From the NCBI GenBank assembly GCA_022539475.1, contig VCMS01000069.1, forward strand, positions 186,001 to 250,000: DNA of 64,000 nt. The letters run 5' to 3'. Under the pieces are notes generated by a model. It was not told the origin of the DNA. It saw only the letters and a list, made by a program, of their open reading frames with translations, and searched no databases. The stretch comes from Gracilaria domingensis. Taxonomy: Eukaryota; Rhodophyta; Florideophyceae; Gracilariales; Gracilariaceae. Position numbers and translations under genes: made by a program. How positions within the stretch are numbered: the first letter of the stretch is position 1; every line of letters begins with the position of its first letter. Positions 1 through 64,000 of this stretch are shown in pieces.

Positions 1-2993
1 TCACTACCGGATGGTTGTTGTTACTGTTGACATCACTCTGGTGGACACTCCGCCGAATTTACTCCGTGGAGTAAGTAAACGCCACGTTGAAGCCCTTGTG
101 AAGAGTATGGAGGAGCGGGGGATATTGCAGTCGATGGGTTCTCCAGTGGTGGCCTTACAAGATGCTACTACGGGAGAGAGGGATACTGACAAGGGACGCC
201 TAACGAAGAAGTGCTTCATTGTAGATGGTTTGCATCGTCTGAAAGCTATACAATATTTGACAGCGACTGGTGCACCGAAGTGGAAGCAATTAGCCAAGTT
301 TTGGCGTTGCAATCTGCTGATACGAAGAGATGGGAGGCCCCTTGGGATGAAGGAATTGTTATGTGTTGCTTCGTACGTCAATGAGTCGACGAGTACCATG
401 CGAGGGATGATGTTTGCAGACAAGATACACTCTATAGTTAGTGTGGTCGCCATTCTAATTGTAGATGTTGAGGGGGTGACGCCGGCAGACGTGGATCCTG
501 CAGAAGTGACAGAAGTGTTGAAGGAGAGCCAACTGATTGGGACTGTGCAAGAGCGTCAGTATCTGAGATATGCCAATGTTGCCCTGCAACTCATGTCTCG
601 TGAGGGAATGCTGGCCCATTTCGAGGATATATGTGAGAGTGTGAGTGACATAGGTCTCACACATCTGTCCCATACTCCGCTAAATGTTTTGGATGCCGAG
701 AAGTTTTCCTTCATTCTTGATTGTCTTCAGATGTTTCTATTGAAGGGCAAGTCGACGAAGACAAAACAATGGAAAAGCTTTAAGGAGGTTCGAGGTTTCT
801 TTTATGATAGAGCAGTGTCTCTGTTCCGCGCGGCTAGAGCAGTGAGGAATGAACTGAACGAGGAAGAGTCGATGGAAGTGTTCCTGAAGCGTGAAGTCAG
901 TCTTTCTGCTCCATCGAATGAAGATGACGTTGAAGACCCAGACAACAACGCAGCTGTGAATAAGTTCCTTTTGGGACAAGTTGTGAACTTCAAAACATTG
1001 CCGCGTGTTCGGAGCAGAATGAACTCAATTAGAACTGCCACGACTTCCGTTCAGAATCGATTGCGGACGATGCTCAAGGTAATTCCGCCCCCCTCACCAG
1101 TGAAGCAGTCCGTGACGAAGAGGAGGACTCCCGTTGCTGCTGCTGCAACAACTGCCAGTGAAGAAGGGGAGCCGCGAAGAAGTGCACGAGAACGGGCGCA
1201 GGTGAGTTATAGGGAAATTGAGCACGGCCGAAATCGAGGTGCCATAGAAGTTCTGGATAGCTCTGAAGAAGAACAGCGAGCTCCGCCGAGGAGGAAACGG
1301 AGAAAGACTTTGACACAACAGATGAGATCTACTCTGAACAACATGACACAGGATGACCTGATGTCTCAACTAAATGAACATGTGCTGAGAGGAAGGTCGA
1401 TGAAGGTTCAGTCCATGGCATTGGAAGAGGGAGCGAATGCAGATAACGCAGGCAGTTCTGCATTTGTGGATGGCGAAGAGCTTCTTGCTGTGACAGTTCC
1501 ACGGGTTTTCACCGTCGAGAAAGATGCTGCTCCAGACGATCAGCAAAAGACAGGGGGGGTCATTTGATGACGAGTTACCTACAGCTCTTCCGGAATCTGA
1601 GGAGCACGGACTTGTTCGAGGAGACCCATATGATGGCCCACCGTACCCATCATGGTCCGGGTATGTCAGGCTGAGACCGCAGGAATGGCAAGGGAAGAAC
1701 GTAATTGAGCACAAGGACCCCTGGCTCAGAGTCATTCACTTGCCGAAGGGACATAGGTCGGAGCTGCTAAGTGTCTCGAATCTCAGAGATGTACAGCATC
1801 TTGTCTTTTGGCACGCTGCAAGGGCTGAACATCGCCTACGGGTGGAGACATTTGGTATGCAGTATCCTCGTACTCGACCGACAGGTATGGATGATGAAGA
1901 GGTGCTGTGGGTTGCTGCGAAGGAGCATGACGAATTTGGGCAAATGTTCTTCGCCCGAATGCAAGCTGAGCTAAGGCAGAATGGATATTGCGTGCTTGAT
2001 GGCTTTGCGACGGATAATGGTGTCCCTAAATGGGAGGAGTTAGAAGAAGTTCGGGAGTTCGGAGATGTGTCGGGGAAGTTGGTGGACTTCTTCGAGAATG
2101 AGTATGGAGCGATGCCGGATGTACGGAAGGGAGAGGAACAGAAGTCGTTTGTTCAAATAATCAACGATGATGAAGGATGGAAGGACGGTAGCGATGGACC
2201 ATTTGAGGGGAGAGTGATGTCGACACGTTGGGGTACGGTGGAGAAGCCGGAGGATAATGAGGAGCTCAGGTGGGTTGTAAGGTCGCGTGCTTTACTTGAT
2301 GTTCGAATGGGTACAATTGCTGCGGCTTTGGGACTATGGGACAATGAAAAAGAAGCTGTGAAGATGTACACTCCGAAAGCTGGTGGTCGATTTCTGGGGA
2401 CGACGAGAAAGTGCAAGCGCCAGACGCTGCACACCGACTTCAGTGGTCTGGTTACGAAGGAAACAATGAATACTGCTAACCCCGGATACTTTGTAATGGC
2501 CTCTGGGAAAGAGGGCTTTCCTCTCTGGGTGAGCGCTGGAAGCCATCAACTGGTGGGGATGAACAATCAACAGTTGCGAGTGATGTCGGAGGTGTATCCA
2601 GCGAAGAAGATAATCATCCCACCGTACTCTGTATTCGTGGGCCGTGGTGATGTGACACATGCTGGAGCAAGTGGGAAGGACAAGGTGGATAGGCCCGAGT
2701 CTATGGATCTGCTGGTTAGATACCACATGTACATGGTACCAGAGGGCTACGCACTACCTGATGCTGTTCATCGGGTGCGGGATTTCCGACCCACGTTTGT
2801 CAATGGTGACGAGGAGGAGGAGGCGGAGAATGAACTGTTGTGCGATAAGGAGGGTGAGGCAATTCACATGGAAGAAGACCAAGTGGTCGTGGAGACTGGT
2901 GTGGAAGCGGAGGCCGCTAGAACTGAAGTGCTCGAGAGTAGTAGTGATGACAATTTGCCAATAATGAGGCTGCGAGCGCCTCGAAGTGGATGA
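1..2993 (+). pseudogene. ParB-like/2OG-Fe(II) dioxygenase gene, copy 1, 5'-partial, frameshifted
   Basis: By comparison with copy 2, about 930 bp of the 5' end lies outside the window. The first part is a ParB-like nuclease/sulfiredoxin-fold domain with the signature VDGLHRLKA, followed by a helical middle and a basic/acidic linker. The second part is a double-stranded beta-helix dioxygenase with the iron-binding HxD in LHTDFSG, the distal histidine in GDVTHAGA (codon 2658-2660) and a late arginine in LLVRYHMY. The two parts are in different frames. Near 1553 copy 1 has two bases fewer in a run of G than copy 2. The C-terminus is longer than in copy 2 and ends in an acidic tail at 2993. The dioxygenase half looks chemically complete here, but the gene as a whole is broken unless the G-run is a sequencing error. 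Confidence 0.8.
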
Positions 2994-3257
2994 GAATGAG
3001 ATGATTAGTAAATTATGAGTGTCTTGCAAGTATTAAGAGTAGTATACTATTGCAAGGCTATACATATGAACATAGAAAAGGTGCGGCAGGCTGGTAATTG
3101 AACAAATGTCATACGTCTTTGGTCCAGTTGCGTCTAATTGCAACATGCCACATGCTCGGTATCGTTAATATCATTGGTGGCACCATTCAATTCGCAATTG
3201 AACATGTAGCGTCCTAACACTTCTGAAACTGCACTTAAGGTTGCTTTTAAGAGAAGT

Positions 3258-4273
3258 ATGAAACTGAGAAGTATATGCAGTTCCTGTCTATGCGGTACTT
3301 GTGGCAGTATGGTGACTGTATCAGGAAAAATGCCAGAGGAACAGAGAGACTTGGCGGAAATTTCACCCAATACCTTGTCTAAGTTCATATATGCCAATGG
3401 TTACGGTATATTAAGTTCCGTTGATGGAACGTTGAGAAGAGAAGGAGAGTCAATTCCAGAAGAAGTTGTGAAGTGTATGAAGTTCATTGACGAACGTGTT
3501 GGTTTCGGACTTGTCACAGGAGGTGATGTGGGCGACGTAAAGGGGAAAATGGAAGGACTCAAAGAGTATAAGTTTGGTGTCTCGGCGGATCATGGGGCTT
3601 TCCTCCGTTTCTCTGACGAGAGGGAAATTAAGGCTGCATTCAATGATCACACCCTTGACCACACTGTTGATGGACTACTGTTCCTGGCAAGGGATTTGAA
3701 TAGGAGGCATGGTATTGTGAATGATGATGAGAAGGCGTTCGTGGAACCAGAATTGATAGTGGCCTTCCCAATTTCGTGTACAACAAACTGTGGCAGTGGA
3801 GAGAAGAAGTGGATTCTGCTATTGGGGACCTGTTGCAGAAGATGGATGCGTTTGTTATCTATCCCGGCGATAAAAGTTGCGAAATTGTGGACAAGCGATA
3901 CACAAAAAGAAGCGGAGGAGCAAATCTTGTGTATAATGAACCGAGATATATTGATACGGATGTTGTCGTGACGTTCGAAAGTGCTTTGAGAGACGGTCCT
4001 TTGCATGAGGTAGGCGTGTACGGCGTTCATGTCAAAGAAGATTGTATCCCGGCTGGAGTACACAACCTGTTCAAAAGCGTGGAGGATGTACATTCTACAA
4101 ATATACGGGTGGCTGTGTTGTACGGCTACGAGGAAGAACAGCACGATAAAAACCACCATGAATCTTTAAAGGGTATTGAGATATATACGACACTTTTATT
4201 ACTGAGATCTCATATCCTAGCTAAATATTACAGGCATCGTAGCACTTGGAACAAATTCCAAGAGCATTTCTAA
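3258..4273 (+). pseudogene. HAD-phosphatase-like pseudoenzyme A, copy 1, frameshifted
   Basis: This is the copy-1 equivalent of the intact gene at 26358-27269. The HAD motif I, normally DxDGT, reads SVDGT, so the nucleophilic aspartate is replaced by serine. One base is missing near 3747 relative to copy 2, which splits the reading frame, and the original stop codon is lost. The second frame therefore runs on to 4273, across the 3' end of the convergent gene on the other strand. Even before the frameshift the protein probably had no phosphatase activity. Confidence 0.75.
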
Positions 4274-5164
4274 ACCATTGACACTTGCATTTTCTGTACC
4301 CGTACAGTTCTGCCACCCTTCTGATGGTCTCATGCACGTCCTCCACCCCATCAACAATATATGTTACCACTGGTGGAGGGTCGTCTCTCTTCACATGAAC
4401 TGCGAGGGTTGCCATTTCATATAGAGGACCATCATTGGAAGCATTCCCGAAAGCAACGATTAAATGTGTGTTGAACTGGCGGTCGTTTTCAACCAAGGCT
4501 AGCGCCCCACTATTTTTCGTGAAACGAATGTCCCCTATGTCACAGTTTTCATCTTGAGGGTACGTAACCAGGTTCGGAAAGGATGTCAACACTTTTGAAA
4601 TACCGGAGTTAACTTCTGTTTTCCACTTCGACAGCCATTGTACCTGAAGTTAGGGAGTCCACTGTCTTTTCTAGTGCTCACAACTGCTTGTTGACGCTCT
4701 TCGTGAAGTCCGTGCGATTCATTTAAGGAGAGTACAAGTCTCTCAAGTTCGGCTGCACATCTTTCGTAGCCTTCCCTGTCAAGGTCCTGATCAATTTCGG
4801 TACCATTGGATAATCTCACCCGTGCGCCTTGGCTTCCAGAGATGCCAAAAGTGTAGCCACCCAGGTGCTCCATGAAACTCTCGGCATCCTCTATATCTCG
4901 CCCAGTAGCAATTCCGAAACCAACGCGTGCATTGATGTACTTCATGCATTTGTCGGCAGGAATGTTGTCCCCAGCTGTTTTCAGAGTACTGTCAATATCA
5001 CTAATCACGGCGTAGCCATTTTCGAATATTTCGTTAGCCAGCTGCTGAGGAGTTACTTCTTGGGCTCTAACTTCTGAGTTATACATGTTTTGAAAGCTTT
5101 CGAAAGGGTTCGTTTTGCAAATGAGTGTGGGTATACGAATGAGAAGGATGTGATTGATGTTCAC
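4221..5164 (-). pseudogene. HAD phosphatase B (trehalose-phosphatase-like), copy 1, frameshifted
   Basis: This is the copy-1 equivalent of 27322-28272. HAD motif I is present as a DxD core, but its first part here reads DIDSTL where copy 2 has DIDGTL. A six-base in-frame deletion removes two residues after NIPA, and a one-base deletion near 4627 breaks the frame before the C-terminal third. It lies tail-to-tail with the HAD A gene. Copy 1 is probably non-functional. Confidence 0.75.
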
Positions 5165-5709
5165 AAGGTGTTTCGTAGTATAAAAAGAGTCTAAGAACGA
5201 CCATATATGGGTATTGAAGTACTGTTTTAAAACGTTACTACGACGAGAAGCTTTTGCATCGATTTGCAGTAAAGAAAGGATGATTTAGTCCTAAATTATA
5301 TGTACGGGTTCAAGTGGGTAGAGAAAACTATGAATATCTTCAACATGAGCTTAGAAATCAAGATCAGTAAAACAACCTCCATTATGGGTTGAAACCCATA
5401 AAAGGTTTACCATACTTTATACGGGTGCCCCAAGTATTGCAAAGGCTTAGTTCTTCAGAAATATCACAATTTTGTACTTGTTTTGTTACTAGTATCGTGC
5501 ACTTTAATGATGTGGAATGACCCTTTTCCATCTAGCAAAAACCTAGCCAGGTATTAGTGATAAGGGATGTAGGATTTAAAGGGGCATATTTGAACCACAG
5601 AAGGACGAACAATAGTAATGTAATAGGAACAGGTCATTTCGATAAAGTAACTTTTATGTTTAACTATCTCTAAAAGGTTTACAACACCGAAAAGTCATGT
5701 GTTCTAACC
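5165..5709. other. intergenic stretch without a gene
   Basis: This AT-rich stretch lies between two minus-strand genes. I see no coding potential, repeat or RNA gene in it. It is nearly identical to 28273-28820. Confidence 0.7.
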
Positions 5710-6612
5710 TCAAAGCTGGGGAAATGGGGAGGGGGATAACTTTTTCTTAACAACGTTGACGTAGTTTGTATGAAAAGGAGCGGGGTCACCGCCTACGATG
5801 TTTCTTTCTTGGCGGGAAAAGTCGTAGAAGTACGCGTTCCTAAACTGAAAGTCGGAGAAAGAAGTAGGGAAGCCAACGAGAGTTTTCCCATATGCAAGAA
5901 GTCGCCCAACGGTCTCTTCCAGGTTGAAATTAGTAGCTGTCTTAAGCGAAACTATCTTCAACAGCTCTTTCATTATTGTGAGCACAACCGTACTGCACTC
6001 CGTAGCGACTACGTCCATAGGAATGAAACCTCTTGAGGCCCCAACGATGTTGAACGCTGATAGCCACACGAGCTTCTCATAATAGCTTACGAGAAATGCG
6101 TCTTCGTCGACAACCCCGCAAGTGAGACCCATAGACCTAAACCTGTCTGCAACGTTGGAGGCCCACTTTCCTGCTGCGACAATGAGACCATCCACACTTT
6201 GAGGAGTGACACCATCCTGCGGAGCTGCGTTTCTTGAGGGGACACCAATGTATAGGACAACTTTTGAACAATTGTCCACACCGAGCTTCGAAACCAATGG
6301 TATGATGTCTCCATTCTGGAAGAAAACGAGATTCTCTCTGAGCGAATAAGGGCAAGCCTGAATTACGGTCTGCAGGGTGTTCGTTCTTCCACAAACTAGT
6401 ATCGGTACATCAGAAAGATGAGAGGTAGCAGCCATGCTGCAGAATTCTTGTGCGGAAATGACCATATCTTGTTCGTTCGCCAGCATGATACCTATAAGCC
6501 CCCTTCCAACAATAACGGCCCGAGTCTTTCGGGTGGGAGATGAGGCCTGAGGGACGTCAGAGTATCTGGGACTCGGAGGCGGAGTCGGAGGCATGTCGGA
6601 CTGGGAGTTCAT
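5710..6612 (-). CDS. ketopantoate reductase-like NAD(P)-binding protein, copy 1
   Basis: The predicted protein has 300 residues. A proline/serine-rich N-terminal tail of about 30 residues is followed by a Rossmann-type start, AVIVGRGLIG (about residues 32-41), with the GxGxxG dinucleotide-binding turn. The second half contains a helical segment, EKLVWLSAFNIVGA, that resembles the C-terminal domain of PanE/ApbA ketopantoate reductases. Length and layout fit that superfamily, but the substrate cannot be told. I start at MNSQSD (6612); the frame is open upstream for 29 more codons with low-complexity content. This is the only gene that is open in both copies of the duplication. Confidence 0.65.
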   Translation of the reverse strand: MNSQSDMPPTPPPSPRYSDVPQASSPTRKTRAVIVGRGLIGIMLANEQDMVISAQEFCSMAATSHLSDVPILVCGRTNTLQTVIQACPYSLRENLVFFQNGDIIPLVSKLGVDNCSKVVLYIGVPSRNAAPQDGVTPQSVDGLIVAAGKWASNVADRFRSMGLTCGVVDEDAFLVSYYEKLVWLSAFNIVGASRGFIPMDVVATECSTVVLTIMKELLKIVSLKTATNFNLEETVGRLLAYGKTLVGFPTSFSDFQFRNAYFYDFSRQERNIVGGDPAPFHTNYVNVVKKKLSPSPFPQL

Positions 6613-7022
6613 TGCAAGTGTTCGATTGTTTTTGTGTGACGATAAAAATGGAAGATGGGGCGGAGAACTGCTGGGGTAAAGAGTGATACTTAAGTACAAA
6701 CGGTTGGGAAGCGCAGAACCGGAACATGGTTCACTTTGTGAAAGTGAGCGAAATGTATGATATGTGATTTTACTGAATAAATGATAGGGCTTGTATGAGA
6801 CGACAAGCTACAAAGTGTGATGATGTTTTATGAAAAGTAGGTGGAAGAGTAGAAAGTGTACAATGAATGAAACTGATTTCGAACCTGAGTTGTAAAGTAG
6901 TTGTAAAGTACGAGTTACGGGGAGCTTGAATACAGGATGAAAGGAGCCATTTTGGCTTCATAAATGACGTGAACGGGTTCTATAGCTTCACTCGGATTGC
7001 CATAATCTTCTTTCTTATTGAG

Positions 7023-7030
7023 GTATAAAA
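7023..7030 (+). promoter_or_regulatory. TATA box of the epimerase gene, copy 1
   Basis: The sequence TATAAAAG lies about 57 bp before the chosen ATG at 7087. In copy 2 this promoter is deleted together with the 5' half of the gene. Confidence 0.55.
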
Positions 7031-7086
7031 GGGGGGTGTGTCTGGGAAGGACGGTTTTGGCGTTACTGAAGTTATCGATGTTCAGT

Positions 7087-8242
7087 ATGGATTCCCGTTT
7101 AATTATAGCGCCATCAATTTTGGCTTCAGACTTTGCTCGCCTTTCAGATGAAGCGAGTGCAATGGAAGAGGCTGGAGCGGAGTGGCTGCATATAGATGTA
7201 ATGGATGGTCATTTTGTGGCGAACCTTACTGTTTGACCGCCTGTTGTGAAAGCGTTGCGGAGGCATACAAAATTGTTTTTGGACTGTCATCTGATGGTAT
7301 CAGATCCTGGGCGCTGGATAAAAGACCTTGCAGAAGCAGGCGCAGACGGAGTCACATTTCATATCGACAGTGTAGCTAAGGGACTAGCAAAGTGCGAGGT
7401 ACCAACTGAGGAGGAGAACGTGGTGTTGAAGGAATTATGTAACCGAATTAAAAGGATGGGAATGCAGGTTGGAGTTGCGTTGCGCCCGAATACGTCTATA
7501 AAGGTCGTAGAAGCACTTATGAAGGAAGGAGTTGTGGACATGTTATTATTGATGACGGTGGAGCCAGGGTTTGGAGGACAGGCGATTATGGAGGGTGTTC
7601 TTGATAAGGTGCGACATGCAAGGGAGAAGTACCCAAGAATAGGGATACAGGTGGATGGGGGTATTAGACTGAGTACTGTGAACGGAGTAGTGAAGGCCGG
7701 TGCAAACATTTCAGTTGCAGGATCTTCCTGTGAGATAAAGTGATGCGCAATGGATGTCCATCGGATGAAATTTTGGGACACCTATAGAATATCAGTCGGT
7801 TATCTTCTGTGCATCCAGGATATCCCAATGATATGCCGTGGTACCCCGTTGGATGCCCCTAATTGATTCCCATTGCATGTCCTTTGGATGTACAAAAACT
7901 ATTCCAAAGATATTTATATGATGCACGAAGATATGTCCCATGGATGTACGGAAATCCACGGTGCATCATTTGGACATCACAAAATCCAATGGACATCTCT
8001 TCGTACATCATATGCGTATCAGGCGGTTATCATTTGGGTATACTTTATGCATCATCTGAGCATCATTTACGTACATCTTATGGACATCTGGAGGAGATCA
8101 AATGGACATCTTCAGGTTTCGTAATTCTAATATGGGTTATCTTGGGGATATCATCCGGACATCAATTCACCTCTCTGGGTCTGCCATCTTTGGCTAGAGT
8201 AACCCAGCTCATGTCACAGCTGGTTTTCGAAAGGTTGGTTAG
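7087..8242 (+). pseudogene. rpe: ribulose-phosphate 3-epimerase, copy 1, with stop and insertion
   Basis: The frame starts [19 protein letters not shown] and carries the family signatures [24 protein letters not shown] and DGGI. These belong to the (beta/alpha)8-barrel enzyme that interconverts ribulose 5-phosphate and xylulose 5-phosphate in the pentose phosphate and Calvin cycles. A TGA at 7234-7236 stands where the family has glycine (NLTxGPP). The last 20 or so codons are separated from the rest by a 454-bp insertion at 7726-8179 and resume at 8180. The gene is therefore broken twice. A working copy must exist elsewhere in the genome. Confidence 0.85.
7726..8179. mobile_element. 454-bp insertion in the epimerase gene, unknown class
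   Basis: This block is absent from the equivalent place in copy 2 (after 30379). The junctions show a 3-bp TCT on both sides, consistent with a short target-site duplication. I see no clear terminal inverted repeat and no transposase. The inside is unusual: variants of GGACATC, GGATGTCC and GCATCAT recur at short intervals on both strands. It may be a small non-autonomous element or an expanded degenerate repeat carried in by one. Confidence 0.6.
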
Positions 8243-8882
8243 AGATAGCAGCATAAAATTATTGTTTATTACATTGTTACCTTTACGTGTTATCACGACT
8301 ATATTCTCCGTCTCCATTGGAGATGTATTTCTCTTGTATCACAACCGGGAAAGGATGTGAGAGAACATCAATATATCCCCAGTGGACGCTGAGAGGGAGA
8401 ATGAACTACTCTACGTGCTATCATTGTTACCCATCCGGTGTCGAGTGGTGACATATTCTTTTTTTGTCACAACCCACACAGGATGTGACGGAAGAAGAAG
8501 ATGCCCCCAGTCGAGACAGAGGGTGAGCTACTCTAAGTACAATCACTAGTCCCTAGCTTGCCTCCACTGGCAATATCTTCCTGTTTTGCTATAACCATCG
8601 AGTGAGGTTATGGTGGAAGAGAAAAATATCGCCGGTCGAGGCGAGGTGGGTGGAGACTATGTGAGCGCGAAAGAGGGGACAGAGGGGTGGCGCTTAAATA
8701 GTGGAAGGTGCAGAGGTGTACAGTAGATGTTTTGGCGGGAAATGGGATGAGGGAAACAGGGACAATCATGGTGCTGGATATAGCCCGTGTGGTTGGACAG
8801 TTGGGGTGGACAGCACAGTTTAGCTCGACTGCACTGTATCGCAGCGGAAACTTCGATCCAACTACTACTTCTTCTTCTGAAG
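8183..8882. other. spacer between epimerase 3' end and coiled-coil gene, copy 1
   Basis: This stretch holds the last epimerase codons (to 8242) and then non-coding sequence shared with copy 2 at 30440-31076. CTTAAATA near 8694 could be a core promoter element for the coiled-coil gene. Nothing else is recognised. Confidence 0.5.
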
Positions 8883-9454
8883 ATGTCGAACGGATACGTG
8901 AAGGATGAGGAGCTGTGGGTGCTGTTGGAGGGGAAGGAGGTACCGCAGACGCCGTCACCAAAGCGGTAAGAGGACGTGATTACGGCGGCTGGTCGGATGT
9001 CGCAGAAGAAGGAAGTCGCCGATGAAGGAAAGAAGTGTGAGGCGAGGAGAGGGGATGGTGATGAGGTGGAGAAGGGTGTAGAATGGGAGGTGGAGGCGGT
9101 CGCAATGGAGAGAAGGGGTGCGGTGCATCTGAGTCAGTTAGAGGTTGGAGACCAGATAGAGAGTGGGGGCGGAGAGGGTGACAGGGAGATGCGGTTTGTG
9201 GGGGAGATGAAGGCGAGGGTGGGGATGTTGGGGTTGGTGATGAAGGAGCAACTGGACGATGGAATTGTGGAGAGTGTAACGGAAATGGGCGGTGTGGTGC
9301 TGAGTGGGGGGGTAGTGGTGTTTCGGTTGAGGCGATTTCGAGCCTGCGGAGTTCGTTGTCGGTATTGGGAGGGGAGATGAGAAATCATGTGTATCGGATA
9401 GTGGAGTGTGCGGGAAGGGAGGTTGGAGAGTTGCGGGAGGATAATAGGGTTCTG
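8883..9454 (+). pseudogene. coiled-coil gene, copy 1, stop codon and 3' truncation
   Basis: This is equivalent to the intact 309-residue frame at 31077-32006. In copy 1 codon 29 is TAA where copy 2 has GAA. The 3' end is cut where homology stops at 9454, next to the sequence I assign to the Plavaka-like transposon. It is not functional as it stands. Confidence 0.75.
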
Positions 9455-9487
9455 CGTCTGTCTCTTGCAGATGCTAGTTTTTGGCGA

Positions 9488-9587
9488 GGGTCGTCCAGAA
9501 ATTGGCAAGGGTCGTCCAGTAAATTTTTTGAAAAAATATCGAGATCAATTATTTCAAAATCTGCAGATAATTGCTTGGGTCGTCCAG
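9488..9587 (+). repeat. left subterminal repeats, GGGTCGTCCAG x3
   Basis: There are three identical 11-bp copies at 9488, 9509 and 9577. The inverted counterpart lies at 14273-14285. Transposases of this superfamily bind such subterminal repeats. Confidence 0.55.
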
Positions 9588-9952
9588 AATCGCTGTGCAG
9601 TAAATACTGGTGGGTTTTCCACTCGTGCTAGTTCTTTAGTCGAGGGCTACCTGAACTGTATTTCGCGAAGTCTAGGTTCAGTTTCCATTAAGGTGCACAT
9701 TACACGATACCTTCTGCGGAATGATACCCTGCAACGCATGGAATACTAGTGCTAGTACAGATGATGCCCATTATGAAATCATACCGTTTTATTCGTATCT
9801 ATTCTTCTATCGACCGCTTTTGCTAACCACTACTTCGCTATATTACATGTACCATTTCCCCATGATGGATCGGATGTAGGCCCAATCTGCGGCAGATGCC
9901 GCAGAGGGCACCTGCACCAAATTGCTGGATCGGTAGAACACATACGCACTCC

Positions 9953-9985
9953 GAGAGGATGAGGCGCGAAGCGCCTCATCCTCTC
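9953..9985. repeat. perfect hairpin, 15-bp stem, 3-base loop
   Basis: The left arm 9953-9967 and right arm 9971-9985 are exact reverse complements around the loop GAA. It sits 11 bp before a second perfect hairpin. Confidence 0.85.
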
Positions 9986-9995
9986 CGTTCGTCAT

Positions 9996-10029
9996 GTAGG
10001 GAACCATGCCCAGATGCATGGTTCCCTAC
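9996..10029. repeat. perfect hairpin, 14-bp stem, 6-base loop
   Basis: The arms 9996-10009 and 10016-10029 are exact reverse complements. Together with the hairpin at 9953 it makes a twin-hairpin block flanked by CCTGCACC-like sequence. Confidence 0.85.
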
Positions 10030-10309
10030 TTGAGGAACCTGCACCTGCAACTCGTGAGCTACGTACGCATCAAAAGTCATTTACCTGTATACGCAAGCAG
10101 AAAGTATCCATAAGTTAGTCAATGATCCGTTAGATACATTTGAAATGCGATGGAACGTACCATTGATAAAACAAAACAGAAACGTTGCGCTAGAAAAGTC
10201 GAGGGACCTGGTAACTCGCAAACGGAAGAAGAAGCAGGAAAGGGATCGGTTAGATTACAAGCCCATCATATCATCGTAAACCGCGAAAGGTGTCGAAGCG
10301 AGAACTCAC

Positions 10310-10775
10310 AAGCAACGACACCAAGAATACCCATGCAGCAAACATACCGCAAAATGCGATAAACGAGAGAGCAGCCTATGTCGCAACCAAGTACCAGAAT
10401 CGACTATCCCGCAAGCCAGTCAACCAAGATCGCCAATACAAGAAGATCAACGTAAGGCGCGAGAAGAGAGGCGAGTCTATGAGGCAACCAAGTCAAACCA
10501 TATCGCCAATGCACCAAAAGTAACGCAAGACGCGATAAGAGAGAGACCATCCTATGGCGCAACCTAGTCAACCAAGATTGCCAATGATGAACCTATCGCC
10601 CGAGCCAGTCAACCAATATCAACCAATATCGCCAATACACCAAAAGCAGCGCAAGACGCGAGAAGAGAGAAGAGTCTATGGCGGAACCAAGATCGCCAAC
10701 AAACCAAAAGTAGCGCAAGATGCGAGAAGCTAGAGACGCCTATGGCGCAACAAAGTGAACCAAGATCGGCAATAC
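10310..10775 (+). repeat. degenerate tandem repeat, about five units
   Basis: Units of roughly 60 to 110 bp repeat phrases such as GCGCAAGACGCGAGAAGAGAG, CTATGGCGCAACC and GTCAACCAAGATCGCCAAT in the same order. The units are diverged and of unequal length. No convincing protein is encoded. It is purine-rich on the plus strand and lies in the 5' non-coding part of the Plavaka-like element. Confidence 0.7.
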
Positions 10776-11160
10776 CGCGTGATAGGTTACACGAGCAGTC
10801 AGAGATCGATCTTGAGAGACGAAATGAAACTGGTTGCGTACTTACAGTCGTTGTGGACGTCGGAAGAAATACAAAGGACGCACGTCAAATAGTGGTTACC
10901 TTCAATCACGTCAATGTTAGTAGCAAGACGTAGAACAAGAGGGAACATATCGTAAGCAGAACGTAGTTGAACAAATGGAACGAGTTGGAGGCTGAAAACG
11001 GGAACCCGGTAACCCAAAGCTTATTTTCTGCCGTTTACATGTCGAATAGCGCGAAAAAACGTGGTGAGGATGGGTTAGTTTAGAGCAAAGATACATAGAA
11101 GAATATGGAAGAGAACCTACGAAAAGACTGCACGGAATACATCCGTGAGATACGGATGAC

Positions 11161-11233
11161 TCCGTCCTACTTTTTTCCGCCCTCTACTTTAAGGAACCTC
11201 CATAAAGTACAGGGAGGAAAAAAGAAGGACGGA
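11161..11233. repeat. imperfect hairpin, about 30-bp stem
   Basis: The arm 11161-11190 pairs with 11203-11233 with a few mismatches, around a 12-base loop containing GGAACCTCC. It lies about 370 bp upstream of the transposase start. It may be a small inverted-repeat insertion or a structured promoter element. Confidence 0.6.
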
Positions 11234-11600
11234 GGGGAGTATAACGCGAGGATGTGGATGGCACGGATCACGACGGTAAGGGAAGGTCGGACGTCGGAGG
11301 CGCGGCGGCGGCGGAGGGAAGAGATTTATTTTTCTGTGCGAGATTGGACAGGTGTACAGCGTACAACGTTGCGAAACCACAGGTTTATAACCATTGGTAG
11401 ATAATACGAGAAGTACACCCTTGTGTTGAGGTCGACGTGTACCTACGTTCCTTTTTGAACGAAAGCACGTGATTTGAACTCAAAATATATTCTCCGTTCT
11501 CAGCATGACGTCGATCTTGACTGTCGCTCGACCTCCTTCTCCCTTCGGACGCCCTTCCCTTGCAGTCTTTGTCGTCGTTTCTCGTTCAGTTCTTCTTCCC

Positions 11601-13868
11601 ATGGTCTACTACTGTACACATAAGAAGCGTGGGTGCCCCTTCGTTACTCGCCGAGGAGTCTTATCCCTTCAACAGCATGTCAACCATTGCCCGTTTCGTC
11701 TGAAAGCAGCGCTGGAAGACGACAATAGCCGGCCCATTCGGAGAAGCAAGCGTCTCAAGCTTTCCGCGCCCGCGCCCGCATCTTCCGAAACGGTCACTGC
11801 CCCTTGTCGCCTTCCCGAGCCTCCAGTGTCCGAGGACATCGTCGACCCCACTCCGTGCGCCCCTCCCATTCCGGACACTTCGCATTGTGTTTCTCCTTCC
11901 CCGGGTCCCGCGTCATTAGAGCGAGAACACGGAAGCAGTTTCCGCCCAGTGCCTTCTGAGGAGGCCCTCGGTGATTTGCATATGGATTATCTCACGGTTT
12001 GTCTGGCTTCAGTAGCTTCCAACCTTGGTCATCGTGAGGCGGACGAGCTAATTGGGCTACTTCGGGACCCGCGATTCTCGCAAAAGCGATTCAACGAGAC
12101 CATAACAAGTTCCAAGCGCTGTACAGAACTGAAGAAGGCCATTTTCGAACGATACGCCTCAAAGGACGGTTTCAATCGCAGAACTGTCTCGCCAGAAGGA
12201 TGTAAGTTCAGCGCCACCCTCTACACGAGAGACCCCGTTCAGACACTTGTGAAACAGCTCCAGTTGGCTAACAACGAAAACACATTCTTCCACCCTATAC
12301 CTCAGACCCACTCCACGAAAATATCTCACCCCATGTCCGGCTCTCTCGCAAGAGACGCCACCTCAAAACTTAAGGAAATGGTCATGGGCTCTTTGGATAG
12401 TAGAATAGTGTGGTACTCCCAAGAAATAAGTTACAGTGAATCTTTCGTAGGTCTTCTGCAGGTATACACCGATAAGTCTTCAACAACTCTAAAGCAAACA
12501 TCGGTTACCGCCTATCCTCTTCACCTCATATTTCTCAACTTCTCCGACCAGCTTCGCCGTAAGTGTATCCGTGATGACCTCACAGTAGTGGCATACTTCC
12601 CTACCACACTGATCGAGGTTTCCGCATCTGAAGCAGACGCAATGCCATTTGTTTCTAGCAAGTCTCTACGCGAGTCCAGGATGCAAATCCTTCAAGAATC
12701 TCTTCGTCAAGTCCTGGAGCCCATTCTAAATCTCACGCAGAAAGGTTTTCAGTTCATCGGCGAAGACAAACTAAGTCGAGTGTGCCATCCTCTGCTTGCA
12801 AGTTATTGTGCGGATATTCCTGAGGCTAAGGACATTCTGTCTATTCTTCATGGGACCAAAACGGAAAGCCCGTGTCATAGATGCAAAGCCCCTCGCTCAT
12901 CTTTATGCAGTCCTATTCCCACCTCATTCAACGGACGTTCTCAAAAGCACACGAAAAGCATCCGAAAGACATACACAGCTATCTTGCAACATGCACAAAA
13001 AGACGAGGCGGAAAGACGTCCACGTCGTGCGAGGGAGAGGAGATCTCAAGCGGATACTCTGATGCGTTCAAATTCCATATCTCTCATTCCTTCGTTCCTC
13101 GAAACTTCCGTAAGCCTTGGAATGATCCCGGGATTGTCTCCATACAGTCTGTTCTCATTCGAACCATTACACAACTTGCATCTCGGCATCTCAAAGTTGA
13201 TAAAAACGGCCACAATCGAGAGACTGCAGTCAGACACCCTGTGCACCACATTAGGAACATCTGCATCGCGTTCATTTCGAACGATACGCACCCAACTCCT
13301 CAACCATGCAAACGCAATTCTAGCTGCCATAGAATGCGNNNNNNNNNNNNNNNNNNNNNNNNNNNNNNNNNNNNNNNNNNNNNNNNNNNNNNNNNNNNNN
13401 NNNNNNNNNNNNNNNNNNNNNNNNNNNNNNNNNNNNNNNNNNNNNNNNNNNNNNNNNNNNNNNNNNNNNNNNNNNNNNNNNNNNNNNNNNNNNNNNNNNN
13501 NNNNNNNNNNNNNNNNNNNNNNNNNNNNNNNNNNNNNNNNNNNNNNNNNNNNNNNNNNNNNNNNNNNNNNNNNNNNNNNNNNNNNNNNNNNNNNNNNNNN
13601 NNNNNNNNNNNNNNNNNNNNNNNNNNNNNNNNNNNNNNNNNNNNNNNNNNNNNNNNNNNNNNNNNNNNNNNNNNNNNNNNNNNNNNNNNNNNNNNNNNNN
13701 NNNNNNNNNNNNNNNNNNNNNNNNNNNNNNNNNNNNNNNNNNNNNNNNNNNNNNNNNNNNNNNNNNNNNNNNNNNNNNNNNCATGCACACCTGCTGTTTA
13801 AGAGGACACTACAAAAAAGACGTCCCAGAGGAACAGCAACGGCTGTGAGAGACTATTCGCTCCATTGA
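11601..13868 (+). CDS. Plavaka-like transposase, with internal assembly gap
   Basis: I start at ATG 11601 because the residues that follow, MVYYCTHKKRGCPF and then HVNHCPF, form the Cys/His zinc-finger-like N-terminus usual in these transposases. The frame is open to 11505 upstream. A proline/serine-rich linker follows. The core then shows the family pattern: VYTDKSSTTLKQTSVTAYPL (about residues 287-306), a segment like NFSDQLRRKC, an ADIPE segment, a CHRCKAP zinc-knuckle and EPLHNLHLGI. From 13339 to 13781 the sequence is unknown. The 29 codons after the gap belong to this frame only if the gap length is right. Plavaka elements are best known from fungi and also occur in some algae and animals. 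Confidence 0.75.
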   Translation: MVYYCTHKKRGCPFVTRRGVLSLQQHVNHCPFRLKAALEDDNSRPIRRSKRLKLSAPAPASSETVTAPCRLPEPPVSEDIVDPTPCAPPIPDTSHCVSPSPGPASLEREHGSSFRPVPSEEALGDLHMDYLTVCLASVASNLGHREADELIGLLRDPRFSQKRFNETITSSKRCTELKKAIFERYASKDGFNRRTVSPEGCKFSATLYTRDPVQTLVKQLQLANNENTFFHPIPQTHSTKISHPMSGSLARDATSKLKEMVMGSLDSRIVWYSQEISYSESFVGLLQVYTDKSSTTLKQTSVTAYPLHLIFLNFSDQLRRKCIRDDLTVVAYFPTTLIEVSASEADAMPFVSSKSLRESRMQILQESLRQVLEPILNLTQKGFQFIGEDKLSRVCHPLLASYCADIPEAKDILSILHGTKTESPCHRCKAPRSSLCSPIPTSFNGRSQKHTKSIRKTYTAILQHAQKDEAERRPRRARERRSQADTLMRSNSISLIPSFLETSVSLGMIPGLSPYSLFSFEPLHNLHLGISKLIKTATIERLQSDTLCTTLGTSASRSFRTIRTQLLNHANAILAAIECXXXXXXXXXXXXXXXXXXXXXXXXXXXXXXXXXXXXXXXXXXXXXXXXXXXXXXXXXXXXXXXXXXXXXXXXXXXXXXXXXXXXXXXXXXXXXXXXXXXXXXXXXXXXXXXXXXXXXXXXXXXXXXXXXXXXXXXXXXXXXXXXXXXXHAHLLFKRTLQKRRPRGTATAVRDYSLH
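13339..13781. other. assembly gap (443 N)
   Basis: This is a run of undetermined bases inside the transposase gene. Its length is an assembly estimate, so reading frame across it cannot be trusted. Confidence 1.
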
Positions 13869-14855
13869 TCAGCACGGACATGTAAAAAGAATGGAAATGG
13901 CAATTACTCCTTACCAGCGTAATCTTATGTTTACCAGAACTTTACACACAGCTTCCTTGGTTTTGCCATGAGACCCGGGTATCATTCACTTTAGAGCTCT
14001 TCAACATGTGTTTCAAGTATGTCCAGTTCAAAAACATGGACTCGTTAGAGAGATGTTCTCAAGTAGAGACAACAAGGCGTTCTTGAATAAAATCTCAAAT
14101 TGATGACCAGCCCCTCCTCCCTTTCCTCAGTCTCGTAGAAAGAAAACACTGGGAATGAGCACTCTATTACATACTTCCCAGAAAAGACAAGGATAACTCT
14201 GGTGAATTCGGCCCTTGTGAAAGGCGGTTCGTCCGACTCTGAACACTATCGATTCGTCTTCTTAGCACTTAAGCTGGGACGACCCAAATACCCCATATTC
14301 CAACGTGTCTTCGCTTCTCCAGCATTTGGTCAGTAGAAAGCCAAAGTTTTCCACTCTATTGGTAAGCGGAGAGATTCAGAGAAACTTTGGTTGCCCAGGT
14401 AGTCGCTCTGATTCGAATATCTCTCCTTCATTCTGCACTTACCGGACCAGAGTGGATTTGTCCGGTATTTCGAGGTTTTACCCCCCGCAACAAAACGACC
14501 ACAATTTGAAATGCATAATCTTCGGTGCGGTACAAACGATGAAAGAACCACACTCTTCCGTTCCCCTCGTCATTCCAAAGCGGAGACTATCGTAGAGTTA
14601 ACTCCTTGGTACGGATGGTTCCGGCTTCTGCACTACAGGGAACTGTCCATGTTGTTCGATCAAACTACCCTGCTCCACCTTTTGTCCTCCACTTCAATGG
14701 TTTCACAACCGATTCTACATCAATCGATTCTATCATGATTCAGATGAAGGACCAACTGAGCACGTTGATCTTGTACAGCCTTAAACATTAAGGGCTCCAT
14801 CCTTTACATGTTCACCTTTGGTGCCTTTTCTTTGTCCTTGTTACTTCCGAATCGT
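13869..14855. other. stretch without a recognisable gene
   Basis: It probably contains the 3' end of the Plavaka-like element up to about 14295, then sequence lying beyond the end of the minus-strand coding remnant. Only short open frames exist, and none resembles a known protein. Confidence 0.5.
14273..14285 (-). repeat. right subterminal repeat, inverted GGGTCGTCC motif
   Basis: GCTGGGACGACCC is the reverse complement of GGGTCGTCCCAGC and matches the three left-end copies with one extra C. It is used here to estimate the right limit of the element. Confidence 0.45.
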
Positions 14856-17347
14856 TCATGTCCATTTCCTTGAACTCCATATCCCCTTCCTCGCATTCAC
14901 CAACGAAGCAATCGCTAATAGACCCCAATCTTCGCTCACACTGTCAATAAAAAATTGTTCTTTCACAGTGAGGTAAAGTCTTCCGTTCGACGGCATTCGA
15001 TATCCAAATGTAGCCTCTCTCATGTCATTACCAAGAACCTTGGTCCAATCTTCCGTTGTCGTTCCAAAATTATGAAACTCGCTGGAATTGGTCCTCAAGA
15101 CACGTTGCCTAACATCCCCCAGAACATTCTTTAAACACAGAGGTAGCAGTTCGGCAAACTTCTTTGTAAACAGTTTCTGTCTCTGGCCACCCCTTGACAC
15201 ATCCGTACTTAGAAGGCTCACAACCGTCAACACCCAAGCGTCCAAACGTGCGAGCAACAGTATTGTGCCATCTAAAAAGGTGCCCGTATCCTTTCTTCCA
15301 CATCATACCCAATAAACTCCTTCAGCACTTGTACCCCGACACGGTTTCGGAAGAACAAGTCTTGATCTTCCGTCGGCATATCCTCGACATTGTCCGCATT
15401 GGAGTACTTTAGACGAAGAAATGGGGCTTTTCTCCACCATGAAGTGTTCGTACACCATTTCGTCAAGACGCAGTATGTCTCCTGCGCTTCCTTCAACTGC
15501 ATTGTGAGTTCGTCAGCATTCTCTTCTACCAGCTTTGTTCTTCTCAAATCAGATCGTACCCCAGGAGCAGAAATAGTTTATCCCTCGTATTTCTCTTACG
15601 AACGCCCACGACGTCACTCATGGTCTGCCGCATTCTCTGCCTAAGGCACATATCTGCACAAAGTTCCAGTATACACCTGTCGGTAAGAGATGCTTTTCTA
15701 ATACCTTCCCAGCTCAACTCCTTCAACTCGCTTTCAACCATTTCTTCAGCAAAGCATCTGGCCCCCCTCTACCGACGGTGTGAACATGCCAAAACTGCCC
15801 AAGAGCTCCACGGGTTTTTAGGAACCATGTATAACCACCTTCCTCCGGCTCAATAAGCCCTTCCCCACTCTCAGTTGCGTCTTCCACCTTCTGCAGGTTA
15901 CCCCAATTTCGGGTGAGCGACTCACCTTCGAGCATAGCTCACTTGTTTCTCTCCTTGCCCACGTCAGCATGTTGTGATACACTGCTCGAGCAACCCCTCG
16001 AAACTCGTCGCACACCTCAATTTTATGCTTCTTTCGACCTGTCTGCCCAGTTCACCAGCACGTGTACTCCTATCTCCCTCCTGTTTCAGTGCCCCCTTAG
16101 CCCTTCAATGACTAGATCCTTCTCTTCAAGCCTCTTTTTCAAAGCCGTACTCTGCTCTTGGCGACCTTCACTAGAATTCCCCGAACCATCAAGTCCTCTT
16201 GTAGCGTCTTAACCTTTTCTTTCAAGCAATTCAGTTCATTTAAAAGATCAGTCTGTTCATAGAGTTGAATTCACACCAGTTGGATATCTTCCGTATTTCC
16301 CTAGCTCTTCGGCGACAGGCCCCGGTAATGCCGCAGGATTCGGTGTTATTTCGTTATCGGAACTATCCTCATGTCCATAGCCTTAGACACGAGAGGCTGC
16401 AGGCGTTCTGTGTCCACCCTTGGCACGGCTCCGAGCTCCAACTCCCGTGTCTGTCCTCCTCCATTGCATGGTATATCAGATGAATTGGGCCTCGTACGAG
16501 CTCAACGGCCCCCGTTCTGGAAAGAGGGGAAGGTCGAAAGTAAATCGTCTATCATTGTCTCTCGATTTCTTATTGTCTTTCTCCCTTGTCCGGACCCATT
16601 GCGAGGCATATACGATTCATAGCGGCCCCAGTTCTAAAAGACAGGATGGACGTGACGATCTTAATATACTAGGCTCTCACGACTTCTCGTCATTGTCCTT
16701 GTTGTCCAGATCCACTGGGCGGCGTAACCCGCGCCCCAGTAGCTCCGGTCTTCGATATCGGCCGGGACATGAAGGTTTTGGTGTCATACGAACCTCTTCG
16801 TTCCAGTTGTCATGCCCTCCTGTCCTGACCCGCTGGGCCGAGTTACCTCATCTTCTTGAGGAGCAGAGACAGATGCACGATTTGCATTATCGGCAGTTGA
16901 CGGCACGACATCGTTCGCTGATCCACGAATTCTTGACGCAATCCCGGAAGACGCTCCGCTGCGAGATGGGCGAGAGAGTCCTGTAGAAGGACGCCCACTG
17001 ACTCTCTCCTTCGTCGAGGACGACTTCCGTTTAGGAAGTGCGGTGCTTGTAGCCTGATTCGTATCATCCGATGCTCTTCTCTTCTTCTGTCCACTCTTGT
17101 TCCGCTGCGTACTATTCGCTTTTCGGCGTTATACCATGTGTGGAGATAAACGGGTAATGAAACGAAATTGTTGGGGGGGGAGGGGTGGGGGGGGTGCATG
17201 GTTCAGATATTCCGGGAGACTCCGCAGTTCCTGCTTTTTAGGAATTTGAGGTGCCCAATGGGTCGCAAATATCGCCGTTACAGATGAAGAGCTCCAGTGT
17301 ACATGTACAACAACGCGTATTGCAGCAGCTGCAACATTCACAAGCAT
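14856..17347 (-). pseudogene. disrupted, unidentified minus-strand coding region
   Basis: Read on the minus strand, coding-like pieces follow one another in changing frames. First comes a basic, serine/threonine-rich region that includes QKKRRASDD and KRKSSSTKER (about 17110-16900). Next comes a coiled-coil-like stretch with STALKKRLEEKDLVIEGL (about 16190-16080), then a Trp/Phe-containing part (15550-15270). Last is a compact C-terminal part of about 130 residues ending at 14856. The breaks are too many for a working gene unless several introns are present. It lies directly downstream of the methyltransferase/SET gene in the same orientation and may belong to the same cassette. I do not recognise the family. 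Confidence 0.4.
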
Positions 17348-17375
17348 ATTTACTTTCTATTCGTACTGAACTCAT

Positions 17376-20300
17376 CTATTGCTCCAATGTCAGAGCCCAG
17401 TCCCAGGCGTACTGCTCTCCGTAGTTGAAATACAACTCTTCGCCCCTCTCAATATCTCTTACTGCTCTACAACGAAGTAGAGCATAGTTAGAAAGGTCGA
17501 CTTAAACTGTATCACGGACTTCGCTTCCACCACCTGCACATTGGCACTTCGAGTCCTGTTTGACCGGGGCTCCGATAAATCGGATCCCCGGCATGATATC
17601 CGGCGTCGTTAATGTAGCCCCCGATACAAAAAGGCCCGGACAATGTAGACTTCGCTCTCCTTTCTATCCTGAGCCTGTCCTGGTCTGTTCCTCAGGTGCA
17701 GAAACTCCGTACCAGTCACAGTGACCATCATAGAAAACAACTTGTACCGCACTGGAGTTGCTCCGAGACAGCCACTTCCATACGTTAAGTGTCTTTCCTT
17801 CCGGTTCGTCAGATCCGTGTATACCAAAGTTCCATAGAAATGACAGATAGTTTCCCCAGCCAATATCTTATGTTCCGTGAACACCCCCATACCAGCACGG
17901 GATGTCGAATCTTAGAAGATGCTATATGTAAGCGATAGCGATTGGCTTCAACAGTCAACAGCATATGCATATCCATAGATTCAGAGCTCCTCGGTACTTC
18001 CCCTCCCAAAGATCTACAGTACGCTGTCCACACTTGTCGACAAAGTCCCAGTCCTTCCAGTATCTTCCTAGGAACTGAGTAATATGTCCAGGCATCACTT
18101 GGTACTGGGGTAACCAAATGAGCCTCCCATTCAAGCCGACCTCGGTCCCGATGTGGAACCCGTTCATAAGTCGTTGAAGCCGCATCCACCACCTCCTGTT
18201 CAACCAGGATGTCATTCTTCCCCCGCGAATAACTTCGGCCATAAGAGTCGTTAATGGTGCTTCGCATGGCTGAAACATGGCCTATTCTTCTCGCACCCCA
18301 AGAACTTCCTATGCTTTGTCAGCGATAGGCACGCCATACCCGTAGAAAAAGTTCCGCGAACATGTCCATGACAAGATCACCCGGTCTTGTGAAGCGACAT
18401 ATCAACTCCTTCATCAACTCCCTCGACTTCTGCTCCGGTCTTATGTACTGCCCACCTGGTACTGAACTACCTGGCTCATGTACCTTCCATGTCAACCACT
18501 CCCCCGCTCTCGGTTTTGGCACCCGGTCAATTACATTCCTGTTAGCCGGGAAAGTAGAAGGAATGAAATTGTTCTCCTCAAATGGAGTAAGACTGGCTTC
18601 CTCCGATGGTCGCAATCCACGCTTCACCCCATGAACGGCGTACTCCGTTACGGCTGTATCCCAAACTTCCGTGGATTCCCTCCAACATTACTGCGATCCC
18701 GTATGAACACCAGTGGATTCGCATCCACTTTAAACGAAGGCATGAGTTCTGGTTTACCTTCGCTTCCAGCTTCATCTTTCGTACTCGCCGTTTCCGAAAG
18801 TATCCTGTGCCAAAATGAAACTGTGCCATGGCACAGAATATAATGAAGTGCCCACCTGACCGAAGCGCGGAACTTATTAAGTCAGCCGTACGGATCATGT
18901 CATCCTCACTGAAGACATCGTGACCACTATTCCGTTTGTTCCTCTTCCTTCGAGTGTTAAAGGAGGGTCTGTTAGGACAAGCTGTGCCTCACCCCATAAA
19001 ATCTCACTCTGATTCACAAACGTTTCGTGTGTGTGCCTCAGGTCCTCATGTCACAGTTGTACGCTACAAAGTGTGACTTTCTCATCCCCTTCCACACCTT
19101 GTCCATATTCATTCGAAGGAGACTGGATATCCCCTTCATGGGCGGCTCAATACCAGTCTCTTGGATGTTGTAACCGCAACCCGAGATTCATGCTCCGCAA
19201 GATTCACCGGCTTCTCGAAGTCGTCGCTATCGGAGCTCACGAGGTTCATATACTCTCGACGAGGTGGGGGTGGGGCAGACTTGGTCGAAGAAGGTTCGCA
19301 TTACCGGAAGTTTTAGGGTTTTCGTCAGTTCAATATCAGGTTTCGCGTGAATGCCGACATGGAACCCTGCCGCATGACGCATATCCTGTATCGGTTTCCA
19401 TAGCAACTCCGAAAACTTCTGAAATCGAGCAGGCAACTCACCGGAGTCAGAACCAGATACGGTATCCATCCGTATCTCCGAAAACTCTATCCAGTTCCTC
19501 ATCTGATCAGCCCGTAAGCTATAGAGGCTATTGTGGGTGCATACGGTTTCGAGGTCTGTCAAAAATTCCTTAGCCAGTATTCGGAGGTTTGTATCGCATT
19601 CATCACTCAAGGTCTCCACCGATCCACTAGTACTGCTCTGTGGCACATCGTTTGTGTTGAATCGAGTACTCTGGCTCGGCGGGGCATAACCAGACTCCCG
19701 TGTCTCTAGCGCCGTATACTTCAACGTCTGCATATTCATGTAAATGTATGGTTTCACCATATGCTGAACGTTCGTGTATCCAAGATGAGCCGCAAAACAA
19801 CTCCATGCCCATACGACCTCACTGATAGCGAATCCCAGTCGATCACAGTTGTCTTTGGAGAACGACGTAAAAGTGGGTATGTACACAGATGGTGCATGGT
19901 TCATTTTTCGTTTCTTTTTCGGTTGTTTCTTCTTCATCATTCGGATGTTGTCTTCTCTCCCATTATGTGGCCGAGGTATGATAAGTATATAACGACCTCA
20001 AATGGGTTCACAGCTGTTGGTGGGATGAACATGTCGTCTTCAGAACCTGCTTTCTCCTGGTCATGAAATAACCAACCAGGCATCGCACCGGTAGGTATAT
20101 ACCATATCCATAGAGAGAAGAGAAAATCGCGCAGTCTCTGGTCCTCATCCACGTCCTTCTTGTCAAGAAGCTTCGTACAAGATATCGTTGTTCCACAGGT
20201 TTGTTATTCACAACACTCTTTCGCAGCTGTTGCAGTGTCAAGTTCTGCAGGTTCTTGGAGTTAGTGGCTCCTCAAACATCTTCCTTGCCTCCGGAATATC

Positions 20301-20489
20301 CTTATAGTTCTCGGCGCAGAACTCTATTAACCCTCTAAACCCCACGTCCCGTGGGCGATCAGGGCCTCCATCGCTGTTTGCCAAAGCATCGCGAAGAACC
20401 AAGAAAAGTCTGACATATGCATGGAACGCCGGAGGCGGAGCACTCATGTCGATAGGATGTATCTCCTCTCCAACATCGGTGGAATCCAT
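17376..20489 (-). pseudogene. amino-DNA-methyltransferase/SET fusion gene, disrupted
   Basis: Minus-strand pieces in several frames together span about 1040 codons. The N-terminal third (20489-19230) is not recognised. Around 18970-18940 comes the amino-methyltransferase motif IV, LTDPP, with FNT next to it in another frame, followed by ALRSGGHFIIFC. Near 18400-18300 come KSRELMKELICRFTRPGDL and a motif I region, FxGTFSTG, split by a frame change. Motif IV precedes motif I, the permuted order seen in many bacterial N6-adenine/N4-cytosine methylases. From about 17890 there is a SET-like start, GVFTEHKILAGETICHFYG. It ends with AVRDIERGEELYFNYGEQY just before a TAG at 17378-17376, which is the classic C-terminal SET motif. 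The gene is broken at several points. Its head faces the ParB/dioxygenase gene at 22176. The first ATG lies only 30 bp from TTTAAA, so MSAPPP at 20447 may be the real start. Confidence 0.7.
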
Positions 20490-20504
20490 CGCTTCAGCGC
20501 AAAC

Positions 20505-20605
20505 AACGGAGGCGAGCCTTTAAATGGCGACTTACGCTGGGCACCCCCGATTTCGGCAGCTCCTCCCAGCGCACTGCCAGTCTCGTCCGTGTCCGTGTCC
20601 GCTCG
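20505..20605 (-). promoter_or_regulatory. left arm of divergent inverted-repeat promoter
   Basis: About 100 bp here are nearly identical, inverted, to 22010-22114. TTTAAA at 20519-20524 is a TATA-like element for the minus-strand methyltransferase/SET gene. The preserved arm includes the GC-rich block upstream of it. Confidence 0.75.
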
Positions 20606-20737
20606 GAGCGATAGCGTCGCGTGTCGGCCACGTCGCGATTCGGAGCTATTGCAACGGTCCCGTATTGTGCTAAAAGTCGCGGATCAAGTGGGTGTGAAGC
20701 GCTAGTTTTTTCTAGTTTGATATATGTGCACGGCGTG

Positions 20738-21826
20738 TGCAGCGAAATCACTGCCGGAAGTGCCGGGAGGAGTGTTTTGGGAGGTCTCTGGAGGGTGTCA
20801 AAAATCGTCCAAAACGTGCCCGCGGGCGGGGGGGGGGGGGGTCGGTCGTGTTAGGGTGGCTACCCTAACACGACCGGACCCCCCGCCCGCGGGCATAAAA
20901 TCGCACATTTTTCAAAAATTCGTCGAAAACGTGCCCGCGGGCGGGGGGGGGGGGGGGTCGGTCGTGTTAGGGTAGCTACCCTAACACGACCGGACCCCCC
21001 GCCCGCGGGCATAAAATCGCACATTTTTCAAAAATTCGTGGAAAACGTGCCCGCGGGCGGGGGGGGGGTCGGTCGTGTTAGGGTAGCTACCCTAACACGA
21101 CCGGACCCCCCGCCCGCGGGCATAAAATCGCAAATTTTTCAAAAATTCGCCCAAAACGTGCCCGCGGGCGGGGGGGGGGGTCGGTCGTGTTAGGGTAGCT
21201 ACCCTAACACGACCGACCCCCCCCCCGCCCGCGGGCAGGTTCTGGCCACATTCTGGCACCCTCCGGGGACCTCCCAAAACACTCCTCCCGGCACTTCCTG
21301 TACCCACTGCGTCACCTCAGTGCCCCATCCCGGAAATTAGGGAGTGTCTGGATGGTGGAGAAGACGGGATGGTCACCTCAGTGCACCATCCCGGAAATTA
21401 GGGAGTGTCTAGAGGGTGAAGATGACGGGATGGTGCACGCACTAACTTCCTGTACCCACTGCGTTACCTTGAAGGTGACGCAGTGGGTACAGGAAGTGCC
21501 GGGAGGAGTGTTTTGGGAGGTCTCCGGAGGGTGTCAAAAAATCGTCCAAAACGTGCCCGCGGGTGGGGGGGGGGGGGTGGGTCGGTCGTGTTAGGGTAGC
21601 TACCCTAACACGACCGACCCCCCCCCCCGCCCGCGGGCACGTTTTGGGCGATTTTTTGAAAAATGTGCGATTTTATGCCCGCGGGCGGGGGGGTCCGGTC
21701 GTGTTAGGGTAGCTACCCTAACACGACCGATCCCCTCCTTCCGCGGGCACGTTCTGGCCACATTCCGGTGCCTTCCCGGGACCTCCCAAAACACGCCGCC
21801 CCGCAGTGATTTCGCTACACCCGGCC
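20738..21826. repeat. array of six GC-rich hairpins in a larger inverted repeat
   Basis: Six long palindromes are centred near 20860, 20970, 21083, 21195, 21600 and 21714. Each is built as CCCGCGGGC, a G-run, TCGGTCGTG, and the core TTAGGGTAGCTACCCTAA, followed by the mirror image. Four of them repeat with a period of about 112 bp, separated by an AT-rich spacer, ATAAAATCGCACATTTTTC. The whole array is bounded by inverted arms that begin AGCGAAATCACTGC (near 20740) and end with the complement (near 21820). Near-copies of the sub-arm GGAAGTGCCGGGAGGAGTG also lie near 21290 and 21494. At 21314-21432 there is a separate direct repeat of about 60 bp, two copies. Confidence 0.85.
21447..21500. repeat. 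inverted repeat between the two hairpin groups
   Basis: CTTCCTGTACCCACTGCGT and its complement, ACGCAGTGGGTACAGGAAG with one mismatch, face each other around ACCTTGAAGGT. It links the left four-hairpin group to the right two-hairpin group. Confidence 0.75.
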
Positions 21827-22009
21827 GCCGGTACGTTGGCGCCGCTGTCCACATGTATTTGCGGGAGTAGGCTGTACATGGAAGTGAATGAGTGTACTCT
21901 TGACTACTATGCAAAGCATTTGAAGAGCATGATTAAAGAACGCGACCATTGCTGGCGTGAGTCATCATTGCGCGAACTCCACGACTCTAAAGCGTACAAT
22001 CAGCGTGCG

Positions 22010-22114
22010 AGCGGCCACGGACAGGACACGGACGAGACTGGCAGTGCGCTGGGAGGAGCTGCCGAAAGCGGGGGTGCCCAGCGTAAGTCGCCATTTAAAG
22101 GCTCGCCTCCGTTC
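22010..22114 (+). promoter_or_regulatory. right arm of divergent inverted-repeat promoter
   Basis: This is the mirror copy of 20505-20605. TTTAAA at 22094-22099 lies 77 bp before the ATG of the ParB/dioxygenase gene. The same ATTTAAAGGC string occurs before BTAF1 (60167-60176), which supports its role as a core promoter element in this genome. Confidence 0.75.
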
Positions 22115-22175
22115 TTGTATCGTCCAGAGCGAGCGTATTGTTGATATACACCTTTCACTGCAATAGCTGTTCAAC

Positions 22176-25100
22176 ATGAAGCCAACTCGTGTTCGAAAGC
22201 GTACGCAAAGCGTGACTCTTCGCACTCGGCGGAGCACTCGATTATTGCAAGGTGGAATGCGGGTTTCTCTGCAGATGGATATTGAGGATGAAGGAAAGGT
22301 GATAGTCGGGGAAGCGTTGTTGCATGGAATTGGAAGTGTTCTACGCCGCGAGTTGCTCGGGAAGCAATTGGACCCAGGTCTTGTGGTGGTTCATAATATT
22401 CTCATCAGTCGAAGCGGTCAGACGTTCTACCCTTACCGGGCGGAGGGCCTGGATCTTCCACAATATATCCAGGATCTCCGGACGGCCGCTCCTTGGGATG
22501 GGAAAATGATGGAACCGGTGGCAGCCAGCATTCCGGCGTCCAAGCGAGGAACGGGGAGCGCTATGAGTGAGGTGATGACGCCGACAAGCCGCACGGAGCC
22601 AATTCGAAGTTCATCAACACCGAGAGGTAGCGCATCAGTAGCACCTCCGCGGGCAGGTCCGTCGTCTATTACGAAGCGGTCTATGGAGACGAGAGCATCC
22701 CCAGCTACGAAGCGGACAGGTCAAACAAAGTCTACCTCCGCTACGAAGCCCACTGCGTCGAAAAGGGCTTCTCCTGCGATGAATCAGACCGTCGACACAA
22801 GGGGAACTTCTGCGTCGAAACAGACGGTTCAGCAGGGGACGGCTGTGCAAGAGGAGGAAGATGAGATCATGAAAGGTCCCCTTCCAGACGCGGATGCGCA
22901 ATCCGCGCAAGGAGCTGGTCCATCTGTACCCCAAACTGCACCAGAAACTGCGGAGCAGCAGGACGATGACGTTGTGCTTCTATCCGCAAGAATGGCACGT
23001 TCAAGTGTTTCTGGCGAGCGGTCTGGAACACAAGGGACACCTACTCGGAGCAAGACGTACAGACGAATTCGTCAGAAGGTACCAAAGGTGAACCCCAATC
23101 AGTACCGGATGGTTGTTGTTACTGTTGACATCACTCTGGTGGACACTCCGCCCAATTTACTCCGTGGAGTAAGTAAACGCCACGTTGAAGCCCTTGTGAA
23201 GAGTATGGAGGAGCGGGGGATATTGCAGTCGATGGGTTCTCCAGTGGTGGCCTTACAAGATGCTACTACGGGAGAGAGGGATACTGACAAGGGACGCCTA
23301 ACGAAGAAGTGCTTCATTGTAGATGGTTTGCATCGTCTGAAAGCTATACAATATTTGGCAGGGACTGGTGCACCGAAGTGGAAGCGATTAGCCAAGTTTT
23401 GGCGTTGCAATCTGCTGACACGAAGAGATGGGAGGCCCATTGGGATGAAGGAATTGTTATGTGTTGCTTCGTACCTCAATGAGTCGACGAGTACCATGCG
23501 AAGGATGATGTTTGCAGACAAGATACACTCTATAGTTAGTGTGGTCGCCATTCTAATTGAAGATGTTGAGGGGGTGACGCCGGCAGACGTGGATCCTGCA
23601 GAAGTGACAGAAGTGTTGAAGGAGAGCCAACTGATTGGGACTGTGCAAGAGCGTCAGTACCTGAGATATGCCAATGTCGCCCTGCAACTCATGTCTCGTG
23701 AGGGAATGCTGGCCCATTTCGAGGATATATGTGAGACTGTGAGTGACATAGGTCTCACACATCTGTCCCATACTCCGCTATATGTTTTGGATGCCGAGGA
23801 GTTTTCCTTCATTCTTGATTGTCTTCAGATGTTTCTATTGAAGGGCAAGTCGACGAAGACGAAGCAATGGAAAAGCTTTGAGGAGGTTCGAGGTTTCTTT
23901 TATGATAGAGCAGTGTCTCTGTTCCGCGCGGCTCGAGCAGTGAGGAATGAACTGAACGAGGAAGAGTCCATGGAAGTGTTCCTGAAACGCGAAGTCAGTC
24001 TTTCTGCTCCATCGAATGAAGATGACGTTGAAGACCCAGACAACAACGCAGCTGTGTATCAGTTCCTTTTGGGACAAGTTGTGAACTTCAACACATTGCC
24101 GCGTGTTCGGAGCAGGACGAACTCAATTAGAACTGCCACGACTTCCGTTCAGAATCGATTGCGGACGATGCTCAAGGTAATTCCGCCCCCCGCACCAGTG
24201 AAGCAGTCCGTGACGAAGAGGAGGACTCCCGCTGCTGCTGCTGCAACATCTGCCAGTGAAGAAGGGGAGCCGCGAAGAGGTGCACGAGAACGGGCGCAGG
24301 TGAGTTATAGGGAAATTGAACACGGCCGAAATCGAGGTGCCATAGAAGTTCTGGATTGCTCTGATGAAGAACGGCGGGCTCCGCCGAGGAAGAAACGGAG
24401 AAAGACTTTCACACAACAGATGAGATCTACTCTGAACAGCATGACACCGGATGACCTGATGTCTCAACTAAATGAACATGTGCTGAGAGGAAGGTCGATG
24501 AAGGTTCAGTTCGTGGCATTGGGAGAGGGAGCGAATGCAGAGATCGCAGGCAGTTCTGCATTTGTGGATGACGATGAGCTTCTTTCTGTGACATTTCCAC
24601 GGGTTGTCACCGTCGAGAAAGATGCTGCGCCAGACGATCAGCAAGAGACAGGTGGGGGGTCATTTGATGACGAGTTACCTACAGCTCTTCCGGAATTTGA
24701 GGAGCACGGACTTGTTCGAGGTGACCCATATGATGGCCCACCGAACCCATCATGGTGCGGGTATGCCAGGCTGAGACCGCAGGAATGGCAAGGGAAAAAC
24801 GTAATTGAGCACAAGGACCCCTGGCTCAGAGTCATTCACTTGCCGAAGGGACATAGGTCGGAGCTGCTAAGTGTCTCGAATCTCAGAGATGTACACCATC
24901 TTGTCTTTTGGCACGCTGCAAGGGCTGAACATCGCCTACGGGCGGAGACATTTGGTATGCAGTATCCTCGTACTCGACCGACAGGTATGGATGATGAAGA
25001 GGTGCTGTGGGTTGCTGCGAAGCAGCATGACGAATTTGGGCAAATGTTCTTCGCCCGAATGCAAGCTGAGCTAAGGCAGAATGGATATTGCGTGCTTGAT

Positions 25101-25889
25101 GGCTTTGCGACGGATAATGGTGTCCCTAAATGGGAGGAGTTGGAAGAAGTTCGGGAGTTCGGAGATGTGTCGGGGAAGTTGGTGGACTTCTTCGAGAATG
25201 AGTATGGAGCGATGCCGGATATACGGAAAGGAGAGGAACAGAAGTCGTTTGTTCAAATAATCAACGATGATGAAGGATGGAAGGACGGTAGCGATGGACC
25301 ATTTGAGGGGAGAGTGATGTCGACACGTTGGGGTACGGTGGAGAAGCCGGAGGATAATGAGGAGCTCAGGTGGGTTGTAAGGTCGCGTGCTTTACTTGAT
25401 GTTCGAATGGGTACAATTGCTGCGGCTTTGGGACTATGGGACAATGAAAGGGAAGCTGTGAAGATGTACACTCCGAAAACTGGTGGTCGATTTCTGGGGA
25501 CGACGAGAAAGTGCAAGCGCCAAACGCTGCACACCGACTTCAGTGGTCTGGTTACGAAGGAAACAATGAATACTGGCAACCCCGGATACTTTGTAATGGC
25601 CTCTGGGAAAGAGGGCTTTCCTCTCTGGGTGAGCGCTGGAAGCCATCAACTGGTGGGGATGAAGAACCAACAGTTGCGAGTGATGTCGGAGGTGTATCCA
25701 GCGAAGAAGATAATCATCCCACCGTACTCTGTATTCGTGGGCCGTGGTGATGTGACAAAAGCTGGAGCAAGTGGGAAGGACAAGGTGGATAGGCCCGAGT
25801 CTATGGATTTGCTGGTTAGATACCACATGTACATGGTACCAGAGGGCTACGCACTACCTGATGCTGTTCATCGGGTGCGGGATTTCTGA
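22176..25889 (+). CDS. ParB-like/2OG-Fe(II) dioxygenase fusion protein, copy 2, probably truncated
   Basis: The frame encodes 1237 residues. Residues 1-110 form a basic N-terminus not recognised. Residues 110-305 are a Ser/Thr/Pro linker in which short phrases around SATK/SPATKR recur. From about residue 312 there is a ParB/sulfiredoxin-like domain with DGLHR at 383-387. A helical middle and a basic stretch, PRKKRRKTF, follow. The C-terminal 350 residues are a double-stranded beta-helix dioxygenase with the HxD pair at 1119 and 1121. At the distal iron ligand, residue 1195, copy 2 has lysine where copy 1 has histidine. TGA at 25887-25889 replaces an arginine codon of copy 1 and removes the acidic tail of about 68 codons. 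The fold suggests oxidation of a nucleic acid or protein partner, but this copy is likely inactive in that half. It is head-to-head with the methyltransferase/SET gene. Confidence 0.75.
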   Translation: MKPTRVRKRTQSVTLRTRRSTRLLQGGMRVSLQMDIEDEGKVIVGEALLHGIGSVLRRELLGKQLDPGLVVVHNILISRSGQTFYPYRAEGLDLPQYIQDLRTAAPWDGKMMEPVAASIPASKRGTGSAMSEVMTPTSRTEPIRSSSTPRGSASVAPPRAGPSSITKRSMETRASPATKRTGQTKSTSATKPTASKRASPAMNQTVDTRGTSASKQTVQQGTAVQEEEDEIMKGPLPDADAQSAQGAGPSVPQTAPETAEQQDDDVVLLSARMARSSVSGERSGTQGTPTRSKTYRRIRQKVPKVNPNQYRMVVVTVDITLVDTPPNLLRGVSKRHVEALVKSMEERGILQSMGSPVVALQDATTGERDTDKGRLTKKCFIVDGLHRLKAIQYLAGTGAPKWKRLAKFWRCNLLTRRDGRPIGMKELLCVASYLNESTSTMRRMMFADKIHSIVSVVAILIEDVEGVTPADVDPAEVTEVLKESQLIGTVQERQYLRYANVALQLMSREGMLAHFEDICETVSDIGLTHLSHTPLYVLDAEEFSFILDCLQMFLLKGKSTKTKQWKSFEEVRGFFYDRAVSLFRAARAVRNELNEEESMEVFLKREVSLSAPSNEDDVEDPDNNAAVYQFLLGQVVNFNTLPRVRSRTNSIRTATTSVQNRLRTMLKVIPPPAPVKQSVTKRRTPAAAAATSASEEGEPRRGARERAQVSYREIEHGRNRGAIEVLDCSDEERRAPPRKKRRKTFTQQMRSTLNSMTPDDLMSQLNEHVLRGRSMKVQFVALGEGANAEIAGSSAFVDDDELLSVTFPRVVTVEKDAAPDDQQETGGGSFDDELPTALPEFEEHGLVRGDPYDGPPNPSWCGYARLRPQEWQGKNVIEHKDPWLRVIHLPKGHRSELLSVSNLRDVHHLVFWHAARAEHRLRAETFGMQYPRTRPTGMDDEEVLWVAAKQHDEFGQMFFARMQAELRQNGYCVLDGFATDNGVPKWEELEEVREFGDVSGKLVDFFENEYGAMPDIRKGEEQKSFVQIINDDEGWKDGSDGPFEGRVMSTRWGTVEKPEDNEELRWVVRSRALLDVRMGTIAAALGLWDNEREAVKMYTPKTGGRFLGTTRKCKRQTLHTDFSGLVTKETMNTGNPGYFVMASGKEGFPLWVSAGSHQLVGMKNQQLRVMSEVYPAKKIIIPPYSVFVGRGDVTKAGASGKDKVDRPESMDLLVRYHMYMVPEGYALPDAVHRVRDF

Positions 25890-26093
25890 CCCACGTTTGT
25901 CAATTGTGACGGGGAGGAGGAGGGGGAGGATGAACTGTTGTCCGATAAGGAGGGTGGGGCGGTTGACATGGACGAAGACCAAGTGGTCGTGGAGATTGGT
26001 GTGGAAGCGGACGCCGGTAGAACCGAAGTGCTCGAGAGTAGTAGTGATGACGATTTGCCAATAATGAGGCTGCGAGCGCCTCGAAGTGGATGA
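25890..26093 (+). pseudogene. orphaned acidic tail of the ParB/dioxygenase gene, copy 2
   Basis: These codons match the C-terminal tail of copy 1 (2790-2993) in the same frame after the premature TGA. The tail is rich in Asp and Glu. Confidence 0.7.
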
Positions 26094-26357
26094 GAATGAG
26101 ATGATTAGTAAATTATGTGTGTCTTGCGAGTATTAAGAGTAGTATACTATTACAAGGCTATACATATGAACATAGAAAAGGTGCGGCAGGCTGATAATTG
26201 AACAAATGTCAAACGTCTTTGGTCCAGTTGCGTCTAATTGCAACATGCCAAATGCTCGGTATCGTTACCATCATTGGTGGCACCAGTCAATTCGCAATTG
26301 AACATGTAGCGTCCTAACACTTCTGAAACTGCACTTAAGGTTGCTTTTAAGAGAAGT

Positions 26358-27269
26358 ATGAAACTGAGAAGTCTATGCAGTTCCTGTCTATGCTGTACTT
26401 GTGACAGTATGGTCACTGTATCAGGAAAAATGGCAGAGGAACAGAGAGACTTGGCGGAAATTTCACCCAATACTTTGTCTAAGTTCATATATGCCAATGG
26501 TTACGGTATATTAAGTTCCGTTGATGGAGCGTTGAGAAGAGAAGGAGAGTCAGTTCTAGAAGACGTTGTGAAGTGTATGAAGTTCATTGACGAACGTGTT
26601 GGTTTCGGACTTGTCACAGGGGGTGATGTGGGCGACGTGGAGGGGAAAATGGAAGGACTCAGAGACTATAAGTTTGGTGTCTCGGCGAATCATGGAGCTT
26701 TCCTGCGTTTCTCTGACGAGAGGGAAATTAAGGGTGCATTCAATGATCACACCCTTGACCACACTGTTGACGGACTACTGTTCCTGGCAAGGGATTTGAA
26801 TAGGAGGCATGGTATTGTGAATGATGACGAGAAGGGGTTCGTGGAGACCAGAAGTGATAGTGGCCTTCCCAATTTCGTGTACAACAAACTGTGGCAGTGG
26901 AGAGAAGAAGTGGATTCTGCTATTGGGGACCTGTTGCAGAAGATGGATGCGTTTGTTATCTATCCCGGCGATAAAAGTTGCGAAATTGTGGACAAGCGAT
27001 ACACAAAAGGAAGCGGAGGAGAAAATCTTGTGGATAATGAACCGAGATTTATTGATACGGATGACGTCGTGACGTTCGGAAGTGCTTTGAGCGACGGGCC
27101 TTTGCATGAGGTAGGCGTGTACGGCGTTCACGTCAAAGAAGATTGTATCCCGGGTGGAGTACACAACCTGTTCGAAAGCGTGGAGGATGTACATTCGACA
27201 ATTATGTTGGTGGCTCTGTTGTACGGCTACGAGGAAAAGCAGCACGATAAAAACCACCATGATTCATAA
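26358..27269 (+). CDS. HAD-phosphatase-like pseudoenzyme A, copy 2
   Basis: The predicted protein has 303 residues and is clearly related to the convergent HAD gene at 27322-28272, with matching NGYxxxSxxDG, CMKxIxxRVGF, SGLPNFxYN and DGPLxE blocks. HAD motif I reads SVDGA (residues 54-58). The nucleophile Asp is Ser and the following Thr is Ala, so phosphoryl transfer is not expected. MAEEQRD at residue 25 aligns with MYNSEVR of its partner and may be the true start; the extra N-terminus is cysteine-rich. This copy is intact while copy 1 is frameshifted. A role as a regulator or as a scrambled relic of the active partner is possible. Confidence 0.75.
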   Translation: MKLRSLCSSCLCCTCDSMVTVSGKMAEEQRDLAEISPNTLSKFIYANGYGILSSVDGALRREGESVLEDVVKCMKFIDERVGFGLVTGGDVGDVEGKMEGLRDYKFGVSANHGAFLRFSDEREIKGAFNDHTLDHTVDGLLFLARDLNRRHGIVNDDEKGFVETRSDSGLPNFVYNKLWQWREEVDSAIGDLLQKMDAFVIYPGDKSCEIVDKRYTKGSGGENLVDNEPRFIDTDDVVTFGSALSDGPLHEVGVYGVHVKEDCIPGGVHNLFESVEDVHSTIMLVALLYGYEEKQHDKNHHDS

Positions 27270-27321
27270 AAGGGTATTGAGATATATACGACACTTTTAT
27301 TACTGAGATCTCATATCCTAG

Positions 27322-28272
27322 CTAAGTATTACAGGCATCGTAGCACTTGAAACAAATTCCAAGAGCATTTCTAAACCATTGACACTTGCATTTTCTGTAC
27401 CCGTACAGTTCTGCCACCCTTCTGATGGTCTCATGCACGTCCTCCACCCCATCAACAAGATATGTTACCGCTGCTGGATGGTCTTCTCCCTTCACATGAA
27501 CTGCCAAGGTTGCCATTTCATATAGAGGGCCATCATTGGAAGCATTCCCGAAAGCAACGATTAAATGTGTGTCGAACTGGGGGTCGTTTTCAACCAAGGC
27601 TAGCGCCCCACTATTTTTCGTGAAACGAATGTCCCCTATGTCACAGTTTTCATCTTGAGGGTACGCAACCAGGTTCGGAAAGGATGTCAACACTTTTGAA
27701 ATACCGGAGTTAACTTCTGTTTTCCACTTCGACAGTCCATTGTACGTGAAGTTAGGGAGTCCACTGTCTTTTCTAGTGCTCACCACTGCTTGTTGACGCT
27801 TTTCGTGAAGTCCGTGCGATTCATTTAAGGAGAGTGCAAGTCTCTCAAGTTCGGCTGCACATCTTTCGTAACCTTCCCTGTCAAGGTCCTGATCAATTTC
27901 GGTACCATTGGATAATCTCATCCGTGCGCCTTGGTTTCCAGAGATGCCAAAAGTGTAGCCACCCAGGTGCTCCATGAAACTCTCGGCATCCTCTATATCT
28001 CGCCCAGTAGCAATTACGAAACCAACGCGTGCATTGATGTACTTCATGCATTTGACTGTTTCGGCAGGAATGTTCTCCCCAGCTCTTTTCAGAGTACCGT
28101 CAATATCACTAATCACGGCGTAGCCATTTTCGAATATTTCGTTAGCCAGCTGCTGAGGAGTTACTTCTTGGGCTCTAACTTCTGAGTTATACATGTTTTG
28201 AAAGCTTTCGAAACGGTTCGTTTTGCAAATGAGTGTGGGTATACGAATGAGAAGGATGTGATTGATGTTCAC
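27322..28272 (-). CDS. HAD phosphatase B, trehalose-6-phosphate-phosphatase-like, copy 2
   Basis: The predicted protein has 316 residues. HAD motif I is VISDIDGTL, with the nucleophile Asp56 and the acid/base Asp58. ATGRD follows in the motif II region, then GISGNQGARM and a late FGNASNDGPLYEMA, which stands in the place of the metal-binding motif IV (GDxxxD). The layout is closest to the trehalose-phosphatase/Cof-type sugar phosphatases, but the substrate is not certain. MYNSEVR (28194) is an alternative start that aligns with the paralogue. The C-terminus is cysteine-rich (KCKC and CFKCYDAC). It ends 52 bp from the convergent HAD A gene. The copy-1 version is frameshifted. Confidence 0.78.
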   Translation of the reverse strand: MNINHILLIRIPTLICKTNRFESFQNMYNSEVRAQEVTPQQLANEIFENGYAVISDIDGTLKRAGENIPAETVKCMKYINARVGFVIATGRDIEDAESFMEHLGGYTFGISGNQGARMRLSNGTEIDQDLDREGYERCAAELERLALSLNESHGLHEKRQQAVVSTRKDSGLPNFTYNGLSKWKTEVNSGISKVLTSFPNLVAYPQDENCDIGDIRFTKNSGALALVENDPQFDTHLIVAFGNASNDGPLYEMATLAVHVKGEDHPAAVTYLVDGVEDVHETIRRVAELYGYRKCKCQWFRNALGICFKCYDACNT

Positions 28273-28820
28273 AAGGTGTTTCGTAGTATAAAAAGAGTCT
28301 AAGAACGACCATATACGGGTATTGTAGTACTGTTTTAAAACGTTACTACGACGAGAAGCTTTTGCATCGATTTGTAGTAAAGAAAGGATGATTTAGTCAT
28401 AAATTATATGTACGGGTTCAAGTGGGTAAAGAAAACTGTAAATATCTTCAACATGAGCTTAGAAATCAAGATCAGTAAAACAACTTCCATTTAGGTTTGA
28501 AACCCATAAAAGGTTTACCTTACTTTATACGGGTGCCTCAAGTATTGCAAAGGCTTAGTTCTTCAGAAATATCACAATTTCGTACTTGTTTCGTTATTAG
28601 TATCGTGCACTTTAATGATGTGGAATGACCCTTTTCCATCTAGCAAAAACTTAGCCAGGTATTAGTGATAAGGGATGTAGGATTTAAAGGGGCATATTTG
28701 AACCACAGAAGGACGAACAATATAAGTAATGTAATAGGAACAGGTCATTTCGATAAAGTAACTTTTATGTTTAACTATCTCTAAAAGGTTTACAACACCG
28801 AAAAGTCATGTGTTCTAACC
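28273..28820. other. intergenic stretch without a gene
   Basis: This is non-coding sequence nearly identical to 5165-5709. Nothing further is recognised. Confidence 0.7.
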
Positions 28821-29723
28821 TCAAAGCTGGGGGAATGGGGTGGGGGATAACTTTTCCTTAACAACGTTGACGTAGTTCGTATGAAAAGGAGCGTGGTCAG
28901 CGCCTACGATGTTTCTTTCTTTGCGGGAAAAGTCGTAGAAGTACGCGTTCTTAAACTGAAAGTCGGAGAAAGAAGTAAGGAAGCCAACGAGAGTTTTCCC
29001 ATATGCAAGAAGTCGCCCAACGGTCTCTTCCAGGTTGAAAGTAGTACCTGTCTTAAGCGAAACTATCTTCAACAGCTCTTTCATTATTGTGAGCACAACC
29101 GTACTGCACTCCGTAGCGACTACGTCCATAGGAATGAACCCTCTTGAGGCCCCGACGATGTTGAACGCTGATAGCCACACGAGCTTCTCATAATAGCTTA
29201 CGAGAAATGTGTCTTCGTCGACAACCCCGCAAGTGAGACCCATACACCTAAACCTGTCTGCAACGTTGGAGGCCCACTTTCCTGTTGCGAAAGTGAGACC
29301 ATCCGGACTTTGAGGAGTGACACCATCCTGCGGAGCTGCGTTTCTTGAGGGGACACCAACGTATAGGACAACTTTTGAACATGTGTCCACACCGAGCTTC
29401 GAAACCAATGGTATGATGTCTCCATTCTGGAAGAAAACGAGATTCTCTCTGAGCGAATAAGGGCAAGCCTGAATTACGGTCTCCAGGGTGTTCGTTCTTT
29501 CACAAACTAGTATCGGTACATCAGAAAGATGAGAGGTAGCAGCCATGCTGCAGAATTCGTGTGCGGAAATGACCGTATCTTCTTCGTTCGCCAGCATGGT
29601 ACCTATACGCCCCCTTCCAACAATAACGGCCCGAGTCCTTCGGGCGGGAGATGAGGCCTGAGGGACGTCAGAGTATCTGGGACTCGGAGGCGGAGTGGGA
29701 GGCATGTCGCACTGGGAGTTCAT
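28821..29723 (-). CDS. ketopantoate reductase-like NAD(P)-binding protein, copy 2
   Basis: The protein has 300 residues and is the counterpart of 5710-6612, with some 20 residue differences. The GRGRIG turn keeps the GxGxxG pattern (copy 1: GRGLIG). EKLVWLSAFNIVGA is unchanged. The start MNSQCD is chosen to match copy 1; the frame is open for 67 more codons upstream. The gene diverges from the epimerase gene, whose promoter side is deleted in this copy. Confidence 0.65.
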   Translation of the reverse strand: MNSQCDMPPTPPPSPRYSDVPQASSPARRTRAVIVGRGRIGTMLANEEDTVISAHEFCSMAATSHLSDVPILVCERTNTLETVIQACPYSLRENLVFFQNGDIIPLVSKLGVDTCSKVVLYVGVPSRNAAPQDGVTPQSPDGLTFATGKWASNVADRFRCMGLTCGVVDEDTFLVSYYEKLVWLSAFNIVGASRGFIPMDVVATECSTVVLTIMKELLKIVSLKTGTTFNLEETVGRLLAYGKTLVGFLTSFSDFQFKNAYFYDFSRKERNIVGADHAPFHTNYVNVVKEKLSPTPFPQL

Positions 29724-30118
29724 TGCAAGTGTTCGAATCTTTTTGTGTGACGATAGAAATGGAAGATGGGGCGGAGAACTGCTGGGGTAAAGAGTGATAC
29801 TTAAGTAAAAACGGTTCGGAAGCGCAGAACGGGAACATGGTTCACTTTGTGAAAGTGAGCGAAATGTATGATATGTGATTGTACTGAATGAATGATAGGG
29901 CTTGTATGAGACGACAAGCCACAAAGTGTGATGATGTTTTATGAAAGGTAGGTGGAAGAGTAGAAAGTGTGCAATGAATGAAACTGATTTCGAACCTGAG
30001 TTGTAAAGTAGTTAAAGTACGAGTTACGGGGAGCTTGAATACAAGATGAAAGGAGCCATTTTGGCTTCATAAATGACGTGAACGGGTTCTATAGCTTCAC
30101 TTGGATTGCCATAATTGA

Positions 30119-30439
30119 AAGGATGGAGTTGGATTGCGCCCGAATACGTCTATAAAGGTCGTAGAAGCACTTATGAAGGAAGGAGTTGTAGACATGTTAT
30201 TGTTGATGACGGTGGAGCCAGGGTTTGGAGGACAGGCGTTTATGGAGGGTGTTCTTGATAAGGTGCGACATGCAAGGGAGTTGTACCCAAGAATAGGGAT
30301 ACAGGTGGATGGGGGTATTGGACTGAGTACTGTGAAAGGAGTAGTGAAGGCCGGTGCAAACATTTCAGTTGCAGGATCTGTCATCTTTGGCTCGAGTCAC
30401 CCAGCTCATGTCATAGCTGGTTTTCGAAAGGTTGGTTAG
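30119..30439 (+). pseudogene. rpe: ribulose-phosphate 3-epimerase, copy 2, 5'-truncated
   Basis: Only the C-terminal 100 residues remain. They start within LRPNTSIKVVEAL and include VEPGFGGQ, DGGI and a proper end with GSSHPAHVIAGF. The promoter and the first 140 or so codons are missing. The deletion joins sequence matching 7007 to sequence matching about 7449 of copy 1, at short AT-rich matches. With copy 1 also broken, no epimerase gene in this window works. Confidence 0.88.
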
Positions 30440-31076
30440 AGATAGTAGCATAAAATTATTGTTTATTACACTGTGACCTTTACGTGTTATCACGACTATA
30501 TTCTCCGTCTCCATTGGAGATGTATTTCTCTTGTATCACAACCGGGAAAGGATGTGAGAGAACATAAATATATTCCCAGTGATCGCTGAGAGGGAGGATG
30601 AACTACTCTACGTGCTATCATTGTTACCCATCCGGTGTCGAGTGGTGACATATTCTCTTTTTGTCACAACCCACACAGGATGTGACGGAAGAAGATGCCC
30701 CCAGTCGAGACAGAGGGTCAGCTACTCTAAGTACAATCACTAGTCCCTAGCTTGCCTCCACTGGCAATATCTTCCTGTTTTGCTATAACTATCGAGTGAG
30801 GCTATGGTGGAAGAGAAAAATATCGCCGGTCGAGGCGAGGTCGGTGGGGATTATGTGAGCGCGAAAGAGGAGACAGAGAGGTGGCGCTTAAATAGTGGAA
30901 GGTGCGGAGGTGTACAGTAGATGTTTTGCCGGGAAATGGGATGAGGGAAACAGGGAAAATCATGGTGCTGGATATAGCCCGTGTGGTTGGACAGTGGGGG
31001 TGTACAGCACAGTTTAGCTCGATTGCACTGTATCGCAGCGGAAACTTCGATCCAACTACTACTTCTTCTTCTGAAG
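30440..31076. other. spacer upstream of coiled-coil gene, copy 2
   Basis: This non-coding sequence is shared with copy 1. CTTAAATA near 30888, about 185 bp before the ATG, could be a core promoter element. No gene is seen. Confidence 0.5.
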
Positions 31077-32006
31077 ATGTCGAACGGATACGTGAAGGAT
31101 GAGGAGCTGTTGGCGCTGTTGGAGGGGGATGAGGTACCGCAGACGTTGTCACCAAAGCGGGAAGAGGACGTGATTACGGCGGCTGGTCGGATGTCGCAAA
31201 AGAAGGAAGTAGCTGATGAAAGAAAGAAGTGTGAGGCGAGGAGAGAGGATGGTGATGAGGTGGAGAAGGGTGTAGAATTGGAGGTGGGGGGGGTCGCAAT
31301 GGAGAGAAGGGGTGTGGTGCATCTGAGTCAGTTAGAGGTTGGAGACCAGATAGAGAGTGGGGGCGGGGAGGGTGACAGGGAGATGCGATTTGTGGGGGAG
31401 ATGAAGGCGAGGGTGGGGATGTTGGGGTTGGTGATGAAGGAGCAACTGGACGATGGAATTGTGGAAATTGTAACGGAAATGGGCGGTGTGGTGCTGAGTG
31501 GGGGTGGTAGTGGTGTTTCGGTTGAGGCGATTTCGAGCCTGCGGAATTCGTTGTCGGTATTCGGAGTGGAGATGAGAAATCATGTGTATGGGATAATGGA
31601 GTGTGCAGGAAGGGAGGTTGGAGAGTTGCGGGAGGAGAATAGGGTTCTGAACGAGAGGTTGGATGTGCTGGAGAAGAAGGTGAAGGAGCTGGGCAAGAGG
31701 CAAAGATTGGTGGAAGAGGAGACGGTGAAAGGAGGTGTGGAGGGAAAGACGGAGAAGGGAAGTGTGGGAAGGGTGGCGGTGCAGAAGGGGTCTCCTGTGA
31801 CAACGAAGACAAAGGGTGGTGGGGTTGGGGATGGGAAGAGCCGTCTGAAGAAGAGGCGTAAGGAGATGAAGAAGGTGGTGGAGGAGGTGCGGCGGGAGGG
31901 AGTGGGAGCTCCGGTGGTGACTGGGTTTAGGAGTGCGGCGGAGGTAGCGCGGACTGCGAAGGGGATTCTGAGGGGACAGGAGGAGAGAAGGATGGGAGGG
32001 ATTTGA
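31077..32006 (+). CDS. coiled-coil, basic protein of unknown function
   Basis: The protein has 309 residues, starting MSNGYVKDEELLALL. The frame is open further upstream, but the copy-1 comparison and composition favour this ATG. Residues about 60-130 are charged. A heptad-like coiled coil, LREENRVLNERLDVLEKKVKELGKR, lies near residues 180-205. The C-terminal third is highly basic with SRLKKRRKEMKKVVEEV. The layout of an acidic N-part, coiled coil and basic tail suggests a nucleic-acid-binding oligomer. It could be an ORF1-type protein of a retroelement, but no reverse transcriptase is near. The copy in block 1 has a stop and a truncation. Confidence 0.5.
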   Translation: MSNGYVKDEELLALLEGDEVPQTLSPKREEDVITAAGRMSQKKEVADERKKCEARREDGDEVEKGVELEVGGVAMERRGVVHLSQLEVGDQIESGGGEGDREMRFVGEMKARVGMLGLVMKEQLDDGIVEIVTEMGGVVLSGGGSGVSVEAISSLRNSLSVFGVEMRNHVYGIMECAGREVGELREENRVLNERLDVLEKKVKELGKRQRLVEEETVKGGVEGKTEKGSVGRVAVQKGSPVTTKTKGGGVGDGKSRLKKRRKEMKKVVEEVRREGVGAPVVTGFRSAAEVARTAKGILRGQEERRMGGI

Positions 32007-32498
32007 AGCCGTTTTGAGGCGAGGCGGGTATACGAGAAGGGGGAGGGTTGTCCACCTGACTTCTACAAAATGACGTTTGCGGAGACGGAGAGAGAGGATG
32101 CGAACGCGTGATGGGCGAGAAATGGGTAAATAGCGGGGGTGGTGTGGACTGGGAAGAAGCGATGGGATGATTGAGGTGGGATGAGTTGCGATTGGCATTG
32201 CAACATGGAAGAAAATGGAAAGGCAAACTAGCACGAGTGCAGTTTTGAGAGAGGGTCGCGGAAAAGAGTGAATGGGGTGGTGCGGCGAAGTAGAACCTCT
32301 ACAACAACTAGGGGACCCAAGAACTAAACTGCGCGAAATGGAATTTAATATTCCAAATTTCTTAATTTTTTGAGTGCCAGCCTCTGCAACCCGCTCGCGC
32401 GCACCAAATAGCCCCAAAACTAGCTTAGTTTCCAAAGCGAACAGACTATATTCCACTTCGCAGAACACAGACGAAGATTACCCCCACGTTATGAAGTT

Positions 32499-32663
32499 AT
32501 GAACCAGATGAAAGCTCAGTTGTACAATGATGAGAACATCAACCCACTTGCCTGCTGTTTTCCTGTCATCCTGCAGATTCCGGTTTGGATTGCATTTTAT
32601 CGTTCCGTACTCAATCTTGCTGTCGAAAACCTGCTCAGAAACTCTTCCCTATGGGTACCAAGC
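32499..32663 (+). pseudogene. ALB3: ALB3/YidC/Oxa1-type insertase fragment
   Basis: About 55 residues match the conserved core of YidC-family insertases: QLYNDENINPLACC, FPVILQIPVWIAFYRSVLN and ENLLRNSSLWVPS. These cover the NPLxGCLP turn and the IPVWIxLYR transmembrane segment. The pattern is closer to plastid Alb3 than to mitochondrial Oxa1. There the protein inserts light-harvesting and other proteins into the thylakoid membrane. The match stops abruptly on both sides, so this is a fragment left by a partial duplication. Confidence 0.75.
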
Positions 32664-34156
32664 CATAGCTGTCTTGTTGAAACTCAAGATGTCTGGCGGG
32701 TACGAATGTGCCATGTTAACGTCGTCGTACTAGAACCTGGTAAGGCGCCTCTCTGAGGAAGGGGCGATGACGAAGGAAAATGCTTCTAGTACACTGTTAC
32801 TCTAGCGCAACAACGGAGGCGCCAATTCCGGCAACAAAGGCGCTTCTTTCCGAGAAGGATACAAATGCACGAATCCAGAACAGTGCAGGTTTTTCACTTC
32901 TAGCAACGTTGACACATCCGTCTCGTAACGAACGGAAGAGTGAGAAGTCGCAAAGGTCTGCGATGGAATTGTAAAAGCGGCAAGATGCGAGTGTGGCTTC
33001 AATCTGCCACCCAATAAAGCCAGCCGGCAATGAGCTCGGGCAGTATGTTTGGCGGCAATACGCTCAAAAAGCTCAAGCATAGAGCCAGAAAGCTCAACAC
33101 GTGCAGGACTTCGATGTGGTGTCTGCTGATCGAAAGATTCCGAGGCGTGAAACTCTTGTACTCAAAAGCACGAAGCTGCTTCACGAGCACAACATTCTCG
33201 AGCAGGAACTACTCGGAATGGGGTAGTAAAGTCTTTCAAATTAGCTGTAGAAGGCCGCTCGGATGCGAAAGGGTCGTTTGCTGCGACATCGGATTGGTGG
33301 TGAGCGACATCGACGCCGCGCGTCTTTGACTTCGGAACGTCAACGAAAATGATATGCCACAAATGTGGCACATTATTGATCGATACGATGCCTTTGCACC
33401 TGCTTCGACAGCCACCGTGGACGACGATATATGCTTGCTAGCTCTGTTGCTTCCTCAATTCACACGCGCAGAACAGCTCATTGCACAAGAGCAAATACAA
33501 ATTGATTAACTGCAACAGATTGTTGCAAAGAAGCAAACCGTGCTTGACGACTCAACGGCCAGCAACACGACCAGGAGCACAGAACAAACAACCTTTAACA
33601 AAAACATTGATATCCTCTTTACACAATGCGTCCAAAAACTGCAAACTTGCGCCAGCCGATCGCAAACCATATTTCTGTCACAGCCAAGCTTCACACCTCA
33701 TTAGGTTACACTATCTTGACAGTCTTTGGGTCTCGTTTGCAAATCGGCGTATACGAAGCCTTAAGGCCCTTGCGTAGGTATGCTTGTACAGCAGCATCTT
33801 TCGGCATTGAAAGAGTCGACCGTTTTGGTTGCTCACGTATCGCATACATCCATCTTTTATCTCGTTCTGTGACAAACGCACTTCAACTTGAACCTTGTCT
33901 ATCATTGCGGCTCTTTTCTCCCTGTACCACTTTTTCGACACCATCTACGAATTCTTGCCTTCTGCTGTCTCTTCAGCTCCATTTCTTCATCCTGATCCAA
34001 ATTTTCTTGCATACTCTTCTTCTCCGTTTTCGTGGAATGCAGCTTGGTAGGTTCAAGCGTAACGTCCTCTCCTTTCATAGCCCTTTGTCTTGAATTCTTC
34101 GGATGATGCCACTGTCAAACTGTTTTTCTACAGCACTGGCGTGAACATGATTATCT
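32664..34156. other. decayed sequence with possible coding remnants
   Basis: There is no intact gene. A plus-strand piece around 33355-33510 (MPQMWHIIDRYDAFAP and on through LLLPQFTRAEQLIAQEQ) reads like a real protein interrupted by a stop, but I cannot place it in a family. The rest holds only short frames. Confidence 0.4.
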
Positions 34157-34594
34157 TTACTTTTCTATGGGTTGTTCTTTCTTCCGGGATTCCTTTTTTA
34201 GATGACGCTCTATTCTCTTTTTGTTCTTCTTAATCCTACGCCCAATTTCAGCAATGCTCAAGTTGTCTGAAAACGTTCTGTTTTTCCGCTTTTCGTAGTC
34301 CACATAATGAGTTAGTTTGTCACTGTCAATAGGAGAACGACAAATTGGACAAACCGCTGCTGCAGGATGTATTTCTCGAATATCCATGTTGTCCAAATGC
34401 TCATTAGTAATCTACAATACAATTTGTTCCTTTTCTGCGGTTGAGAGCAAAGGTGAAATGCATGTATAGTAGAAAACATGTGGGCATTCCAATTTGACTA
34501 CGTGGCCTTCGAGAGCTTCCAGGCAAATTGCGCAATTGTCTGGATGACCTGCATGTACCATTTTGTGCAATACGCACTCTTTCTGTGGCAACAA
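34157..34594 (-). pseudogene. RING-finger protein with in-frame stop
   Basis: The minus-strand frame reads NCAICLEALEGHVVKLECPH with VFYYTCI and, about 35 codons on, VCPICRSPI. This is a C3HC4-type RING layout in which the usual His/Cys after CPHVF is Tyr. A TAG at 34414-34412 interrupts the frame after EQIVL, and the same frame resumes at once and continues to 34157. The tail is strongly basic (RRIKKNKKRIERHLKKES). RING proteins act as ubiquitin ligases. The missing ligand and the stop suggest a decaying copy. Stop readthrough is less likely. Confidence 0.65.
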
Positions 34595-34813
34595 AGGTAA
34601 ACGAAAGAGATAAAGAGATGGTGTGGCTGGCGTATTGCAACGGCGGAATTGTCACGGTGAGGGGAGGTGTACACTACGAGGGAAGGAGCAACCGAAAGGA
34701 AAGAGTGGTAAGAGCAATGAAGTGATCCAGCAGAGAACCAATGAGAGAAAAGAGCTGTAACGGAAATAGAGTGGCAAGCGGAGGAAATCGCTGAGTCGAA
34801 AGACGATATCAGC

Positions 34814-35965
34814 TCAGAGTGGTGAGGTGAGCGGTGGAAACAGCCTTGAATTGGACCGATTGAGGGCGGCAAAAGCCCAAGGGCGGAAATAATGGTGGCG
34901 CAAAGTGACAAGATAAAGATTAGCTACAAGAAAGACAGCATGTTTGAGAGATCCTAGCCGAAAAGAGAAGCGGCGAAAAGCACAGAGTCCAAGAGCGTGG
35001 ATCCGGAGGGGAACGAGGATTGAAGTGACGAACAGAGGAGCGGAGAGGCGTAACGCAGGAAGCACGGTAAGGTCTATAGCGGCGATAAGAAGGGCGATAA
35101 GGCCGAAAATTGTCCAAACGGGGTCACAGCAAGACAGAAAGGTGGTAAAGTGCAAATGCAGCAAGGCAGAGAAACCAAAAAACGCAGAGACCGCGACGAA
35201 GATGGGCTTCGAGGAAACGAGGGGGTGATGCGAATGGAATACAAGAAAGGAGGGGAAAAGAAACCACGCAGCAGAATGAGTGTAGGCAAGATTAGTGGAG
35301 CTAGAAGGGGCAGGGGAACACTCGTCCAAACGTAAAGCAACGAATTGAGAGTTTGCACTCAGTTCAAAGGCAGTGGCGAGAACAACGTTATAGTAAAGAC
35401 TGGCAAAATTGGACGGCGAATTGGTGGAGGGAGGACAAAGAAACAAGGCGGAGAGGAGCTTTCGCACGTAAGCAGAAGTTGCAAAGCCAAGGAATTGAGA
35501 CAACAGCATAATGGAAATGCGGAGTGGCGTTTGGATGCAAACCCTGCAAGGCTGAAGAAGAGAAGAGCCGGAATCTGAAAGTGTCGGTTTGGGTGGGAGG
35601 GCTTTGGGGTGCAGTAGCCAAAAGTTCCTGCTGCTGACGTCGTGGTTCTCGAACGAACTGGTGTGATGACCAGATCTTCGAGAACTACCGCGAGTGACAC
35701 TGGGGAGGGGGGAGGAACTGCGGTAGCCGAAAGTAAAGCCACTTGCAGAGTCAGATTTTGCCTTACTGACGTGACATACAAACATGTATGTCGGAAGTAA
35801 GCATGGTTTCAGATATGACGCTGAACCCACGAGTTTGACCCTCTCACACGGGGTGGTCAAAATCGTCCTAAAGAGTAAGCTGGTGGGGGTACAGATTCTC
35901 GGGAATGGCATCGTCGTCGGGTTTGGCTTAAGGTTGAGCCGCGAAGTTGTGATTCTACTCATCAA
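34814..35965 (-). CDS. hypothetical multi-pass membrane protein
   Basis: The frame encodes 383 residues without interruption. The first 130 residues are Ser/Thr/Pro-rich. The remainder has several hydrophobic stretches, such as SIMLLSQFLGFATSAYV, PIFVAVSAFFGFSALLHL and TIFGLIALLIAAIDLTVL, separated by Ser/Pro-rich loops. No known family is recognised. The hydrophobic bias could come from reading the antisense of a purine-rich, non-coding stretch, so this is only a candidate gene. It lies between pseudogenes. Confidence 0.35.
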   Translation of the reverse strand: MMSRITTSRLNLKPNPTTMPFPRICTPTSLLFRTILTTPCERVKLVGSASYLKPCLLPTYMFVCHVSKAKSDSASGFTFGYRSSSPLPSVTRGSSRRSGHHTSSFENHDVSSRNFWLLHPKALPPKPTLSDSGSSLLQPCRVCIQTPLRISIMLLSQFLGFATSAYVRKLLSALFLCPPSTNSPSNFASLYYNVVLATAFELSANSQFVALRLDECSPAPSSSTNLAYTHSAAWFLFPSFLVFHSHHPLVSSKPIFVAVSAFFGFSALLHLHFTTFLSCCDPVWTIFGLIALLIAAIDLTVLPALRLSAPLFVTSILVPLRIHALGLCAFRRFSFRLGSLKHAVFLVANLYLVTLRHHYFRPWAFAALNRSNSRLFPPLTSPL

Positions 35966-37365
35966 CTTTTTCGTTATACCAGCCCTAGCACTCGTCCCCA
36001 GGAAGTCATTTGGACACAGCTTTCACTCCATTAAAAGCTTATTGAGGCGTTTCGATTCCACCTTCAAATGGTGGGCAAGCTTGCGACGAGAAAGCGGGCA
36101 AGGTCTGCAACCGAGAAAAAGTGTCAGGGTTCTGCGAAGCGGAAACAGCTCGAGAAAGACGAAGAAATCTTGTCCGATGAGATTGACAGCGATCCTGAAG
36201 TCGATAAAAGCTCAGTGGAGTCATCCAGTGAATCGGAGCATGAAAACGAAACGGTTGAGGAAGAAAGGCTTCGCTTAGCTCGTGCTTACCTTCGTCACGT
36301 TGGAGTGTCCGAAGATGCCGCTGCTTCGGACGGTGATGATTGAATCGGGGAAGAATTGAAGGCGAGCAACCAAATGCTTCGTAAACACGCTTTGCGAGAC
36401 CAGGCGAAGTTTTTCGCGCATATCGCTGACCGCTTCTCTGCATCGATTAGCAGCATTAAGATCAATAAGTGCAAAGGTCATGTTCTATCACCAACGTTCG
36501 TTGCGTTGTGCTCTCTCGACGACGTGACAGCCGTGTCTGGCGGTAAAGATGCCAGGTTGATTGTATGGGATGTCGAGACGGGAAAACCTTGCCATGTGTT
36601 CAAACCAACTATTGACGAAGAAAAAAAGAAGAACCCTGTTGCCGTGAAAGGCCATGTTGGTAACATCCTGGCTGTGGCAATCACCGATGATGGAAGTGCA
36701 GCGCGGCAAAGACGGGGTTATCCGTGTTTGGGATGTTCGTGCTGGGAATTTAATACAGACTTTGCGAGGCCATAGACACGCTGTGACTGGGCTTACTTTT
36801 AGGTCAGGTTCGTGGCAGCTGTTCTCAGCATCAGCTGACCGGACAGTTAAAGTATGGGATATCAACGAAATGGCGTACGTGGAGACCCTGTTCGGTCATG
36901 GAGCTGATGTTGACGCTATTAGTTATGTGTCAATGGAGCGCGCATTATCTTGTGAAAGGGACGGCACGCTTCGGTCGTACAAAGTATTTGAGGGATCGCA
37001 ACTTGTATTTCGCAATGCGGAAACCATTTCATTGGATACCGTCGCCATGATTAGCGAGCATCGTTTCGTATCAGAAGGAGACGACGGGACTGTTTGCTTA
37101 TGGCAAATGAATAAGAAGAAGCCGTTATCAACCATCGAACACGCTCACGGCTTCGGTCTTGGCTGCGAGAACTGGATTTACGCCGTATTTGCCTTTCGAA
37201 ACACAGACCTAGCCGTATCTGGAGCGGGTGATGGCTTCCTTCGTTTCTGGAAATGTGAAGATGTTCCGAAATTACAACCTGTGAGTAGTTTGGAAGTTGG
37301 TCCAGGGTTTGTTAATGGAATTGCAATCGGACATCAAAATCGAATCTTGGCGACTGCGGTTGGTA

Positions 37366-39406
37366 CACCCAGTGACCGCAAAAGATGTGGGTGAATAATT
37401 AGTATGGTAACGAATATAATGTGGCCCACACTAATTATGGCAGAGGCTCTCAGGGGGTGGGTCGAAATTAATGTGGGTGAGCGTATCAATTGTCCCCAAA
37501 CCCAAGCGCCGGCGTGTCCTGATCATAACGGATTTGTCTCCTCTCGCGAGAGCACTCCCCAAACCTTTTACTACAACATATCTCACTGAATGTCTGTGCC
37601 GCTAAGTGCTTCTCCAATCATTGCGGCATTTCAGCGCGCTGCAGCCACAACAAAAAACATTGATTGTTCTTCTCCAACCGATCAAACTGAAAACATCCGA
37701 CGTAACACAAACCACACCTCAGTGTAGCACACAGCAAAACGACAAGTTCACAGACACAAAAAAGGTTTAAGCCAAGTTCTAACCATCGCCGAGCGAGCAA
37801 AAGAAGCTGCATGGATGACAAAAACAGCAAGTCGTGAAGGTTCTAAACACATTGCTTCTAAAACGGTTGCGCAATTTCCAGTTTTCTTTCGTGGATCTAT
37901 GAAAGCAAACCTACAAAAAGCCAGCAGAATTTGGCGCAGTAGATTGCAGTACCTTGACGAACAAGGAGATATTCAAACCAGAGGTTCCTGCTCTTCGATA
38001 TCTCGCAGCACGCACCTTGGTTTGAAACGCGTCAATCTGAAAGCACGTGAAGGCAGAGGGCGTAAATCGCGCGCTTGGGTGCAAGGGATCCACTTGAAAA
38101 TGATCGAAGAGTTTGACAGATTTCGAAAAATCGGGGTTAAATTCAATTGGAAAGTTCTTCAGGCGCTTGAACTCACTCTCATTACGCGTTCGACAAGCAT
38201 TGTGTACGAAAGAAACACAATTGATGCCCGATCAAAGAAACCAATCAGCCAGTGCATTTCTCGACGTTGGATCCAATCGTTTATGGATCGTTAGAGGATT
38301 TTCAGTAGAGCCCATACGGGGAAACTCATGCTATCCCCTGCAAAGACGGAGATGATCCACAAATAAGTAGCCTAACATCTCGGCAAGGTGTCCCGCGAGT
38401 AGAACAGTGGAAGATGGAAGAACGAAGACGTCGAGAATGCAGATGAAACGCACTTTGTGATCAACGTTGACAACGGTAAGACGCTTGGATTCTGTGAAGA
38501 GAAGGAGGTCAAGTATTGCGACGTTGCTTCTGGCAGTAAAGGGATGACAATGGTAGTACGTTTGAGTGGTGGAAGTCATTCGCGAATCGAGCCCGCGTTT
38601 ATGGTATTCACGAACAAATCAAGGTCATACCCAATTTGCGGCGTCAGTGATGATGTTCCAGGTGTATCCTATCGCACTGGTCCTAAGGGACGGATCGACA
38701 CAGTCGTTATGTCTCAATGCTTTAGCGAACCCAGAGCAATTAGATCGTTACCGAATGATCGCAAGCGAATTTTTTTTGTTGACAATTGCAGCGGTCATAA
38801 TCTCACACTTGATTTGGAACAAGCAATGCAGCTTCTAAATACGGAAGTGCATCACTTTCCGCTCAACGCAACACATTTGGTGCAACCTGCAGACGCTTTT
38901 GTTATCCAAAAGATAAAGAGTTTATGGAGCACTCGTTGGGAGAAGTATTAAATGGAAATGATAGCGGAGGGAGCGTGGTCAGAATCAGGAAAGTTGTCTT
39001 ATCCGGGTAAGCGCTTTTTTCTGAAGCTCGCTGCTGCGGCCATCAACGACGTTAATCAACAAAGAGATGTGGATGGGTTAACGTACGCAAGGAAGGCAAT
39101 GGTCAGGTGTGGTTTAGCTTGTAATCTTAACGGGTTGTGGGAAGAACGACAGTTGTACCCGGAGCTCCAGCAGAGCAACATAGGAATCACTTTAACGGGG
39201 AGCTTGTCACGAATGAGCAGTAATTTGGGTTGTATTTTGCCCACACTATTTGCTTCCGAATAAAATAATGTGGCCCACATTATTTGAGTTTGTACCGTAA
39301 TTAGTGTGGTACAGCATTTCATGTGGGCCACATCAATTTATGTGGAGTTGTCTTCATTTCTGTTACCTTAAATGGTGTGGCCCACATCTTTTGCAGTCAC
39401 TGGGTG
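37366..39406 (+). mobile_element. pogo-like (Tc1/mariner) DNA transposon, 2041 bp
   Basis: The ends are inverted repeats of about 26 bp starting CACCCAGTGAC and continuing YGCAAAAGATGTGGG, with one mismatch. Both ends are flanked by TA (37364-37365 and 39407-39408), the Tc1/mariner target duplication. Inside each end lie palindromic TGTGGCCCACA copies (near 37418, 39272 and 39379). Removing the element with one TA restores the RRP9 coding sequence at that point. It carries a broken transposase gene. Confidence 0.9.
37815..38951 (+). pseudogene. pogo-like DDE transposase, disrupted
   Basis: An N-terminal helix-turn-helix-like part runs from 37815 to 38294, with no clear CENP-B match. The catalytic part, at about 38450-38951, reads IFFVDNCSGHN, LNATHLVQPAD and KSLWSTRW. 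This is the DDE_1 pattern with the second Asp in VDN and the third Asp about 37 residues later. The frame changes between the two halves near 38295-38456, so this copy is not active. The first catalytic Asp may be the VDN at about 38460. Confidence 0.75.
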
Positions 39407-39601
39407 TACAGAGCATAGATTAGGGCGATGGGCATCGATCAAAAAGTCGTAAGAAAATGGTTCAGTTCCTTTCTTTACCAAATTACGACTAAAGAGATTG
39501 CATTACTTCGTGCCGCGATATATCTCACGAATTGACTTCATACGCTGCAAGTTTCAGCAACGGAGAGGACCAGAAACATCTATGCGTTTCCAGTGAACTC
39601 A

Positions 39602-41640
39602 TCAATTGTACTCTGCCTTCTTCCGGAGCTGTCCGTCGCAGGTCTCGGAGGTTCCAATACTTGAATGCGAATAGAAGGTGAGCTTTCCAGATGTCAGCTT
39701 TTGAGGAGTGATGATGATTATCTGTCTGTCTGACAAGTACTGTGTGCAAAAGTCTGTCATCTTCCTGAACGCCACTCGTCTGATTGCGTCCTCTTGGAAT
39801 ACATCAATTTCATCAAACACACGTACTGGCATTTGGCATACTTCTGCGAGAGCAAGAATAAAGGCCAGCGTTGTATAGCTTCGTTCACCACCGCTGATGG
39901 AACTGAGTTGTTCTATTGTGTGTCGTTCTCCGTCCTTCATATCATGATGTTGCAGCTGAGTTGTAATGCGAAGCTCGGTCTCACAACTGCTGTTGGTGCG
40001 AAACCGCAGATTACCTGTATGACGTTTGGCATCCAAGAACTGACGAAAGTGATTACGAACCAACGTTTTTAAGACCCTGTTCAGCTTGAATAGCTTTCCT
40101 CTTCGTCTCTTAATCCCGACTAAGAGGCAGTTCTCATAGTGGGCAATCCTCGCTCGTTTCTCCTGGTTATCTTTGTACTGCTTTACAGCCTGCAGATACT
40201 CTGTTTCAATTTCATGCGCACTTTTTCCACCCCGTCACTTCAGTTCAGTTCGAAGTCGTTCTTGTAACGTTCTCACTCTACGTTGGGCCTTCTCGGAAGA
40301 CTCTTTGGACCAATCAACGTTTTTTGGACCAGAACCTAGAGATCTTGCAGCCTCGGTGTATTCCACAACTTTGTTTTGTTGAACGTTCACCTCTCCGCGT
40401 GCCATCTTTAGCCTCTCTGAAGGCTTCTCTGAATCCGTTTTCAGAGTTCGATGTCTAGACTTCACCCTCGCCACCTTCTCGTTTATAATTTCTAGTGATT
40501 AGGTTAAATGAGCAGCCTAGTTGCGAAATTCTTCGCTCTCAGCACTCACTTTTTGAAGTTCTTCTTGCAGTGATGCTTTTGATTGTTCCAAATGGCTGGC
40601 CTCCTGTTGAACCTTGCCCCGATGATGACCAAGATTCTTCATTGCCGACTCAAGCTCAGCAATTTCCCGCTCACATGGATCAGGATTGAACGCGTTTTCT
40701 GCATGGTTCTGCTGATCTTCAATTTTGATCTTTCGTCTTTGCATGTTTGTCAGCTCCGCCCTGCTGCTAGAAAGGTCCTCCACAGTTGCTTCCAATTTGT
40801 TCAGTACGCCACGCAGTTCATCAGATCGATGCGCCAACATGTCTTCACTTCTCCTCATATCTTCATTATCTCGACTCGCATCTCTTTCCAATGCCGCCGA
40901 GTAAAGTCCCATGTCATTCGTTAGATACCGCGCACAGACACCATGGGGGGCATGTCGAAATGTGTTCGACCCGTGTCGTATGTATGCTCTGTCCACGCGC
41001 TTGTTCCATACCGTGTGCACATTAGGAACTCTCTTCCAAGCCAACTTCCTCACGTCATCCTCGGTACTGAGCACCACTTTCTCAATTTGGGCCATGCCTA
41101 ACAGTGCGTTGAACACAGCATCATGTTCGATGTCCATGGTTGCGAGTATTGTCCGATAACGACTGTCTTGTAACGGAGGAACGTCCTTATCTCCAACACG
41201 ATACCTTTTTGCATGTCAATTCAGAAATCAGAACGTTGGGCCTAAACCTTCCTGGAAAAGTTGCATTGAGCAGCGCTGCGTCTTGCATATCATGAACGAT
41301 ATAGGTCATTAAGAGATTCCTTCCCACAGCTACTTCAATCGCACTATGCCATGATTAATCTCGCAACTTCACATATTGCGCAAAAGGACCGATTGGTGGA
41401 TGCTTGAAACGGGACCTACGCCGATTTATCCCTCTGGATACCTGAGCCACGTCATCTCGAAATCGCGCTACACTATTCCTATTCTTGGTCATTGCTGTTT
41501 CATATATGTGTTGCCACCTTCTGTGCTTGAACTCCGTCCTGCATCGTGAGAATTCTTGTTTTGCCGCAGCTGAAGCTGCAGCTGAATCGAGCGTGACCGT
41601 GGACAGGGCGCACATATTTGGACTGCGGGATGAAGTTCTT
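39602..41640 (-). pseudogene. SMC6: SMC6, 5'-truncated and frameshifted
   Basis: SMC6 partners SMC5 in DNA repair. The 3' part is clear: SISGGERSYTTLAFIL (ABC signature), ALAEVCQMPVRVFDEIDVF (Walker B) and IIIITPQ. Going upstream on the minus strand come coiled coil (40470-40235 and 40950-40517), a hinge (about 41450-40950, with PIGPFAQYVKLRD) and the preceding coiled coil (to about 41615). The N-terminal ATPase head with Walker A is absent, and the rest changes frame several times. It is a decayed partial copy. Confidence 0.85.
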
Positions 41641-42816
41641 GCCGAACGGATTAGTGGGCTCCGCTTGCACGAGAAACGTCAACAGAAACGTCAACCTTTT
41701 TGGCGGGGATGGCTCAGATGTTCCAAGTGATCCCGTACGCTACTCTGCAAGAGTGCGCAAATATCACACCAGAGTCGCTATTCCACTCGCAAGCTTCCAT
41801 AATTCAAGCACTTGGACACGCGGGCCAGGGGCGCGCAGGATGCGGTGCGTGCCAACCGCGGAGATTTTTACCTGGCCACCTCCCTATTTTCTTGCAGCCG
41901 AAGGTACGCGTGCAGCGTAGGAGTACTGGTTGCTCGCGTTGGGAGGCAGGGCAAGTAGGGGTTGCCAAGGAGCTGTCACAGCGGTGCTGGCGCAAGGTAC
42001 TCGGCCATGGCTCGACCAGGAGCTCAGAAACAGCAGTATGTGATAAGGCGATAAAATTGTATCCCTGCGATGCGACGAGTAGCGAGCCACGATGGAACTT
42101 GCTGCGCGGCGGGCGTACACTTTGATTGCGAAGATACTTTGCGCAACTGCCTGCGTAGATGAAGTGCACGTGGTGGTGCGCGGATTATAAGAGCAGCGCA
42201 CTGTTTAAAGCAGCACGCGCGCATGCCGCTGTGCGCTCGCAACTGCTTCCCATTTTGCCATGGACGCTATGAGTCATCGATGGCGATAAAAGACGTTGCG
42301 CGATTGCTCCTCGTGATGAAGAACGCTTGCACAGAATGATAACCTGTTACAGCAAACATATAATTTGAACAAAAGTGCAACAGTTATAGCACGGGCGGTG
42401 GTACGGAGAGCGGGAAGGCTCTTAGCTGGTCCCTGTACAGATTGTGACACGCGGCTTCGCGATAACAGCGAGCGGAAAGTGGTCAATCCACATTCAAGAT
42501 ATCGCGCTTGAAGATAGTGCCACTTTTCACTCATCCGCACTGCGACAGTCGTGTGGTGCATGGTGAAAAGCGCCAAGGTAGTGTACGGCAGCTCCGGCAT
42601 TCTGCTTCTTGCCAACATTTAAAAAAAATATCTGCGAAACGCCTCCTTTTCGCCACCCATTCCCAGCCTTGATTTCCAGTAGGGGGGAGTGCGCGGCGTT
42701 GTCGAGCAATGGATGCGCGAGAGAAGACTGGCGTCGGTCTGGGATTGAGATTACAAGGGTACAGGGGTATAAACTTTACGCATTGACGTGCCGGCGTGGC
42801 ACGCCGGGCCATGCTG
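41641..42816. other. intergenic stretch without a gene
   Basis: This is GC-rich, with only short frames on both strands and no family match. No RNA gene or repeat is recognised. Confidence 0.5.
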
Positions 42817-44322
42817 CTACCGTTGGTGGGACAGATTTGCTTCCGAAACCAAATTTTCCATAGATTTGTCTCGAGAGCGATGCCTATCAGACAGGCACCG
42901 GCCTGGTACACACTTTTGGAAACAGTCTGGCAGACACCCAACGAACGCGAGGATTTTTAGAACCACTTGGCCCACAATTGCGGCAAGAAATGCTAAAATG
43001 ATAGAAAGCGTCACCGCCATGCTCACAAATCGCCCCTTTGACTGATGATAGTATCCAACCGTTCCCAGAACGGCAGATCCTACGTAAACTCCCTTTGCTA
43101 CAGGGCATGCATATACTCCATAGTAGTCAGAATTGCACTTCTCTACGTCTGGAGGAAGCGCAACTGCCGCATCAAACCAAGCGAAAAACGACATCCAATT
43201 TCTTTCTCTCAAGTGTGAAATGAAAGTGAACACCAGAACTCCCAATTCTGCTACAATAACCAGTAAGATCACAATAAACTTCAGCCAAAATCGCCACCAT
43301 ATAATTTTCGATTTCCTTTGCTTTTGTCCGTCGTACAAATCCCATTTTAAGAATTGCCATAATCCAATTGCTGTAAACACGCTGGTTATTCCTGACCCGA
43401 TCGCAAGGTACACATCTGTCGTTTTCACTTTTTCTGGTCGGCTCACTAAATAACTGTCCTTGGCCATTCCAACCGCATGTTGGTCCTGGGAAATCCTTAT
43501 TGTGTCTCCTCTTCTTTTTGCGTATGTATAGATTACGCCACACTCCGTATCGTTTGCATCTTGATAGTACACGTCACCCAATGCATTATTCGTGGAGGTA
43601 TCGTTTCCAAATACAAAAAAGTCTCTACTTTTGCGATCTTTGTTCCACTTGTCGTAATCTTCCACAATCTCAGAAAACTTAACAGTTGGGTATTGCTCAG
43701 ATTCGTTCAACTTGCGATTGATTCTAGGTGTGCCAATTGCCTTCCACCATCCATATTGTGATTGATTTACCGTCAAATAATGCTTATCTCTAAATTCTCT
43801 TGGTCTTTCATATACCCCATGTTCTGAAACACGAAGCATCTCTGTGTTACAGTCTCTCCATTTTCCATTCACTTTCGGATAAAAACAGAAAACCTTCTTT
43901 GAAGCATCCACCCTTGGTTGCATAACAATTGCGTGTTCACAGTTCCAGTCTAGGCAACGACATGCGATTTGAAGTTGGGTAGAATGACCTTGAACGCCAC
44001 TCTCGGGGTCTTGAAAACTGTAGTGCATTTCTTCAATTCGACCTGGGCTGTCTGCGGCCAGCTTACAACGATTTCCGAAATCGGCAGTGCAAGCGGCAGC
44101 AGCGCCTTTCTCCCGTTGAATCGCATTATTCACAGCCAGCCTAAAGGCAGTGTTCAACAACGGGTTTCGGCTACGTTGAACTATGTCGTACGAACGAATG
44201 CGCCCGGAGTCAGGACGCATCGCCCCGGTATTTCTCCATCGGTCTTCAGCGTTTAATAGTTTGTCGTTGCATAAAATATATTGGAAAAGTGAGATAAAAA
44301 TGAACCCGAGTAGCAATTTCAT
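42817..44322 (-). CDS. secreted-domain/four-pass membrane protein, unknown family
   Basis: The protein has 501 residues. I start at MKLLLGFIFISLFQYILC because it forms a good signal peptide; the frame is open 35 codons further up. About 290 residues follow that should face outside, with Cys pairs such as CRCLDWNC and several N-x-S/T sites. Hydrophobic segments lie near residues 330-345, 365-385, 435-455 and 460-480, separated by a cysteine-bearing loop (VEKCNSDYYGVYACPVAKG). The short C-tail is Cys/Arg-rich. The layout resembles a receptor or tetraspan protein, but I recognise no family. Confidence 0.6.
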   Translation of the reverse strand: MKLLLGFIFISLFQYILCNDKLLNAEDRWRNTGAMRPDSGRIRSYDIVQRSRNPLLNTAFRLAVNNAIQREKGAAAACTADFGNRCKLAADSPGRIEEMHYSFQDPESGVQGHSTQLQIACRCLDWNCEHAIVMQPRVDASKKVFCFYPKVNGKWRDCNTEMLRVSEHGVYERPREFRDKHYLTVNQSQYGWWKAIGTPRINRKLNESEQYPTVKFSEIVEDYDKWNKDRKSRDFFVFGNDTSTNNALGDVYYQDANDTECGVIYTYAKRRGDTIRISQDQHAVGMAKDSYLVSRPEKVKTTDVYLAIGSGITSVFTAIGLWQFLKWDLYDGQKQRKSKIIWWRFWLKFIVILLVIVAELGVLVFTFISHLRERNWMSFFAWFDAAVALPPDVEKCNSDYYGVYACPVAKGVYVGSAVLGTVGYYHQSKGRFVSMAVTLSIILAFLAAIVGQVVLKILAFVGCLPDCFQKCVPGRCLSDRHRSRDKSMENLVSEANLSHQR

Positions 44323-44498
44323 TTTATAGCACCGATGCATTGGCACAAAGAACTTGAGACATGGAAGCAGTATGGTTTCTTTTGTATGGTGCAACAAGCT
44401 TGCTGACAGCTGCAGAGGATTGTTCAAAAACAGCTATAAACCTCGTGAATTCAGATTGAAATGCCCACCCGAAACAGTTTTTTTCTGGGTTCGTTGTC

Positions 44499-44846
44499 TC
44501 AGTACGTAGTAGTATGCCACGCATATCTATAGGGGCATATACAAATAACTTGCGACAGCGTATTCCGATATCCTGCTTCGGTAATTAGCAGATGCCCTAC
44601 ACATAGACTCGAAAATCGAGCACTTTCAATATATAGTTTGATGTTCATCGTACAACCATAGTAGTCTTTGCAGTTCCAAATGACATCCATTTCGTAAGTG
44701 CTGGTTTCTTGGACCATGCAGTTGAGAAAAAAATGCCTACTTCTCGAGCATTTTGAGTTCTGTGTCATCACGTCATATTCAGCAGTTGGTAGCCCGTACA
44801 AAATAAGGAAGAAAAGAGCAATACTTGTCTTCTTGGCTAGACTCAT
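44499..44846 (-). CDS. small secreted cysteine-rich protein
   Basis: The frame encodes 115 residues. The first 22 residues (KKTSIALFFLILYGLPTAEY) look like a signal peptide. Seven or eight cysteines follow (SKCSRSR, LNCMV, WNCKDYYGC, LCVGH, ICICP), consistent with disulphide bonds. It is in the same orientation as the membrane protein downstream, and both genes encode secretory-pathway proteins. No family is recognised. Confidence 0.45.
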   Translation of the reverse strand: MSLAKKTSIALFFLILYGLPTAEYDVMTQNSKCSRSRHFFLNCMVQETSTYEMDVIWNCKDYYGCTMNIKLYIESARFSSLCVGHLLITEAGYRNTLSQVICICPYRYAWHTTTY

Positions 44847-46217
44847 TCCTGGATCTCTGGTCTAGAGCAGTTGCATTAATACAACGTGTTACCAACACAG
44901 CGCTTCTACTTAAATGGCCAAACCTGCTTTTCTCAATCATGGGTCTATATCGATGTTGTCCTCAGTGATTTACTGTTCGTCAGCTACTCTACGTTGCTTG
45001 TATATGCTCCAGTAAGAGTCTCTGGTTTGACTGTTGTACAATACTATGCCCATCTATACGAGCATTCTCCCGCAACTAAGAATGGGAGTTTTGTAGCTGC
45101 AAAAAGATGTACTAATTGGGACCAACGAACCCCACAACAAGTTCTCTCAAATTCAAGTCTCGTTGTAACTGTCAGCGAAAAATGGCTTGTGTGCTGAACC
45201 CACTCAATGGACTATGTAAAAACCGCATCAAGGCTCCCAATATCAGTGAGGAAATCCAGTGTGCTGTGCAGATGTATCAAACAAGAAATACTTAATACTG
45301 TAATGAAGACCATGCCGCACGATTCATTGGTTATTTTCAAGGTCGGTAAGCGCTTTTTGGCCCTGAAGGCCAATGGGTGGCGCGCTGGACGCCGTGGAGC
45401 AAATGGGTGTGTGGGCGCGTCTGCTGAGCGTATTGCTGACGCTGGGCGGCGCGCCGGGCGCGCCGGTGCAGAGCCGACAACCGCACAACAGCAAAGCGCA
45501 GATGGTTCACCGAAAGAAATTGCCAGGCCCTCTTGCCGAACGCGAAACTGTACATTCCTCAGGAATGTCCTCACGATGCACTTGTCCGATTCACAACCAG
45601 ACAACAAATTGGTCGCGCCCATTCCTTCCTTCTCGTCTCCATCCAAAAATAAAGAGTTGTAAAGAGCTTTCTGAGCCAAGTACGTGCTCAGTTTTCCCCC
45701 GTCCTTCTGATATATCCTCTTCCCACATACTAAATAACGTGCTTTATGTACAATCCCGAACTTTCGAGCTTACAGCTTCAGTATCATCTTCGTCACACAT
45801 GTGTTGCTCATCAAACTCACAGTCAAAGCTTACGAGAAGTCCTAGTAAAGCGCATCGGGCTCTTGGACCCACTAGGCAGATAACATTGCGCCGCAGAGCG
45901 TCCTTCATTTTTGTTCAGCACCTCATTGAGTTTGGCGATCGCCACAGCATAAAGTCCGTGTATAGACAATATGATATCACAACCACTTTTTACACCAGCA
46001 TTGCGTCTTGAAGTCTGCGAAGGTCTGTCTAAACTGATTTGAATATCCATAAATTGGGGGATCTATGTGTAGAAAACGACTAAAACCATCTTTCCCGTCC
46101 ACAGATTATATCCAATAGACATATTCCAAACTCTTCGATTCTCTTCAAGAGTTTTAAGAGCGGGTTTCAAAGCTATGTTGTAACTCAATTCACGTCGTTT
46201 TTGTCCTTTACGCGAGT
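44847..46217. other. intergenic stretch, no supported gene
   Basis: Overlapping frames of about 150 residues occur on both strands at 45207-45679. They are driven by a GC-rich block at 45370-45480 and have no family likeness. I see no repeat or RNA gene. Confidence 0.45.
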
Positions 46218-47084
46218 TTACATTGGCGTTACGGAAAACACGGCCACCGGTTCTTTGAGCACGATGGTTCCATTCTTCGTTTCTGTTGCCTCCTCACAAA
46301 ACATTTTTGAAACGTGATGAAGTTTTGCATTATCCAGGCCCCTTAAGTCCCGTTCCAAGCAGAACGACATGATGTCACGCCCCCTTTCTGTGGGCTGCAT
46401 ACATTCTGACAAATCCAGCTCTGCAGGTAGTTCGAGATACCGAAAGGGCGCTGCCAATCGTTCCAAGACATGTTTGATATCATTAGCCAGCAGTATATAC
46501 AGCTTTTCATCCTTCGAGAACTCTGCAACTTTTTTAATGATTCCCGGAACTCCTGTGCAACTCGCGTGAAAGATAATGACACTACCAGTCCGGCAAGCGA
46601 GATTGCGCGCACGCTTCAGTGCTAATGCACAATGCTCGAAGTAGTACATTACATGGCTGAAGAGAACAATGTCGTAAGTTGCCATTTCATCATCAAAATC
46701 TTCGAAGCGTTTACGATGAATCTCGAAAGTAACCAAATTTAGCGCCGAATGCCGCATTCTTTGAAGGAGAGTTTCACGGTAGGTATGATTTGGTTCGAGA
46801 GCAACGTAGCGAATACTATTGAGCTTCATATCGGCATCCCTGGAGATTTTGTGCTCCAGCGTGCGAAGAAATGGAATGTCTATATCACCATTTCCAGGGC
46901 CTACACTTAGCACATTGAAAGCAGATTTTGTAGAAGCCGTTTGACACGATTTGAGAAACTCCTGTGATTGGCTACACAGCCACACGACGGATGTTGAAGT
47001 CATTGTAGAAGCATTACGCCGGATATCGTACAGACGAGCGTATTCGTCTTCAGAGAGAGGTGGAGCAAAGTTCAGCGATGGCAT
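46218..47084 (-). CDS. SAM-dependent methyltransferase, histamine N-methyltransferase-like
   Basis: The protein has 288 residues. Motif I, FNVLSVGPGNGDID (residues 57-69), is the glycine-rich SAM-binding loop. VALEPN is the acidic end of strand beta-2, and TYDIVLFSHVMYYFEH is the post-I/IV region. This combination (LSxGxGxGxID, then xEPN, then a YY motif) resembles HNMT-type small-molecule methyltransferases. The substrate is unknown. The start MPSLNFAPPLSEDEYARLYD looks natural, since HNMT relatives also begin with a short helix before the Rossmann fold. The gene is complete and without a visible intron. Confidence 0.75.
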   Translation of the reverse strand: MPSLNFAPPLSEDEYARLYDIRRNASTMTSTSVVWLCSQSQEFLKSCQTASTKSAFNVLSVGPGNGDIDIPFLRTLEHKISRDADMKLNSIRYVALEPNHTYRETLLQRMRHSALNLVTFEIHRKRFEDFDDEMATYDIVLFSHVMYYFEHCALALKRARNLACRTGSVIIFHASCTGVPGIIKKVAEFSKDEKLYILLANDIKHVLERLAAPFRYLELPAELDLSECMQPTERGRDIMSFCLERDLRGLDNAKLHHVSKMFCEEATETKNGTIVLKEPVAVFSVTPM

Positions 47085-50075
47085 GTTGAAACAGGTTCCC
47101 TTTTCATGGATTGGTTACAATAGCAGTGTGAATAACATGTTCAGAGTCTCCGGAATGGTAGGGTTTTATAGTCATGGCATTTACGGGAAAGAGAATGGAA
47201 AAGTGACGGCATGGAAGCTTGGTTATGTGCAGCCCCGAGCGAAATGTCGACATTGGTATTGGTCGAATCTAGAGATCGAGGGGGCTTGCTGCATCAGCCG
47301 GCTGTATCCTCATCACCTTTCCGGCACAAATCATTAATAACCTTGTTGTCCCGCGAGGGCATCACTCGCTTCTGGCTTGCATGCATCTGCTTGCGTGTGC
47401 ATGTGTGCCTCTCTTGCATATGCAAATTACTTCGTACCAGAGCTCTGGAATTTCTAGGAACCGCCGAAGTAGATTTATTTGAGCAATTGTTTCAGCGATT
47501 AGGCGTGAGATGTTCTCCGTCGCGACGTATGACGGGCGTATGAACTTCGTCTGTTGACGTCGTCACATGTCCATGTCATGTCCCCTTCTACGAAACATTA
47601 ACGTCTGATCGCTGTTTTTAAAACCCACCCAACCCATCCCGGGAACTATACATCTCTTCTAGAATGTACTGAGCGTTTTGAGTTCTGCTCAACTCGCAGG
47701 TGACTAGACATGGCCGTCTACATCCCCCGCTTTCCCAAACACTAAAGATCTTCCCTCTCAGCGTGAACTGGGAGAACAATTAATGGACATCCCCTCGCCT
47801 TCTTCACAACCCTAGAAGAACTTGTTCCAGGCTATATGAATATCGTTCATTCTTATACATCACGGATATCGACTGACTGCACGATCGACTGTGACAACCG
47901 CATTCTGTCATTGTGTGGAGCAATGATTATGCCAAACTTGCGTAGTGTTATCGATTTGTCGTGTAGATTGAAAACATTCCACCCTGCTATTCTGATTGCA
48001 ATTGCAACAGTTTTTCAAACAGCAATCACAGATGCACATTTTGTAAGTTCGTCCAATGGACTCTTGCAAAGAAAAGTGGCGACAACACCAGTGGTAACAG
48101 AAAACCATTCCACAGGGCTTCATGATGTGCTCCACGTTCAAGCGACCATATTTACAAATGTGTCAAAGAAGGCCGCATATATGGCTGTACTAGCTTCCGA
48201 ACAATAAATGTCTTGTTCAATTTACTCGCGCCCTTCTATAAAACTTGCGTCCCACTGTTTTCAAATTTGGTACTCCAGGAACGCATTTGATGTATCAGGT
48301 AGCATATGATGCAAAGGGCCTATTCTGATTGGCAAAAGATACTAGAACACAAGAGAACAATGTAGATTAAATGTCCGTTTGAAATCGCCATCGGGAATGG
48401 TAGTTTCCCTGGACAGTGCCATTTCCATCGGTTCCAATCCCGATTGAATCTTCACGAATGAAGCGATTGGCTACTCGAGTGAATGCTGTGGAATGATACT
48501 CCATCGGAGAAAGAAGAAATGAAGAGCATTGGCCTTCGGTCTCGGGATATGTTCACTGTGAGAGGGTTGAATCACGATTTTGTTTACATTTGGAAGCACC
48601 GAAGATACCTAATACTTTCTCGTCGTAGCTTAGTAATTGTAGTACGGCTACTCAGTAGGGGACAGTGGCTGGATGTAGAAGTGAAATAGGTCGCTGGGTC
48701 TTGAGGAAACCTATAAGTAGAAACGGAATTAGCTCCACCGTTTTCATAAATAAAGGCAAAGGAGATAGTCAAGAGTTTCAGAAGGTCCTCAAGAAAATTT
48801 TTCCTTCGTGCTCTCATCTTGCAGTGAACGCATCCCGTGAAGTAGTTCGGGGAGTGTGCTTTTGTAGTGCTGTCAGCTGCAGATGGCAGTCACAGAGGGT
48901 CACGATAACATCTCCGCAGTGCAAGCTTGAGCACCACACGCACTGGAGCGGCCATAGCTCGTCGGTAACCACCTTCGTGTGCTTTTTGTGTGAGCTTAGG
49001 ATCCTGGGTTCGAGCCCCAGCTCTGCTTTGTTCCCCTCCCGGTACACCACAGCTTTGTCGTAACTACGCTTCTCGACATGGGTGCTGGCTTACAACATTG
49101 ACAATCCCATCACGGTCGTCAGCACCAGCCCTCTGCTGGAGTTTGAGCTGCAGCTTCTCGCAATGAACACGGTCTTCTGCCTGCGTCTGTTTACACTCGG
49201 GGCAGTTGCAATCAGCAAATATTTGATTGTCCCTTATCGTTCATGGTTATGACTATTGTTTAAAGCACATACTTGCCTTTAATCTGCTGAATCCAGCTCC
49301 TAGAAGTCGAAGAAACTACGCTCTCAGGGATTGTAAGTCTCCTTTTCTTTCATGCGGACAAGGCCTCGTATCCTATTTTTGGTTGAAGTACCGAAGGTGA
49401 AACGTTTACGCCGAGAGTCCTTTCTACCGTTGTGGACTTCCTCAAGGCGATATAATCAAATTCCGCCCTGTACGTTTCCTATGCTTCCTTTGAAAGCTCA
49501 TTTGCAACGAGAGGTGTTTCGCAAAGGAAAGAGAGCAGCACATGGTGAGCATCCTTCTTGAAATTTCCGCCCTATACGCACTTCTCGTTGCACAAGTCCT
49601 GTGACTCAAGCACACGAGTGTGGTCCTGTGATGGGTTTTGACGAACCCTTGCGGCAGATTTCAACGCTCTGTAAAATCGTGGGACATGAAAACGGTGATG
49701 AGGCTTCTCTACTTGTTGACAGTGTACAAAAACCTTTGATTCTGAAGTTGAAGCGGAGTTTTCCGCAGAGAAAACTCCCTCCCCAAAGCTGAACACGAAA
49801 GCCAACATCCCCTCTGCTCATCAAGTGTCGATAAGAAGCTCGTCAGACAACTTGTCAACTCAGGCACGCACGAGATTATTGCTTTTTGATTCAAAAAACC
49901 GTGATCTCTTTATTCATTCTACCTGTGAACCTCGACGACTTGAGCGGACAATCCCCCCAGACTGATGTGAAGGACGACAAGAGCGCCAACAACCTATTCG
50001 AGGTGATCACCAATGCGCAGAGATATTTGGCAAGGTATGGCTCTCGGGGATATTCCTCAGCATTCAAAGACCATC
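47085..50075. other. long intergenic stretch
   Basis: I see no gene with family support. A 123-residue plus-strand frame at 47836-48207 has one hydrophobic segment (AILIAIATVFQTAI) and stays a weak candidate. A tRNA-like relic lies at 48948-49027. The rest has short frames only. Confidence 0.45.
48948..49027 (+). pseudogene. tRNA-like relic or SINE head with A and B boxes
   Basis: TAGCTCGTCGG (48955-48965) fits the pol III A box and tRNA D-arm. GGTTCGAGCCC (49007-49017) fits the B box, inside a perfect T-arm CTGGG/CCCAG. The acceptor arms do not pair and no anticodon arm is seen, so it is not a working tRNA. Confidence 0.35.
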
Positions 50076-51077
50076 ATGGGGGCCGTATACAACATAGGGC
50101 CATACAGACAAGAAGACCATAGCGATGCCGTAATAAATATGTGCAAAGGAGTTTACGACGGGTTGGACTTCGTGCCAGCACGACTGCCGTTTTACGATGC
50201 GGCAGAACATTGCATGCCACTGGTAGCAGAATGTTCTGCGATGAAGGAGGTGGTTAGTTTTGTAAATATTAGGGAAAAGAAGGGCGAATCTCACGATGAT
50301 AATGAAGTAACATTTCATCTAGAAGGGCTAAGAGTGAGGGAAGACATGAGACGAAAAGGAATAGCGGGAATGATGGTCTCGTATGCTGTTGAGATGTTTA
50401 CGGAGCGATATGCGCACTTGAGAAACGTCTCGTTCAGTGCTGTAACAGACGTGAGAAATGGTGGAATGAAGAAGATATTTGAACGTCGAGGATGGGAAAG
50501 GGGAGAAGTGCTATTTGTGTGGCCTGCACAAAAAGCTATCTACGACTTGGAAGAAAGTGAACAGAGCATGGTGCAAAAGTTATTAGGTGGAATCATCACT
50601 GAGGAAGACTTCGAAAGATTTTCTTTTCCTGCTTGGAAATATGAGCGAGTGTCGAGTAGCGCGGAAATCGAGAGGATTATGAACACAATGGGAGATATGG
50701 GTGCCCATAGGGTTCGTCCCGATTACTATGATATTGAGGAGGGATCCAGTATTGTAAACTTTCTATCCGCTGAGGGAGGAGAGAGAAGTGTGTGGAGGAT
50801 TGATCACCAGCAAATGACTGCTGCAATTTTGTTCACGGAAGAGCAAGAGGACGGTGTTACGGTAATTGGAGCTGTTGTGAAGGACGCGGATACCGCTGAA
50901 ACAGTAGTATCGTTCGTGGACAATCATCTTAGTTTGAATAGATTCCAAATGGTGTTCGATGTGGCAGTTGGGGATGCGTGGTCGCTCAAAGCCACACAGA
51001 CTTTTGCTACGAGGGAGGAGGTGTTTGTCACGTATCGGTTGAAGGTAGGCTCTAAGGGAGCAAACCCCATGTCATGA
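50076..51077 (+). CDS. GNAT N-acetyltransferase, NAT16-like
   Basis: The protein has 333 residues. LEGLRVREDMRRKGIAGMM (residues 83-100) is GNAT motif A with the R/Q-x-x-G-x-G/A acetyl-CoA loop as RRKGIAG. The next helix and strand (YAHLRNVSFSAVTDVRNGGMKKIFERRGW) fit motif B. An extra C-terminal part of about 160 residues resembles the longer layout of animal NAT16/histidine N-acetyltransferase proteins, but the substrate is a guess. I chose MGAVYNIGPYRQEDHSD as start because GNAT folds usually open with such a strand. The frame is open 21 codons upstream. Confidence 0.7.
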   Translation: MGAVYNIGPYRQEDHSDAVINMCKGVYDGLDFVPARLPFYDAAEHCMPLVAECSAMKEVVSFVNIREKKGESHDDNEVTFHLEGLRVREDMRRKGIAGMMVSYAVEMFTERYAHLRNVSFSAVTDVRNGGMKKIFERRGWERGEVLFVWPAQKAIYDLEESEQSMVQKLLGGIITEEDFERFSFPAWKYERVSSSAEIERIMNTMGDMGAHRVRPDYYDIEEGSSIVNFLSAEGGERSVWRIDHQQMTAAILFTEEQEDGVTVIGAVVKDADTAETVVSFVDNHLSLNRFQMVFDVAVGDAWSLKATQTFATREEVFVTYRLKVGSKGANPMS

Positions 51078-51517
51078 TGACATGTGGATGAGGATATTTC
51101 ATTCATTTGCGTTTAATGAAAGAGAATTCCGCTGCATCAGATATTTTCTGTTTGAGGTATCTACTACTGTCACTACCGTTGGTAACATTCCACGTGCCGG
51201 CACGGCATGGATGCAACACTTGCTGTTAGCTATCTACCTGGCACGCAATCTATTCCTCGCATCGCATGTGGGTTGCTAAAGAGCCCCGACGAACAATAAC
51301 ACCGTCCTGAAGACATAGCTACAAGCCGCAGATCTGTAACTGTTCTCTACTAGTTCTATACCTATGCATTTGACAAGTGATACACTACAATCCTAGTGCA
51401 CTCTTCCTGGTTTAGGAAGCTAACTCAGAAGCAAAAAACGCAACCCATCTCTTCCCGTCCATCGAAATAAATCATCAAGATTAAAACAGAAGGCCTAATG
51501 CAGATACTGCATGTCAA
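51078..51517. other. intergenic stretch between convergent genes
   Basis: This is the 3' flank of the acetyltransferase and of the flavoprotein gene on the other strand. I see nothing in it. Confidence 0.6.
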
Positions 51518-52946
51518 TTAAAAGTTCGTAGTTGACTTGCCATCAAGATCATGAAGTATGGCACCGATATCATCGAAAACTGTACTTTTCTTGGAAGTGC
51601 TGTGAGCTGCTTCGGCCTTTGTCTGCCGATTGCTAGTGGGAGAAGCATGCGCTTGTTTGCTCACACCGTTCTGATAAAATCGGTCGACGGTAAACTGGCC
51701 CAGTAACTGACGAACTTCTGAAGATAATTCGTCGGTTTGGCCCATAGCATAAGCTGCGCCAATCTTCGCCGCAATCAGAGCAAGAAGCACACCATTTCTG
51801 TGACAGCCAGTGACCACGCTGAGATTATCAAATGAACAAGGTCCGAATATCGGATTATCATCTGGCGTACCGGGTCGAAAGCCAGCCCACATCTCTCGGA
51901 TTTCATAGTCGGCCATAGATGGTATGAGCTCAACGGCAGAGTCGATGAGGTATTTGATGCCGGCTGCGGTATTTCGACTGTCAAAACCTCGTTCTTCGAC
52001 GGAAGCACCCACATAATACTCAGTGAAGTCATTTTTTGGCGCGATGTAAACGTGGGAATGAATGACGTGTTTTGGGAGCGAGTGCGCCCCTGGTGGAGGA
52101 ACAAGCGATATCATCTGACCTTTGACAGGTCGAACTGGTACCATGGGCAGCAGCTTGTTGGTCCAAACTCCGGCGCAAACTACGATGTGAGAGGCATGGA
52201 TTTGTTTGCCATCCTCATTCTCAAGAGCGGCCACACGAGTGCCTCGCGTGGCAGCGATCTTGCGTGCTGGCACCTCATCAAAAGTGACGCCAAGCTTCTC
52301 ACACGCAACTCGGAGAGCATGTGCCAATCGCCGATTATTCACGAGGGTTGGGTTCAACAGCCTTAACTTTTTCACTCAGCGCAGGTTCAATATGACGTAC
52401 TGCATCGCCACGAATAAAATTATCTCCAGGTTGATCTTCAAAAAACGGGACCAGAAAGTCGGAGCGTGTATCATACTGCACATCAACCCCGGATATGGCC
52501 TGCACATTGTCAACCCAAGTGGGATACATATTTAAAGCCTGTTCAGCCAATTTGAACAAAGGCGGCGAAAGCCTTTTGGGAGACGGGGCAAGCATTCCGG
52601 CCGCCGCCCACGCAGCGGGCCGAAGGGTTGGGGCGTCGACCATACGGACTGTGACGCCGCGTTGGGCAAGCTCGAACGCCGTGGAAAGGCCCTGCATGCC
52701 GGCGCCCACGATGACCACGTCAGGTGTGGCCATTTCACACGGCACCACCTCATGCTCTGATGGCCTACTTTGGCTTGGCGACCTGTAGTTCGACTGGTTT
52801 GAAGAAGATTGCGGTGGGATGCCGAAGGGGGCCATCGCGGCGTATCTAGGAGTTGGAACGGAGGTGTGATTGAACAGGTGATGACGGTGGCACTGGAAAG
52901 CAAAGAACCGCTCAAGCCACCACCTTTTAAGTAATACCTTCTCCAC
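51518..52946 (-). CDS. FAD-dependent amino-acid/glycine oxidase-like protein, one frame change
   Basis: The N-terminal part (52946-52335) has VVIVGAGMQGLSTAFELAQ (residues 77-95 from MEKV), the FAD-binding GxGxxG, and AAWAAAGMLAP as in ThiO/DAO oxidases. The C-terminal part (52375-51518) has HIVVCAGVWTNKLL, VRPVKGQMI, EMWAGFRPGTPDD and the end TGCHRNGVLLA, all family landmarks. The two parts overlap in different frames near 52350, and one extra or missing base explains it. This may be a sequencing error, since everything else is well preserved. The N-terminus before MAPFG (52835) could be an organelle-targeting peptide. Members oxidise glycine or D-amino acids, for example in thiamine synthesis. 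Confidence 0.75.
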
Positions 52947-53477
52947 GGTATACCCCTTCCTATGCTCTTCGACTTACCATATCCTAAAGGGACCGTATCT
53001 TACCTTCTGTGCCAACTAGGTCTTAGCACCAAGATGAAACCTGTCGTAGATGCTTCAATTACTGGCGTCGTCGTCAGTATCTCGAAGATGCCAATCATTG
53101 AGAAGGAGGCAGATACTATTGCGAAAATCTGGAAAGTGGGACGGGCTGCTCTCAAGATTCGGTAATGCATACGCAGGAGCACAATAAATGGGCTCCACCA
53201 ATGATTGATCTGCAATGGCGCACATGCGCAAGTCCTCGTTGCTCTCTTCGCGTCTTTTACACGTGGCACACGTGACATGTTACCTCACGCCCGTTCGTGA
53301 GTTGGAATGCGTCGCATCACTTACACATGCTGGGCCGGGAGTCTAGCTCAGCTTTTTGTGTGGTGATGCAGAAAGGCCCTCCTCCGACCGGTACCGTCGT
53401 ACTTGATACTTGAAGCCCGTACCGCCACGCGTGAGACATGCATTGAGGGTTTTGGCCGAAGAGGTCTGCCGCCGTGA

Positions 53478-53509
53478 GAGCGAGCGCGAGAGCGAGCGCG
53501 AGAGCGGAA
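53478..53509 (+). repeat. GAGAGCGAGCGC simple repeat
   Basis: This is a short direct repeat of 12-base units, GAGAGCGAGCGC, upstream of the NRAMP ATG. It would encode alternating Arg and Ala if the upstream frame were used. Confidence 0.7.
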
Positions 53510-53554
53510 GGACCACGAGACCGCGGTGCTCTGCTTGACGCTAGCCTCCCCTCC

Positions 53555-55186
53555 ATGCTGTCGTTCGACGAGCAGGACGGTGTGGAACCGCCTCTGCGCC
53601 CCCTGCAATCCAATGAGTTGCCACCCACGTCTTCTGATGACGGCTGTCAACAGCGCGAGCCCCGGTCGCTGGCTGGGTTTGTCACTGCTTTTGGCGTGCC
53701 GTGTCTCATCGCCGTCGCCGCGATAGACCCTGGAAATCTTGAGCTCGATTTGCAGGCTGGTCATGCTTTGAGATACTCGCTAATTTGGGTGATTCTGTTT
53801 TCCAGCGTGCTGGGCTGGATTTTGCAGTCCCTGGTGGCGCATCTCACTATTTGCTCGGGGAAGCCTCTGGCGGCGCTTTTGGCACATGTTTATAGAAAGG
53901 ATCGGTTGCTGTCCACTTCGCTGTTTGTGGTGGCCGAGGTTTCCGTCATTGCGTTTGACGTTGCGGAGGTTGTGGGCACTGCAATCGCGTTGCAGCTTTT
54001 GTTTCACTGGCCCTTATGGGTAGGCATCATCTTGTCAGGTTTAGACACCCTGCTGGTTTTGTTCTTGCAGCAGACTGGATTGACCAGAGTGGAGATTGTC
54101 ATCGAGTTTTCTCTGTTCTTGCTTGCGGCCTGTCTATTCTACGAATTTATCTTATCTCGTCCGGACATCTTCGCCATTATTCGCGGGTCTGTTGTGCCCA
54201 ATTTAGGACCAGACCCGGCGCAGGGTGCTATACTGGGTGTTGGCATTCTTGGAAGCGTCGTCATGGCGCACAATCTTTTTCTGCACAGCTGGCTTGTGTA
54301 TGATCGAAATAAGGAAGATGATATGCTTTCGTGCTATCCCATACAGATCACGGGCATAAGGGGTTATCTTCGTCGAACCTGTCGTTATGCCACCATTGAA
54401 GCCGGTGCCATTTTCGTCGCCACGTATCTCATTAACACCTGCGTCGTGGCCATTACTGCGTCATTGCCTGAGGAGAGTCTGCGCTCTCTTCCTCAACTGG
54501 GTCTTCAGAACGCAGGCGCTCTTCTGGCATCCCTATTGGGAGCTCGGTTTGCGTCCACAGCATGGGCGATTGCCTTGCTATGTAGTGGCCATGCTGCCAC
54601 TGTAACTGGCGCGCTGGCGAGCCAGGCAGTCTGTGAGGGATTTCTCAACATTCAAGGCCGTCAGATTGGTATAATGATTCTTGCTAGTCGAGCGATGGCC
54701 ATCCTGCCGGCTATGTTTGCCGCACTTGTTGCTGGAGGAGAGAGCGCTAACACTCTTGTTGTTCTTTCTCAGGTAATCTTGTCACTCGCACTCCCGTTCG
54801 CTGCTATTCCCATGTTCAAGCTCTTGGTTAGCGTCGACCGGGTTTCTCACTGCAATTTGATTGACAAAAGGTTGTTAACAGGGGGATATGTGGCGTTCGC
54901 ACTTTTGCTCGTTGCAAATGTATATGTTTTCTATGATATGGTGAACGAGATCAACAATGTTTTCGGATGCTTTGTTGCGTTTGGCGTTTGCCTTCTCGGT
55001 CTTTGGTGCATCTACTTGATAGTGAAACTTGTTCTCACTCCTGTTCACTTAACTGAATTGTCAACGCCGGCGGAATGGATGTGGGATACTAACGAAACAA
55101 GGCCTTTGCTAACTAACAATGAGGCAGATAGCAATGTCAAAACCTTGAAGGATGCGCCTCAGCCCCCAATAACAGAGAACTGCTAG
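53555..55186 (+). CDS. NRAMP-family divalent metal transporter
   Basis: The protein has 543 residues from MLSFDEQD. The frame is open to 53474, but that part is a low-complexity Arg/Ala stretch. TM1 carries the metal-binding DPGN (residues 58-61). TM6 carries MAHNLFLHS (237-245), with the metal-binding Met and the Asn that pairs with it; most relatives have MPHN, so Pro is Ala here. About ten to eleven further hydrophobic segments follow, with acidic tails at both ends. The family imports Fe2+ or Mn2+ with protons. The gene faces away from the flavoprotein gene across about 600 bp. Confidence 0.88.
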   Translation: MLSFDEQDGVEPPLRPLQSNELPPTSSDDGCQQREPRSLAGFVTAFGVPCLIAVAAIDPGNLELDLQAGHALRYSLIWVILFSSVLGWILQSLVAHLTICSGKPLAALLAHVYRKDRLLSTSLFVVAEVSVIAFDVAEVVGTAIALQLLFHWPLWVGIILSGLDTLLVLFLQQTGLTRVEIVIEFSLFLLAACLFYEFILSRPDIFAIIRGSVVPNLGPDPAQGAILGVGILGSVVMAHNLFLHSWLVYDRNKEDDMLSCYPIQITGIRGYLRRTCRYATIEAGAIFVATYLINTCVVAITASLPEESLRSLPQLGLQNAGALLASLLGARFASTAWAIALLCSGHAATVTGALASQAVCEGFLNIQGRQIGIMILASRAMAILPAMFAALVAGGESANTLVVLSQVILSLALPFAAIPMFKLLVSVDRVSHCNLIDKRLLTGGYVAFALLLVANVYVFYDMVNEINNVFGCFVAFGVCLLGLWCIYLIVKLVLTPVHLTELSTPAEWMWDTNETRPLLTNNEADSNVKTLKDAPQPPITENC

Positions 55187-55531
55187 GCTAGCTAAGAGTA
55201 TTATTTTGAACAGTGTTTAGTCTGTTTTCATTGACATGTTGTTACATCTTCCTTCTTGTTCCCCAGATGCTGTCTCGAGAACTTTGGGAAATGTCCTATG
55301 TGATCACTTTGCCTGCCCCGTCTTTCAGAACATACTGTGATTAGGCCCAAATGTGATGCATCAGTGACTATGTCCCAAGCAGGCAATCTAGATCAGCTAT
55401 TTGTATCCTGTATACGTACATACTTTTCAAACTGCGACGGATCTTCCTCCTATCATCAACTGATGCGTCGACGTCATCGCGATGCGCTGAGACTTGACCG
55501 GATCTGAGGATAGTTAGCGTTACATGGTGAT
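55187..55531. other. intergenic stretch between convergent genes
   Basis: This holds the 3' flanks of the NRAMP gene and of the minus-strand gene beyond. No feature is recognised. Confidence 0.6.
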
Positions 55532-57958
55532 TCATTTGTTGGGCTTCTTTTTGTTGACCACTCGCTTCATTACCATTGAATGAATTCTGAACGCAAGCTC
55601 TGCCTCTGAACCGTCATTATTCTTTGCATCAACGCCGATATACAACAGCACCAATCCAACAATGTCAAGCTCAATGAGAGACAGAGCTTCGGGGATCCCT
55701 AAGCGCATTGGTCTTCCAAAGAACACCGAGACATCTACCTTGGCATCGGCGTCCATATCCACAACCTTCCGAACTCGTTTTGGTGTTACCTGACAATCAC
55801 ATATGACGTTCGCGCCGGGATACTGTTCTTGGTATGCCTTAGTTGCAAGTGCTTGAACTTCTTCAAATACGTGCTTTTGAAACGATAGTCGCACTTTGTT
55901 GACACCGTACTCATCTCCAACCCAGTCACGAGGCTGATGTTGTAGAATTACATTGTTCACCGGTACATATGGGAGAGAGGTACCATCAGGGTACTCCGGA
56001 CTGATATAACAAAAGTCTTTGCGGCAGGCTGGCATCCGAAGCGGTTCAAGAACTCTAAGATTGGCATTCAATGACGCCGTACCAAACCGAGAAGCAACTG
56101 CTGCGAGCGGCTTCACCGCCAGAGCACCGTTGCTCACGTCGATGTAATCACTTCCCTCGCGTGCTTTCCAACGCAAAACCTCTGCCGTTTGGCGACGCAA
56201 GGTAACAAACTCAATATCATGCACTTCGGCCTCGCCTTCATCCCCCGAGTTTGAGGAAGAGCGGCGTTTTTTGCGGATGACACGGAAGACAGAGGAACAT
56301 GATTCATAGTTCTGACTACCAGCCTCGTATACTTTCTTAGCAATTTCGTGAGGAGAATCATCTGGTTTCTGTACAACATCAGCTGCGAAAGGAAGGCTGA
56401 ATAGCGTTCTCAATCGATTTTGAGATGAGGAAGCAACCGGTGCTGCTGGAGAGTGGTACGGATTCGGATCGGTTACCTGAGGGGAGGGCCCTTCTTCACT
56501 TTGCAAGACTTCTCCTTCCTGATGCGAAGTCAGCCCATCCCCATGTTGTTCTTCAAGGCCCGAGGTGTCACCACTGTGATCTAGATACTCTAAGTCATCA
56601 GAAACACCTTTTGAAGAAGGCGGCAGGTGAAGGACTTCACCGGTAGTGTCTTGCGTAGGATCATGTAGTTCTTCCGTATGGCCACTTTCTTCGCAGTGTT
56701 CTGGCTTGTCAGCGATATGTTCTTCCTCGCTCCCTTCTGTGTCGGCGGCGATTTGCATAGGTACGGCGGCAGGGTCAAGCAGAGATGCTAATGGGGCTTC
56801 TTCGGCATCGGAATGTTCTTGGAGCGCGTCTGACTGCTGGGCGAGTAGAACGCTTGGAAGTTGAGAAACGTCTAAAGCGTTGTCGTCAAATTTCGGTTCT
56901 TCATTATGAGTGATTTCTGCCGCATGACGGGTTGTATCGGCCGCCGTAATGGATCTGGTAGCTTCGACATCGTCCACGTGACGTGGCTGGCTTTCGTCCT
57001 CATAGGAGTGAATCTCTTGTTGAGTAGGCTGCGCTTCGTCATGGCTGCGGTCTTCGTGAAGCTCGGGATGGGTCTGGGCAATTTGCGGCTCGTGTTCTCC
57101 CACCGGAGAACGATCTCCTGTATGAGAATGTTCAGCAGCATATTCTCCATCAGACGATCGCACTTCTTCTTGCACTGCAAGCTGCTCGTGTTCAAAGTGT
57201 GCAGAACGGGCTACTTCCGGCTCCTCAGATGGATGAGCGGATATATCAGGCTCATGAAGCTCGTGTGTGCTTCCCTCACTGTCTCCTAGATCTCGCTCAG
57301 CTTGCTGCGGCTCGGCCGACTGCTCGTCCGAATCGGGTTGCTCCTGAACTTGTTGAGGCGCAAGAACAATTGCCTCACGTGTTTCAACGTCTGGTTGCAC
57401 TGCACTGGAAGCCGCGAGCTCTGGCTCACTGTCATCACCAGTTTGTTGCTGTGCCTGCTCTACAGGCGGTTCTGCACTTTGCTCTACAGGCTGTCCGGCT
57501 GTTTGCGGCGCGGTTTCCTCTTGGGGAACGGGAATATCGGAAGTAACGGCTTCTTCATCGACTGAGGACGGAGGCGAGTGGTGTTGTGCATCGGTAGTGG
57601 AAGGAAGACGTTGGGATTCGGCATGGATATCAGCCAAGGCGGTGCGAACCGGAGATGAGCGCTGTGCATCCACTGATGGAGACGTTTGCTCAGGAAGTGG
57701 CAGGTACTGACGTTGAATATCGTCTATTATGGCAGCGACATAGTCCCTCACCTCACCATCATAACGATCGCGAGCGGCGACATCGCGTCGGAGGAGCTCC
57801 AGACCGGCATGCAAGGCGGCTATCTGTGCATTGGCGTCGTTGAGCGCGCTCTGGAGGCGAGCGTTTTCCTCCACGAGCGCATCGGTAAGCTTATGCAGGT
57901 TGCGAAGCACGCCCTTGGTGGAGCGCTGCGCGCTGACGGACATGAATGAACGCAGCAA
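55532..57958 (-). CDS. large acidic protein with N-terminal coiled coil, unknown function
   Basis: The protein has 808 residues. Residues about 15-60 form a coiled coil (LHKLTDALVEENARLQSALN and on). Residues 80-500 are very acidic, rich in Glu, Gln, His and Ser with many SEE, EEP and HSG phrases, and are probably disordered. From about 500 a folded-looking domain starts (RTLFSLPFAADVV) and runs to the end, with a basic RKKRRSS stretch (about 555) that could be a nuclear signal. The tail is KKKPNK. I do not recognise a family. The layout suggests a nuclear scaffold or chromosome protein, which is inference only. Confidence 0.7.
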   Translation of the reverse strand: MLRSFMSVSAQRSTKGVLRNLHKLTDALVEENARLQSALNDANAQIAALHAGLELLRRDVAARDRYDGEVRDYVAAIIDDIQRQYLPLPEQTSPSVDAQRSSPVRTALADIHAESQRLPSTTDAQHHSPPSSVDEEAVTSDIPVPQEETAPQTAGQPVEQSAEPPVEQAQQQTGDDSEPELAASSAVQPDVETREAIVLAPQQVQEQPDSDEQSAEPQQAERDLGDSEGSTHELHEPDISAHPSEEPEVARSAHFEHEQLAVQEEVRSSDGEYAAEHSHTGDRSPVGEHEPQIAQTHPELHEDRSHDEAQPTQQEIHSYEDESQPRHVDDVEATRSITAADTTRHAAEITHNEEPKFDDNALDVSQLPSVLLAQQSDALQEHSDAEEAPLASLLDPAAVPMQIAADTEGSEEEHIADKPEHCEESGHTEELHDPTQDTTGEVLHLPPSSKGVSDDLEYLDHSGDTSGLEEQHGDGLTSHQEGEVLQSEEGPSPQVTDPNPYHSPAAPVASSSQNRLRTLFSLPFAADVVQKPDDSPHEIAKKVYEAGSQNYESCSSVFRVIRKKRRSSSNSGDEGEAEVHDIEFVTLRRQTAEVLRWKAREGSDYIDVSNGALAVKPLAAVASRFGTASLNANLRVLEPLRMPACRKDFCYISPEYPDGTSLPYVPVNNVILQHQPRDWVGDEYGVNKVRLSFQKHVFEEVQALATKAYQEQYPGANVICDCQVTPKRVRKVVDMDADAKVDVSVFFGRPMRLGIPEALSLIELDIVGLVLLYIGVDAKNNDGSEAELAFRIHSMVMKRVVNKKKPNK

Positions 57959-60241
57959 GGCAGATGACGAGTGTCGGGTGTAGAGCGGTCAGCACCAACG
58001 CAACGGCGCGACTTGCACGCTTATCTGGCAGTAGCGGAGGCTTGACGGGTGGAATTGAAAGCGGGGCGCCGAAGGGCTGCGCACAACGGTCGCGGTTTAA
58101 TACAGCGCGCAGGCACGAGGGCTGCGGCGGTGACCACGGATGACCAGACGAGGGTCAGGCGTTGCGGATGATATGGAGCTGCGGATCTGAGCACGGCGCA
58201 TGTCAGTGCCACTGGCATACGCCGCTGTTTTGGCGCGTAATTGGGCGCTCATCCGCTGGCACCACGTGTGTCAGCATACGTGTACAAGCCCTGCTCTCCG
58301 CGGCTTACCGGTTGATGATGCTGGCATTCCCATCCGCGTCTCCCCCCCGCTTCCACCCCTCTGTTGTGACCAGCTGCTTTGGCTTTGCGCGCCCGCCATC
58401 TGCCATGTGACGGGAATCAGGTGCGCACTATCTGCATGCGAGACCGCCTTTACGCGCCGCAGCCATTATACTGCTGACCGCTCTACTCCGTAGCATCCTT
58501 ACTTTATTGCCATGCTAAACGTCTTGATCGCTGAATGTGTACAGCAGCAGCGTTTAATTATGCACTTTAAAGGTACCTAACCTTCGTTAACGCAACGTGA
58601 GAACCACAACAACTTTGGCCCACACCGCCGTCTGGACGTCGACACTCGTGAGATTCGCCCAAAGTTGTAAGACAACACAAACCTAGGCCCTCCTGCATAC
58701 TCATCGCGAGACATGGCGTCTGTTCTCATTCGTTGTTCATACAACTCGGAACCACAGCTGCGGAGTTGTCATGACGTTGTTACCTGCAACTTCTTCGCAT
58801 GACTTGCAATCGTTTGACAACGTGAGCGTTTCGCAACTGAGTTTCGCCCAAAGACGCTTTCGCCTTCTTCAAGACGCAGCGAGTGACGCAGAGCAATCAC
58901 ACAATCTGAGTATTGGAAACACGGATGATGATGTACACTTGTTCCGTTATGAATAGGTCCCCTTTTGTTGCTCGGTCGTCTTCTGACCGTTCTGCGATTC
59001 GGGCTTAGGATTCGTCGCAAAGCGCCCGTCACAAGCAACCTGTGTGCGGCAATAGTGCGATATACAAGTGCTTTTCCATCGAACACGGCGTTTAGAAATG
59101 CAAGGCCGCTACATTTAGCGTGTCTCCCTAGACGTCGAATGGTTTCATTCTGTGTGGGTCTTAGTCGACTGTGTGGGTCGTAGTCGACTGTGTGGGTCGT
59201 GGTCGACTGTACGCGGCAGCTGAGAATCTGTAACATGGAAGTTGATAACTTGTAGCTGTCCCGTTGCCATCAACAGTATGGTGACGGCAGTTACAGCCAG
59301 ATGCGAGGTAGATAACCCTTACTCATTCCGCTGCGATAGATTTATTGTCTCTCGTAAAGCAAACAGTTTCTTCAGCAAGACAAGTGTTCTGCTTTATGTT
59401 ACTGGGACATGTCTACGACACGCGTTAATCAGGCCCGGAGGCACTGGGTACATATTTGTTGACGGAAGCAACGCGTGTAGAAATCGAGATAGCTTCGATG
59501 ATCACATCTCCAAGGAGTGAAGGAAATGGATCTGGACGTTTGTGGGTCATGTCGGGAGCTCTTAGTAGCGAAGATCGAAGAATCGAGGCCGCTGTGGTAG
59601 CTCCCTTACTATCTGGGCGACAGGGAACGAGAGAAGGCCGTGAGCCAGAATTATGGATCTGGTGTGCGGACAGTCCCTAGCAATAAAGAGTCGCCAACTT
59701 TGCAGGCGAAGATCGCGGCAAATACTCGCACGTAAGATTGACGGGGCCACTCGAAACCGGCGCAGAAAGGGCGGGCGTGGAGTGCGGCGACAACCTTTCG
59801 GCGAGTATCTACGCGCTTCGCCGGAAGCATCATTCATTTCGAACGGGAAGTACGAAGGTAGTGTATAAGGGTGAGAAGCTTACCGGCTTGCGCAGGAGAG
59901 CGAAGCGGCGGCACGAACGCCGGTATTTAAACTTCGCGGTGCCGAAACGACGGCGGATCGACGGCGACAGCGGATGGCACGTGGACACGCGCTCTCGCGA
60001 ATTTAAAATGAAAAAGCAGCAAGGCGTTGACAGCGCGTGGCGGCGTGAGCAAATGGTCGCGAAGGAGCGCGCAAGAAGCCAGTGGCGCTGCAAATTTGGC
60101 AAATTCATGCAAATGCGGGGCCACCGGCGCCACGTGTGGCGGCGAATCCGCGCGCGCAGCGCGTGCATTTAAAGGCGCCCGTGCGCGCGATGGCACCGTA
60201 GTCTCGAACTGACTTGTGGCCCCATCTTGAGCTTTTGCACA
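57959..60241. promoter_or_regulatory. shared upstream region of the acidic protein and BTAF1 genes
   Basis: This 2.3-kb stretch separates two divergent genes. TTTAAA at 60168-60173 lies 69 bp before the BTAF1 ATG and in the same ATTTAAAGGC context as the promoters at 20519 and 22094. The rest has no supported gene; frames such as 59738-60172 are Arg-rich and look non-coding. Confidence 0.5.
59151..59207 (+). repeat. 19-bp tandem repeat, three units
   Basis: The units TGTGTGGGTCKTRGTCGAC start at 59151, 59170 and 59189 and differ by single bases. They contain GTCGAC palindromes. Confidence 0.9.
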
Positions 60242-63200
60242 ATGGGAGGCAACAGTCTCAAAGGGGGCTCTACACGCCTAGATGGGCTGCTCGCTTTGCT
60301 TGAGTCCGGCTCTAGCCATGGCGTGCGCAAGATGGCCGCCGTGCAGGTCGGCGAATTGGTTGCCGCTCATCCGTCTGAGACACGCCCCGTGCTGCGCAAG
60401 GTCCGTCGCCTGCTGCGTTCCATGACGTGGGAAACAAGGGTCGCTGCCGGCGATGCCATCGCCAGGATTGCTGAGTCCTCTCCTCAGTTTCAGCCTCGCC
60501 CCTCCGCACCTCAGCCTGTCAAGCTCGAGCCCGCTGATGCCGACTCCGCCAAGGTCGAGCCCAATGTCGTGCCCATGTCGGTGGTGAACGCCAATCATGA
60601 TAGTTCGTCTGCTCCCACCCCTGCTTCCAACCCTCCGTCCAAACCGTCATCCATTCTGCACTGTGGTTTGCGTTTCGAAGGGCTGAATATTGACAGACTT
60701 ATGAACCACGGTGAGATGCTCTTCGGTTCCACTGGCGATGAATACGTTCCCGACGACGCTGATATCGCTCAGCAGCGCGCCCGGCTCAAATCCGATTTGG
60801 GCCTGGGCGGCCCGCTCTCGTCTGATGTCGACGCCTTGGGTGTGAATGACAGTGATCTTGTGACTCAGAATTCAACCGTCTCGTTGCCAATCTCTAACGG
60901 CGACCATCCAAGTAAAACAACCGCTGCCGCAGATGTAATTGATCAGATGTCATCCGGAAACATAAGCGCGAGAGAACGAAACAGATTGAAACGTCTCAAA
61001 AGGCGAAAAAGTCGAGATCGACCCGATTCCAGATCGTGGCGTCAGCCAAAGCGTCCTAGAACATCTGATGACCTACAACCTAATGTAGAACCGGGCGCTG
61101 CTGAAACATTTTCTCTGGCTGCTCTCGGCCAAGAAGGCGATGAAGAAGATGAAGCTTACGAGAGAGAATTTGGAGTCAATTACTGGGATTTCCAGGCTAC
61201 TTGCGAAGTACTCAAATCCAGTTTGCTCGAACCTTCGTGGGAACTTCGTCATGGTGCGGCAATCGGCTTGCGCGAAGTTTTGAAAACTCACGCCTCCAGT
61301 GCAGGTCGTGTTTCGCCTGGTGAGCAGGGTGATGAGGAAAACGCTCGATGGCTTGAGGACCTATGTTGTCGTTTCCTTTGTGTGCTTGCCATGGATCGCT
61401 TTGGTGACTTTGTAGGCGACGCTGTCGTCGCTCCAGTACGAGAAACGGCGGCGATGGGAATTGGCGCTGCCTCACGTGCGATGTCAGAGAGTGCGACGAG
61501 AACGCTCATAGAGAGAGTGTTTTACCTTTTGAAGACAGACGGAAGCTCTGAATGGGAAGTAAGGCACGCGTCGTTGCTTGGTGCTCGCTACGTCTTGGCT
61601 GTAAAGGATAGAATGGCGGATGAGTTGCTTCGCTTTTCACTGCAGAGCATTACGGACGGTTTGCGAGATGCAGATGACGATGTACGTGCTGTTGCCGCGG
61701 AAGCCTTGCTGCCGGTTGCTTCAAAAATTGTGAACTTCTTACCTGAAAGAGTACCCCATCTCGTCACTATTTTGTGGGAAGCGTTACTCGACCTTGACGA
61801 CATCAGCGCCTCCACAAGTAGCGTTTTCCGATTGTTATCCAAGCTGGAAAGTCTTCCGGTGCCAGATGGCTATACTTTCCTTTGGCTGCAGCCCCATCAG
61901 CTTTTGGATATGTACGATTCGGACAATGAAGCAATGCATGATATCACCCATGCTGCGCCAGACAAGGCATCGGAACATGAGATTTCCAAGACCATGACAG
62001 AACTAGTCCCACGTCTTTGGCCTTTTTTGCGTCATAGTTCTAGAAACGTGAGGAGAGCTGCAATGAGCTTGCTACAGACTCTTACGGAAGGTTTCGGTGA
62101 CGATGAACTTCTTCAATGGATCCAGCCCTTGTGCGGTGATTTATTCATGCGACTGTTTCGAAATGTCTTGCTGGAGACTGAAGATGACATTTTGGCGAGT
62201 TCCATGAACATATGGGATCGCATGCTAGCGACGTTTGCGAGGAATCCTTCATCTTTTGACGTCCTGGTGCAGAATCTTGCGCCAATGCTAGATCCTTGGA
62301 TTCATGCGGGGTCACAGGAGTCAAGAACGGAAGCAGCATCAGGCCTGGATGATCACAAGACAAAGGTCAAGAGCAGTGCGATTGCGAGAAGAAGAAAAGC
62401 TGCGGCTGCACGAAGAGCTGCAAAGATGAAAGCTGCGAAGGCCAACAGAAGTATAATCCCACAAACAATTCATGACGGGGATTCAGCTCCAGCTGCGGAA
62501 GGGCCTTACGACTTTTCAGTAATGCACACGAACGTTGCTCATGCGCTTGGGTCTCTTGCCGTTCGTTGGCCGACGAACGACAGCACCCTCAGTTCTCTTC
62601 TTCTGAAGTACTCGCAAAGTAATTGCGCTAGAGCCCGACAACTAGCTTTCCAGGTGTGTGAAAAATGGGCGCTCAGATCAAGAACCCCGAGCTTTTGTAT
62701 ACCAGATCCTATCTTCAGGACACTTCAAGGAGTTCTGCTATCTGACTCGGGGTTTTTGTATACCGAGATGGGTTTGTCTGCAGCCCCCCTCTTCAACGAT
62801 ACAAAAGCATTCCTCGAAGCTGTTCCCAAGAACTTGGGGTCCTTTGGGAGTCACATTGCGAGAGTCAAGCGCAACTGTCAAGAGGGTAAGCGTTTTGTTG
62901 CACAGTCGAATATTGCTCAGGCCGCCAACGTTGCAAGGGATGTCTTGAAAGATATGAGCCATATCAACTCAGATGAAGTGTGGAAATCTATTTTCAAAGA
63001 CTTGCAAAGGTCAGGAATGCAGAAGCGCAGATTGGAATCAATATCGGCGTTGAGAGAGCGATTACGTCAGTCGATAACATATCTCGCCAATCGCGAATCT
63101 GACCTCATAGTTTCTACTTCTGCCTATGCAGTGGCTGCCATCGTAGTGAACACCGGTGTAGCGCTTCCTCCGAAGGTTGGGCCGTACATCAAGGCATTGA

Positions 63201-64000
63201 TGGCTGCCTTGCGTCAGAACTCTAATCGACATGTCCAGGCACATGCGGCGGAGGCTATTGCACGGCTGGCTTTCCGTATGACTTCCTGTGACTTGAAGAA
63301 GCCGGTTGTGATCATGATTAAGAATTTGGTGAAGTACCTGAACACTGAACATGAGACGAGCGAAGAGGAGGTCGTGGCATCTATGAAGTCCTCAGAAAAA
63401 TGTAGATTGCTGCAGAGCGCACTTCCTCATCGTGGTGCGTTGTTTGCTTTTCGTGCACTCTGTGCTGAGTTTGATGGAACCATGTTCTCCTCTCTACCAT
63501 CACTTTGGAGTCGAATTCATGATCCATTGTGTGCGCCACCTAGTGCAAGTGACAGTGTGAGGGAGGCAATGCAGATCTTGCGCGCGCTTGTCATGAATAT
63601 AAGCGCACAGCTTCATTCAACTATCATCAAACTAGTTACTCCGATCATCAGAATCTGTGCAGCACCGAGTGAAGTGTTCAAAGATGTTGGTCCACGTTGC
63701 CTTGCTGACGTTGTCACTTCGATTCCAGGCCAAGGAATGCAGAGGGTTATAACAGACTTAGTGCCTTTGCTAGCTGGTTCTCAAATGGATAAGGATGCTG
63801 ACCGTCTTGCTCGTCGTGGAGCTGCAAGTGCCCTTCGTGCTGTAGTGAATGCTCTAGGTACGAAAGTAATTCCATACGCTGCGTTTCTTATCGTGCCCAT
63901 GATGACTAGAATGGTCGACGAAGACGAAGATGTACGTGAGTCAGCGGCATGGGTTTTCGGGACCCTGGTTCGGTTGATGCCTTTGGAAGGCGGTGCGCCA
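60242..64000 (+). CDS. BTAF1: BTAF1/Mot1 TATA-binding-protein-removing ATPase, N-terminal 1253 codons
   Basis: One uninterrupted frame runs from ATG 60242 to the window end. It opens with STRLDGLLALLESGSSHGVR and continues KMAAVQVGELVAAHP, as in BTAF1/Mot1, where these are the first HEAT repeats that grip TBP. An acidic, basic-patched loop follows (RNRLKRLKRRKSRDR and on, about residues 245-265). Further HEAT repeats include SSLLEPSWELRHGAAIGLRE and VRRAAMSLLQTL. The Swi2/Snf2 ATPase domain lies beyond the window. The protein uses ATP to strip TBP from DNA in the nucleus. No intron is seen in 3.7 kb. Confidence 0.92.
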   Translation, partial: MGGNSLKGGSTRLDGLLALLESGSSHGVRKMAAVQVGELVAAHPSETRPVLRKVRRLLRSMTWETRVAAGDAIARIAESSPQFQPRPSAPQPVKLEPADADSAKVEPNVVPMSVVNANHDSSSAPTPASNPPSKPSSILHCGLRFEGLNIDRLMNHGEMLFGSTGDEYVPDDADIAQQRARLKSDLGLGGPLSSDVDALGVNDSDLVTQNSTVSLPISNGDHPSKTTAAADVIDQMSSGNISARERNRLKRLKRRKSRDRPDSRSWRQPKRPRTSDDLQPNVEPGAAETFSLAALGQEGDEEDEAYEREFGVNYWDFQATCEVLKSSLLEPSWELRHGAAIGLREVLKTHASSAGRVSPGEQGDEENARWLEDLCCRFLCVLAMDRFGDFVGDAVVAPVRETAAMGIGAASRAMSESATRTLIERVFYLLKTDGSSEWEVRHASLLGARYVLAVKDRMADELLRFSLQSITDGLRDADDDVRAVAAEALLPVASKIVNFLPERVPHLVTILWEALLDLDDISASTSSVFRLLSKLESLPVPDGYTFLWLQPHQLLDMYDSDNEAMHDITHAAPDKASEHEISKTMTELVPRLWPFLRHSSRNVRRAAMSLLQTLTEGFGDDELLQWIQPLCGDLFMRLFRNVLLETEDDILASSMNIWDRMLATFARNPSSFDVLVQNLAPMLDPWIHAGSQESRTEAASGLDDHKTKVKSSAIARRRKAAAARRAAKMKAAKANRSIIPQTIHDGDSAPAAEGPYDFSVMHTNVAHALGSLAVRWPTNDSTLSSLLLKYSQSNCARARQLAFQVCEKWALRSRTPSFCIPDPIFRTLQGVLLSDSGFLYTEMGLSAAPLFNDTKAFLEAVPKNLGSFGSHIARVKRNCQEGKRFVAQSNIAQAANVARDVLKDMSHINSDEVWKSIFKDLQRSGMQKRRLESISALRERLRQSITYLANRESDLIVSTSAYAVAAIVVNTGVALPPKVGPYIKALMAALRQNSNRHVQAHAAEAIARLAFRMTSCDLKKPVVIMIKNLVKYLNTEHETSEEEVVASMKSSEKCRLLQSALPHRGALFAFRALCAEFDGTMFSSLPSLWSRIHDPLCAPPSASDSVREAMQILRALVMNISAQLHSTIIKLVTPIIRICAAPSEVFKDVGPRCLADVVTSIPGQGMQRVITDLVPLLAGSQMDKDADRLARRGAASALRAVVNALGTKVIPYAAFLIVPMMTRMVDEDEDVRESAAWVFGTLVRLMPLEGGAP

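Follow-up and report, generated by a model that had tools for sequence, protein, structure and literature searches.

A divergent methyltransferase/SET and putative 2OG-Fe(II) oxygenase gene pair within an amplified Plavaka-type transposon of the red alga Gracilaria domingensis

Results

The window, i.e. the whole stretch analysed (64,000 nucleotides of contig VCMS01000069.1, positions 186,001 to 250,000), carries two divergent genes with start codons 1.69 kb apart, in line with the 1.7 kb given in the initial annotation. On the plus strand, one open frame (22176–25889) encodes a 1237-residue protein with a weak ParB-like segment and a putative 2OG-Fe(II) domain, and this gene is real as had been proposed. 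On the minus strand, at about 17376–20489, an amino-methyltransferase region with a DPPF motif in permuted order is followed by a SET region; the proposed gene region is real, while its frame is broken in the window copy.

Compared with the majority columns of seven other copies, the minus-strand frame of the window has lost 23 bases in 22 places and gained one. Four of the deletion places are common to copy L010 and the other 18 are private to the window copy, which rules out introns as the cause of the many breaks in the methyltransferase part. The domain assignments were therefore read from other copies, where the Pfam cut-offs are passed both by PF01555 (copy L016; 57.6 bits against 26.7, E 2.3e-15) and by the SET family PF00856 (copy L011; 35.1 bits against 22.4, E 1.9e-8), in agreement with the initial assignments; the window copy itself stays below both cut-offs (20.9 and 15.8 bits). 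The minus-strand gene is thus predicted to encode an N6/N4 amino-methyltransferase domain, with a predicted SET domain downstream on the same strand. The permuted order is seen in DPPF lying ahead of FAGTFSTG, and because of the DPPF motif the expected base mark is most likely N6-methyladenine. The methyltransferase matches phrog_67 (E 1.3e-23) and has DpnA, CcrM and MboIIA as relatives in the PDB. Phage methylase matches are weak (116 records, of which the listed ones reach E 7e-8 at best), and searches of viral and bacterial/archaeal contigs found no relatives. Methylase-motif sites number 196 genome-wide (reversed control 0). The methyltransferase and SET frames of other copies overlap or abut on one strand, but none of the seven full-length ones has both motifs in one unbroken frame. 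A single gene, as first claimed, is likely but not confirmed; the interruption may reflect an intron, a frameshift, G-runs that were misassembled, or the presence of two genes.

The ParB-like segment of the plus-strand protein (about residues 309–401) has a weak match to phrog_3264 (E 0.0018 over 44 residues) and none in Pfam, and the ParB-like domain of the initial annotation is not confirmed. Of the double-stranded beta-helix dioxygenase fold named there, what stands is an HxD...H...R motif, formed in other copies by H1119xD1121 (HTD, 1119–1121), His 1195 and an Arg about 20 residues further on. At residue 1195 nine other loci keep His; the window copy has Lys there and has lost this distal iron ligand of the putative 2OG domain. 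Dioxygenase-motif sites number 246 genome-wide (reversed control 0). Judging from the motif, the protein is probably an oxygenase, putatively of the 2OG-Fe(II) type.

Between the two genes lies a 93-nt inverted repeat, with one arm on the methyltransferase side (20502–20594, minus strand) and one on the dioxygenase side (22024–22116, plus strand). The arms are 98% complementary and both are found in 13 other copies; they correspond to the mirrored promoters described earlier. The intervening G-rich repeats hold an array (20847–21725) of six palindromes CGTGTTAGGGTAGCTACCCTAACACG, five exact and one with one mismatch, where none would be expected. This palindrome has 1329 sites genome-wide, and at 49 of 50 listed sites it is positioned inward of a listed element end.

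The gene pair is part of a much larger unit of 23,019 bp (copy A, 9455–32473), delimited by edges common to other matches: 39 scored matches outside the window start at window positions 9452–9457, and 39 stop at 32473–32486. Reading of the terminal sequence gives the inverted repeats CGTCTGT (9455–9461, plus strand) and ACAGACG (32467–32473, minus strand). With at most two mismatches, 563 left-end and 558 right-end sites occur in the 77.9-Mb genome (reversed controls 0). A 2-bp target site duplication flanks 10 of 20 hand-chosen end pairs, against a chance level of about 1/16; for end pairs more than 13.5 kb apart it was found in only 2 of 11, of which one span may comprise two elements. Among the copies flanked by a target duplication, one of 20.15 kb (GT) contains the plus-strand gene together with the initial 1.9 kb or more of the minus-strand gene, including the DPPF site, and one of 10.3 kb (CA) derives from the 23-kb element by internal deletion. 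Copies are 90–99% alike, and the element has been strongly amplified in the genome. A second copy (copy B, 1–9454, plus strand), cut by the window edge, adjoins copy A at 9454/9455; its first 7006 positions match 23099–30115 of copy A with 96.4% identity, and more matching blocks follow up to 9454. An Rfam scan of 9000–33000 at gathering thresholds found nothing.

The transposase gene (11505–14775, plus strand; 3' end approximate, inferred from the L017 and L019 frames) matches PF18759 (E 5.7e-19, 69 bits against a cut-off of 26.3), as does that of the 10.3-kb copy, and contains a 443-base assembly gap at about 13339–13781. Plavaka transposases have C(2)C and H(3–4)H motifs between the second D and the last E, and candidate strings for these, CHRC and HLLDH, were seen by eye in the frames read. 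Plavaka elements have target duplications of 2 or 3 bp, and here it is 2 bp; the termini of fungal PlavakaA and PlavakaB (TGT..ACA or CATCA..TGATG) are absent, the ends being CGTCTGT..ACAGACG. The element is a Plavaka-type (CACTA/EnSpm-related) DNA transposon. An accessory gene (approximately 14778–17190, minus strand), with frames in L012, L016, L017 and L019, appears by eye to be of low complexity and coiled-coil-like, and a Pfam scan of two pieces gave no family at its cut-off. To the right of the pair are a degenerate HAD-like paralogue (26358–27269, plus strand; PF08282 E 0.073, below cut-off), a HAD-type hydrolase gene (27322–28272, minus strand; PF08282 E 9e-14), and two open frames with no Pfam match, one containing a GxGxxG stretch that looks Rossmann-like by eye (28821–29924, minus strand) and one coiled-coil-like by eye near the right end (30978–32006, plus strand).

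Copies of the pair were sought throughout this genome. A listed exact dioxygenase site lies divergently 4.9–8.3 kb from 34 of the 78 listed exact methylase sites, and none was found within 9 kb in a non-divergent orientation. The orientation of the pair is thus fixed, and the proposal that it multiplies as a unit holds in the sense that it resides in a multicopy transposon. A self-contained cassette does not, since the element also includes the transposase and other genes; its common ends lie some 8 kb and 6.6 kb beyond the pair, which rules out a stand-alone unit. Most of the 555 transposase sites (reversed control 0) have no recognisable methylase or dioxygenase motif (196 and 246 sites), which indicates that many copies can do without the pair unless its products are supplied in trans.

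Discussion

The reading we favour, with somewhat more confidence than doubt, is that the gene pair is the transposon's own epigenetic module. Element DNA would receive an amino-methyl mark from the methyltransferase, most likely as N6-methyladenine, and nearby chromatin would be methylated at lysine by the SET domain, which may be part of the same protein or the product of an adjacent gene. Chromatin marked in this way could stay permissive for the transposase gene and for the divergent promoter that the pair shares. Oxidation of the methyl groups, which would limit or edit the mark, would fall to the ParB-like/2OG protein, which may sit on the intergenic palindrome array, and the net outcome may be that host silencing is escaped or controlled.

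A possible though doubtful alternative is that the plus-strand protein is a ParB-like DNA-binding regulator acting on the palindromes, with a C-terminal domain that is not a dioxygenase. The position of the array between the genes would suit such a role, and the dioxygenase fold is unsupported by profile, PDB or AlphaFold work. Profile searches of the four domains recovered PF01555 and PF00856, as the initial annotation would predict, but gave the weak ParB-like match and no dioxygenase profile in Pfam, PHROG, NCBIfam or PDB searches. In the PDB, neither the 2OG nor the ParB-like part gave more than unrelated weak matches, two AlphaFold models are too poor for a fold search (pLDDT 29 and 32), and hhalign of the 2OG part against two PhyH proteins encoded in this genome gave 0.1% probability, both profiles being thin. 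Searches of viral contigs, bacterial/archaeal genomes and phages found no relatives of the 2OG domain or of the whole protein, and viral contigs gave none for the ParB-like part. Against a purely regulatory protein, however, stands the retention of HTD and the distal His in the copies read, with His encoded at 100 of 100 listed sites (of 246).

It is unlikely that the two genes are passive or decaying cargo, captured and hitchhiking without helping the element. Such a fate would fit the broken window copy, the frame interruption in every one of the seven further copies compared along the full minus-strand gene region, the absence of the pair from many element copies, and the pieces of metabolic genes also aboard (HAD, and a ribulose-phosphate epimerase piece found by Pfam scan in copy B). 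It is at odds with an excess of synonymous changes that was reached in only 2 of 2000 simulations for the methyltransferase, 11 for the entire ParB-like/2OG gene and 15 for the ParB-like part of it, reported alongside dN/dS values of 0.35 and 0.56, and absent from the linker (978 of 2000). The excess is not significant in the double-stranded beta-helix part alone (143 of 2000), in SET (371 of 2000) or in the N-terminal part of the transposase (226 of 2000). The copies tested are mostly best matches to a query, which gives a bias toward intact ones. The figures show weak purifying selection on the methyltransferase and the ParB-like/2OG gene.

A rather unlikely reading is TET-like anti-silencing, where the 2OG protein would strip host 5-methylcytosine from the element and the methyltransferase/SET gene would act separately. 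There is precedent in the TET/JBP genes of fungal Plavaka, KDZ and other DNA transposons, for which an anti-silencing role has been proposed (Kojima 2025, PMC12730594, from the extracts of that report). The ratio of observed to expected TpG+CpA is slightly high in the element including both genes (1.06–1.18) and in the right flank (1.17–1.19), and 0.91 in the spacer. However, the plus-strand protein has no TET/JBP profile match, and CpG is not depleted in the element and its parts (observed/expected 0.90–1.03) or in the right flank (0.96–1.01). Transitions at CpG are not in excess either, with a rate of 0.0729 at CpG and 0.0724 at the remaining C sites of the 2OG region (9 copies), and 1/356 against 10/1290 at other sites in the methyltransferase region (7 copies). 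The lack of a CpG-methylation footprint weakens a TET-like or 5-methylcytosine reading, although an efficient eraser could leave none and these figures concern CpG sites.

We regard as improbable the most elaborate form of the epigenetic module, a complete private chromatin identity system. The methyltransferase/SET product would then write both DNA amino-methyl and histone marks, the ParB-like oxygenase on parS-like palindromes would edit the DNA mark, and all copies would be labelled and regulated in trans by those that keep the genes. Least probable is that the methylase and then the oxygenase make a hypermodified base, like those of phages or base J, that would protect or label the DNA of the transposon: the divergent genes with shared arms and the likeness of the methylase to phage enzymes would allow it, but another modifying enzyme, for example a glycosyltransferase, was not recognised among the Pfam-scanned open frames, and modified bases are invisible in sequence.

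An epigenetic module of the kind we favour can be compared with several known systems. Transposons with single epigenetic enzymes, TET/JBP or SET, are already on record. As far as the extracts of PMC12730594 go, the TET-positive fungal Plavaka and other transposons share with our element a Plavaka transposase, a putative oxygenase gene and 2-bp target duplications, whereas the present element has no TET/JBP profile match, different ends (CGTCTGT..ACAGACG instead of TGT..ACA or CATCA..TGATG), an extra methyltransferase/SET gene, more cargo genes and a length of 23 kb. The oomycete HarbingerS and MuDR elements cited in the same extracts likewise carry a SET methyltransferase gene on a DNA transposon, but belong to other transposase superfamilies, and a DNA amino-methyltransferase is not mentioned for them there. 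For the Plavaka giant repeats of Amoebidium, whose authors note matches in red algae, the extracts of PMC11244446 describe many genes as tyrosine recombinases and do not mention a methyltransferase-SET/2OG pair. Bdelloid N4CMT with SETDB1 is, in the extracts of PMC8885841, also a case of a eukaryotic amino-methyltransferase of bacterial type with a connection to histone methylation; it has SPPY and a chromodomain, with SET in separate proteins, while here DPPF and SET are on the same strand of a transposon. The bacterial and phage enzymes DpnA, CcrM and MboIIA share the PF01555 domain, permuted order and DPP motif, but the element gene has a SET region downstream, a long N-terminal region and a eukaryotic transposon setting. 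Our literature search did not find an amino-methyltransferase, SET and a divergent putative oxygenase combined on one transposon. If the favoured reading is true, DNA and protein marking would be coupled within one selfish element, and with about 560 end sites in a 78-Mb genome, 6mA/4mC as a real host mark is open to a simple long-read test.

The element and its copies

The divergent pair lies in copy A, a 23,019-bp Plavaka-type element, and our data show that this element is a transposon. In boundary searches of the genome that the window comes from (77.9 Mb in 680 contigs), to which all copy searches refer, 39 of 39 scored matches outside the window start at 9452-9457 and 39 of 39 scored matches stop at 32473-32486, which places the edges at window 9455 and 32473. 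The termini read CGTCTGT...ACAGACG, and with up to two mismatches 563 left and 558 right ends occur genome-wide, against 0 for reversed controls. For 20 left/right pairs selected manually among the listed ends, the same 2 bp flank both sides as a direct repeat in 10 cases, where about 1 in 16 would be expected. The repeat is present in 8 of 9 pairs spanning up to 12.5 kb and in 2 of 11 pairs exceeding 13.5 kb; its scarcity in the latter possibly reflects mispairing, nested ends or copies, or rearrangement, and one of the two long spans with a repeat (21.35 kb, contig C6) holds a second left part internally. No target duplication was seen at the ends of copy A itself. It adjoins the truncated copy B (window 1-9454), to which it is 96.4% identical over 7 kb, and the remainder of copy B was not found to the right of copy A. 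Insertion with deletion and a scaffold join are alternatives for the junctions at 9454/9455 and 32473/32474.

The Plavaka transposase (window 11505-13868; PF18759, E 5.7e-19) is interrupted by a 443-base gap, and the gene extends to about 14775 in other copies. Also within the element are an accessory gene on the minus strand, two genes of HAD type (a hydrolase, E 9e-14, and a degenerate paralogue) and two open frames, one Rossmann-like and the other coiled-coil-like. The two HAD-like genes face each other at 26358-28272, and the plus-strand one looks like a dead paralogue since SVDG replaces the DIDG of the other. Copy B has a ribulose-phosphate 3-epimerase frame at 7237-7743 (PF00834, E 2.5e-40), of which just a 260-bp stretch is left in copy A and in a 10.3-kb copy on contig C8; this points to capture of a metabolic gene by the element.

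The plus-strand protein has at least 37 scored matches, window included, at 90-100% identity, and the minus-strand region at least 33 matches of 2 kb or longer besides the window, both counts being lower bounds. A copy of 20.15 kb, bounded by a GT duplication, holds the plus-strand gene with a broken frame and the minus-strand gene over at least 1.9 kb from its start (the stretch examined), DPPF site included, so that the pair sits inside a unit bounded by target duplications. The proposal of the initial annotation that the pair multiplies as a unit is supported. Many element copies nevertheless are without the pair, as 555 transposase sites (up to three mismatches) occur genome-wide versus 196 methylase (up to two) and 246 dioxygenase sites (up to three). 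In the 10.3-kb copy, with a CA duplication, the transposase remains, as do the palindromes and about 308 codons from the start of the plus-strand gene; the methyltransferase gene is missing, together with the ParB-like and 2OG segments.

The divergent arrangement and the spacer

Further divergent pairs, as expected from the initial annotation, do occur. For 34 of 78 exact methylase sites (those on contigs up to C191, among 100 listed of 196) a listed exact dioxygenase site lies 4.9-8.3 kb off in divergent orientation, partners being sought among 100 listed of 246; none of the 78 has one in any other orientation within 9 kb. The other 44 may have a partner with mismatches, carry a deletion or sit at a contig end. 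What had been described as mirrored promoters is a 93-nt inverted repeat in the spacer, with one arm beside each start codon, and both arms recur in 13 other copies.

Between the arms lies an array of a 26-nt palindrome, with 6 sites in the window and 1329 in the genome (up to two mismatches; control 0). All but one of the 50 sites listed (49) are at most 14 kb inward of a listed element end, and the remaining one has a transposase site 2.5 kb off. By analogy, a ParB-like protein next to such an array would resemble a parS arrangement, which we regard as a lead. G-rich repeats at window 20798-21752, with a 111-bp period in 20798-21228, surround palindromes containing TTAGGG/CCCTAA; the 10.3-kb copy, which has no methyltransferase gene, still has both repeats and palindromes.

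The methyltransferase and SET region

The minus-strand region (about 20489-17376), which in the window reads as numerous short frames, was aligned with eight other same-genome copies, seven full-length (L010-L016) and one partial. Relative to the majority columns of the full-length copies the window lacks 23 bases at 22 places, 4 of these deletions being common to L010, and has 1 extra base, while other copies lack 0 to 9. This may reflect either real decay or an unpolished assembly. The adjacent 3.7-kb plus-strand frame is clean despite these losses.

Frames from the 5' end reach 684 (L011), 679 (L014), 813 (L015) and 862 aa (L016), and another frame, at most 253 aa long, spans the SET region. 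The L016 reading matches N6_N4_Mtase (PF01555, E 2.3e-15, 57.6 bits against a cut-off of 26.7) with DPPF preceding the FAGTFSTG motif, that is, in permuted order, and the downstream frame of L011 matches SET (PF00856, E 1.9e-8, 35.1 bits against 22.4). Both annotated domains thus stand, but their union in one unbroken frame was found in 0 of 7 full-length copies. L015 has no indel against the majority columns, yet its methyltransferase and SET lie in different, overlapping frames. The frame changes fall close to G-runs differing in length among copies and could possibly stem from assembly error, an intron, frameshifting or two separate genes; a fusion in one gene appears likely.

In the PDB the methyltransferase matches adenine methylases from bacteria (DpnA, 3.8e-8; CcrM, 1.8e-6), with an N4-cytosine enzyme at 0.18. 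According to PMC8885841, DPPY is typical of bacterial N6A enzymes and SPPY of most N4C enzymes, which supports, by analogy, DPPF as pointing to adenine, not cytosine, as the substrate. The weak SET match to KMT2A/MLL1 (0.0086) might hint at an activating mark, with a score too low to lean on.

The plus-strand protein

The plus-strand gene is a single frame (22176-25889, 1237 aa), annotated initially as a ParB domain with a dioxygenase. A weak ParB-like match (phrog_3264, E 0.0018) and an HTD/His motif agree with this, while the dioxygenase fold is unsupported by any tool. Pfam at E up to 10 gave no match for either part, AlphaFold gave pLDDT 29 (five near-identical copies) and 32 (a shorter single sequence), and profile comparison with two PhyH proteins gave a probability of 0.1%. 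HTD lies at 1119-1121; residue 1195 is His in nine other loci and Lys in the window, and the distal His is encoded at each of the 100 sites listed among 246 in the genome. Our designation, putative 2OG-Fe(II) protein, is based on this motif.

Selection and CpG footprint

Pairwise dN/dS among copies is 0.35 for the methyltransferase, 0.52 for SET, 0.56 for the ParB-like/2OG gene, 0.48 for the transposase N-part, and 0.57 and 0.63 for two other genes. In 2000 neutral simulations using the observed base changes, the synonymous excess was reached in 2 for the methyltransferase, 11 for the whole ParB-like/2OG gene and 15 for its ParB-like part. No such excess was found for the double-stranded beta-helix part (143 of 2000), linker (978), SET (371) or transposase N-part (226). 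Intact copies are over-represented in these tests, since most had been taken as top matches to a query, and the sites within a copy are not independent of how the copies are related.

The observed/expected ratio of CpG lies at 0.90-1.03 for the element and its parts and at 0.96-1.01 for the right flank, TpG+CpA is slightly raised, reaching 1.19 at most across genes and flank, and CpG transitions show no excess over other C transitions in the copies compared. We thus find no support for the idea that the element counters 5mC at CpG sites; methylation in other contexts, or an eraser of complete efficiency, is possible.

Proposed role and relation to known systems

In our view the pair serves the transposon as an accessory epigenetic module, in which methyltransferase and SET would act as a writer on DNA and protein and the ParB-like/2OG protein as an editor. 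We infer these enzymatic roles from the domains, and the interplay of writer and editor is conjecture. In the titles and abstract openings searched, which include few subscription papers, no description of this gene pair was found. Bdelloid N4CMT and SETDB1 are described in PMC8885841, PMC12730594 cites HarbingerS and MuDR elements that carry a SET gene, the same paper (Kojima 2025) reports that many DNA transposons of fungi, Plavaka among them, bear TET/JBP genes, and Amoebidium has Plavaka giant repeats with matches in red algae (PMC11244446).
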